From Styela clava (taxonomy: Eukaryota > Chordata > Ascidiacea > Stolidobranchia > Styelidae): 64,000 bases of DNA. Positions 1-64,000 of the stretch are shown here, piece by piece. The notes below the pieces were generated by a model. The model did no database searches. It saw nothing but the letters and a program-made list of their open reading frames with translations, and was not told where the DNA came from. The stretch covers positions 13,149,001 to 13,213,000 of the forward strand of contig NC_135254.1 of NCBI RefSeq assembly GCF_964204865.1. Direction: 5' to 3'. Numbering within the stretch: position 1 is the first letter of the stretch; every line of letters begins with the position of its first letter. The position numbers and the translations under genes are program-made.

Positions 1-105
1 TAGACATACAATTTCGATCACATTATATAATTATTTTGTAACAAATACCACTATTGTGGTGATGTGTAGCTATTTGTTTAGGTATTTGTATAAAAAACAA
101 GACTA

Positions 106-6914
<6,809 letters not shown>

Positions 6915-7798
6915 GTGAAATTATAATAAACAAATTGCCTAAGAAAAAGTATGAAGAACAAACACAATGAATCAGTTATGATATGGCATGTAAAATTGTT
7001 GCATTTCAACTAAATACACAATGACACAGGAACATTGAATACGGGCTATGGCACTAAAAAAATCTTATTGATTTTCTAGAAATATATATATATTGCAAAA
7101 ATCATCACAGAACGACCTATGTTGCACATTGGAAAAAATAGCCCCTAAAAGCATACATGATATATAAACAATTACAAGTACAGGTAACATAAGCAACGAT
7201 TGTATCTAAAAATCAAAATGCTTCTGTGCAAGTTGAAAAACACGCAGTACTAAAACCAGCAGATCTCAAATAACTCCCAAAAGTATAAGTGTGGTGAAAA
7301 AAAAATGGCGAAGAGAAAAATGAAGAATTCACAGATTTGTAAGTGTGATTGTCACAAATACAACATTAGAGACAGGTACACCAACAAAATAGCCACAACA
7401 CAAATAATGCTTTCAAGTGGCTTCCAGTATCATAAGGCACAATGGTTCAGGGAAGCTTAATCAATAAATCCCACTCACAAACAAATTAAATTCGAAAAAT
7501 TACAAATCACATTGAAGATCATAAAGAAATTAAATTCCAAATTTAAACTGAAGAAAAGTGCAAAACATAATTGTACAGCAAAAGGCCATTGAAGGACGTT
7601 ATAACATATAGGAATTTGACAAAATTGAAAAATACTTAAAATATTCTTATATGCTCTTTTTACCACTAAGTAAAAAATCAAATCGATTTGGAAACGAAGG
7701 GTGAAACGGATTTATATTTCACTACCACATACTTTTGATCATCTGGCACTATTCAAAGCTTATCAAAAACTATAAAATATTTGATCAAAAAAATTCAT

Positions 7799-10700
7799 CT
7801 AGTTGCATAGTAAAAAGTTCACAATCCTGGCGAGGATATAACAATATATAGGTGCTCCCAGTGAGAAAAGTTTGCTAGTGGCAGATCCTGAAAATACAAA
7901 ATATCAGTAATCTCAACTCATTGAAACAAATCATGTAATTTGAAGTATCTCTTAGTCTTGATTAAATAAGAGCAGTAACTCCCGACCAAACCTAATATGC
8001 TAAGAACTGAGTAGAGTAAAATGTAGCTTTCTAAAAGACAGCATTCTTAAGATACAAATATATTATAAACACAAATTTGCATTAGAATAACATACCTGAG
8101 TTGGCATAAGTTTGAACATACGAGGATGCGTATGGTAGTCCGTTACCAGCCCTGTTATAAGGAAGAACAGTCGCATAGAATGTTCTGTTTTCCTCAACTT
8201 GGATAGTGCATTCACTCTCCTCAAATAGGAATGATAGCTTCTTTTTTGAATCCAAATCTTTCAGTAGCACCTGTGTAACATTATTACTCAAGATAAGAGA
8301 ATTAGTAGATTTGAAATGAAAAAATAAACTTCACATAAAAAAGCAGAAAATACCTTATAACCTAACAATGGTTCCTCTTCAGCTCTGCCTTCAGGAATAT
8401 TCCAAGATCCATGTATAATCGATCCAGTAACTGTGAAATGAACATTTGTGAGAGGGTACCGTGGAGGCAACTTCCAAGTATGGTGATCAATCGAAGTTGA
8501 TGTGCTCTTCCCTTTAATAAAAATTTCCTTATTAATGAATTTAATGACAGAGTTCTACTTACAATTTCATATTAAAAATAAATGCATCAGTGTATACAGA
8601 AAATATATATATATAGATTCTTACCCGACTTGTTTGCAGCTATCACTACAATTTTATACTTGGTATCTGGTTCTAAATCTTTAACGTCCAAAGCAGGTGG
8701 TTTAACTTCATAAAATTGCGAGCTGCCCTTAGATGTTAATATCACCTGAAAGTTTGAAAATTAAATGAATTTCATACAGATATTATAATATAATAATATT
8801 TATGTGTGCAATGGCCTAGCAGTTAAAGCCTTAGAGCAGTATTTCCCAAACTTTTTCGTTGAATTCCTTCCTTCTTCGTTTTAGTAACTTTATTCCTTCC
8901 TCAGTACGCATATAGACTCATTTCTTAAACTTTATTATTGTATCCTTAGCTAATGTTATGCGAAAGTCGCCCGTTTTTGAACAAAAATATAGAATATTAG
9001 TAATACTACAACGAACACAAATGAAAATTCCAACCCAATAGAATTCCTACCCAGCTGGAAAACGTTAGAAGATATCGGTGATTACTTCTGTGTGGCTTTG
9101 CTCGGAGCGTAATGTGTGAATAAGCAATGCAGAAAAAATCTAGGTCGACAAGACACTCGTACCACTATTATATGTTATATACCTCATAATGCTCAGCATT
9201 TTCAGAACCGTTCCATGTCACAAGGACAGATGATTTCCGGGAAGGAAATTTAGAATATAAATTTTCACAGATCAGATTTTCGATAGCATACGGTGGTGTC
9301 AGATTTTCTGAAACGAATACGATGAGTACAATAACAAGTGTGTAATGTATAGATGTCGGTGGCTGACCGAGTTTTTTCATATTGCCATAATGAAATATAG
9401 GGGCTCCCGAAGTATGCGAACCAAGATGGCGGACATCGGAATGTAATATGTGTACTAGGTTAGGGTTAGGCCATAATTTTAGGTATAAATACTACGAGAG
9501 GCTCTTGGCTAGTCTTCGAACTGATAATAGGACTAAAATAAGAAAAATTGGATAAAAATTATCGCCTAACCCTAACCTGTTACCCATGTTACGTTCCGAT
9601 GTCCGCCATCTTGGTTCGCATACTTCGGGAGCACCGAAATATATTTGTAACTGAATAGCAACACATACAGCATTGATCATACAGTAGTGTACATCCTTTC
9701 ACCCTCTTACCAAGGCGGGTGAATATGAAAGTTACCCCCTAGCCAAGTGAACTGCCTGCAAGATTTATTCACAAATTCAGGAAGTAATACAAGAATATAA
9801 TAATGTCATAGGAAATAATATCAACAACTTATATGGAGCTCGACAATTATATGAATGAACAGTGAATAAACATTGAAATATATCAACGAGAAAACAGAAA
9901 CAATATATGGTATCTATTCATATCAGTGATCACACATTTTGGTAATTTGCATTTTAAAATGTCGGGATTAAGTAATCAGAAAGTCTGTACAAATGAGAGG
10001 CCACTCCACTCAGAAATTAAGTCCATATATACATCGCTATTCTTAAATTTAATGAAAAATTGTTCCATTTGTTATTCAAATCATGGAAGCCAGGCACAAT
10101 TAAAAGTTATATGCAGTCATGATAAGATGACATAGCCTGCCCTGGGTCATTCTTATTCTGTAAGATTTTTTTAAAGAGGGATAAATCTACTTTTCTCTCC
10201 AAGATCCATGTTTATTTTAATAAGATAATTGGTTATATTTTTTATAAGTATGTGCTGTTTATTACTTGAGTAGAACCAAATTGGTGACATTCAAGAATTA
10301 GCTAATCATAACAATACTTACCAATAATTGGCTGTGCTGTTGTCACTGGGGCAGTCATGTTGTCTTGTGTTGCAGGGGTCTTTATGTCATCAGGTTCATC
10401 TCCTGGTGGATTCAATATAGCAGGAGGTTGTGAGCCGCCACCTTCAGCAACATTCCTATGAAATGAAAATTGGTAAATCCTGAAATTGACATTGTTTGGA
10501 TTTTTCATGATGATAATCCAAGTCAAAAATTCGGAAAGAAACAGGCAAACAGCACATAGTATTGACTATTGAGTTAACACAGCACAAGCTTTTGTTAATA
10601 AAGTTTCTTTTTTTTCAATCTGGAGTCGGTAGTTGTTTATTGGATGGCACAGAGTTTAATATCGAAATAGAAAATTTTATCTCTCGGTCCCGTTTTAGTT

Positions 10701-12044
10701 CACAGCAATAAAAAATTTATTCGATAACAATCATTTAGTCGAACTTACTGGGGAGCTTTTCGTACTGGTTGGCAACCTGAATCAATGTTTGGCTCCTCGG
10801 TTATTCCTGATGACGAACAAGAAGTACACCCCATTTTATGCCAGTATCTATACTCGTGGAACCATCCGCGGCAACACAGAAGGCATTCCATTTCATTGGT
10901 GCTATTGATCATGTAAATTCCTTGTTTTCCATGACTATTGACGCAATAAACCTGTTAAAACATAACAATTCTGAATAGGATTTTCTATAATTTCAACTGA
11001 TATTAAATTTAGCTATATCAGCATATGGTACTTGTGAGTGACCATAGAGAACAGACTAGTATTGCAGTAGTGTACAAGGATTTTTAATATGAATAAAATA
11101 GCAGATTATGGGAATAAAAAATATATGCCTTACAACTTCATCCAACGGTTTCACGATACCAGCAATGCATCTGCCATATTCAGTCTCCATTTCGTATACT
11201 TTATCATCAACCCCAGTCTTCGGAAGTGTATTTGCTGTAACTGCAAGAATTGAATAGGAATTAAAAACTAACAAAAAGTCATTTTTTCACTAAGATGAAC
11301 TTTAAAAAACATGTGATTTCGGGATATGCGATTTCTGACAAAATATACACTTTCAATCCAGCAATGCCGCCATCTACCAAAACCATTTAAAACACACAGT
11401 AAAATAAACATGCACAATATAAACTCCTTTTGGATTCGAATCGAACGGATTCAGTATGCCGAATTGCGATATCCCTACTTGTAACCCTGTAACGACGGGT
11501 CAATTCAGCAATTACGGCTTCCAGCACTATCAAGACCATGCATTTAAATCAGAGGTTCTCAAAAGGTGAGAGATGAAGACAATTTTTTGAGGTACGTGAT
11601 GCTACCGTAATTAAAATAATATGTCTATGAGAATGGATCTTGCCCTCTTTATTTCATTATATTTACATTTCAAAACTTTTTACCTAATTCAATATTTCTG
11701 TTCCATTCAGATATTTTAAACATGTTTTTTGAATAAAAGTACTTTTGCATTAAGATTTTATTTGAAAATTGAGAAGATTTGCTAATGTTAAGATTAAGAA
11801 TTTCTGGCTCTTAGACAAGCCATTTCAGTCGGTTGCGCTAACCCGTTGGAAGAGATACTCAGCAATGGCAGACAGGTAACTACCGCAAATGGTACTGCCA
11901 AGGTATCCCTATACAGGTAGACTGAAGGTACTAAAAACTGAAATACAATGAAATAAGTCATATATCATATCATTATCCGTGCATACCTAGTGCATTGCAT
12001 AACAAAAAAATCAGAATTCCAACTTCAAAACTCGGCATCGTCAT
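7799..12044 (-). CDS. Secreted Cys-rich protein with two fibronectin type III domains (389 aa)
   Basis: Nine minus-strand exons: 11987-12044, 11134-11240, 10749-10951, 10322-10455, 9183-9307, 8625-8745, 8354-8511, 8096-8270 and 7799-7887. They sum to 1170 nt and every phase agrees. The ATG at 12044 (another at 12038) starts a signal peptide (core GILIFLLCNAL, residues about 8-19). Residues 20-122 hold eight cysteines, including an adjacent pair (ECLLCCRGWF). Residues 123-167 are a Pro/Thr/Gly-rich linker. FN3 domain 1 spans about 170-250 (VLVTWNGSENAEHYEV, then LEPDTKYKIVVIAANKSG). FN3 domain 2 spans about 258-360 (FTVTGSIIHGSWNIP, then RTFYATVLPYNRAGNG). The last 30 residues include a moderately hydrophobic APIYCYILARIVNFLL tail ending at TAG 7799-7801, so a lipid or membrane anchor is possible. 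The layout recalls anosmin-1, but no WAP motif is seen. The exact family is unknown to me. Confidence 0.85.
9400..9635. mobile_element. 236-bp hAT-type MITE with long terminal inverted repeats
   Basis: The left end GGGGCTCCCGAAGTATGCG is repeated inverted at the right end (GG-T-GCTCCCGAAGTATGCG), and the inversion continues about 70 bp inward through a GATGGCGGACAT segment and a TTAGGGTTAGG/CCTAACCCTAA pair. It is flanked by the direct 8-bp duplication GAAATATA at 9392-9399 and 9636-9643, the size typical of hAT insertions. It lies in an intron of the FN3 gene. Confidence 0.85.
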
Positions 12045-12934
12045 ATTTATCCAGTTATTTGACACGAGAAGTGGAGATGCAAGATTATCCAGTTGCTGGA
12101 GCTATGATTTCAGCAGGGCTGCTACTTTTGTCTGTAAAAAAAAAAAAAAAATTGACCTCAAATGACAACTAGATTGGAAGACAAAACAGGCAAAAAATAT
12201 CTCCAAATATGAAGTTACTAAATTTAATAAAAATCAACAAAACAAGAGAGTGTGCAAATAGGTCATTATATTACATTACAAAGTAGATTTCGAGGATCAT
12301 TTGAAGTTGTTGCTACAGCTGTCAGAGGGATTTTTATATGTTTCTGCTTTACATATTTTTTTGAAATCGTAACAGATTCCTTATATGACGCGCAACATTG
12401 TTTATTTGGAATTGGTTTGAATTTAATGATGATTACTATTGCATTAAGTGAATCTGTCTTTCTGCTGTTTCTTAGTTTGTTTTTTTAAGTTAATTGCACA
12501 AAATTTTTTTCAACATCCTGACATCAGCATTTAAATGACATAGTACTGTGGTAACAGTGATGGCTTACAATGCTGTTGCCGTGTTATTGTTCCACTCTTA
12601 TACTTTACGAATATAAGCTTTGTCTGTTTGTAGTTGACTTTCTGCAGTACATCCGTAGTCTTATGTTTCAGCTATTTTTGCAGTTATGTGAGATACTGAC
12701 GATAATAAACTTTATACAATTATATTGCTCTCTCCAGTTTTGTGATAAAAATCCCTTGGATTTCATATCAGAGTATCAGGGTGCATGTTAACTAAATGCC
12801 GCGATTACTTCTAGTAGTCGTGGCACAGACATTTTTCAGTTTTTGGAGTCTGGTATAGTTTCAGAGTTTAGTACCACTGTACCACTGCACTTCTAGTTGG
12901 CCTGGCTCAATAACTTTTTCATACTTCATTCCTA
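12045..12934. other. Upstream region of the FN3 gene, no gene seen
   Basis: AT-rich DNA upstream of the signal-peptide exon, expected to hold its promoter on the minus strand. An A13 run lies near 12138. Short open frames at 12252-12791 have no domain or splice support. I found no recognisable TATA motif or other regulatory signal. Confidence 0.4.
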
Positions 12935-13232
12935 ATCCCCACCTGACTATGTCACGTCACTACGACGCCACAGTGGCGTAATACTGTAATAAATACCTTC
13001 AAAGAGTACAGATGGTCGTCCAAAACACGCAGACAATCACCGAAATCGAGCAAGCTAATTTTCTCTTCGCAACGATCCCGATATGAGAGAGACCGCTGGC
13101 ATTAGTGAGTTTGGTATCGTCGGCGCGGATGCCATTTCGGACGATAGTAGCCATACTTGGCAAGTTCTATGACGTGATTGTGATGTCGTAGTGACGTACC
13201 GTAATTTTTGGATGACATAGTCAGGTGGGGAT
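12935..13232. mobile_element. 298-bp MITE with 20-bp terminal inverted repeats
   Basis: The element starts ATCCCCACCTGACTATGTCA and ends with its exact reverse complement (TGACATAGTCAGGTGGGGAT). There is partial symmetry further inward (CGTCACTACGAC near 12954 against GTCGTAGTGACG near 13186). There is no ORF and the target duplication is unclear. The interior is less AT-rich than its surroundings. It abuts a SINE fragment on the right. Confidence 0.8.
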
Positions 13233-13238
13233 AGTTAT

Positions 13239-13360
13239 GTGCAAGAGGATTGCTGGACTCCTCGCCACCGTCAGGCCGCAGGGTGGTTCATGTACCGTAA
13301 CCGCTGATCGGCTATCCTCCATCATCAAGTCCATGCTTCCCAAAACAAATAACTAGACTA
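13239..13360 (+). mobile_element. Headless SINE fragment
   Basis: It matches the central body of the SINE at 13509-13739: GAGGATTGCTGGACTCCTCG, the GGTGGTTCATG block, CATCAAGTCCATGCTTCC and the AACAAATAACT stretch. The tRNA-like head is absent. It is followed by GGTACCGGTACC-rich palindromic sequence up to about 13430. Confidence 0.75.
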
Positions 13361-13508
13361 CCGGTACCGTAAAAGCAGGTAACTTCCTATGCCTTGTACG
13401 GTACCGGTACCGTAAGTTGTAACCGCGTATGAAATTTCCAATCGGTCATATCTCGACGAAATCGCGTCATACTGTGCTTCTGGCAGTTTCTATAGTACCG
13501 GTACATCG

Positions 13509-13739
13509 TGCTAAGCGTTGGAATACGCTCGCCACCGCATCTCTGATTACCCTTCGTGGGTTTGCAGGTTCGAATCCCAAGCGGGAATGATAATGTGCGA
13601 GAGGATTGCTGGACTCCTCGCCGCCGTAGGGTGGTTCACGTAACCGCTGGTCGGTTACGGCTTCCTCCACCATCAAGTCCATGCTTCCGAGAACAAATAA
13701 CTGAACCCACACCCGTCATGGACTGGTAACCGGACGAGC
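13509..13739 (+). mobile_element. tRNA-derived SINE, partial
   Basis: The copy has a tRNA-like head with a B box (GGTTCGAATCCC near 13568), then the conserved body seen in the full copy at 58827-59177. It ends at GGTAACCGGACGAG, before the usual 3' part. The A-box end is truncated or diverged. It is read in the plus orientation. Confidence 0.8.
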
Positions 13740-13769
13740 AACAGCATTAGTAGTGGTAGCCTAAAAGTC

Positions 13770-13950
13770 TCGTTGCGAGCAGCGCATTAGGAGCAGCGCA
13801 TTACGCACAGTGATGCCGCATTAGGAGCAGCGCATTGGGCACAGTGAGGCCGCATTAGGAGCAGCGCATTGGGCACAATGCGTGGTCGCATTAGGAGCAG
13901 CGCATTGGGCACAGTGGGGCCGCATCAGGAGTAGTGTATTACGCACAGTC
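13770..13950 (+). repeat. 34-bp satellite array, first block
   Basis: Tandem units follow the pattern GCATTAGGAGCAGCGCATTG + GGCACAGTGAGGCC with point variants (AATGCGTGGTC, GTGATGCC). The array ends in the flank CAGTCAGGATTGACAATTTACCCATCCATTTTACC, which also borders the arrays near 27.4 and 27.7 kb. The pairing of array and flank suggests that both belong to one dispersed element. Confidence 0.9.
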
Positions 13951-14244
13951 AGGATTGACAATTTACCCATCCATTTTACCATTGACGTTTTATAAACACC
14001 GATTTTCTTTATTTCCGTAACAATGATCAATCAACAAAATAGTAACAATGGAAATTTATGCGTCTGCTCAGACACTTCTTTTCTTCAGACAGATATTCAA
14101 GTATAGTTGTAAAAATTGCCTCGCATTCGTGCTTTTGCGTGTCATTTACCAGTTTGCAGTTGTGTTACTAAAAATATTTGTAAATCGAATAACTTAATTG
14201 TGATCATGCCTCCCGATGACAATAAGTTTAGCTGCAAAAATTAA

Positions 14245-14565
14245 TGACGCATTAGGAGCAGCGCATTACGCACAGTGAGGCCACATTAGAAGCAGCGCAT
14301 TGGGCACAGTGAGGCTGCATTAGGAGCAGCGCATTGGGCACAGTGAGGCCGCATTAGGAACAGCGCATTGGGCACAATGCGTGACCGCATTAGGAGCAGC
14401 GCATTGGGCACAGTGAGGCCGCATTAGAAGCAGCGCATTGGGCACAATGCGTGACCGCATTAGGAGCAGCGCGTTGGGCACAGTGATGCCGCATTAGGAG
14501 CAGCGCATTGGGCACAATGCGTGATCGAATTAGGAGCAGCGCATTGGGCACAATGCAACAACCTG
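14245..14565 (+). repeat. 34-bp satellite array, second block
   Basis: About nine units of the same 34-bp repeat as at 13770-13950. Variants with AATGCGTGACC alternate with variants carrying AGTGAGGCC. The 290 bp between the two blocks is ordinary AT-rich sequence. The repeat frame gives a spurious open reading frame on the minus strand. Confidence 0.9.
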
Positions 14566-15199
14566 GTCTGTAATTTAAGATTTTCTTTTTATCGTGGCTA
14601 TTTGATGAAGATTTGGTGATATGTAATGTAGCCCCACTTTTTATGGGGTATTTCATACATCTCATTCAAAAAGGCTTTGAATAAGAAGTTTTTTTGTTGT
14701 ATATAAAATTATTAAGTTGAATTGTATAAGAACGAATTCATCTCCTGATAAGGAGCTTCACGACTTCACCGTAGCAATCAGTCAGTAATCAGTAGTTTAT
14801 TTTTTCACCACACATGAAATACACTAAATGCATACGGAATGTAAAAGAAAGCAAAAACGGATAATTCGAGGTGAAAGGAGTCGCGAAAACCAAAATTGGT
14901 TATCGAGCGGCGACACCTGAGCTAAAGTCTAATAAATGAATCATAAAACAATGAAAAAAGTCAAACAATAAATAAAAGAATATAAAGAAGTGAAAAATCG
15001 AGACGACCTGAATCCAAGAGACGCTCGAGACACAGAAAAGCAAAAACCAAAAACGACTCCAAGCACATATGTGCGAGTAACTATGGGAACGGCAGCAGGA
15101 ATGCAGTACAGTGCGATGACAGGATACCGAACCGATATCGCAGCGTTATGGAATTGATAGTTATTTAACAGATTTTAAATATATCCCGGTAGGGATATT
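14566..15199. other. Non-coding interval; dispersed-repeat flank near its left end
   Basis: The part near 14590-14640 (ATTTGATGAAGATTTGGTGATATG, then GTAGCCCCACTTTTT) has an inverted match near 25340-25400, so it belongs to a dispersed repeat associated with the 34-bp satellite. I see no gene in the remaining sequence to 15199. Confidence 0.5.
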
Positions 15200-16159
15200 A
15201 TGCCGATAACACGGCGTAATCATAGTTATAAATGTTTGCCAAGAGTTCGAATAAGATTGCATGAAGATTGCAAGTGCTGGGGTGCAAGAAGATTGCAAGT
15301 GCTGGGGTGCAAGAAGATTGCAAGTGCTGGGGTAAGTCGAATCGTCATTAATACATTAAAGATAAAAATTATTCTAATCTGTGAAAAACAGTTTAACTCA
15401 ACAAAGTAGATGGGGGTAACAATAAATAGCGTTGTAAATTAGTAAGCATACCGCTTGGAATCGTTGAGAATATAGAATGAACACAATATGTGTATGAACA
15501 GATGGATGAAATACCCACTGCAGCACTGAGTATCAACAGTGCTATATATATACAAATTTCGAAAATGCAACAAAGCACAATAATAATAAAGTGGTAAATA
15601 TGATAGCTTTTTACAAAAATATATACGAGATAGTTATTAAATTGTATTTGGTGAGAGACCAATATCAAGGATCATGAGTGTAGAACTGTTGAAAGATACT
15701 GCTAACACTATACGATTAGGCTATGAGCAAAATTGAATTACCATTGTATGACAAATGGCCATACAGTATAATATAGTGCAGAGCATGCACTATGGAAGTA
15801 GATGATAATAAAGAAGCAACTTAAAATTTACATGAAACATTCAGATTCACTTATTACAGGTACTGTCGACTCTGGGAGGTTGTGGACCTAGTCAAGTATT
15901 CTGCTGGCAGTGCCGAGGGAAAGTCAGTAAGCACGTCAAACAGATGTGCTGGAGAAAGACAGGTAGGATGAAAGCATGAATTTTTTATATTTTATTTTGA
16001 AAGTAGCATATGTGGAGTCACGTAAACTTTGGGGAATGTTATTCCAAATTATTACGCCTTTGTATTTCAGGGAATTTTGAGATTTGCTCAGCGAAAAGCG
16101 AGGTACAAAAAGAGCAAAGCTCTGAACAGGTGAAAATAGTGGATATTTGGCAACATTAA
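15200..16159 (+). CDS. Candidate small three-exon gene, Cys-rich, 107 aa
   Basis: Exons 15200-15331, 15860-15962 and 16071-16159 have GT-AG borders (GGG/GTAAGT; TTACAG/GTACTG; ACAG/GTAGG; TTTCAG/GGAAT). Their phases agree and they total 324 nt including TAA. The second exon encodes VFCWQCRGKVSKHVKQMCWR, which could bind zinc. The third encodes a charged tail (SEVQKEQSSEQVKIVDIWQH). Against it, the first exon is largely three copies of a 25-bp repeat read in three different frames, which is poor evidence for coding. The gene ends about 120 bp from the end of the convergent transposase gene and could be a second gene of that element. No family was recognised. Confidence 0.35.
15263..15335 (+). 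repeat. 25-bp tandem repeat, three copies
   Basis: Three near-perfect copies of GAAGATTGCAAGTGCTGGGG + TGCAA. The last runs into GTAAGT. The unit length is not a multiple of three, so each copy is read in a different frame. Confidence 0.9.
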
Positions 16160-16281
16160 CTGAAGACTATATGGAGAAGACATAAGATCCTGAAAACCTA
16201 GTCCGATAACGATAGTCAAAAACCCTACTTATATTTGTGTGGAATGACAATATGTCAATATTTTTGTTCATATACTATTAC

Positions 16282-16616
16282 TTACGGTACTTCAAATATC
16301 ACCATGAACTTAAACGCATACTTGGACGTTTCCGACGTTAATTTTTTTCCACCGATGAAAGAATGATCGTCGTGACAACGATCATTTCGATCCTCACCTG
16401 ATTGAATTTTCTCATATGGTTCAATCAGTTGACCAAACGTGACTGAGCAATACGATTGTAATCCATTGACAGTTGTAAACATCAATTTGATGTTGCGCTG
16501 ACACGTAAAAATGAAAAACCTGCTTGCGAATTTATCAACAACACAAGCGTGGGGCGGATTTATGTAAATGAAATACCATTGCGCACCATCCTTAATCTCA
16601 CCAACGACTTTATTTC
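16282..16616 (-). CDS. Candidate last exon of the transposase gene
   Basis: A strong acceptor (CTAATTTCAG) opens 111 codons to TAA 16282-16284: NKVVGEIKDGAQWYFIYINP at the start and SKYAFKFMVIFEVP at the end. A donor at 16934 (ATAC/GTAAAG), inside the last codons of the Ulp1-PHD-SprT frame, has the phase needed to join it and would remove a 315-nt intron. The domain was not recognised. It could instead be the last exon of another transcript whose upstream exons I did not find. Confidence 0.45.
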
Positions 16617-16917
16617 CTGAAATTAGATTTGGCGTTAAAACCTTTCTAAAAAAACAGTGCCAAGAAATCGAATTCTGTTGTTATAGGTGTACCCAGGAAT
16701 ATTCGCTATTAATTTACAAGGTGATATCATCTTTCCTTTATCCCTAATTGCAAATATATTTTCTTAACTTTGTTTATGTTTGATGTTTATGCGAAATAAA
16801 TACAACATCTTTGAAAATGATATTTTTTTAATTATACAACATCACATAACAACGAAATTCAAAATACCATTTAATAATATTTTTTTATAATCACTTATTG
16901 TCATAACATATATTATA

Positions 16918-18468
16918 TCAATTCTTTGCTTTACGTATATCTTTTAAGTTTATGCTCAGGTTTCTCAGCGCTGGAAGGAGGTTATTCTGATGCTCTTTAA
17001 TTTGATTGACCATACGGCGAGCCCTTTTTTGAAATTTAGGCCCGTGTTCGCTTCCACCTTCATGCATCAAAACTCCAGCAGCGTGGACCATTTCGTGTAT
17101 TATTATTTCCAATCTTTTCTCCATGCTTTTCTCCGTCGATTTAATAAAAACGATTAGGAAATCTTTTTTTGAGATAGAAGCCGGCGACAATGTGAAGGCA
17201 TCTACTGGCTTCTTTTTTGGGTATACCTCTTCATATGTAGTTTTTTGAACACAGGCAACAAATCCCTCACCCCTAGGGAAAGGAATATCTGGAAGAATAC
17301 TACAAATAGAGTTATATATCGAAACATATTTATCCGTTTCCTCTGGCTCGTTTTTTGACGATTTCATGAAAATGTTTCGTAAAGCTTCGAAATGTTTCCA
17401 CGTGGTTTCGCAGTCGTCGCAAGTCCGTTTCGAATCTTCTTCGTGGGTTACTTCAGGAGGTTCTCTTAGACATTTTCTGTGAAACCAAGTTCCACATGCC
17501 ATGCATTTGTGCATTTTTTCACCGTCGTCAGGCATACGGCAACAGCAAAAAATGTCGCAAAACCATGAAAATGTGGGGTTTTCAAACCCATTTCTCGATT
17601 CACAGCAATGTTGAAATAAAGCCTCCATCGAACGATTCTTGAAGCATTCAAGTAGAACATTGCGTATGTTTTGTTGATTAATTTGCCTTCCAACGGGGTC
17701 TACTCCGTGACTCAAAATTACGGCAAATGCAACGGCAAAAAGTCCGCAATCATCCCCACCCACTTGCTGAGTAACATTGGCAACTCTGGCCGCTAACCGA
17801 CTTTCTTGTAAATGGAGAAAACTGCACGCTGCTTGATCAACTATTAAGGGATATCGTATTTGATCTTCATCTTGATTTTGGTGATCTTTCGACGACTTCA
17901 CAACGCTCATTTCCTGTAGGCTGTCATAGATTGTATATTCTTTTTCTTGGGAAACGACATTGGATATGCAGATCCAATGATTATATCCCACATGCAGAAT
18001 TTGGATAAAATTTCGCACATTTTTCTTTCGTTGAAATCCGTGAGTTGGTCCAGTGATTACGTCGTCAAGTCCATTGAGGTCTGGACGCTTAAGAAGGTCC
18101 ATTGCCGCATTTATATGTTTATCACTGAGCCATGCTCCAGTTTTTAAATCATGGACATCGTTATTTGTCAGAGACAGATCATTCATCAACCCCATATCGC
18201 ATTCACTTTCGACCTCTTCGCGGTTTCTATCACCCGTCTGCACGCGTTTTTCTGTATTAGACGATGTTAAGATCACTTCCCCCGACTTGTTTTTTCCAAA
18301 GCAAACTCTTCCATGTTCGTCGTAATATACCTTTTCCGTGTAATCCCTTTTCATTTTTTGTACCCTGGCTTCATTAATTGCCTCATTATGGATGTCAATC
18401 ATTGAGCGGAAGAGGAATATGTGATTTTCAGCCTTCATCTGATTGAGGAATCGAGTATCATATTTCTT
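16918..18468 (-). CDS. Transposase C-terminal part: Ulp1-like protease, PHD finger, SprT-like metalloprotease
   Basis: The frame begins at KKYDTRFLNQ and completes the transposase core (MKAENHIFLFRSM). Counted from the ATG at 18438, residues about 98-275 match a C48/Ulp1 SUMO protease: GAWLSDKHINAAMDLL, catalytic His in NHWICISN, Asp in YTIYDSL, Gln in TQQVGG and the nucleophile in DDCGLFAVAFA. Residues about 293-345 form a PHD-type finger (CDIFCCCRMPDDGEKMHKCM, then CGTWFHRKC and CDDC). Residues about 395-490 are SprT-like, with the HExxH zinc site in IIIHEMVHAAG and a third ligand candidate in GGSEHGPKF. The ATG overlaps the stop of the upstream frame (ATGA), which is a by-product of the frame break. 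TGA lies at 16918-16920, or the frame splices on at 16935. Confidence 0.75.
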   Translation of the reverse strand, partial: KKYDTRFLNQMKAENHIFLFRSMIDIHNEAINEARVQKMKRDYTEKVYYDEHGRVCFGKNKSGEVILTSSNTEKRVQTGDRNREEVESECDMGLMNDLSLTNNDVHDLKTGAWLSDKHINAAMDLLKRPDLNGLDDVITGPTHGFQRKKNVRNFIQILHVGYNHWICISNVVSQEKEYTIYDSLQEMSVVKSSKDHQNQDEDQIRYPLIVDQAACSFLHLQESRLAARVANVTQQVGGDDCGLFAVAFAVILSHGVDPVGRQINQQNIRNVLLECFKNRSMEALFQHCCESRNGFENPTFSWFCDIFCCCRMPDDGEKMHKCMACGTWFHRKCLREPPEVTHEEDSKRTCDDCETTWKHFEALRNIFMKSSKNEPEETDKYVSIYNSICSILPDIPFPRGEGFVACVQKTTYEEVYPKKKPVDAFTLSPASISKKDFLIVFIKSTEKSMEKRLEIIIHEMVHAAGVLMHEGGSEHGPKFQKRARRMVNQIKEHQNNLLPALRNLSINLKDIRKAKN

Positions 18469-18470
18469 GG

Positions 18471-19895
18471 CGAAAATAGTTGTTCAGCCACCTGGGTGTT
18501 CAAAATTCCTCGCAGTTCAGCAATATGTCCAACTCGGCGTAGTATTTCTCGTTTCTTAGTAACGTTTGTTTGATGAAAAGTATCAAATAAACACATGCGA
18601 ACTGAGCTTCCGGTTATAGGATGTGCATTCGACGTCGAACTGGGATTTGCTCCGTCTTTAAACACCCATGGAAGTGATATTCTAAGCGAACCCTTATCAG
18701 CGAGACGAATGTTCTCATCTGTTGGTTCCACAACCATTCCATTGGAGGGGTGAAACATGCGATCCTTCCTTTTGTTGCCGTGAGCGACTACCAGCATGTT
18801 TGCCATATCGATGACTGTTATGTTGGGTTGGTTCTTCATAGATAGTAAAATATCGACAAAATCACGTGGGCTCTCTGCTCTCAGGACAAACTTAATGGCA
18901 TGAACAATGCCATGGGGACATACTGCTGAAGCCCAACCACCAGAAGAGCCCCATATCTTTTTGAAAGCTTTGTTGAATTTTTGATCATCCTTTTCCATTG
19001 TTTTAATAATTGCCAAGATGTTGTCAATTTTAGACCCACGTTGAGATATACCAAGCTTCTTTGCAAAGTCAGCAACTTCTTTCGGTTTAGACTGAGTTAG
19101 CAGTTCTACCATGCGCTCTTCTGACATTGCGCGACAATCTGTCTCTAAAACACTTGGGTGAGTGTTAGACGCTTTTCTATGTTCAGTGTTGTAAACCAGA
19201 TTAGAATGTCTTGTCTTGCAACCTATATAAGGAGCCCAAAACAACATGTTTGGAGACTCAGGTAGACACCTCACCTTGACCTGGCCAGGATAACCGAGCA
19301 TAAGAATATCGTTCTCTACACACGTCCAGAATTCATTGCAATCAACAAAGTCACTTTTTGTTTCATCATAATCTTCCGGAAGAGAATACGTTGAAATAGG
19401 ACATTTGAAGGCGATCTTTCGGTTTATGTCCATAATAAGTATGTGTGGATGGTACCCGCACAAGTTACAACTAAAGTCATATTTGTGATCACTTAGACAT
19501 TCAAAATGCATATAAGCATTTATTATTGTTTGCGAATCCAAACGCTGGCCAATATTGGATTCCATAACTTTAATTATACTTCCAATAGGCACATGCTCTT
19601 GTAGAGTTCCTCTTAAAAACAGGGCAATGTCATGCCCTAAAAAGAATATGTCGTTGAAATTGTGCACGCCATCGGTGTGTTCCTGATACCTATAACACAT
19701 TCCGCATCCAGGACATCTTCGGCAATAGGATTTATTGTTTTGAATTAACGTTTTCATGGTGAGTACTAACGCACGACTAGATATGAGTTCCGGCTCATTC
19801 AGTTTGAGATTGCAGTACAGACACTCAGTCTCGAATGGGTTAAAGTCTGTGGGAATTGCAGAAAGCGACAAGTTTTTCAGAGGTATTTTTTTTTT
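18471..19895 (-). CDS. Transposase catalytic core, DDE/RNase H-like
   Basis: About 475 codons without a convincing ATG of their own; the frame continues from the upstream part across the A10 run. After paired cysteines (CLYCNLKL, CRRCPGCGMCYRY) comes FSCNLCGYHPHILIMDINRK, where the Asp is a likely first catalytic residue. GGWASAVCPHGIVHAIKFVL and SPRDFVDILLSMKNQPNITV lead to IDMANML, a likely second Asp. NTQVAEQLFS near the end gives the likely Glu. Invertebrate proteins labelled HMGXB3-like share this set of motifs as I remember them, and KDZ/Zisupton transposases are the broader relatives. The three catalytic assignments are inference. The frame breaks after EQLFS. Confidence 0.7.
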
Positions 19896-20665
19896 GCCGT
19901 TAACAAATATTTGCACATCTTTATCAGTAACTCTTTGTCTGAAGGTGGGTACATTGATTGTTGATCGGAAACGTTTTCTGGTATTGAATCTTCTTGTACC
20001 GAGTCCGTTTTGAACCTAGAGAACAGGCCTGCTTGATGCAAGTACCAACCAGCTATGTGCTTATGCACGCATGATCGTCCTCGTTTACAGCCCTTACAGT
20101 CCATTGTTCCACATATTATATCGATTGTCACTACGACTCTATTTAGAATCGAATAATAGTGCTGTTCAGGTTCATATACTGAGAGGTGCCTATATTTCTC
20201 GCTTTCTTTTAAAACAGCAATCAAGGGTATCTTGTTGGTTATGGCCTGTTGGCGAAGAGTTATGCAAGCAGCCGTTGCCTCTTTCTTCATAGTTTTCAGA
20301 TCCCCACTTGGTGACAAGTCTTCTAAAAATCTATCCTCGAGAATGATTGGAAGAGCAACATCGTGATCTGCATGTACAGCTCGAAGATGTGGGCACAACG
20401 TGGCTTTTCTACCGCTGCGCCATGCAACGCGCATACATTCCATGCACTCCTTGTCTTCACAGAAAATCTTGGCATCATTTCCACATAGATATTTCTGGAC
20501 ATGAATGGGAAATCCCACACCACCATGAGATCTTTTTCTGACAAGATATATCCCGTTGATACTATCAACACACACACAGATTTCCAACATTTCTTTGCCA
20601 TGTACCTGCCTAACATGCCGATAGAGGCTATTCATGTGATAGGATTTTCCGCATTCAAGACATGC
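19886..20665 (-). CDS. Transposase second part: C2H2 finger and Cys/His cluster
   Basis: The frame enters with a third C2H2 finger (CLECGKSYHMNSLYRHVRQV, then H) that starts upstream of its first ATG at 20635, so this part is not an independent gene. Further Cys-rich motifs follow (CEDKECMECMRVAW). Near the C-terminal side lies a compact cluster, CKGCKRGRSCVHKHIAGWYL, similar to the SWIM-like or Cys/His modules found before the catalytic core in HMGXB3-like proteins. The frame ends just after an A10 run, where the downstream part continues in the -1 frame. Confidence 0.7.
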
Positions 20666-20681
20666 CTTTTTGGCAGGCGTT

Positions 20682-21176
20682 TTACGATGAGTGAACGGGC
20701 GTTTTTTTTACCTGCTTCGTTGTATGGTCGCTGGTAATTTCGATTTTGCTACCTTCAAAATCTATTTTGGTTTCCACCGTTTTTAAAATCTCATCCTTCG
20801 TTACTTGTGCTGATCTTGTGTCACTTTGAGTAGTATGCTCATTGAAATGTTGTCGAAGATTCTCAGGGAGACGACTTTTGTACGGACATTGTGAGCAGTG
20901 GTAATGTCCCTTTCTCCAACGCTTAGACTCATTGGTACATCTGCATTGTAGAAACGTAACATCTCCAATTACTATAGACCATTTCTGGTGAACATCTTGA
21001 AAATGACGATGGCACATTGATGGAGTTGTAAACGTTTTTTGGCATAGTAAACAATGTCTGTGTTTATTATGCATTACACTCATTTTTTTATGCGAATTTT
21101 GAGGACAATTTTCTTTGTTGCAAATTATAAAACAAGATTTCTCGGCGTCAGACACATTCCTTGTAAAACTATCCAT
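20682..21176 (-). CDS. Transposase N-terminal part: C2H2 zinc fingers
   Basis: The ATG at 21176 opens 164 codons. An ATTTCCAG acceptor 30-40 bp upstream suggests a spliced 5' leader. Visible fingers are HCLLCQKTFTTPSMCHRHFQ (residues about 41-64, ending DVH) and HCSQCPYKSRLPENLRQHFN (about 92-115). A Cys/His cluster (CFIICNKENC) lies near residue 15. These are likely DNA-binding modules that would recognise the element ends. The frame stops 3' of an A8 run. The segment after CAG/GTAAAA at 20711 could be a 46-nt intron ending at 20666, which would join in frame to the next part (KACLECGKSYH). Confidence 0.7.
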   Translation of the reverse strand: MDSFTRNVSDAEKSCFIICNKENCPQNSHKKMSVMHNKHRHCLLCQKTFTTPSMCHRHFQDVHQKWSIVIGDVTFLQCRCTNESKRWRKGHYHCSQCPYKSRLPENLRQHFNEHTTQSDTRSAQVTKDEILKTVETKIDFEGSKIEITSDHTTKQVKKTPVHSS

Positions 21177-22540
21177 CGCAGATTTTACTATGAAGTTGTC
21201 TAGTGCTCTGGAAATGATATATCATTACACATAATTTTGTGGCATTTGTTAGGAATATAAATATCAAAAACAATATAAATGAAAATTGAGAATACATACC
21301 AAGTGAAAGTGAGATGCACGCAAATTTTATATCCATAAGGTTTTGAAAAATATTAAATTGAGAGAGAATAAAGAGAATTTATTGATACCATATACATATT
21401 AAAAAATATGTCCGTCTTACCCCATAAAGGACATAACAGGGCAATTTTTAAAAGAGTTTGAACAGTTTTAGGAAAACTAGAAATTTAAAATTTAGTTTGC
21501 ACTTTTTTAACTGCAATTTTTATATCTTCTTTACACGGACTACCTCTATAAGTATTTATTTTGTAATTTCTTGGCATAACCTTGGGCGCATTTTATTCAA
21601 ATATGAAAAAAAAAATTGGACGGGGTAAGATGAAATTTTACGCCGGACCTAACTTCTAGGAGACCCAGTATAAATATGGCAATGAGTGTGCTTTTGATCT
21701 TTGTTGTAAAAAGGAAATATTTATTTATAAGTTTCGATGACGACGGCCCATTGACATTCCCAACAGACTATATTGAAAAAAAAAACTCCCACCTCCCCAT
21801 CCAAAATCCACCCTACCTCTTAAGTGACCCTACCAACCCAAAAATGAATACTGGCAGTCTGCCAGAGAATTTATTCGATCTAATGCAACTACTTTCAACA
21901 AATAAACAAAATAGAACCGAGTTCGCAGTCTTTTCCGGCTAAAATTATTCTTCGCCACCATGGGACTCTATAATTTGACGTTTTTCTGTCCCAACAGAAA
22001 CACCCCTTCCCCAAAAACCACCGCCTTGTAAGTTGTCGAGCCTGATATGTAACATCTTGGTTCTCTCGTTGTTCGCATGATGTCGCTTTTTCACGCGATG
22101 CGTTTTGAGCGACGAAAAATCGCGAGATGTCGCTACTAGGAGGATTTTATTTTGACTGACCATCATACCCCGGATGTCCGATTTACCCCGACCTACTATA
22201 TTTTGTTTTGGCGTTCACAGATGTATTACATGAAGTAAAATACTTAAACAAATTTTCTCAAACTTTTAATAAGCGCTATTTCTGAGATCTATAATATATA
22301 TTTACTATCGGGATTACCGAAACACTCCGATATCTGATTACCTTTTCATGAACCGGGAGCGCAATGGCAAAAAAAGGCAACAGCAATAATAGTTATCGCT
22401 CAAACTGGCATCAACCAGAATATTCTATCCTCACACTCGCTCTTTTCAACAGAATTCGTTTACAGCTTTGCTTATAATTTTAACCCGAATTTATGAAGCA
22501 ATGGTCTTCTATACCCTAATAATCATATTTGAAATTTGGA
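21177..22540. other. Non-coding flank of the transposase gene
   Basis: This contains a likely 5' leader with acceptor (near 21208) and several copies of a TTACCCC-type motif: GTCCGTCTTACCCC near 21410, its inverse GGACGGGGTAAGATG near 21618, and GTCCGATTTACCCC near 22175. These could be internal or terminal repeats of an element but no complete pair was resolved. Short open frames (21676-21942) have no domain support. Confidence 0.4.
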
Positions 22541-22760
22541 CCTCCTGAAGTATGCGCACCAAAATGGCGCACAACCTGAACCCATGTTGTGTACACTGTA
22601 CAAGGTTGGGGTTCAGGTTTTGCGGCATCTTGCGGCATCTCTCCTGATCAGAGCTATGATGAATGCACATGCAAAATTTGGAGCAGATTTAACCTCGCTT
22701 TCGTGAGATATTGCGTGCATCTAACAGACAAACAAACAAACAGACAAATACCTATCAACA
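22541..22760. repeat. Half copy of the GAAGTATGCG MITE family plus ACAA-rich tract
   Basis: CTCCTGAAGTATGCGCACCA followed by AAATGGCGCACAAC matches the end of the MITE at 9400-9635, with differences. A degenerate inner inverted stretch (GAACCCATGTTG, GGTTGGGGTTCAGG) follows. No right terminus is evident. An ACAA/ACAG microsatellite lies near 22727-22750. Confidence 0.55.
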
Positions 22761-24709
22761 TACATAATGAGCATATCGTCACGCTAATAACCGAATTGCG
22801 TAAGTCATTTTTAGCAGTTTTGAGAAAAACTTCCTAATGATGTTGTTATGCCATTGAGAGTCAATAATTTGCCATGGTTCAACTTTTTGATCGTAGCCGG
22901 ATTTAAGTTAATTTGTATGACGCAGTTAAGTGACGTCATAATGGCGCACTTTGACTTAGGCAGAAATGTGTCTATGACTATGGGACAAACGCAATTTTGC
23001 GACTTTACTATATGCACCAGTCCTGAAAACTAAACATTCCAAAAACGAATGTAATTCTCAGTATCTACAATGTGTAATCCCCAAAATAGCTAATCAGTTT
23101 CAATTACATTATTTTTTAAAAATATGTTTAAAAATATATATTTCATCAATATAACACGTTCTGCACACCCACCGAGATAAGAAAAAGATTAAATATATGG
23201 AATAAAACAGCAATGCACCCAATATAAAAGCCAACCACGGTGAATTGGACTCGGACAGTGAATATCACAAGTGCACGCCTTCCTATACTGTAGTATAAAT
23301 TCAAATTAATACGCGCTAAGCTAGAATCCGAGATGCAAAAACTCGAAAGTACCTCGTCGAGGTTATTTTGCCTTCGTGACGTCACAATAGTCCTGCGGTA
23401 ACAATGATAATTCATTATGACGAAGCAATTGCACAAATGTGCATGTCATACTAAATCTCCATTTTTATGGGTTTCGGAATTCTGGAAATAAAATCTGAGT
23501 TAACAGACAGATGCGCAGCATTACATAAATACCTATTATTTAAAAAACTCAAAATCGCCAAAAATGACTCTCGCAATATTAGCTGACGATATGCAATATT
23601 TATGCTTCGTTATCCGGTTAACCGTCACAATAATATCCCGATATCAGAAAGCAATATACCTCTCGGTTAACCGTTTTTCTGTATAATCATACCCTACTTT
23701 CAATATTTCACAAAATTCGAGACCGAAATTCAATATTTTTTTTGAAACATACCCTATCTAAAAAGACGTTGTAAACGTTTATTGAGAAATGGAAACTAGA
23801 AAAAAGGTATTTGGGGGAAAATTTTATAGTTACTCATAGTCATTTAGGCATAAACAATTAATGCACAAAATTTTATGAGGCTTTGTTGTATGAAAGTTCC
23901 ATAGTTTGCTTTTTACCCTCTTTAAACAACTCAATTTAAGACACATGATTTGTGTTTCGAGGTAATCTTAGGACACGTGTTTTGTGTTTCGAGGTATTCT
24001 ATCGGTTTACATCCCCTATATATGAATATGCATTTAATGCTACATACCGGGATTATAATGATAAATATCATAATGATAAATCCAAGATAAATCACAAAGA
24101 AACAACATATAAAATGAATATTTTTAAAAACAAACATTGCTGCAATAAGAAATTGGTTGATAGTGATTTTCTAAAAGATTTGCGCTTGACCTATTGAGTT
24201 CTGAAATTATTCAGGCATAAGCTGTACTTCCAGCAACGGTTTAGCAATTACATTTTTACATTGAATAATCAAAATCAGATGAATACTGCCTAAGTTCTGA
24301 AAATTTACAGTTCACAAATAGGTTAAATCTTGTAACGCGTTCTTGCTTTTCTATTTTATCGTTGTTTCCTCAACCTAAATTAATTTTGGACTCAATCTAT
24401 ATCTGAAATGATTATTATAAACTGGTTTTACGTTATTCTGAGTCATAAGGAAATTCAAGTCATATATATATGTTTTTGTAACGTTTCGTCGGAGCGGAGC
24501 AAGACTTCTTCAAACAAACTTACCCATGACAAAAAAGCAATTGCATGTAAACATACACAATGAGAATCGCGCCACGGGAGTTGTATGTTGAAGAATCAAT
24601 AAAACTATTGAATGCCTCATTAACAGTGGGGAACTTGAATGATAAAAGCTGATTGATGGGTATTCAGCGGTTTTATATCGAGTAGTTTATGTCAATAAAA
24701 ATAGCACGT
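22761..24709. other. Non-coding AT-rich interval
   Basis: I see no gene with splice or domain support. Near 23940-24000 an imperfect ~32-bp direct repeat occurs twice (TTTGTGTTTCGAGGTA). The stretch near 24480-24530 (AACGTTTCGTCGGAGCGGAG) is more GC-rich than its surroundings and may be a repeat fragment. Confidence 0.4.
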
Positions 24710-24903
24710 ACCGCTGGTCGATTACGACTTACTTAAGCCCATACTCTCCGTAAAAAAATAAAAATAACTGACTAACTAATCCCATATCCGACCTCAACTG
24801 GTAACCAGACGACAGCCGTCGTTCGCCATATGATTAAGCCGTCTCATCGGCTTTCTCTGTCCAAGGATAAATATGTAAATCCTAATCCTATTCTTAATAT
24901 GCC
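24710..24903 (+). mobile_element. SINE fragment, 3' part
   Basis: It matches the body and 3' end of the SINE at 58827-59177: ACCGCTGGTCG, a variant of the AAGCCCATACTCTCCG block, CAACTGGTAACCAGACGA, CGCCATATGATTAAGCCGTC and GATAAATATGTAAATCCTA. The tRNA-like head is missing. Confidence 0.75.
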
Positions 24904-27360
24904 AATATTGTAAATGTGATCATTCAAATTCATCGATACCCCCGTCTTTTTTGAATATTTTAGTATATATTTACAATCATATTTTATTATTTATGATGAC
25001 TATTAAATCAGAATGATAGTGCCATTTTTATCAATCAATTTCTTTGTGTTCTCTTCTTCGGTTAATAACGACTAAAACTTCCAATTATTCGATTCCATTG
25101 AAGCAGCAGCAACAAAATAAGACAAGATTCATATCTATTTACCTGTAGGAAGTAAAATAAATATCAACAAACCAATAAACGATTATATGAAGTATAGAAA
25201 AATTGTATTTACCGTGGATAAGTGGAAAAAAGCCCTTACTTGTGACCCAAATATATATACTCAAATTTATATTCGAAAAGCAAATGTACAAAAATGTTTA
25301 TTCAGAACCCTTTTCAAAGGATGTGCGTAATGCCCAATAATAAGTGGGGCTGTATATCACCAAATCTTCATTGAATAACCACGGCAAAAAGTATATATCA
25401 AATTACAATGACATATCACCGGTCCAGTACCAAGTCGATTCAAATTTTATTATAGGCATACTATTGACCCTATGTATGTAAAGTTCGATTCCCGTCATCA
25501 AATTGGTCGCGTACAAAGAAGGTTATATAGAATGTAGGCTTTCTAGCTGTCGCGAATCATAAAGTGGCCCATTTTGTGAAATGTAACATACTATTAGTAT
25601 GAAAGGTTTAAATAGCATTATAATCCATAGTTACACAATTCACATTCGCTACACAATTCCGCAGCAATAGTAAAAAAATTGGTATTTATTTTTTAATTTT
25701 TTTAAATTTTGGAGTCCGGCCGCCGTGAGATGAAATTCTAAAAACAAAATAACACGAATTAATAAAAGACATTTTTTATGATATAGTGAATAATAGCTTA
25801 GTTAAACGAGAGAATCTACGTCAGTTTACGAGAGAAATAAAATAGAAGAATTTTTTTTAAGGGGTCTTTGTGTTGCTTTGAAATGCTTAACATTTTGAAA
25901 ATGAAATTGTAACGAAATAGTAAAACAAAATGGCGACGACGCTTAAAGGAAGGGACACAAAGAAATGTAAAACGGCTTTGATGTTTAAAGGAAGGAACTG
26001 AGAATAAATAAAATGGCGGATTTAATACCTAAGAATTACATTGAATTTGGTTTGATGTTTAAGATTGTAAAATTGATGTTAGAGATTACTTTGAAGCAAA
26101 ATATTAAGTTAGAATAATCCTGTAAATTGAATAATGAGTGATTTGACAGATTATTGAAACATTGAATTCTTGAAATTTAATGTGAATGAAATTCTGTATG
26201 AAGTAAAAGAACTCATGATATCTAAGAACAATACATTGGTCAATAACAAGTAATTACAAGTAGATACACACAAAAGAAAGCTGACACCACACGATTTTTT
26301 ATTTGTCTGGTTTTATAATATTTAAATTTTTTTTTATATATCAAGTTTTTTTTATTAACGTTTTATAATGGATAATAATAGAAGAAAAGAAATAAAATAC
26401 AAGACGATTAATCACGAGGCGATACATTGCGAGATACACACTATATACAGTTTGCAACGGCCGTCCAAATCGAGTCGCCTTGATCGAGTCGAGTTGCATG
26501 ATAAGCGTGAATCGTTGCTACGGGTTTACGTCGTTGACCAATCAGAGAAAAGTTTGGTTTAATGCCGTATAGGGTGGGGATAAATTGAAGGTTTGTTACA
26601 AGTCAAACTTTTGAGTCCAGCTGATCTTGGGTGCTCGCTTCTGAGAAGTTGCTAGTAATTTCCATTTCTTCATCGTCAATTTCGACATCGGATAATTCGT
26701 GTATTTCTTAGTATATATAAAAGGGTCAAATAACATTATAATCCAAAGTTACACGATGAACATTCGCTACACAAGGAGAGAATTGGCCCTTTGTATGTAA
26801 AGTTCGATTCCCGCGCTATTGAATTGAGACTCGTTATGAAATGTGATTCCAATCTTGATTCATTCAGACGTTAATAAGCACATAATGTATGGAATGCCAA
26901 TTGTTATATATATTGAAAGATGCACAATTGAATCCGACTACAGATAAATTGAAAAACACTTAACTTTTACCGCAGTAAAATCAGAATAATCTTTAACCAC
27001 TGAAAATTTCAAAGCAATTGGTCCAGTATTCGAAGAGAAAAGCGACTTTTTAAAAACGTGTCAAAGAACAAGAACAACAACATAATATTGAAACGATCGT
27101 TATGTCCACTTCGTGTCCAATAAATCAAAAGCACAATATATTTCAGCTCTCTCTCGGCGTGGCAGGAAACGATAGGTCATCAAATTGGTCGTTTACAAAA
27201 AAGGCTATATAGAATGTATAGGCTTTCTCCTGTCGCGAATCATAAAGTGGCCTATTTTGTGAAATATAAAATACTATCAGTATGATGGGGTTAAATACTA
27301 TTATGATCCATAGTTACACAATGCACATTCGCTACACTATTTAGGCTACAATTCGTGTTC
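24904..27360. repeat. Dispersed repeat cluster, non-coding
   Basis: Two related ~170-bp copies lie at 25494-25665 and 27177-27350 (CATCAAATTGGTCG, TGTCGCGAATCATAAAGTGG, CCATAGTTACACAAT), with a partial copy near 26725-26775. AAGTTCGATTCCCG, a B-box-like motif, occurs near 25485 and 26800, so part of this family may be tRNA-derived. The segment near 25340-25400 is an inverted match to 14590-14640. The rest is A-rich with no supported gene. Confidence 0.6.
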
Positions 27361-27422
27361 CAATCGTTGCTCGACATTATAGATTCCATAAATAATGGTA
27401 AAATGGATGGGTAAAGTGTCAA

Positions 27423-27625
27423 TGCTGACTGTGCATAATGCGCTGCTCCTAATACGACTATGCATTGTGCCAAATGCGCTGCTCCTAATGCGACCTCACT
27501 ATGCCCAATGCGCTGCTCCTAATGCGACCACGCATTGTGCCCAATGCGCTGCTCCATATGCGGCCTCACTGTGTGTAATGCGCTGCTCCTAATGCGGCCT
27601 CACTGTGCTCAATGCGCTCATAATA
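27423..27625 (-). repeat. 34-bp satellite array, third block
   Basis: Same unit as at 13770-13950 but in the opposite orientation (GCGCTGCTCCTAATGCG). On its left is the conserved flank GGTAAAATGGATGGGTAAAG, the inverse of the flank at 13946-13990. Confidence 0.9.
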
Positions 27626-27739
27626 TGGTGCTCTCAAAGAGCAAATTTTTCACTATTGCTACTATCTAAAAGTCTAGTCTGGCTTGTCATTATAGATTCC
27701 ATAAACAATGGTAAAATGGATGGATGAATTGTCAATCCT

Positions 27740-27890
27740 GACTGTGTTCAATGCGCTGCTCCTAATGCGATCTCGCATTGTGCGCAATGCGCTGCTCCTA
27801 ATGCGGCTTCACTGTGCCCAATGCGCTGCTCCTAATGCAGCCTCACTGTGCGTAATGCGCTGCTCCTAATGCGCTGCGCGCAATGAGACC
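27740..27890 (-). repeat. 34-bp satellite array, fourth block
   Basis: A further reverse-orientation array, again preceded by the conserved flank (GGTAAAATGGATGGATGAAT near 27712). With 27423-27625 it forms a tandem pair of flank-plus-array modules. Confidence 0.9.
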
Positions 27891-27944
27891 TTTAGGCTAC
27901 CAACCCCTCTCAGCAACAGGGGTGATAACTTTTTTGTGGCTTTG

Positions 27945-28062
27945 GAGCCAGGCCACACAAAAGGGGCCAGGCCACGGAGAAAATGGGGCCAGGCCACAGA
28001 GAAAATGGGGCCAGGCCACGGAGAAAATGGGGCCAGGCCTCAGAATATTTGGGGCCAGGCCA
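27945..28062 (+). repeat. 22-bp minisatellite, GGGGCCAGGCCACGGAGAAA unit
   Basis: Four to five copies of GGGGCCAGGCCACGGAGAAA + AT, GC-rich against the AT-rich background. It is preceded by TTTTTTGTGGCTTTGG, a flank also found inverted next to the related array at 58062-58180. Confidence 0.9.
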
Positions 28063-29712
28063 GCGCAATGGTAATGTTAAGACATCCGTATTTGTTTAGT
28101 TATATTTTTGTTTATAAGTAATGTGGAAACATGTACGGTACTTGTACAATTGAACCGTATCGTATGTTACAACCAGGGAAAATGCTGTATTCGAACACTT
28201 ACTCATTACAAATGTACAGGTATAAGTTTATTTCGACTCCATAATCAGCAATAGACGATAAAATAATAGATAAAAACAAATGATAAAGTAACTGAATATA
28301 GAATCGGGAAAGCAAACAAAACCTCAGGTAAAGTTTGAAGCCTACATATTTTTAGATGGAAAGGTATTGATAAATGAAGTAGTACGTGTTCGCTCACCCA
28401 ATGTATTACTTATGTGAGGGGGTTATATTGCGAGCGATACATTATTGTAGTGTTTCTACAGGTCACCGTATCTATACATTTATATTCCTCGCCGCATTCA
28501 TTGTCTTTTTACTGTAGCGTGAACTGGTGCCTATATGTTAAAAAAACTCAGTGAAATAAGTTATATTTATTGCTTGTTGCATACCTTTTTGTGATTGTTA
28601 ATTTTTTTAGCGAATATGTGTTATTTAATTATTTTCATACAATACATGGTTAAGAGATCAGTGAATAATTCCACCAGTGACTCAAATGCTATTATTAAAT
28701 GAAGTCCGTACTGACAAATTGTGTATTTCTACCTGTATTGCATAGACAATTGACAGGGGTTTACACGCTAAGATGTTTTAGATTTGTAATACAAATTGCA
28801 GGCACAACATATCAGTAGCTATCACAACCACTAGTATCCCAATACTCAACATACAAAAAAGACTACTCTTCTCCGTTATACATTATCCCTAACAGAAAAC
28901 AAGATCCATGCATACCAGTTGATTAACTGTTTCATTTATTGAAAAATATGCAAAAAAAAATTGCAAACACCAGATTGGCAGGATTCCAACATAATCTTTT
29001 TTAAAATAAGATTCATCTCCTAGGGAGTCCTTTTTGTTAGCATCTTAAGACTTTCCTATTACCGATAATCACTTCAATTATATTTAGCGTAATGAATATC
29101 AGGGATAAATGTTCAATCATAAGACTGTTTTTTCAATATAAGTCATCATAGATATATCGGAAAAGTAACAGTAGTACAAACGCATATTAGATAATCATAA
29201 GCAAGGAAATTGTAAGACTCTTTTGACTGGAACTGGTTTAGAGATTCAAGGGAAAATTCGCAAAATTCAATTTGGTATTTTTTCAAATTTGTTTTTAGCA
29301 ATTACACTGGTAAGGTTGAGTATCTCCTACACAATATAAAACCAAAATCATATAGAGTCCGTATTGTTGTCATCATAGCAGACACCATGATTTAATTTCT
29401 TCTTCTCTCCAAGCTATAAAACAAAAAAATTATGTTAAAATTCTTGATGACTTGAGTGGTTTATTATTTTACAGTACTGGGAATCAAAATACCTATTTTG
29501 AGAATACAGGTAAAACGTAAAATTAAATGGTAGTGATATTAGGGAGTGGGGTTTTATGGCACGGTTGTTAGCAACAATATGGGATGAAATTTATCTAACA
29601 GAAGGAAGTATGTAGGTTTCATATAGAATTATTACATCATTTTTACCATTGTCAACTAGTCAATTCAAATCTAACGAAGATTCAATAAAACATGGTGTTT
29701 ATTCGACTAGAC
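28063..29712. other. Non-coding interval
   Basis: Unique-looking AT-rich DNA. One weak candidate 3' exon on the minus strand is at 29348-29413 (acceptor TTTATAG, then 21 codons and TGA), with no partner exon. Nothing else is supported. Confidence 0.4.
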
Positions 29713-30173
29713 CAGGGGTTCTCAACCTTTTTTCTGCAAAATACCCCCCCGAGGCACGAAACAATCAACGCGAACCCCCAGTAATGTGACACCGAACAAA
29801 GTTGTGATATATCGATTAACAATTTGTTGAAACAACAATTTATTGACCAGATAAAACTAAATTTAATTTCCCTGTTACTAATATTGCTCTAACTAATAAA
29901 TTCTTGAAATCCCTTTCAAGTTTCAATAAGGATATCACTTTCTCCAGTGCTTGCAGCACGCTGTATTTTCTGTGAATTTCACATTGTTTACGTCACAATC
30001 ACAACAACGCAAGATCAGGGAAAATCTATGTTTCAATTGGCATCCAGTTTCAATCGGCACGCATTTTCCTCTGGTAGTAATAAAGGATATTAAAAACAGC
30101 AACACGCAAAAACTCGACTGCCATCCAAGTACCCCCTGAAATCTTTTCGCGAACCCCAGGTTGAGAACCCCTG
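29713..30173. mobile_element. 461-bp hAT-type MITE
   Basis: The terminal inverted repeats are exact: CAGGGGTTCTCAACC at the left and GGTTGAGAACCCCTG at the right. The flanking octamers GACTAGAC and GACTAAAG match at six of eight positions, consistent with an aged 8-bp target duplication. There is no transposase ORF. Confidence 0.85.
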
Positions 30174-32025
30174 GACTAAAGACTGCTTGGTCCACACCTG
30201 ATTTGTATACATCGCAGATCACTTCATTATCAAAAACTCATTAGGTTAGGAAACAAATGGAATGGGCCAATTTTTATATTCTATTCTGTTATTATATTAT
30301 ATTCTATTCTGTTTTTTGTTGTCTATGTCCTGCTATAAAGCTCAGTACAAACAATACGTCAAACTCACATAAAGGTACGTAGAATCTGAATAAATCTTCG
30401 AGCAATCATAATACCACACTTGCAAATTCCACGTCATTCTATTGTTTTATGTACGCGATGTTTTGGAGAAGCAAAATCAATAACATGGAAACTACGACAA
30501 CTGTTTGCATGTCGTTACGACGTGAGCACCTGAGATGTCACAAAAATTATGTTATTTGTTAAAGCCATACTGAACAATTTTTTATCATGTGATACAATTA
30601 ATACATATTAGGCATTACATGTATTTCTTTACAATGCTTAGTGATTGAGGCAATATTTAAAAATGAAACCGATAGTGGCAAAAAATTCACATCTTACACT
30701 TTAATAAAAAAAAGAGTGCTTAATAGGGAACACCATTTGCAAAAAACATCTTGCGAGAACATCTCTTGAAAATGAAATTTTTCCAAATACAGTATAAAAA
30801 TAGCAAATAGTCAAGAAAAATTGTGAAAGAACTTGCAAATGTTATTTTAGGAAAACAAATGTACAAAATTCAGACTTGACTATTAGACACAATCTTGACT
30901 GGAACAAAAAAATATAACCATGGAGATTGTATTCAGGTCTCATCTGTACAGTTATTGTTACAATGATGTGATCAAGGCAAATAATACCAAATCTTACCAT
31001 TATACTATTCCATCTATTTTAGTATTTAATCTTTGTAGTGGAATCTCGTTCGGAATATATTTTTATGTCTTCTCGGAAAAACTTTTTCGCTTGATTCCTG
31101 GTTTCATTATCAATTTAAACAATCCCTGAAATCAGATCCAATTATGTATGTAGTAGTAATCATCACAAGAATATAATACAAATATGTTATGCATGCTTCA
31201 GGTGGATATAAAAATATAAGGAATATTAATGAGTATTTCTAGCTTTGTCACAACCGTAAAACATTGCAGAACAATCTCAAAAACAAATATATACTTAAAT
31301 CTCTACTCAAACCATTTGAATGACGAACGAATATAAAAGTGTGAATCAAAGCTTCCCCCAAAACCAGTCTTAAATGAAAAATCCAGTGCGCCAGCTAATG
31401 TTTTCTAATAAATAATATACATTGTAATATTAGGCTAAAATGTATAGTCTGATATGAGTATTACTTATAAATAGTTTGAGTAAGATAAGCTTGAAATATT
31501 TTTCCCAACCTGGTAAATGTAAACTACAAATTAGCTTTCATATTCATAATCTATGATCAAATTGATATGATACCAGCTTCTTACAGCCTAATTTTTGTAT
31601 ACATTCCTCAGTTATCGTATAGTATCTGTTTCACTGCGATCATTACTCATATCAGCATATATACTGAGCAAAAAACATTAATTCCCCAAAAAGTGAAACA
31701 AATCTTATGGTACTATTGTTGTAAAGTAACTTAACCATCATTACAAACCTGTTATATGAAATAAAAACTATGACTATTCCACTTCCGACAACATTCAGAC
31801 ATTGCGTCCCCGAATCACCTCGCTGTATGAATCCACTTTTTAAACTGCACTTCCCGGCAACAAATTTCAAAGTATTTACTTTTCAGACAGTCAAACATGA
31901 TTTCATACTATAATGGTTACCTGTAACTTGAAGATCTTTACTAACCTGTTGAAAACAATGAAAAAAATAAAAAATACAAAATCATCTCCATAACAGAAAT
32001 CAAGTATGGCTCCATATACAGATAT
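30174..32025. other. Non-coding interval
   Basis: AT-rich with no supported gene. Near 31905-32020 lies a diverged single copy of the ~200-bp unit found in the elements at 46621 and 57563 (ACTAACCTGTTGAAAACA, then CATAACAGAA and TATGGCTCCATAT). Confidence 0.4.
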
Positions 32026-32117
32026 ACCATGTTTCCCCAAAAATAAGACGACTGGGTCTCATTTCAATTTTCTTCCGAAAAATAACACTAGGGCTTATTT
32101 TCGGGGGATATCTTATA
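32026..32117. mobile_element. Short MITE with ACCATGTTTCCCC end
   Basis: The left end is ACCATGTTTCCCCAAAAATA then AGAC. The right side has GGGCTTATTTTCGGGGGATA, its imperfect inverse. Only about 90 bp remain. It sits at the left edge of the 195-bp satellite block. Confidence 0.6.
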
Positions 32118-32119
32118 TT

Positions 32120-33840
32120 TTTATTTATTAAAAACAAACTTAAAAAGTAGAGGCCATTTTCGCCGTAAGAATAACGTAGATTCTGAAACAAAAAAGGCTT
32201 AGGTTCTAGTTGTGTGGAACACTTCAGGTAATCTTCTTTAATGGGAAATAATCAAATCGAATGCCTCTTGTGCGGAAGGGTGTGCTGCTAGGCTTTGAAA
32301 ATTGACTAAATTAGCTTTTTTCGCTATACGTAATTTTTCAAAATAAGGCCATTTTCGCCATAAGAATAACGTAGATTCTAAAATAAAAAAGGCTTAGGTT
32401 TTATTTGTGTGGCAAACTTCAGGTAAACCTCTTTAACATGAAAGAATCAAATCGAATGCCTCTTGTGCGGAAGGGTATGCTGCTAGGCTTTGAAAATTGA
32501 CTAAATAAGCCTATTTCGCTATATGTTATTTTTCCAAATAAGGTCATTTTCGCTATGAGAATACCCCAGATTCTAAAATAAAAAAGGCTTAGCTTCTAGT
32601 TGTGTGGCAAACTTCAGGTAAACCTCTTTAACATGAAATAATCAAATCGAATGCGTCTTGTGCGGAAGGGTGTGCTGCTAGGCTTTGGAAATTGACTAAA
32701 TTAGCTTTTTTCGCTATACGTAATTTTTCAAAATAAGGCCACTTTCGCCATAAGAATAACGTAGCTTCTAAAATGAAAAAGGCTTAGGTTCTAATTGTAG
32801 GAAAAACTTCAGGTAAACCTCTTTAACGTGAAATAATCAAATCGAATGCCTCTTGTGCGGAAGGGTGTGCTGCTAGGCTTTGAAAATTAACTAAATAAGC
32901 TTATTTCGCTATATGTAATTTTTCCAAATAAGGTCATTTTCGCTATGAGAATACCCCAGATTCTAAAATAAAAAAGGCTTAGGTTCTAGTTGTGTGGCAA
33001 ACATCAGGTAAACTCCTTTAACATAAAAGAATCAAATCGAATGCCTCTTGTGCGGATGAGTGTGCTGCTAGGCTTTGAAAAATGACTAAATTTTCTTTTT
33101 TTGCTATACGTAGTTTTTCCAATTAAGGCCATTTTCGCCATAAGAATAACGTAGATTCTAAAATAAAAAAGGCTTAGCTTCTAGTTGTGTGGCAAACTTC
33201 AGGTTAACTTCTTCAACATAAAAGAATCAAATCGAATGCCTCTCGTGCGGAAGGGTGTGCTGCTAGGCTTTGAAAATTGACTAAATTAGCTTTTTTCGCT
33301 ATACGTAATTTTCCAAATAAGGTCATTTTCGCTATGAGAATACCCCAGATTCTAAAATAAAAAAGGCTTAGGTTCTAGTTGTGTGGCAAACATCAGGTAA
33401 ACTTCTTTAACATGAAATAATCAAATCGAATGCGTCTTGTGCGGAAGGGTGTGATGCTAGGCTTTGAAAATTGACTAAATTAGCTTTTTTCGCTATACGT
33501 AATTTTTCAAAATAAGGCCATTTTCGCCATAAGAATAACGTAGATTCTAAAATAAAAAAGGCTTAGCTTCTAGTTGTGTGGCAAACTTCAGGTAAACTTC
33601 TTTAACATAAAAGAATCAAATCGAATGCCTCTTGTGCGGAAGGGTGTGCTGCTAGGCTTTGAAATTTGACTAAATTAGCTTTTTTCGCTATACGTAATTT
33701 TCCCAAATAAGGCCATTTTCGCTATGAGAATATCCCATATTCTAAAATAAAAAAGGCTTAGGTTCTAGTTGTGTGGCAAACTTCAGATAAACTTCTTTAA
33801 CATAAAATAATCAAATCGAATGCCTCTTGTGCGGAGAGTG
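32120..33840 (+). repeat. ~195-bp satellite array, plus orientation
   Basis: About nine monomers, landmarked by TCAAATCGAATGCCTCTTGT at ~195-bp spacing (near 32252, 32447, 32642, 32837, 33032 and so on). Two monomer types alternate: one with GCCATAAGAATAACGTAG, the other with GCTATGAGAATACCCCAG. This gives a ~390-bp dimer in this block. Confidence 0.95.
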
Positions 33841-35044
33841 TGCTGCAGGGATTTGAAAGTTGCCAAAATTAGCTTTTTTGGCTTTTGTAAATTGCATAAT
33901 TTTGTTTGTACCATTTTTATAAAATTATCGTGCATTAATGACACGATTGCACATAATTCTGGAAATTTGTCATCTCTTGAATAAAAAATTAATATTTCGC
34001 GCCACCAATATAGAAGAGACGTTATGCTGATTTTCAAAATATCCAAATTACGATATAACGATAATGTACGACATATAATAACCTGACTTCTGATTTCAGC
34101 GCCAGTGAGACATATTGAAACAAAACAATTTTTACGTTCTGTTTATTGCATGTGTTGAAGAATTTGCTTTATACTACAAAATGCATTTGAAACTTCTTAA
34201 ATTACTAAGACATATTATAATGAAGTTTAACGTTTGTTACGTAATACAATACACAGTTTGAAACGAAGTAAAGCACTTTTACGGCTACGAAATGTTGTAA
34301 TTTAGTAGGCTGGTTTTGAAATATTTTTAAAGTTATACAAAAATGCTCGGGGCTCTTGGTTGAATTAACACTTTAGCAAAATAAGCAGCGCGCATAAAGC
34401 ATCACGGAATGGGCACCATATAAATTTTTATCGGTATCACAGTGTTTAATAATGTAAATCGAGTTGGTCAGACGATTTGGACCTCAACTCAATGGCTCGG
34501 TTGATATTGCTTATTTCTCTTAGTTCGCGTACCATCTTGCACTTCTGTATAAATGTTTGCAGGCATGAGAAGTATTTCCAAAAAATGTCACATAAATTGA
34601 ACATAACTTAGCTTTTAATTAGCAGTTATTACCGAAACCTATGCAGGTGACATGGAACACTCGTTTCGTTATATTTTCAAGCTTATATGAATACGTAATC
34701 TAACATTTTTTGTCAAAATATTTGTCCTGATCAATTTTATCAGCCGAGTATATTTAATTTCGACAACGTACTATGACAAATGAAACTGCATAGGCGATCA
34801 AACCGCCGGGATGCTCTCCACTCTGTATCCTAAGTTGCCGTCAAATATATTTGAATTTACTGCTTATCGTGATGTATTTCTTCCACAGCCTGTCTACAAA
34901 CTTAATCATTGTTGTCTGTGTGGAATTTAGGACTCGCCCATGTTTTACGCCATCACCCTTCAATAAGCACAAAACTGTCATATCACCCTTCAATGAGCAC
35001 AAAAACGAGATTATACGCACCGCTGCGCAAAATTAGAAGAAGGT
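33841..35044. repeat. Segmental duplication, copy 1
   Basis: About 1.2 kb of non-satellite DNA nearly identical to 45418-46620. The offset is 11,579 bp, dropping to 11,576 after a 3-bp difference near 34760. The similarity extends left into the last satellite monomers and right into TTGCTACTAGCTTCACAGTGG. Short ORFs are shared by both copies (for example MDILKISITSLLYWW on the minus strand) but show no recognisable domain. Confidence 0.9.
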
Positions 35045-35106
35045 TTGCTACTAGCTTCACAGTGGTAGTCTGTGGCTCCATTTTACCACTGTGAAGCTAG
35101 TAGCAA
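35045..35106. mobile_element. Collapsed inverted-repeat element, 62 bp
   Basis: Two perfect 23-bp arms, TTGCTACTAGCTTCACAGTG + GTA and the reverse complement, enclose only 16 bp (GTCTGTGGCTCCATTT). The same ends bound the 0.8-kb element at 46621-47416, so this looks like a deletion derivative lacking the internal tandem units. Confidence 0.8.
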
Positions 35107-35384
35107 TTTGACCTTTGTGTGCGGCGAAGCGGAAAGGTTAATATTTATGGCAGAAATGGAGGCGTGTCAGAATCTACACCCGAAAAAATGAAGATGAACG
35201 AAATTAGCATACTATTATGGGAAATATGTTTATAATTTAGGAAAAATAACAATTATATAGCAAAAAATAAATAATAAAAGCTTGAAAAGGAATGAGAAAA
35301 CAAAAAAAAGGGGAAACGAATTTTATTTAACTTCCTTCGAAAAAGCAGATAAGCCAGATAATTTCAAATCCAAGCAAAAATCCC
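35107..35384. other. Spacer between inverted-repeat element and minus satellite array
   Basis: Purine-rich, ordinary sequence with no feature recognised. A short open frame (from 35282) runs into degenerate satellite and is not supported as coding. Confidence 0.4.
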
Positions 35385-38300
35385 TTCCGCGGGAGAGGCA
35401 TTCGATTTCATTATTTATTAATAAAGAGGTTTATGTTAATTTTTTCCCACAACTAGAACCTGAGTCTTTTTTTTTATTTTAGAATCTACGTTTTTCTCAT
35501 AGCGAAAATGACCTTATTTGGGAAAATTACGTATAACGAAAAAAGTTAAATCTAGTCAATTTTCAAAGTCCAGCAACACACCCTTCTGCACAAAAGACAT
35601 TCGATTTCATTATTTGTTATTAAAGAGGTTTACCTGAAGTTTTTCACTCAACTAGAACCTAAGCCTTTTTCATTTTAAAATCAAGGGTATTCTCATAGTG
35701 AATATGGCCTTGTTTGAAAAAAATACGTATATCGACAAAAGATAATTTAGTCAATTTGCAAAGCCCAGCTGCACACCCTTCCCCACAAGAGGCATTCGGT
35801 TTGATTATTTCCCATTAAAGAAGATTACCAGAAGTTTTTCACACAACTAGAACCTAAGCCTTTTTTATTTTAGAATCTGGGGTATTCTCATAGCGAAAAT
35901 GGCCTTATTTGGAAAAATTAGGTATAGCGAAAAAAGCTAATGTAGTCCATTTTCAAAGCCTAGCAGCACACTCTTCCGCACAAGAGGCATTCGATTTGAT
36001 TATTTCACGTTAAAGAGGTTTATCTGAAGTTTTTCACACAACTAGAACCTAAGTCTTTTTTATTTTAGAATCTACGTTATTCTTATGGCGAAAATGGCCT
36101 TATTTTGAAAAATTACGTATAGCGAAAAAAGCTAATTTAGTCAATTTTCAAAGCCTATCAGCACACCCTTCCGCACAAGAGGCATTCGATTTGATTATTT
36201 CATGTTAAAGAGGTTTACCTGAAGTTTGCCACACAACTAGAAGCTAAGCCTTTTTTATTTTAGAATCTGGGGTATTCTCATAGCGAAAATGGCCTTATTT
36301 GGAAAAAAACATATAGCGAAATAAGCTTAATTAGTCAATTTTCAAAGCCTAGCAGCACACCCTTCCGCACAAGAGGCATTCGATTTGATTATTTCATGTT
36401 AAAAAAGTTTACCTGAAGTTTGCCACACAAATAAAACCTAAGCCTTTTTTATTTTAGAATCTACGTTATTCTTATGGCGAAAATGGCCTTATTTGAATAA
36501 TTACGTATAGCGAAAAAAGCTAATTTAGTCAATTTTCAAAGCCTAGCAGCACACCCTTCCGCACAAGAGGCATTCGATTTGATTATTTCATGTTAAAGAG
36601 GTTTACCTGAAGTTTGCCACACAACTAGAACCTAAGCCTTTTTCATTTAGAATCTACGTTTTTCTCATGGCGAAAATGGCCCTAATTAAAAAAATTACGC
36701 ATAGCGAAAAAAGCTAATTTAGTCAATTTTGAAAGCCTAGCAGCACACCCTTCCGCACAAGAGGCATTCGATTTGATTATTTCCCATTAAAGAAGATTAC
36801 CTGAAGTTTTCCACACAACTAGAACCTAAGCCTTTTTTGTTTCAGAATCTACGTTATTCTTACGGCGAAAATGGCCTTATTTTGAAAAATTACGTATAGC
36901 AAAAAAAGCTAATTTAGTCAATTTTCAAAGCCTAGCAGCACACCCTTCCGCACAAGACGCATTCGATTTGATTATTTCATGTTAAAGAGGTTTACCTGAA
37001 GTTTGCCACACAACTAGAAGCTAAGCCTTTTTTATTTTAGAATCTGGGGTATTCTCATAGCGAAAATGGCCTTATTTGGAAAAATAACATATAGCGAAAT
37101 AAGCTTATTTAGTCAATTTTCAAAGCCTAGCAGCACACCCTTCCGCACAAGAGGCATTCGATTTGATTATTTCACGTTAAAGAGGTTTACCTGAAGTTTG
37201 CCACACAACTAGAAGCTAAGCCTTTTTTATTTTAGAATCTACGTTTTTCTCATGGCGAAAATGGCCTTATTTTGAAAAATTACGTATAGCGAAAAAAGCT
37301 AATCTAGTCAATTTTCAAAGCCTAGCAGCACACCCTTCCGCACAAGACGCATTCGATTTGATTATTTCATGTTAAAGAGGTTTACCTGAAGTTTGCCACA
37401 CAACTAGAAGCTAAGCCTTTTTTATTTTAGAATCTACGTTTTTCTCATGGCAAAAATGGCCCTAATTGAAAAAATTACGCATAGCGAAAAAAGCTAATTT
37501 AGTCAATTTTGAAAGCTTAACAGCACATCCTTCCGCACAAGAGGCATTCGATTTGATTATTTCATGTTAAAGTGGTTCACCTGAAGTTTGCCACACAAAT
37601 AAAACCTAAGCCTTTTTTATTTTAGAATCTGGGGTATTCTCATAGCGAAAATGACCTTATTTTGAAAAATAACATATAGCGAAAAAAGCTAATTTAGTCA
37701 ATTTTCAAAGCCTAGCAGCACACCCTTCCGCACAAGGGGCATTCGATTTGATTATTTCATGTTAAAGAGGTTTACCTGAAGTTTGCCACACAACTAGAAG
37801 CTAAGTCTTTTTTATTTTAGAATCTACGTTTTTCTCATGGCAAAAATGGCCCTAATTGAAAAAATTACGCATAGCGAAAAAAGCTAATTTAGTCAATTTT
37901 GAAAGCCTAGCAGCACACCCTTCCGCACAAGAGGCATTCGATTTGATTATTTCCTGTTAAAGAGGTTTACCTGAAGTTTGCCACACAACTAGAAGCTAAG
38001 CCTTTTTTATTTTAGAATCTGGGGTATTCTCATAGCGAAAATGGCCTTATTTGGAAAAATAACATATAGCGAAAAAAGCTAATTTAGTCAATTTTCAAAG
38101 CCTAGCAGCACACCCTTCCGCACAAGAGGCATTCGATTTGATTATTTCATGTTAAAGAGGTTTACCTGAAGTTTGCCACACAACTAGAACCTAAGCCTTT
38201 TTCATTTAGAATCTACGTTTTTCTCATGGCGAAAATGGCCCTAATTAAAAAAATTACGCATAGCGAAAAAAGCTAATTTAGTCAATTTTGAAAGCCTAGC

Positions 38301-40790
38301 AGCACACCCTTCCGCACAAGAGGCATTCGATTTGATTATTTCCCATTAAAGAAGATTACCTGAAGTTTTCCACACAACTAGAACCTAAGCCTTTTTTGTT
38401 TCAGAATCTACGTTATTCTTACGGCGAAAATGGCCTTATTTTGAAAAATTACGTATAGCAAAAAAAGTTAATTTAGTCAATTTTCAAAGCCTAGCAGCAC
38501 ACCCTTCCGCACAAGACGCATTAGATTTGATTATTTCATGTTAAAGAGGTTTACCTGAAGTTTGCCACACAACTAGAAGCTAAGCCTTTTTTATTTTAGA
38601 ATCTGGGGTATTCTCATAGCGAAAATGGCCTTATTTGGAAAAATAACATATAGCGAAATAAGCTTATTTAGTCAATTTTCAAAGCCTAGCAGCACACCCT
38701 TCCGCACAAGAGGCATTCGATTTGATTATTTCACGTTAAAAAGGTTTACCTGAAGTTTGCCACACAAATAAAACCTAAGCCTTTTTTATTTTAGAATCTA
38801 CGTTATTCTTATGGCGAAAATGGCCTTATTTTGAAAAATTACGTATAGCGAAAAAAGCTAATTTAGTCAATTTTGAAAGCCTAGCAGCACACCCTTCCGC
38901 ACAAGAGGCATTCGATTTGATTATTTCATGTTAAAGTGGTTTACCTGAAGTTTGCCACACAACTAGAAGCTAAGCCTTTTTTATTTTAGAATCTGGGGTA
39001 TTCTCATAGCGAAAATGACCTTATTTTGAAAAATAACATATAGCGAAAAAAGCTAATTTAGTCAATTTTCAAAGCCTAGCAGCACACCCTTCCGCACAAG
39101 AGGCATTCGATTTGATTATTTCATGTTAAAGAGGTTTACCTGAAGTTTGCCACACAACTAGAAGCTAAGCCTTTTTTATTTTAGAATCTACGTTTTTCTC
39201 ATGGCAAAAATGGCCCTAATTGAAAAAATTACGCATAGCGAAAAAAGCTAATTTAGTCAATTTTGAAAGCCTAGCAGCACACCCTTCCGCACAAGAGGCA
39301 TTCGATTTGATTCTTTCCTGTTAAAGAGGTTTACCTGAAGTTTGCCACACAACTAGAAGCTAAGCCTTTTTTATTTTAGAATCTACGTTTTTCTCATGGC
39401 AAAAATGGCCCTAATTGAAAAAATTACGCATAGCGAAAAAAGCTAATTTAGTCAATTTTGAAAGCCTAGCAGCACACCCTTCCGCACAAGAGGCATTCGA
39501 TTTGATTATTTCATGTTAAAGTGGTTTACCTGAAGTTTGCCACACAAATAAAACCTAAGCCTTTTTTATTTTAGAATCTGGGGTATTCTCATAGCGAAAA
39601 TGACCTTATTTTGAAAAATAACATATAGCGAAATAAGCTTATTTAGTCAATTTTCAAAGCCTAGCAGCACACCCTTCCGCACAAGAGGCATTCGATTTGA
39701 TTATTTCATGTTAAAGAGGTTTACCTGAAGTTTTCCACACAACTAGAACCTAAGCCTTTTTTATTTTAGAATCTACGTTTTTCTCATGGCAAAAATGGCC
39801 CTAATTGAAAAAATTACGCATAGCAAAAAAAGCTAATTTAGTCAATTTTGAAAGCCTAGCAGCACACCCTTCCGCACAAGAGGCATTCGATTTGATTATT
39901 TCATGTTAAAGTGGTTTACCTGAAGTTTGCCACACAAATAAAACCTAAGCCTTTTTTATTTTAGAATCTGGGGTATTCTCATAGCGAAAATGACCTTATT
40001 TGGAAAAATTACATATAGCGAAATAAGCTTATTTAGTCAATTTTCAAAGCCTAGCAGCACACCCTTCCGCACAAGAGGCATTCGATTTGATTATTTCACG
40101 TTAAAGAAGTTTACCTGAAGTTTTTCCTACAACTAGAACCTAAGCCTTTTTTATTTTAGAATCTACGGTATTCTTATGGCAAAAATGGCCTTATTTTGAA
40201 AAATTACGTATAGCGAAATAAGCTTATTTAGTCAATTTTCAAAGCCTAGCAGCACACCCTTCCGCACAAGAGGCATTCGATTTGATTATTTCATGTTAAA
40301 GAGGTTTACCTGAAGTTTTCCACACAAATAAAACCTAAGCCTTTTTTATTTTAGAATCTGGGGTATTCTCATAGCGAAAATGACCTTATTTGGAAAAATT
40401 ACATATAGCGAAATAAGCTAATTTAGTCAATTTTGAAAGCCTAGCAGCACACCCTTCCGCACAAGAGGCATTCGATTTGATTATTTCATGTTAAAAAGGT
40501 TTACCTGAAGTTTGCCACACAAATAAAACCTAAGCCTTTTTTATTTTAGAATCTACGTTATTCTTATGGCGAAAATGGCCTTATTTTGAAAAATTACGTA
40601 TAGCGAAATAAGCTTATTTAGTCAATTTTCAAAGCCTAGCAGCACACCCTTCCGCACAAGAGGCATTCGATTTGATTATTTCACGTTAAAGAGGTTCACC
40701 TGAAGTTTTTCCTACAACTAGAACCTAAGCCTTTTTTGTTTTAGAATCTACGTTATTCTTATGGCGAAAATGGCCTTATTTTTTTCTGCG
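35385..40790 (-). repeat. ~195-bp satellite array, minus orientation, with higher-order structure
   Basis: About 28 monomers in the opposite orientation to 32120-33840. At least three monomer types recur, marked by CTACGTTATTCTTATGG, CTGGGGTATTCTCATAGC and CTACGTTTTTCTCATGG. A distinctive run of monomers (with TTTTTCATTTAGAATCTACG, then TTTTTTGTTTCAGAATCTAC and CCCATTAAAGAAGATTACC) occurs at about 36635-37200 and again at 38195-38760, exactly 1559 bp apart. That is an eight-monomer higher-order unit. The most left-hand monomers are the most diverged. Confidence 0.95.
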
Positions 40791-41261
40791 TTTTGTTACC
40801 ATATAACTAAATATGATTACCTTATAGACTCATTAAAGTAATTGTGAATTATATACTTGTTAGGTTGAAATATAATTTAGTCTACGCGTGTCGGTGTTAG
40901 GTTATAATATACTTTAGTCTACACGTGTCTCACAATAAATTCTGTCGTCTATCGTCAAAACATCTGTTTTGTTACTATAATTCAGTTAAGCGTCGCGGTA
41001 CGGATTATATTACTACGCGGGCCGGATCCTTCACGCGGGCCGTAGATTGCCGACCCCTGATTTAAACTATTGAACTTCGAATATGGTATTCACAGCAATT
41101 GAGCACACATAGCAGCAATTTTTGCCAGCAATTCAATCATTATGAAGCGTAATGTATATATTACACCTTATTAATATTAAACAATTATGCCTCACTCTCC
41201 TTGACATAGTTTTGGGATTTGAAAAGTGTGAAATTTCATGTTTATTGCTTAATCTTGAAAA
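40791..41261. other. Spacer at the array inversion point
   Basis: Non-satellite DNA between minus and plus arrays. It contains a short direct repeat (AATTTAGTCTACGCGTGTC near 40877 and TTTAGTCTACACGTGTC near 40913) and the hAT-type end at 41014-41060. Confidence 0.5.
41014..41060. mobile_element. hAT-type terminal fragment
   Basis: ACGCGGGCCGGATCC and GCGGGCCGTAGATTGCCGAC then CCCTG form the GC-rich end and CAGGGGTCGGCAA-type terminus typical of hAT elements. The other end was not identified. Confidence 0.5.
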
Positions 41262-41443
41262 TTGAATGAATAAATTAAATTCTTTCGATATGCTTAATTT
41301 TTTCCAAATAGGGCCATTTGCGCTATGAGAATACCTTAGATAAAAAGGCTTAGGTTCTATTTGTGTGAAAAACTTCAGGTAAACCTTTTTAATATTAAAT
41401 ATTCAAATTGAATGCTTCTTGTTCGGAAGGGTGTGCTCTAGGC
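41262..41443 (+). repeat. Diverged 195-bp satellite monomer, plus orientation
   Basis: A satellite monomer with more differences than in the main arrays, ending at GAAGGGTGTGCTCTAGGC, where the first hAT element is inserted. The monomer resumes at 44457 (TTTGAAATTTGACTAAATTAG). Confidence 0.85.
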
Positions 41444-42942
41444 CATAGGTTCTCAAAGTGCTCCGTACGGAGCCCCAGGGCTCCGCGAGAGAAACCCAGG
41501 GGCTCCGCGAGCTATTCGATTACTCTTCAAAATACTGACTCAAAATTTTGTAACTGTTCAAAGAAGCAATAACAGCTTTGAAAACATCTGACAACAATAT
41601 AGCCTCTAAATATGGTAAAGGGCCGGAATTAAAAAATTACATTATTTATGAGCAGTAGCGCAGCCAGGATTCTTAAGAGGGAGGTGGTTCAAAATTGGAA
41701 TCGGAAATTTCCGCGCAACATTTTTCGCGATTAAAAAAACGGATAACGAGATTTCTGTTGCGTAAAATATTCAATCCAAGACCGATGGAGCAATTGACGT
41801 GTCTCGTCGGTATAATGTAGTTGTGCTCATCGTTACTCACGTTTGATTCGAGATTACTATTAGGATTACTAAAATGAAAGAATACTATTCTAAAATAACA
41901 TAAAATATGTGATAAACTGCCAACTATAAATAAATTGGTGTAGTATTTTTGCGATCTTGGGATTTGTCAAACTTGATTTGTTCTTTCGCACTTGAGATTA
42001 TTTTTAGGCAAGATATCGCCGTTTAAAAAATCACAATGTCTGGGGAAAATACGAACAATTGAAAATTATTTTATTGCATTCAGCTCCGTCGGTAGTTTCA
42101 GAATGAAAAAAGGTACATCGCGGATCGCGCGCACAATTGATTGCGTGCGGCTGCGTCGGTAGTTTCAGAATGAAAAAAAAGGTAAATCGCGCGTACAATT
42201 GACTGTGTTTCGATTTCGCAGCTACTACGATGAAAACCTAACATACCACCAAATTTTGTGATTTACAATGTCTATAAAAGCGTTTTCAATCTGAGGTGAG
42301 TCTGCTGAAACCAAAGTGTGATTTTTCATTTTAAGTTTCAGTTTAAATATTTTAGAATGCCGCTTTCCAATCAAGAAATTTGAGTTGTGGATTTACCTTT
42401 TTATTGATTATTATTTTTAGCATTTCGTCGCCGATGACTATAATATGGTAACATGTTTTTCACATTGAACTCATAATTCCCCACGAGAACAAAAAAGCAA
42501 TTAACGTCGTCATTGTGTAACAATACATGTATATGCCGAGGGAAATTTTTGATTTAGGGAGAATAAACAGCGGCGTAAAGATGTTTAAAACACGCCAAGC
42601 TGACGGAAAAAATCGGCGATTGTAACAAAATGAAATAGCGCACGTTACTAACGGCCTTTTAATTAAGTCTTCCAAAAATGTCAAAAAAGAAAAGATTCGA
42701 TCCTTAATTTATTAATATGTTCGTCAAGTGTCAAATTTACAGCTTTAGTATAAAATTTAGATTTATTTATGACTTGTGTTAACCCTATTAAAAAAGGTTC
42801 AGCATTTAAAATAAATAAAGTACTTTTAACTTGCTCGGGAATAATAATCTGAAAGTAACAATTTTAAAATTTATTTTTGGGCTCCGCGAATAATATTCAA
42901 CCTTTCAAGGGCTCCGCAACACCAAAAGTTTGAGAACCCCTG
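41444..42942. mobile_element. Non-autonomous hAT-type element, tandem copy 1
   Basis: It begins CATAGGTTCTCAAAGTGCTC and ends AAAAGTTTGAGAACCCCTG, imperfect terminal inverted repeats of hAT type. CTCTAGGC flanks it at 41436-41443 and 42943-42950. No transposase ORF was found. The subterminal region is rich in GGCTCCGCG. It is about 1.5 kb long. Confidence 0.9.
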
Positions 42943-42950
42943 CTCTAGGC

Positions 42951-44448
42951 CATAGGTTCTCAAAGTGCTCCGTACGGAGCCTCAGGGCTCCGCGAGAGGA
43001 ACCCAGGGGCTCCGCGAGCTATTCGATTACTTTTCAAAATACTGACTAATTTTGTAACTGTTTAAAGAAGCAATAACAGCTTTGATAAAATCTGACAACA
43101 ATATGGCAAAGAGGCTGAATTAAAAAATGACATTATTTATAAGCAGGAGCGCAGCCAGGATTCTTAAGAGGGAGGTGGTTCAAAATTGGAATCGGAAATT
43201 ACCGCGCAACATTCTTCGCGATTAAAAAAAACGTATAACGAGATTTCTGTTGTGTGAAATATTCAATCCATGACCAATGCGAGCATTTAACGTGTCTCGT
43301 CGTAATGATGTAATTGTGCTCATCGTTACTCACGTTTGATTCGAGATTACTATTAGGATTCCTAAAATGAAAGAATATTATTCTGAAATAACATAAAATA
43401 TGTGATAAACTGCCAACTATCAATAAATTGGAGTCGTATTTTTGCGATATTGGGATTTGTCAAACTTGATTTGTTCTTTCGCACTTGAGATTATTTTTAA
43501 GCAAGATATCGCCCTTTAAAAAAACACAATGTCTGGGCAAAATACGAACAATTGAAATTTATTTTATTGCATTCGGCTCCGTCGGTAGTTTCAGAATGAA
43601 AAAGGGTACATCGCGGATCGCGCGCACAATTGATTGCGTGCGGCTCCGTCGGTAGTTTCAAAATGGGAAAAAAAGGTAGGCCTACATCGCGCGCACAATT
43701 GTACTTGTGTTTCGATTTCGCAGTTACTACAATGAAAACCTAACATAACACCAAATTTTGTGATTTGCAATGTCTATAAAAGCGTTTTCAATCCTAGGTG
43801 AGTCTGCTGAAACCAAACGTGTGATCTTCCATTTTAAGTTTTAGTTTTAATATTTCAGAATGCCGCTTTTTAATCAAGAAATTTGAGTTGCAGATTTATC
43901 TCTTTATTAATTATTATTTTTAGCATTTCGTCGCCGATGACTATAATATGGTAACATGTTTTTCACATTGAACTAATAATTCCCCACGAAAACACGAAAG
44001 CCATTAACGTCGTCATTGTGTAACAATACATGTAAATGCAGGGGGAAATTTGAATCAGGGAGAATAAACACCGGCGTGAAGATGTTTAAAGGTTCAAAAA
44101 CACGCCATGCTGAGGAAAAATCGGCGATTGTAACAAAATGCAATCGCGCACATTATTAGCGGCCTTTTAAGTCTTCCAAACATGTCAAAAGGGAAAAGAT
44201 TCGACCATGTTTGTCAAGTGTCAAATTTACAGCTTTAGTATATATAATTTATGTTTGAAATTTAGATTTTTTTATGACTTGTATTAACCCTTTCAAAAAA
44301 GGTTCAGCATTTAAATTGAGTAAAGTACTTTTAACTTGCTCAGGAATATTAATCCGAAAGTAACAATTTTAACATTTATTTTGGGGCTCCGTGAATAATA
44401 GTTAACCTTTTCAAGGGCTCCGCAACACCAAAAGTTTGAGAACCCCTG
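42951..44448. mobile_element. Non-autonomous hAT-type element, tandem copy 2
   Basis: The same element as at 41444-42942, in the same orientation, with scattered substitutions and small indels. It shares the middle CTCTAGGC (42943-42950) with copy 1 and has a third CTCTAGGC at 44449-44456. Many differences from copy 1 indicate that the tandem is not very recent, or that the two copies came from different sources. Confidence 0.9.
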
Positions 44449-44456
44449 CTCTAGGC

Positions 44457-45417
44457 TTTGAAATTTGACTAAATTAGCTTTTTTCGCTATACGTAATTTT
44501 CCCAAATAAGGTCATTTTCGCTATGAGAATACCCCAGATTCTAAAATAAAAAAGGCTTAGGTTCTAGTTGTGTGGCAAACTTCAGGTAAACCTCTTTAAC
44601 ATGAAATAATCAAATCGAATGCGTCTTATGCGGAAGGGTGTGCTGCTAGGCTTTGGAAATTGACTAAATTAGCTTTTTTCGCTATACGTAATTTTTCAAA
44701 ATAAGGCCATTTTCGCCAAAAGAATAACGTAGATTCTAAAATAAAAAAGGCTTAGGTTCTAGTTGTAGGAAAAACTTCAGGTAAACCTCTTTAACGTGAA
44801 ATAATCAAATCGAATGCCTCTTGTGCGGAAGGATGTGCTGCTAGGCTTTGAAAATTGACTAAATAAGCTTATTTCGCTATAAGTAATTTTTCAAAATAAG
44901 GCCATTTTCGCCATAAGAATAACGTAGATTCTAAAATGAAAAAGGCTTAGGTTCTAGTTGTAGGAAAAACTTCAGGTAAACCTCTTTAACGTGGAATAAT
45001 CAAATCGAATGCCTCTTGTGCGGAAGGGTGTGCTGCTAGGCTTTGAAAATTGACTAAATAAGCTTTTTTCGCTATACGTAATTTTTCAAAATAAGGCCAT
45101 TTTCGCCATAAGAATAACGTAGATTCTAAAATAAAAAAGGCTTAGGTTCTAGTTGTAGGAAAAACTTCAGGTAAACTTCTTTAACGGGAAATAATCAAAT
45201 CGAATGCCTCTTGTGCGGAAGGGTGTGCTGCTAGGCTTTGGAAATTGACTAAATTAGCTTTTTTCGCTATACGTAATTTTCCCAAATAAGGCCATTTTCG
45301 CTATGAGAATACCCCAGATTCTAAAATAAAAAAGGCTTAGGTTCTAGTTGTGTGGCAAACTTCAGATAAACTTCTTTAACATAAAATAATCAAATCGAAT
45401 GCCTCTTGTGCGGAGAG
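44457..45417 (+). repeat. ~195-bp satellite array, plus orientation, third block
   Basis: Five monomers, mostly of the ATAACGTAG type with two of the ACCCCAG type. The last monomer ends the same way as the first plus array (TTGTGCGGAGAGTGTGCTGC), then leads into the duplicated segment. Confidence 0.95.
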
Positions 45418-46620
45418 TGTGCTGCAGGGATTTGAAAGTTGCCAAAATTAGCTTTTTTGACTTTTGTAAATTGCATAATTTTGTTTGTACCATTTTTATA
45501 AAATTATCGTGTATTAATGACACGATTGCACATAATTCTGGAAATTTGTCATCTCTTGAATAAAAAATTAATATTTCGCGCCACCAATATAGAAGAGACG
45601 TTATGCTGATTTTCAAAATATCCAAATTACGATATAACGATAGTGTACGACATATAATAACCTGACTTCTGATTTCAGCGCCAGTGAGACATATTGAAAC
45701 AAAACAATTTTTACGTTCTGTTTATTGCATGTGTTGAAGAATTTGCTTTATACTACAAAATGCATTTGAAACTTCTTAAATTACTAAGACATATTATAAT
45801 GAAGTTTAACGTTTGTTACGTAATACAATACACAGTTTGAAACGAAGTAAAGCACTTTTACGGCTACGAAATGTTGTAATTTAGTAGGCTGGTTTTGAAA
45901 TATTTTTAAAGTTATACAAAAATGCTCGGGGCTCTTGGTTGAATTAACACTTTAGCAAAATAAGCAGCGCGCATAAAGCATCACGGAATGGGCACCATAT
46001 AAATTTTTATCGGTATCACAGTGTTTAATAATGTAAATCGAGTTGGTCAGACGATTTGGACCTCAACTCAATGGCTCGGTTGATATTGCTTATTTCTCTT
46101 AGTTCGCGTACCATCTTGCACTTCTGTATAAATGTTTGCAGGCATGAGAAGTATTTCCAAAAAATGTCACATAAATTGAACATAACTTAGCTTTTAATTA
46201 GCAGTTATTACCGAAACCTATGCAGGTGACATGGAACACTCGTTTCGTTATATTTTCAAGCTTATATGAATACGTAATCTAACATTTTTTGTCAAAATAT
46301 TTGTCCTGATCAATTTTATCAGCCGAGTATATTTAATTTCGACGTACTATGACAAATGAAACTGCATAGGCGATCAAACCGCCGGGATGCTCTCCACTCT
46401 GTATCCTAAGTTGCCGTCAAATATATTTGAATTTACTGCTTATCGTGATGTATTTCTTCCACAGCCTGTCTACAAACTTAATCATTGTTCTCTGTGTGGA
46501 ATTTAGGACTCGCCCATGTTTTACGCCATCACCCTTCAATAAGCACAAAACTGTCATATCACCCTTCAATGAGCACAAAAACGAGATTATACGCACCGCT
46601 GCGCAAAATTAGAAGAAGGT
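45418..46620. repeat. Segmental duplication, copy 2
   Basis: Nearly identical to 33841-35044 in the same orientation. Few substitutions were noticed by eye and there is one 3-bp deletion (GACGTACT against GACAACGTACT). It ends directly in a longer version of the TTGCTACTAGC inverted-repeat element. Confidence 0.9.
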
Positions 46621-47416
46621 TTGCTACTAGCTTCACAGTGGTCTCCATTTTCTATCCTGTATTTCCAGGCAATAAATTCTCGGTTAAATGTGATTTAAGC
46701 GTATTCTTTTCACTAATAAGGTTTGCCTGTACCTTCAAGATCATTACTAACCTGTTAAACACACAAAAAATAAGACTAATCCACACCTCATAACAGAATT
46801 TGAGTGTGGCTCCATATTACTGAACTGCTCTAGTCTGTGGCTCCATTTTCTAGGCAATAAATTCTCGGTTAAATGTGATTCAAGCATATTCTTTTCACTA
46901 ATAAGGTTTGCCTGTACCTTCAAGATCATTACTAACCTGTTAAACACACAAAAAATAAGACTAACCCACTTCTCAAAACGAATTTGAGTGTGGCTCCATA
47001 TTACTGAACTGCTCTAGTCTGTGGCTCCATTTTCTATCCTGTATTTCCAGGCAATAAATTCTCGGTTAAATGTGATTCAAGCATATTCTTTTCACTAATA
47101 AGGTTTGCCTGTACCTTCAAGATCATTACTAACCTGTTAAACACACAAAAAATAAGACTAATCCACTTCTCAAAACGAATTTGAGTGTGGCTCCATTTTC
47201 TATCCTGTATTTCCAGGCAATAAATTCTCGGTTAAATGTGATTCAAGCGTATTCTTTTCACTAATTAGGTTTGCCTGTACCTTCAAGATCATCACCAACC
47301 TGTTAAACACACAAAAAATAAGACTAATCCACTTCTCAAAACGAATTTGAGTGTGGCTCCATATTACTGAACTGCTCTAGTCTGTGGCTCCATTTTACCA
47401 CTGTGAAGCTAGCAGC
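46621..47416. mobile_element. Inverted-repeat element carrying ~200-bp tandem units
   Basis: Left end TTGCTACTAGCTTCACAGTG + G; right end CCACTGTGAAGCTAGCAGC. Inside are about four tandem units with TTTCCAGGCAATAAATTCTC, GGTTTGCCTGTACCTTCAAG, ATTACTAACCTGTTAAACAC and GAATTTGAGTGTGGCTCC. Unit boundaries repeat CTCTAGTCTGTGGCTCCATT. No ORF of interest. Confidence 0.85.
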
Positions 47417-50400
47417 ACTTTCAGCCAGAATATTTTTACACATTGAATATAGGTTCCACGCGCATATAGTGTTCACTTATAGGTAAATATGAAAATTGAA
47501 AATGCTGATCAAAATATAATATTGGCACGAAAATAGATGAAAAATCTTGAAACTGAATGAATACATTAAATTTAACAAGAAAATAGTGTTTAAACTAAGC
47601 GAAAAATGAATTTTCAGGTATTCCGCAAATACAAAGTTTCGGAAAATTATCCTTTTCGGAACCTCGATTCCTCGAAAACCGCCATTAAAGGCAGCACCAC
47701 GACACATTTGGAGAAAAGCAGATACTCTATAAATTCGATTTTTCTATAACAGAACAGTAGCAGTACGTTTTGGCTTGACCATATATATTACCAAACATAT
47801 CGTGTAATCTAAATTTTAATAACGGCATGGACGTAACAACTTTAAAATTGATTTTGTATTTCAACTAAATTTGCTAGATATTGGATAAAATATCATTTTC
47901 TCTTTGTCACACATTAATACTGTACATCTTTTAAACTTGGAATACGTTACGGGAAGTATAAAACAGCAAAAAAACATTTGCGACTCCTAGTGGATTCTGT
48001 CCTGGATTACAGAAAATTATCGTTTTCAAAATGGCGATTTTTCGAAAACCGCCAATAAAGGCAGCACTACGACACATTCAGAGAAAAGCACATACCTTAT
48101 AGATTCAATTTTATTATGTCAGAACGGTAGCAGCACGTTTTGTCTTTGCCATATATAATACCAAGCATAGCGTATACTCTTTAATTTTATGAACAATGTG
48201 GACGAAACAAATTTAAAAAGGAATTGTATGTCAACTAAATTTGATGAACAATTGATAAAATATATATTTTTCTCTTTGTCACACATTAATACTGTACGTC
48301 TATTAAACTTAGAATGAGTTGCAGAAGAAAAGTATAAAATACCAAAAAAACATTTTACGCCCTCTCGTGGATTCTTTTCAAAATTTCGAAAAATTATCGA
48401 TTTTGGAAGGGCAATTTCTCGAAAACCGCCAATAAAGGCAGCACTACGACACATTCGGAGAAAAGTATATACCCTATAGATTTGATTTCACTATAACAAA
48501 ACAGTGGCAGCATGTTTTGACTTGGCTATATATAATACCAAAATAGCGTGTATTCTCAGTTTTATAAACAATGTCGACGTAACAAATTTAAGATGGATTT
48601 TTATTTCAACTGAAGCTGCTGGAAAATTGATCAAATATATTTTTCTCTTTGTCACAAATGAATACTGTGCGTTTATTAAACTAAGAATTAATTGGGAAAG
48701 TTAAAATATAAAAAAAAACATTTTACGCTTTCTATAATGGGTTCTTTTCTGAATTCCGAAAAATAATCGTTTTTGAAAGGGCGATTTCTCGAAAACCGCC
48801 AATAAAGGCAGCACTACGACACATTCGGAAAAAAGCAAATACCTTTTAGATTCGACTTCACTATACCATAACAGTAGCAGCACGTTTTGACTTGGCCATT
48901 TATAATACCAAACATAGCGTATATCCCAATTATTTGAATAGCGTAGATGTTCACATATTTTAAAAAAGTTTGGTATTTCAAATAAACTCACCTAATATCG
49001 TAATATTCCGTTTTCTTACTTTTTCAAACACCGATACTGTGTGTTAATTAAACTTAGAATAAGATGCAACTTGTATAAAACAGTGAAAAATGTCTTACAA
49101 CCTATATATAATTTTTTCAATTTACCAAACATGCCGTTTTTGGAGTGACGATTTCTCGGAAAATGGCCAATAAAGGCAGCAATACGACACTTTTGGAGAA
49201 TAGCAGATACGTTAAAGATTCGATTTCACCAAACCAGAACAGTAGCAGCACGTTTTGATTTGGCCATATTTAATACTAAACATAGCATATAATTTTCAAT
49301 TTTATCAACTATGTAGATGTAACATATTTAAAAACGGTTAAGTATTTCAACTAAATTTACTGGATAATTCATCAAACAAAAGTATTTCAACTAAATTTAC
49401 TAGATAATTCATCAAACAAAAGTATTTCAACTAAATTTACTAGATAATTCATCAAACACTTTTCTCTCTTGGTCATACATCAAAACTGTACGTTCATTAA
49501 ACTTGGAATTAGTGTGCAAATCTTAAAATGCCAAAAAATGATTTGACGCCCTCTAGTGGATCATTTTCGGAATTTCGAAAAAATATCGTTTTTGAAAGGG
49601 CGATTTCTCAAAAACCTCCAATAAAGGCAGCACTACGACCCATTCGCAGAAAAGCAGATACCTCATAGATTTGATTCCATTATGTCAGAACAGTAGCAGC
49701 ACGTTTCGGCTTGGTCATATATGATACCAAACATAGTGTGTATTCAAAATGTTATAAACAATGCAGACGTAACATATTTAAAAACCGTTTGGTATTTCAA
49801 CTAAATTTACTAGATAATTTATCAAACATCATTTTCTTTTGGCATACATACATACTGTACGTCCATTAAACTTGGAATGAGTTGCGGAAAGTAGGAAATA
49901 CCAAAAAAATCATTTTACGCCCTCTTGTTGATTATTTTTAAATTTTCGAAAAATTATCCGTTTTGAAACAGCGATTTCTCAAAAACCGCCAATAAAGGCA
50001 GCACTACGACACATTCGGAGTATAGCAGATACCTTATAGATTTGATTTCATTACGTCACAACAGTAGCAGCACGTTTTGACTTGACCATATATAATACCA
50101 AACATTGCGTATAATTTTCAATTTTATCAACTATGTAGATGTAACATATTTAAAAACGGTTAGGTATTTCCACTAAATTTACTGGATAATTCATCAAACA
50201 CTTTTCTCTCTTGGTCATACATCAAAACTGTACGTTCATTAAACTTGGAATAAGACGGCGAATCCTAAAATAACAAAAAATGATTTGACGCCCTCTTGTG
50301 GATTTTTTTCTTTCGAAGTTTTGAAAAAATATCGTTTTTAAAACGGCGATTTCTCAAAAACCGCCAATAAAGGCAGCACTACGACACATTCGGAGAAAAG

Positions 50401-51210
50401 AAAATACCATATAGATTCCATTTCATTATGTCAGAACAACAGCAGCACGTTTTGACTTGGCCATATATAATACCAAATATAACGTGTATTCACAATTTTA
50501 TAAACAATGTACACGTAACATATTGTAAAAAGATTTTGTATTTTAACTAAATTTACTGGATAATTCATCAAACATCTTTTTTTTTGGACGTACATCAATA
50601 ATGAACGTTCATTAAACTTGGAACAAGTTGCAAATTGTATAAAACAATAAAAAAATGACTTACGCCCCATAGTAATTTTTTTTAATATCTCGAACATACC
50701 GTTTTTAGAGTGGCGATTTCCCCAAAACCGCCAATAAAGGCAGCACTACGACACATTCGAAGAAAAGCAGATACTCCATAGATTCGATTTTTATATGTCA
50801 GAACAGTAGCAACACGTTTTGACTTGGCCATATATAACACCAAACATAGCGTATAATTTTCAATTTTATTACCAATGTAGATGAAACATATTTAAAAACG
50901 GTTTGGTATCTCAACTAAATTTACTAGATAATTCATCAACTACTTTTCTCTCTTGGTCATACATCAAAACTGTACGTTCGTTGAACTTGGAATAAGTGGG
51001 CAAATCTTGAAATAACAAAAAATGATTTTACGCCCTCTTTTGGATTTTTTCCGGAATTTTCAAAAAAATATCGTGTTTGAAAGGGCGATTTCTCGAAAAC
51101 CGCCAATAAAGGCAGCACTACGACGCATTCGGAGAAAAGCGGATACCCTATAGATTTGATTTCATTATGTCACAACAGTAGCAGCACGTTTCGATTTGGC
51201 CATATATAAT
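47417..51210 (+). repeat. ~370-bp satellite array, plus orientation
   Basis: About ten monomers, landmarked by CCAATAAAGGCAGCACTACG at ~360-376-bp spacing (near 47687, 48061, 48435, 48814, 49173 and onwards). Other conserved blocks are CAGTAGCAGCACGTTTTGAC, TTGGCCATATATAATACCAA and TACGCCCTCTTGTGGAT. Near 49375-49460 a 40-bp piece (AGTATTTCAACTAAATTTAC) is locally triplicated. ORFs here are repeats of one another. Confidence 0.95.
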
Positions 51211-51215
51211 ACCAA

Positions 51216-53244
51216 TGTTATGAAAGATAACAGGATACCGATTCTAGGCTTTATTAACTCTTTGAACTCTGAATCCCCAGAACGATGCTACTCTCTCACC
51301 CTGACCTCCCACGGCGTCGCATCGATTCGACGCGTTAAAAAATTGTAATATCCCTAATTTTAAATCAAAATAACTTCTAAACCATTAGATATCAGATGGT
51401 CTGTAATATATCATATAAAAGCTTATCTAGTCTTTTATTCTTAACTGGCATTATTTTTCACGAGATGTTTTGATGAGATGTGTAAGCCTATTTGTAGCCC
51501 CATCTACTATTTTTTTGTATTTTGGTAATATTTAATACATTTCTTAGAAATGTATCATCAATATAAGTACAATTTTGAAAAGTATACAAAATTACCTTTC
51601 GGAGAATATACGTATGACTTTCTTAACATACGCATAACTCATTTTATTGCAGAATTTGTACTATCGATTCAAATGGTTTGCGAACAAAATTTATCAACTA
51701 TTTGACGCCAAGTTTGCGTAAGGACGCAAAGGGCGACGACGACATTGTCGTGATAACGTTCATGCGACGTATTGTGCGTAACTCTTTGCGTGAGGTATAT
51801 TGCGCAATTTCACATCTGGTCGTTCACAGCTTGAGTGCAGATTGTGGCTTCATTGCAATAGTATCATATCCTCGGCCGCAGATAAAACCCTTTCGGACGA
51901 ATTTTGATCGAACATAGTAAAATTGCTAGAATATAAAGGCCATTTTATATACGTTTACTATTTGGATATGGGACGAAAATGAATGGCCAAAACGAAATAT
52001 TTGATCCTCATAAATTTATGAGGTTCCGCCGGAAACATCAAGGCTAATTATTCACCGTTGGATATCATGAAGATTGAATGAAAAAAAAATGATAACGGGT
52101 ACACGGAAGACATGGTGGCACCAGTAGCTCACCTGGTCAGTGTTTTACATTTTGCAGCCTCATTAGATTTTCGAAATTACTGCATATACGCTACATTCCT
52201 GATATCGCTATATTTACAATGGATTTCAAACGAAAGCTTTGTCCAGATGAAATATTGGATAGTATTCATCTATCGGAAGAAGAAAATATGGCACAATAAA
52301 ACTCAGCAATGGCGCTAAACAATGCATCCATCGATATGTTCCATCATTCTGTTTTTAAAAATCCTTATTTTGGCTATTCGTATTTTTCATATCTTTATGC
52401 AATTAAAACGGCAATAACACTGCATATTGTGTGTTTTAGTCGAACTGATGTAATGCGTAAATTTCCCCGTGTATCGTTTGCAAGTCGTAAGTCGCTTCAC
52501 GAGTACGAACTTAAGTAAAAGACGTTACGAGCATGCGCGGAAAAGTGTTTCTCGTATGAAACGTAAACGTGCTACGTGCCAACGTAATTGCTTAACGTCG
52601 CTGCGTAACGGCGTAAATGTGTTAGGTCGTTGTTTACGTCACCTTGACGTCGCCTCGATCTTGCGACACACAAAATCACGAATAAAAATGCTTCTAAAAT
52701 TTGAATGGTGCAACATAAGTTCAATCTAATGGTATCACTGGAAAGCTATCTTCAAATTCTACAAATCTTGTCGATAATGTACTAGGTTTAATCGAAAACA
52801 AATTTAAGTTTTGTCAATTAGATTTGAGCAATTTTCAGAAGTTTTTTAGGCTTTTTAATTTCGCCAATTTTCATAAGATGATCACAATATTTTATCTCAA
52901 TTTTTGAATTATACTCAGTCCTGTAGATTATCTTTCACACGATGTAAAACTTGTCTAAATATAATAAATGGTTCGCGAGATATGAGGTTTCAAAGTTGCA
53001 TACCTCTTACGGGATGCGAAAGCCGCTAAACCGGCTTTCAGCGTCAGAAGACTTTCTCGGGAAAGCCGGTTTAGCGGCTTTCAGGGTTCAAAGAGTTAAA
53101 CATAAGAACACCACTACCACAACTTAACACTGTAAACAATAAAATAACACGCAAACAGTAAAGTATGCAGTACGACAGAACTAGGGTAATCAAGAGTACA
53201 TTGTTTATCTAATAATTACACTGTAAAGAAATACTAACACCACA
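51216..53244. mobile_element. Solo LTR (about 187 bp) split by a piggyBac-type insertion
   Basis: The outer sequence starts TGTTATGAAAG and ends CACCACA (TG...CA), flanked by the 5-bp direct repeat ACCAA at 51211-51215 and 53245-53249. Without the insertion the satellite reads ATAATACCAAACATAGCG, as in neighbouring monomers. The LTR consists of 51216-51257 plus 53100-53244. No internal retroelement genes remain, so this is a solo LTR, presumably left by LTR-LTR recombination. Confidence 0.8.
51258..53095. mobile_element. piggyBac-type element, 1.84 kb, probably non-autonomous
   Basis: It is flanked by TTAA on both sides (51254-51257, 53096-53099). The ends are CTCTTTGAACTCTGAA and the inverse of CTCTTTGAACCCTGAA. 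A subterminal hairpin at 53020-53085 pairs AAAGCCGCTAAACCGGCTTT with its inverse. Near 52221 a short frame reads MDFKRKLCPDEILDSIHLSE, reminiscent of the acidic start of piggyBac transposases. No full transposase ORF is present. Confidence 0.8.
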
Positions 53245-53800
53245 ACCAAACATAGCGTTTATTCGAAATTTTTAAAATCAATGCAGACATAACATATTTA
53301 AAAAGAGTTTTGTATTTCAACTAAATTTACTAGATAATTTATCAAACTTTTTTGTCTTGCTAACACATCAATACTGTACGTACATTATACTTGGAATAAG
53401 TTGCGGAAATTATAAAATACTAAAAAATCATTTCAAGCCCTCTTGTGAATTATTTTCAAAATTTCATAAAATTGTCGATTTTGGAGTGGCGATTTCTCGA
53501 ACTGCCAATAAAGGCAGCACCACGATACATTCGGAGCAAATCAGATAACTTATAGATTCGACTTCACTATACCAGAACAGTAACAGCACAACTTGACTTG
53601 GTCATGTATAATACCAAACATAACGTGTTTTCAAAATTTTATATTAAAATGGACGTAACGAACTTAAAAAGCTTGTATTTCAACTTAATTTACTGGATAA
53701 TGGATCAAATATATTTCTCACTTTGTTCAGTATTGATGTGTGACTGGTAGGAAATTATATTTGAACAAGTATTCAGTAAATTTGTTTAAAATACGACAGC
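53245..53800 (+). repeat. ~370-bp satellite array, plus orientation, continued
   Basis: One and a half further monomers in the same orientation as 47417-51210, after the LTR insertion. They include a variant lacking part of the usual ACCGCCAATAAAG context (GAACTGCCAATAAAGGCAGC). The array ends near 53800, where orientation flips. Confidence 0.9.
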
Positions 53801-56800
53801 TTTATTAATTTTTAACGTCAGCATTATTCAAAAGTTGAAGAATACACGCTATGTTTGGTATTATATATGGCCAAGTCAAAACGTGCTGCTACTGTTGTGA
53901 CATAATGAAATCAAATCTATAGGGTATCCGCTTTTCTCCGAATGCGTCGTAGTGCTGCCTTTATTGGCGGTTTTCCAGAAATCGCCCTTTAAAAAACGAT
54001 AATTTTACGAAATTTTGAAAATAATCCACAAAATGGCTTAGAATGATTTTTTGGTATTTCATATTTTCCGCAACTTATTCAAAGTTTAATGAACGTACAG
54101 TATTGGTGTATGTTTAATAGAAAAAGATGTTTGATGTATTATCTAGTAAATTTAGTTGAAATACAAATCACTTTTTAAATATGTTAAGTCTGCATTGTTT
54201 ATGAAATTTCGAATACATGCTATGTTTGGTATTATATATGGCCAAGTCAAAACGTGCTGCTACTGTTCTGACATAATGAATTTTAATCTATCAGGTATCT
54301 GCTTTTCTCCGAATGTGTCGTAGTGCTGCCTTTATTGGCGGTTTTTGAGAAATCGCCCTTTCAAAAACGATATTTTTTTGAAATTCCGAAAAAAATCCAC
54401 AAGAGGGCGTAAAATCATTTTTTGTTATATTAAGATTTGCCACTCATTCCAAGTTTAATGAACGTACAGTTTTGATGTATGACCAAGAGAGAAAAGTATT
54501 TGATGAATTATCCAGTAAATTTAGTTGAAATACCAAACCGTTTTTAAATATGTTACATCTACATGGTTAATAAAATTGAAAATTATATGCTATGTTTGGT
54601 ATCATATATGGCCAAGTTAAAACGTGCTGCTACTGTTCTGACATATTAAAATCGAATCTATAGGGTATCTGCTTTTCTCTGAATGTGTCGTAGTGCTGCC
54701 TTTATTGGCGGTTTTTGAGAAATCGCTATTTCAAAAGCGATAATTTTTTGAAAATAATCAACAAGAGGGCGTAAAATGATTTTTTGTTATTTCATACTTT
54801 CCGCAACTCATTCCAAGTTTACTAAACGTACAGTATATATGTATGTCCAAGAGAAAAAGATGTTTGATAAATTATCTAGTAAATTAGTTGAAATACCAAA
54901 CCGTTTTTAAATATGTTACGTCTGCATTGTTTATAAAATTTTTAATACACGCTATGTTTGGTATTATATATGGCTAAGTAAAAACGTTCTGCTATTGTTC
55001 TGACATAATGAAATCAAATCTATAAAGTATCTGCTATACTCCGAATGTGTCATAGTGCTGCCTTTATTGGCGGTTTTTGAGAAATCGCCCTTTCAAAAAC
55101 GATATTTTTTTGAAATTCCGAAAAATTCAACAAGGGGGCGTAAAATGATTTTTTGTTATTTCATACTTTCCGCAACTCATTCCAAGTTTAATGAACGTAC
55201 AGTATATATGTATGTCCAAAAGAATAAGATGTTCGATAAATTATCTAGTAGATTAGTTGAAATACCAAACGGTTTTTAAATATGTTACGTCTGCATTGTT
55301 TATAACATTTTGAATACACGCTATGTTTGGTATCATATATGGCCAAGTCGAAACGTGGTGCTACTGTTCTGACATATTAAAATCGAATCTATAAGGAATC
55401 TGCTTTTCTCCGAATGTGTCGTATTGCTGCCTTTATTGTCGGTTTTCGAGTAATCACTATTTCAAATACGATAATTTTTTGAAATTTTGAAAATAATCCA
55501 CAAGAGGATGTAAAATGTTTTTTGGTATTTTATACTTTTCGCAACTTATTCCAAGTTCAATGAACGTATATTATATATGTATGTACAAGAGAAAAAGATG
55601 TTTCATAAAATATCTAGTAAATTCAGTTGAAATACAAAACCCCTTCTAAATATGCTACGTCTGCATTGTTTATAACATTTTGAATACACGCTACGTTTGG
55701 TATTATATATGGCCAAGTCAAAACGTGCTGCTACTGTTCTGACATATTAAAATCGAATCTATAAGGAATTTGCTTTTCTCCAAATGTGTCGTAGTGCTGC
55801 CTTTATTGGCGGTTATTGAGAAATCGCCATTTCAAAAACGATATTTTTTTAAAAATTCCGGAAAAAATCCACAAGAGGGCGTAAAATCATTTTTTGTTAT
55901 TTTAAGATTTGCCTACTTATTCCAAGTTTAATGAACGTACAGTTTTGATGTATCACCAAGAGAGAAAAGTATTTGATGAATTATCCAGTAAATTTAGTTG
56001 GAATACCAAACCGTTTTTAAATATGTTACATCTACATAGTTAATAAAATTGAAAATTATATGCTATGTTTGGTATCATATATGGCCAAGTTTAAACGTGC
56101 TGCTACTGTTCTGACATAATGAAACCGGATCTATAAGGTATCTGCTTTTCTCCGAATGTGTCGTAGTGCTGCCTTTATTGGCGGTTTTTGAGAAATCGCC
56201 ATTTCAAAAACGATATTTTTTTGAAATTCCGAAAAAAATCCACAAGAGGGCGTAAAATCATTTTTTGTTATTTTAAGATTTGCCACTTCTTCCAAGTTTA
56301 ATGAACGTACAGTTTCGATGTATGACCAAGAGAGAAAAGTATTTGATGAATTATCCAGTAAATTTTGTTGAAATACCAAAACATTTTTAAATATGTTACA
56401 TCTACATAGTTAATAAAATTGAAAATTATATGCTATGTTTGGTATCATATATGGCCAAGTTAAAACGTGCTGCTACTGTTCTGACATATTAAAATCGAAT
56501 CTATAGGGTATCTGCTTTTCTCCGAATGTGTCGTAGTGCTGCCTTTATTGGCGGTTTTTGAGAAATCGCTATTTCAAAACGATAACTTTTTGAAAATTTG
56601 AAAATAATCAACAAGAGGGCGTAAAATGATTTCTTGTTATTTCATACTTTCCGCAACTCATTCCAAGTTTACTAAACGTACAGTATATATGTATGTCCAT
56701 GAGAAAAAGATGTTTGATAAATTATCTAGTAAATTAGTTGAAATACCAAACCGTTTTTGAATATGTTACGTCCGCATTGTTTATAAAATTTTTAATACAC

Positions 56801-57335
56801 GCTATGTTTGGTATTATATATGGCTAAGTAAAAACGTTCTGCTATTGTTCTGACATAATGAAATCAAATCTATAAGGTATCTGCTTTTCTCCGAATGTGT
56901 CGTAGTGCTGCCTTTATTGGCGGTTTTTGAAAAATCGACCTTTCAAAAACGATAATTTCGTGAAATTTATTAAAGAATCCACAAGAGTGCGTAATTTTTT
57001 TTTTGGTATTTTAGACTTTCCTCAACTTATTCTAAGTTTAATGAAGTGCATTATTGTTGTGTGACAAAGAGGAAAATATCTTCTTTGATTAACTATCTAG
57101 TAAATTTAGTTGAAATACAAAATCAGTTTTAAATTTGTTGTATATACATTGTGCATAAAATTGAAAATTATACGCTATGTTTAGTATTATATATGGCCAA
57201 GTCAAAACGTGCTGAGACTGTTCTGACATAATGAAATCGAATCTTTGAGGTTTCTACTTTTCACCAATGGTGTTGCAATGCTGCCTTTATTGGAGGTTTT
57301 CATGAAACGACCGTCCTAAACGACGAAAATTCAGT
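53801..57335 (-). repeat. ~370-bp satellite array, minus orientation
   Basis: About ten monomers inverted relative to 47417-53800: TGCTGCCTTTATTGGCGG, ATATATGGCCAAGTCAAAAC, ACACGCTATGTTTGGTATTA. Together with the plus array it forms a ~10-kb imperfect palindrome centred near 53.8 kb. The last monomer (57180-57335) is the most diverged. Confidence 0.95.
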
Positions 57336-57562
57336 CATTTTTAAACAACTCTCAAAAAAGTATAAAAAAATTTTATGCACTGTAGCAGTCGCTTTAGTGT
57401 TTACTATGTATTAACAATACGAGGAGTGTAGTTAATGATTGTTTTGCTTTATTTGCTATTGTGAAACTAATCAAAATGTACACTTTCTTTTCAAAATCAT
57501 TGGGAACATTTAATTTTACGCGTGGGTATTTTCTGCGATTCTGTCAGTCACAATTTCGTGTT
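57336..57562. other. Spacer between array and inverted-repeat element
   Basis: AT-rich sequence with no recognised feature. Confidence 0.4.
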
Positions 57563-58055
57563 TTGCTGCTAGCTTCACAGAGGTCCATTTTCTATCCTGT
57601 ATTTCCAGGCAATAAATTCTCGGTTAAATGTGATTCAAGCGTTTTCTTTTCACTAATAAGGTTTGCCTGTACCTTCAAGATCATTACTAACCTGTTAAAC
57701 ACACAAAAAATAGGACTAATCCACACCTCATAACAGAATTTGAGTGTGGCTCCATATTACTGAACTGCTCAAGTCTGTGGCTCCATTTTCTATCCTGTAT
57801 TTCCAGGCAATAAATTCTCGGTAAAATGCGATTCAAGCATATTCTTTTCACTAATAAGGTTTGTCTGTACCTTCAAGATCATTACTAACCTGTTAAACAC
57901 ACAAAAATTAAGACTAATCCACACCTCATAACAGAATTTGAGTGTGACTCCACATTACTGAACTGCTCTAGTCTGTGGCTCCATTTTCTATCCAGTATTT
58001 CCAGGCAATAAATTGTCGGTTAAATCATACCAGAATTTGAGTGTGGCTCCGTATT
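57563..58055. mobile_element. Inverted-repeat element with tandem units, right end missing
   Basis: It starts TTGCTGCTAGCTTCACAGAG and contains two and a half of the same ~200-bp units as 46621-47416. A deletion in the last unit joins CGGTTAAAT directly to CATACCAGAATTTGAGTGTG. The expected right inverted end is absent and a GC-rich minisatellite follows. Confidence 0.8.
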
Positions 58056-58061
58056 ACTGCA

Positions 58062-58180
58062 TAGCACCATGGCCTGGCCTGGCCTGGCCCTGATTTCTTC
58101 GTGGCCCGGCCCCAATTTATCCGTGGCCTGGCCCCAATTTCTCCGTGGCCTGGCCCCATTTCAGTGGCCTGGGCCCAAAG
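58062..58180 (-). repeat. 22-bp minisatellite, CCGTGGCCTGGCCCC orientation
   Basis: Inverted copy of the minisatellite at 27945-28062, about four units, followed by the shared flank CCAAAGCCACAAAAAAGTGA. A SINE 3' end follows directly, so minisatellite and SINE fragment may move or be copied together. Confidence 0.9.
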
Positions 58181-58206
58181 CCACAAAAAAGTGACCACTC
58201 CCTCTC

Positions 58207-58294
58207 CGGACGAGAGGCCGTGGTTCGCCATATGATTAAGCCGTCTTATCGGTTTTCCTCTCCCCGTGATAAATATGTAAATCCTATCCTAAAC
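58207..58294 (+). mobile_element. SINE 3'-end fragment
   Basis: GAGAGGCCGTGGTTCGCCAT, ATGATTAAGCCGTCTTATCG and GATAAATATGTAAATCCTAT match the 3' end of the full SINE at 58827-59177 in the opposite orientation. Confidence 0.75.
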
Positions 58295-58826
58295 TACATA
58301 AATGAATGATACAACACAGCAACATGTGATCTGCATGTACGTGTACCCTACGACCTTTGACCCCCGAATCGCGTTTGCAGCCATATAATTGTTATATAAA
58401 ATATGGAATCACGTACCATTTGAGAGTGCCAGTAGAATCAATCAATCAATCAATCATTTATTTTGGTACTCAGACATAAAAACGAAACAACACAAAAACT
58501 GGACAAACAAACAAAATGCAAGGATACTGGAAGGCGAGCAAAACTTAAAATAATATTAAAAAAAGAGAAAAGTACGCGCCCGCCCACCAAAAAAAATAAA
58601 AAAAATTATTACAAGAATACAAGAAGAATATTAGCTTAGCCTAGTGTATCACTACTACATTACTAAAATTTACCTAAAACTGTTAGGACGACGAAATGAT
58701 TACCGAGTTATTTGATTCATGATCAAATTTGGGAAACATAACTAAAAAATGGCAAATAGGCTACCATGCAAAACCACGAAAAAGAGTTAATGTTTACAAC
58801 CATGAATGAAAATTCGTGGCAAAAAT
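58295..58826. other. Non-coding interval with ATCA microsatellite
   Basis: An (ATCA)n tract of about five units lies at 58437-58458, followed by ATTTATTTTGGTACTCAGAC, which resembles the 3' ends of some LINEs. No gene is seen. Confidence 0.45.
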
Positions 58827-59177
58827 AGGATAGGATAGAAGGATAGGATTTACATATTTATCCCGAGGGAGAGGAAAGCCGAGAAGACGGCTTATCCATA
58901 TGGCAAACCACGGCCTCTCGTCCGGTTACCATTCCAAGTCGGGTATGGGATTAGTTTTACTGTATTGTTTGTTTTTCGGAAGCATGGACTTGGTGGTGGA
59001 GGAAGCCGTAACCGACCAGCGTTACGTGAACCACCCAACGACGGCGAGGAGTCCAGCAATCCTCTCGCATATAACCATCCCTGCATGGGATTCGAACCTG
59101 CGAACCCGCAGTAGTTAGAGGTGCGGTGGCGAGCGTATTCCTAACGCTTAGCCCGTTGAGCCACACCGCCGCGCCGA
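58827..59177 (-). mobile_element. tRNA-derived SINE, complete
   Basis: On the minus strand it reads: GGCGGTGTGGCTCAACGGGC (A-box-like), the stem-like GCGTTAGGAATACGC, CGCAGGTTCGAATCCCATGC (B box), the body GAGGATTGCTGGACTCCTCG, then CACCAAGTCCATGCTTCCG, GGAATGGTAACCGGACGAGA and GATAAATATGTAAATCCTAT. The tail is a short GATAG/GGATA repeat rather than poly(A). The head resembles a tRNA with a long variable arm. It is the reference copy for the fragments elsewhere in the window. Confidence 0.85.
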
Positions 59178-59549
59178 GTTTACCGTTCTAATCAGCCGAT
59201 TGTCATGTTGCATTTATGGCGTTTTTATTTTGGGAAAAATATATGAAGCATGAACAAAATAACAAAACAATTTGTTGTTACTGCTGCTTCGCGTTTCCTC
59301 ACTGCTGTCACATGGCCAACGCTCGAAAATAGAGGTGCGTTTTTATTGAAACAAAGGCACAAAACACATCTACGTTGCCTAACGCGAGTTTATGGTGCGA
59401 AATTGAGACGAGAGACGCGACTCATCTTATCGACCGGGCCTTATCTGCAGGAGACAATTCATTCTTCTTGCCACCCCACCTCCAAAATCCGAGCAATTTT
59501 TCATTTATCATCTTGAAAACAAAGCGCGGCCGTCTTGACAGGTAGGCTA
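59178..59549. other. Non-coding interval
   Basis: A plus-strand open frame of 88 codons (59250-59516) has no recognisable domain and no splice support. Nothing else is seen. Confidence 0.35.
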
Positions 59550-61135
59550 CTGGTGATTTTCAACAGGTGTTCCGCGGAACACTGGTGTTCCGCGAGAGAC
59601 CTCCCCAGATGTTCCGCGAAAAATTGCTTTTTCGAAGTATTATGACGTCATTCGAATAATATAAATAGAGTCGATTTGAAAACGGCGAGGAAAGTCGGTA
59701 TAAAAAACTTGTAACCAGATAAGAAGTGACAGACCATATTCCCTTTTATTAGACTTTCTCTCGGCGTGTATTTTTAGTGATCCATTCCATTCTTGACCAA
59801 ATAATGTTTCAAAAATGTGAACATTATACTCGACCATGAATGGAGTCATCATCGGAGTTGATTACATTCGTTGCATTTTGAAGCTTTTCTTGCAGTAATA
59901 GTACTTGCAGTTTTCATCAGAATCGTCAAGTAAAGTGTTGAATTTGCAAATTCCGTAAATAAAATTGTGAATTTTTAGGTAACGATTTTAGCTATGATAA
60001 TGGTCGCGGTATTGTTTTGTTGAAAAAAAAAGAAAACGTTAAAACTCGAGGTTTTTAATTCTAGTCAGCGTCTAATCAGCACAAAAGCAATTGGGCAAAA
60101 AATTGTTTACGATTTTTTTGAAACCAGGTCGCGCATGTAAGATATCGTTAAAGAAGTGCTCTTCCTCGTCATCTCGCCTAATGACCACGTAGAAATGCCT
60201 TTATTTCAGCTTTTAAATCAACAATCAGGATTCACGCAATCACAAATTTATCTAATCACAGTATCTAATTGATTTATTCCGGAAATAACACTGACACCAG
60301 TGTGGTGCATAAGAAACTCAATTATCGTCTTAATAAATGTGTGCATCCCGTTGTTGATAATGATAATATTATTCGCTAAACTGGGACGTCTAATTTGCAA
60401 ACGGCGATAAGTTAAATCTAAGCCAGCGCAAAAGATAAAAATTAGAATAAAATTAGGTTGGAATTTAAAATCGCTCCTTAATGTCATTAACATCTGTCGC
60501 CGAAGTGAACGCATATAGTTATACCAAAATATGAAACTTCGATCTCCGCCGATCGACAAGAATTAATACTTGCGCACAAGAACAAAGGCGGTAATATGAA
60601 AACGTTCAGGGGGCAAAAAATAGCGATTATGACGAAATTAAACAGTAAAATCGCTTTGTTGCCAATTTTCAATGTTTCTATTAATCTCCAAATCGACCTC
60701 CGACCTTCTGGACTCCTGTTGCGTATAAAAAAAAACGCGAGAAATTGAGAGCCGTTGAGAAAGAGCTGCGTGTTTGTCTCTCCTCGATTACGGAATAAAT
60801 TATTTGAAACTCATCGAAACAGACACAAATATCACACTAAAATACCATTTCTGTTTCTAGCTACCGTAATCATAGTATTCATAAGCAAACTTGCAAAAAC
60901 ATTTATTTGTACCGTACTTTAGCTCTTGTAGCCCTGAATCGGAATGTGTCACGTCTTTTCCTAAAGTTGACGAGCTATATATATTATTGATTTCGTTATT
61001 TTATTTTCATGCCGAAATGATCGACGTCAGTTAATTGCATAATATAGTTTATTTCCAAAAATTTCGTTTGGTGTTTCGCCACAATTTCAGATTAAAAAAT
61101 GTGTTCCGCGGTACAAAAAAGGTTGAAAATCACTG
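59550..61135. mobile_element. 1.59-kb non-autonomous hAT-like element
   Basis: Left end CTGGTGATTTTCAACAGGTG followed by TTCCGCGGAACAC. Right end GTGTTCCGCGGTACAAAAAA followed by GGTTGAAAATCACTG. The ends are inverted, imperfect and share a TGTTCCGCGG subterminal motif. Target duplication is unclear. Internal sequence has only short frames (longest about 100 codons). Confidence 0.7.
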
Positions 61136-62079
61136 GTCTATCGAACCGATCACATGACGTCATTCTCCCATCGGCACCGCCTTGACGGTTATAGTGTCAC
61201 GGTATGAAGATGTTACTACTGTGGTTGCATCAGAAGACTCAAGGGCTCCGGATTGGTTGTTTATTGAAACTCCAATATTACAGTCAAACAAAACATCACT
61301 AAAAAACTGAGAACACAACCGACCGCCAGCGCAGCGGCCGGAGAAAGAGAGCGAAATACATAGTTTTTCTCTCACGTGTAGTGAGTGGTCGGAGTCCAGC
61401 TCTGACAAAACAGCATTGAATAAGGGTCAACATCACAGTTTATAAACATAAATATATATATACACACAATATAAACACGGACACTATGGTCCGTGACAGA
61501 TCCCCTCCCTTGTTCAGAATGAAACTCGATGTTCTCACGAACGAAATGGATCACACAATATAACACAAAAAATTCAATCATAGTCGCAATCTTTCAAGTT
61601 TGTTAGGTCCACAGTGTAGCACCACAGTGCAGTAATGTAGATTCAACCCATACATACCAAGCCTTGTATCCCATGAAAATATATAATTATAAGTGCCGGC
61701 ATATTGAGTCATGGATGGGATACAGAAAATAGGAAAAACATACAGTAGAAAATTTCTAACTATATACACTCAACAATTATGTATGATCTGCATTCTGCAT
61801 AATCATAAGTCTGGAAACTGAGTTGAAATCAGTATGAAATGCAATATCGGAGCTTGTGAAGGTTAAAATCAGAACAGATTAACTATAGAACAGGGAACTT
61901 GAAGATATGCAAAGTAAGACAGTGGCATTGATAAAAATTGTCAGCTCATACACTAATCATAAAGCATAGTAACCCACAATACAATTGACAGAGAACAAGA
62001 TAGAAATGACCTCTCAACCTCCAGATCAATCTGTCCAATTGTTAAAACCACTGGTGTCAGAGGTAATATTTAGAAATGA
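61136..62079. other. Non-coding interval
   Basis: This contains a GC-rich patch near 61319-61340 (GACCGCCAGCGCAGCGGCCG) and a small palindrome CACGGACACTATGGTCCGTG near 61477. No gene is supported. Confidence 0.4.
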
Positions 62080-64000
62080 ATGTTTCATAAACTAAAATTT
62101 GAATTTTTTGAAGTATGAATCAAAAATGCTCCTTAAACGCTGAGCGCGTGTTATAAGGATGGACATCACCACAGATAAGATATGTATTGAAAACCTGTGG
62201 TAACATGTTATTCCTGAATTGAAACATCAATTTTGCTACCTCATAAATTTACACGTCTTTGAGTTTCAAAAGATTCATTTGCTTATAAATTGGACTCATG
62301 CTAAGGTGCAGGGGAGTGTTACTCAAAACTCTTTGGGGGAACTTTTTAACCTTGTTATAATTCCCACAGTCCTAGACGATTTTAATTTCAAGTGGTTAAT
62401 GTGGGTATCCCAATTTAGCTTATTGTCAATGAAAACACCAATGTATTTCACAGAGTCGCATACTTTCAGGTTAGCACCATTCAAAGTGAAATGAGGGCTA
62501 GAGGAAGACTTTTTCATTTTATCAAAAGAATGATTAATTAACAGTACTTGTATTTTCTCAGGGTTTATTGCTATTAGCTTTCATCCAATCAGGAATATTT
62601 TCTAAATTTTGGTAGACAAATTGGCGACATTAGATGATATTGAGGTTACGCTTGTGTCGTCAGCGAATAGTTTGGCAAATGCTGAGGGCGAAATTAACGA
62701 CATCATTGATATATATCCAGAACAAAGTAGGTACCGAGTACCGATCCTTGTGGGACTCCTATGGTAATATATTCACGATCAGATTCATTGGCAGACAGAA
62801 CGAGGAATTGACTACGACCGTTCAGGTAACTAGAAAACAATTTATTCACCTTTTTTTGAATTCCATAATGTTTGAGTTTGCTAATAAGTATTTTGTGATC
62901 TATAGTCTATACAGTATCAAACGCTTTTTTTAAATCCAAAAATATACTACACCCTACCAAGTCCTTATCAACGATTTAATAATATTTACTTACAATGTCT
63001 AAGACTGCATGTTTAGTAGAATGACGGTTCCGGAAGCCAAACTGATCACAATTTATTATAGAGGGTTAATCTAGTAAATTAGTTAGGCGGGCAAGTATTA
63101 ATTTCTCAAAAACAGTTGAGATGCACGAGAGAATAGAAATGGGACGGCAATTGGATACATCATCTTTTTTCCAGTATTGTACACGAAAACAACCTTAGCT
63201 ATTTTGAGATGGTCTGGGAACACATAAGGAACATGTAGTAATTAAAAAGTTTACAGAGTGAAGGACTAATAGACCCACAAAGAAGTTCCAAGAGATATGC
63301 TGGTATATTATCATACCCTGTTGCGTTATCTGTTTTCAAAGATTGATTGTATTTTCTATTTCCAACACTGAGGCATCTTCCATGAACATAGATGATATGA
63401 TTGGAGCCCTCATGAATTTGAGGTGTTCGCAATTACTTACTGTTCGAAATACAGATTTCTCCTTATCTGAGAAAAGTAACAATTGAATGTTGTAGAAATT
63501 TTGTTACTGTCATGTATAAGCTCCCGAGAGTGCTGATCAATTAGCTTTTGAGGAATAATATTGTTAGAATTTGAGCTTAATTATTTACGATTTTATCATA
63601 TTCCATGTCTTTTCAGGGTCATTTATATTTTTTTCAAAACATTTGGAAAAGTGTATCTTTTTGGCTTTATTTTTTAGATGGCATAATTTGTTCGCATACT
63701 TTTTGTAGTGAAGTTTTGGTTCATTGGAACCATTAATAAAATGAGTTTTGTGCAATCTGTCCCTTACTTTGGTAGAGCCCAGGATGCCAGCTTATATCCA
63801 GGGTTTCCTATCTAGTTGGAGTTCTTTTCTAGTTAATTTACGAAGTGGGCTATTATTAGAAAGATCATAATCACGAAACAATTCTTGAGCGTCACGGACA
63901 AAGTTAGCGGCATCAAAGCTTCTCATGTCAGGTTAAAGTTTGTACTGTTTATGGGATACTACATGTTTAATTTGAAACTGGCAAAATATTGGGTAATGAT
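62080..64000 (-). mobile_element. Decayed LINE reverse transcriptase (CR1/L2-like), truncated at window edge
   Basis: Minus-strand fragments in order from the right edge: DLSNNSPLRKLTRKELQLDR, a KNINDPEKTWN segment, NATGYDNIPAYLLELL, DQFGFRNRHSTKHAV, GCSIFLDLKKAFDTV, GVPQGSVLG, the catalytic motif as FADD (near 62665), VKYIGVFIDNKLNWDTHINH and a tail with HPYNTRSAFKE. This is the order of a non-LTR reverse transcriptase. Multiple frameshifts and stops (for example after KKAFDTV) show that it is inactive. The endonuclease half would lie beyond the right edge. Confidence 0.9.

Follow-up and report, generated by a model that had tools for sequence, protein, structure and literature searches.

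A composite mobile-element protein joining a transposase to Ulp1, PHD and SprT-like domains in the ascidian Styela clava

Why would a transposase end in a SUMO protease, a PHD finger and an SprT-like metalloprotease? The question is raised by a locus of Styela clava, on the minus strand of a stretch of 64,000 nucleotides of contig NC_135254.1 (in what follows, the window), where a sequence-only reading had noticed these domains in one series. Pfam matches, reading frames and relatives confirm that observation, and what is established here is the domain order, a single frame for the tail, the conservation of catalytic residues, the predicted folds and an equal tail in diverged relatives. Together with the proposal made below for the tail, we take the locus, with a little less than even confidence, to be a DDE DNA transposon, present as a copy that is inactive in the assembly, and to belong to the CxC4/HMGXB3-type branch, which is linked to the KDZ (Kyakuja-Dileera-Zisupton) transposases.

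The four open reading frames concerned (20682-21176, 19877-20635, 18435-19916 and 16918-18438, all on the minus strand) make up, when joined at places of our own choosing, one product of 1,421 codons with no internal stop. In this single polypeptide C2H2 fingers, a SWIM-like motif, a CxC4 cluster and a core holding an SAP-like insert precede the C-terminal Ulp1-PHD-SprT tail. The series had been described as spread over four frames; the single series stands, but what it runs through is one protein whose frame is broken three times: in runs of A near 20,705 and 19,890, and again near 18,475. Because of these breaks the copy is not intact as assembled, and its SWIM-like motif also counts against intactness: where 15 relatives have the second Cys of CxC, the window has Gly, with a Cys at the next position. 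The limits first proposed, 16282 to 21176, have to be revised at the lower end, as the protein stops at 16918 and 16282 takes in a further frame (16282-16680, 132 amino acids) that was rejected as part of the element, having no Pfam match at E ≤ 0.1.

The N-terminal piece of the transposase (20708..21176, minus strand, in ORF 20682-21176) carries C2H2-type fingers, a claim that keeps their spacing, judged by eye, in its favour and has against it that the Pfam scan of the window's reading frames gave no match to such fingers; N-termini resembling it by eye are found in P0010, P0011, P0013 and P0014. Past the first frame break, the second piece (19888..20704, minus strand, in frame 20707-19880) holds a C2H2 finger and the SWIM-like motif (20098-20063, minus strand), of whose residues Cys1, Cys3 and His are retained in 16/16 rows reaching the region in a 25-row alignment. 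The Cys/His cluster that had been seen in the series is borne out as a CxC4 domain (PF18717; 19542..19847, minus strand) at 27.2 bits, for a cut-off of 26.9; the same model matches 12 of the 21 aligned members at E ≤ 5. The transposase core, predicted to be RNase H-like, follows at 18467..19466 (minus strand), with its acidic residues at 19430-19428 (D), 18809-18807 (D) and 18485-18483 (E) and an SAP-like helical insert at 18942..19154 (minus strand). Among the rows of the 25-row alignment with a residue at these positions, the triad is kept in 17/17, 22/22 and 21/23 cases. The motifs that had been picked out from the letters, IMDIN, IDMANML and EQLFS as well as the Ulp1 H-D-Q-C set and HEMVHA, all lie where they had been placed and are conserved in relatives.

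To which family does this core belong? Core-only and profile searches group it with the KDZ/HMGXB3 branch instead of Ginger1. The family profile retrieved 32 proteins among 8,000 best candidates (those sharing most words, hence a selection and not a full census), among them records named HMG domain-containing protein 3, the vertebrate HMGXB3, at E of about 1e-20 to 1e-13. The expectation that KDZ and HMGXB3-like profiles would recognise the protein was thus half right: HMGXB3 was found in this way, but PF18758, the KDZ transposase domain, has no match in the window's reading frames at E ≤ 1, and it is not among the best 25 of 49 Pfam families for 21 members. That model may not reach this branch, since one scanned HMGXB3 (P0041) is also without a match at E ≤ 0.05. 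A Foldseek search with the predicted core returned no match at E ≤ 0.001. Shared with KDZ transposons and vertebrate HMGXB3 are the CxC cysteine cluster, the SWIM-like motif and the D-D-E core; the locus differs from KDZ elements in leaving PF18758 unmatched, and from HMGXB3 and the fish proteins returned in its SprT signature, which they lack in a motif scan of 57 proteins. Within this group of transposons, the rider reported for platyfish Zisupton is an F-box, according to a quotation of Bohne 2012 in PMC12062965.

A scan of the flanks for terminal inverted repeats and target-site duplications gave two candidates, against none or one in five shuffles, which is not clearly above chance, and a repeat scan for element ends found nothing clearly exceeding chance. 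A pair of minisatellites, inverted on either side of the gene, was considered, and may represent subterminal repeats of a 14-kb element.

The tail lies in an unbroken frame (16918..18483, minus strand), 521 codons free of stops in which the end of the transposase is followed by Ulp1, PHD and SprT. This shared frame, with the equal order found in relatives, upholds the claim of a single mobile-element protein. The Ulp1/SENP (C48) domain occupies 17623..18207 (minus strand) and scores 27.3 bits in Pfam (cut-off 20.7); its catalytic set (H154, D172, Q224 and C231 of ORF 16918-18438) is present on a predicted Ulp1 fold. In the 25-row alignment the corresponding columns hold H in 17/21, D in 20/20, Q in 16/18 and C in 16/19 rows, the misses being P0015, P0018, P0020, P0021, P0023 and P0028 in one or other column. 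Structure and profile comparisons matched the folds of SENP and SPRTN, and also, with lower Z, viral proteases with an Ulp1-type fold.

The PHD finger (17410..17547, minus strand) has its C4HC3 ligands, and its assignment is a matter of which profile is used: at 17.8 bits the window sequence stays below the Pfam cut-off of 24, but the profile of the family alignment matches H3K4me-reading PHDs, PHF2 at 1.4e-10, Spp1 at 1.6e-9 and BPTF at 1.6e-8, which makes it a reader of this type by similarity. The Phe, Met and Trp of the window align with the Tyr, Met and Trp of PHF2, positions that have an aromatic-cage role; these putative cage columns hold Tyr/Phe in 12/18, Met in 15/18 and Trp in 16/21 rows of the 25-row alignment, and some of the rows that deviate have no PHD.

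The SprT-like metalloprotease domain (16921..17346, minus strand) has its HEMVH site at 17097-17083 and its third His at 17046-17044. It scores 25.5 bits in the window's reading frames, just below the cut-off of 25.6, and 27.6 in a scan of the segment by itself, so that the profile search that had been suggested as a check places C48 and CxC4 above their cut-offs, misses SprT narrowly and leaves PHD below, without refuting the series. PF10263 matches all 10 aligned SprT segments at E ≤ 1; these come from the window and from nine relatives, P0004 being left out as its HExxH has no third His. While these segments are only 12-28% identical to the window, H, E, H and H are their only four invariant columns. 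The core alone led to seven of the nine relatives (P0010, P0011, P0013, P0016, P0017, P0019 and P0022), and therefore the search did not select for the SprT motif. Over the 25-row alignment these columns are H 13/15, E 13/14, H 11/13 and H 12/16, the misses being rows without a SprT match, plus P0004.

How far does this arrangement extend? With the 506-residue reading frame as query, nine proteins were returned, the closest being an uncharacterised Styela clava protein (57% identity over 65% of the query) whose record stops inside the PHD. A search scored only on residues 540-960 of the composite, which contain no part of the tail, gave 20 proteins, eight of which (P0002, P0010, P0011, P0013, P0016, P0017, P0019 and P0022) have a SprT-like match at E ≤ 0.05; P0011, P0013 and P0017 reach the Pfam cut-off. 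All eight have a C48 match upstream (below its cut-off in P0013 and P0022) and a PHD between C48 and SprT, recognised by Pfam in seven and by its motif in P0011. P0016 (Holothuria leucospilota) and P0019 (Apostichopus japonicus) come from sea cucumbers, and P0022 is labelled Sedimenticola, a bacterial metagenome-assembled genome that likely contains host contamination. As for the other 12 of the 20, the gene models of P0012 and P0014 end earlier, P0015, P0018 and P0021 have the PHD without SprT, the crinoid P0020 carries an OTU instead, and P0023-P0028 are fish and acorn worm proteins with a C48 match in P0028. P0007 and P0008 have Ulp1-like and PHD-like stretches, with the transposase core absent by eye. 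In all, the SprT signature occurs in 9 of the 57 proteins of the motif scan, which covered every one of them, Pfam scans having taken in 8 of the 29 proteins that the profile search had newly added. Clusters of near-identical sequences (175 members for P0012, 50 for P0017 and 41 for P0010) fit a multi-copy element, though several assemblies may account for them. No DNA of relatives was confirmed in genome or viral contig collections, and an NCBIfam scan of five proteins yielded no useful result.

The history of the tail can be followed on a core tree of 34 rows, those with fewer than 220 core residues having been dropped and three HMGXB3-type matches included. In the best tree the Ulp1-PHD-SprT tail is found in two branches, that of the sea cucumbers and an 11-row branch that includes the window (support 100/99), which implies two changes; the well-supported forks alone force only one. 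Other branches have kept the PHD, SprT being absent. In P0015, P0018, P0021 and P0029 the C-terminal Ulp1 Cys is lost and an Ulp1-like domain is present at the N-terminus instead; its profile matches yeast Ulp1 (E 7.6e-7) over the first half, and its H, D, Q and C, assigned as catalytic by us, are invariant in 4/4. Judged from these domain assignments, a predicted ubiquitin-like protease persists in the family when the tail changes, as OTU or as the N-terminal Ulp1-like domain.

What could such a tail do? The recognition modules (C2H2, SWIM-like, CxC4 and SAP-like) would bind the element ends and the core would cut and join DNA, while the PHD would dock the complex on open, H3K4-methylated chromatin. 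Ulp1 would strip SUMO from the transposase, or from nearby proteins of SUMO-dependent silencing or repair. SprT, switched on by DNA as in SPRTN, would cleave protein held on DNA, its own transposase foremost, and this clearance would then make the joined ends accessible to repair. SPRTN has a zinc-binding domain after SprT, and PCNA-, p97- and ubiquitin-binding parts. Past SprT no Cys cluster is seen by eye in the window or in 8/9 aligned relatives, the exception being P0005; with that zinc-binding domain not seen, activation by DNA would come via the DNA-binding parts of the transposase itself. We therefore put forward, tentatively and as a possibility on the unlikely side, a transposase that clears itself: unlike elements relying on host factors, it would, after end joining, be removed in cis by an SPRTN-type protease of its own, with DNA and, via Ulp1, the SUMO state as gates, the PHD restricting the process to H3K4-methylated chromatin. 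The earlier idea of a kit for dismantling transposase-DNA complexes or escaping SUMO-dependent silencing would fit the conserved catalytic residues and the modelled SPRTN and SENP folds. According to PMC9097270, DNA activates SPRTN, an enzyme that degrades itself, and GCNA is SUMO-targeted; the authors of the Ginger1 paper (PMC2836005) suggested repair factors as possible targets of Ulp1 and OTU.

The tail might serve silencing escape only, Ulp1 de-SUMOylating the factors that form heterochromatin, the PHD holding the protein at active chromatin and SprT degrading proteins of host silencing or repair and leaving the transposase alone. We find this rather doubtful: PMC8131101 reports that SUMOylation of HDAC1 is required for Argonaute-directed silencing in C. 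elegans, and the family retains a ubiquitin-like protease in several forms, but escape alone leaves the SPRTN-type protease, and its position in cis on the transposase, unexplained. The linkers before Ulp1 also speak for this reading: in an exploratory test, made on a pattern that had already caught attention, 6/23 of them contain a SIM-like motif, for a shuffle mean of 0.85, none of 2,000 shuffles reaching 6. It occurs elsewhere in the same proteins in 4/23 (P0003, P0016, P0019 and P0029), and the window copy lacks it. The boundaries of the linkers are approximate (in P0019 one SIM-like word straddles the cut), and P0024 was dropped from the 24 rows, its linker start not being located. The varying length of these linkers, 53 to 572 residues as roughly measured in the 23, would also suit the processing of a polyprotein by Ulp1 or SprT into functional parts, a reading we hold unlikely; polyproteins are indeed cut by proteases of viruses and of Maverick/Polinton elements that have a related fold, the product here is long and multidomain, and the lower-Z matches to viral proteases of Ulp1-type fold go the same way.

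More improbable still would be a tail that is a mere passenger, or a transposon-derived gene that the host has domesticated. The broken frames of the window copy would allow it, and HMGXB3, a relative of the transposase, is a vertebrate host gene. Against it, the zinc and catalytic residues of SprT are the sole invariant columns in 10 diverged sequences, many near-identical sequences form clusters, and the best core tree shows the tail in two branches, even if the well-supported forks alone allow one group. That SprT or Ulp1 might come from an adjacent host gene, the outcome named beforehand as able to refute the series, we practically discount: nothing but the upstream frame breaks speaks for it, and it is refuted by the unbroken 521-codon frame and by the equal order in other records.

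The protein can be set beside known systems. SPRTN (Spartan), the one compared here, and GCNA/ACRC share the SprT fold with its HExxH and third His, the best solved-structure profile match being human SPRTN over residues 41-155 only; here the domain is fused to a transposase and the zinc-binding domain is not seen, for which reason an SPRTN orthologue was rejected, SprT domain notwithstanding. The Ulp1 domain likewise departs from the SENP/Ulp1 SUMO proteases in being part of a transposase. RAG2 also has an H3K4me3-type PHD working with a transposase-derived recombinase, from another transposase family and with the PHD on a partner protein, not on the transposase itself; in RAG, according to PMC11844651, target binding is inhibited by the PHD, an effect that H3K4me3 peptides relieve. 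In Ginger1 (PMC2836005) the transposase carries a C-terminal Ulp1 or OTU, exchanged as in the present family, with Ulp1 and PHD in one listed family; the Ginger1 core is Gypsy-integrase-like, with an H2C2 finger and a GPY/F motif, and 'SprT' occurs 0 times in that text. The earlier remark that no described element has this set therefore holds within the literature searched, but Ulp1, Ulp1 with PHD and OTU have been published on transposases, in Ginger1. Full-text literature searches, judged largely by title, gave no description of an SprT domain on a transposase, an earlier mention in Iyer et al. 2014 or Bohne et al. 2012 being possible.

That Ulp1, an Ulp1-like domain and OTU replace one another in this family suggests that transposition has a lasting need to control ubiquitin-like tags. 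To our knowledge, the disassembly of long-lived transposase-DNA complexes in animal cells is poorly understood, and SPRTN-type and SUMO-protease domains on a transposase make the question directly testable. If our proposal is true, a mobile element would have recruited the module with which the cell clears crosslinks.

The transposase gene, a frame-broken copy, is flanked on both sides by copies of a 34/70-bp minisatellite, at 13754-13984 and 14248-14557 on the plus strand and at 27394-27618 and 27706-27902 on the minus strand. The two sets are mutually inverted and their own flanks are in part common to both sides, and we may understand this pair either as a dispersed repeat or as the subterminal repeats of a larger element. 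Arrays of a 195-bp satellite lie at 32151-33883, 35382-40781 and 44447-45458, the middle one being inverted with respect to the other two, and those of a satellite of about 370 bp, at 47632-51215 and 53815-57300, are inverted with respect to each other. On the minus strand of the window, 2295-2618 is an exon of the gene for a kinesin-associated protein (KAP; 68.2 bits), probably a host gene, and 9168-9491 has a weak match to the C-terminal domain of a GH85 endohexosaminidase (17.6 bits, under the cut-off).

Directly after its second catalytic Asp, the window transposase is longer by a single residue than the relatives aligned with it (IDMANMLVVAHGN, 18806-18790, minus strand). The reading frame is kept, and this extra residue may be a further mark of decay.

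Among the relatives, P0015, P0018, P0021 and P0029 form a sister lineage where PHD is present and the C-terminal Ulp1 has lost its Cys, while an N-terminal Ulp1-like domain retains H, D, Q and C. P0021 also has a weak F-box match. In the crinoid Antedon mediterranea, the window-type transposase P0020 bears an OTU protease (48.9 bits), in parallel with Ginger1 transposons; C48, sought in the same protein, gave no match. Ulp1-like and PHD-like stretches also occur together in P0007 and P0008, proteins that fall outside the window transposase family. As P0008 has a weak match to the retroviral integrase C-terminal domain (E 0.05), the Ulp1-like and PHD-like pair may move among unrelated elements.
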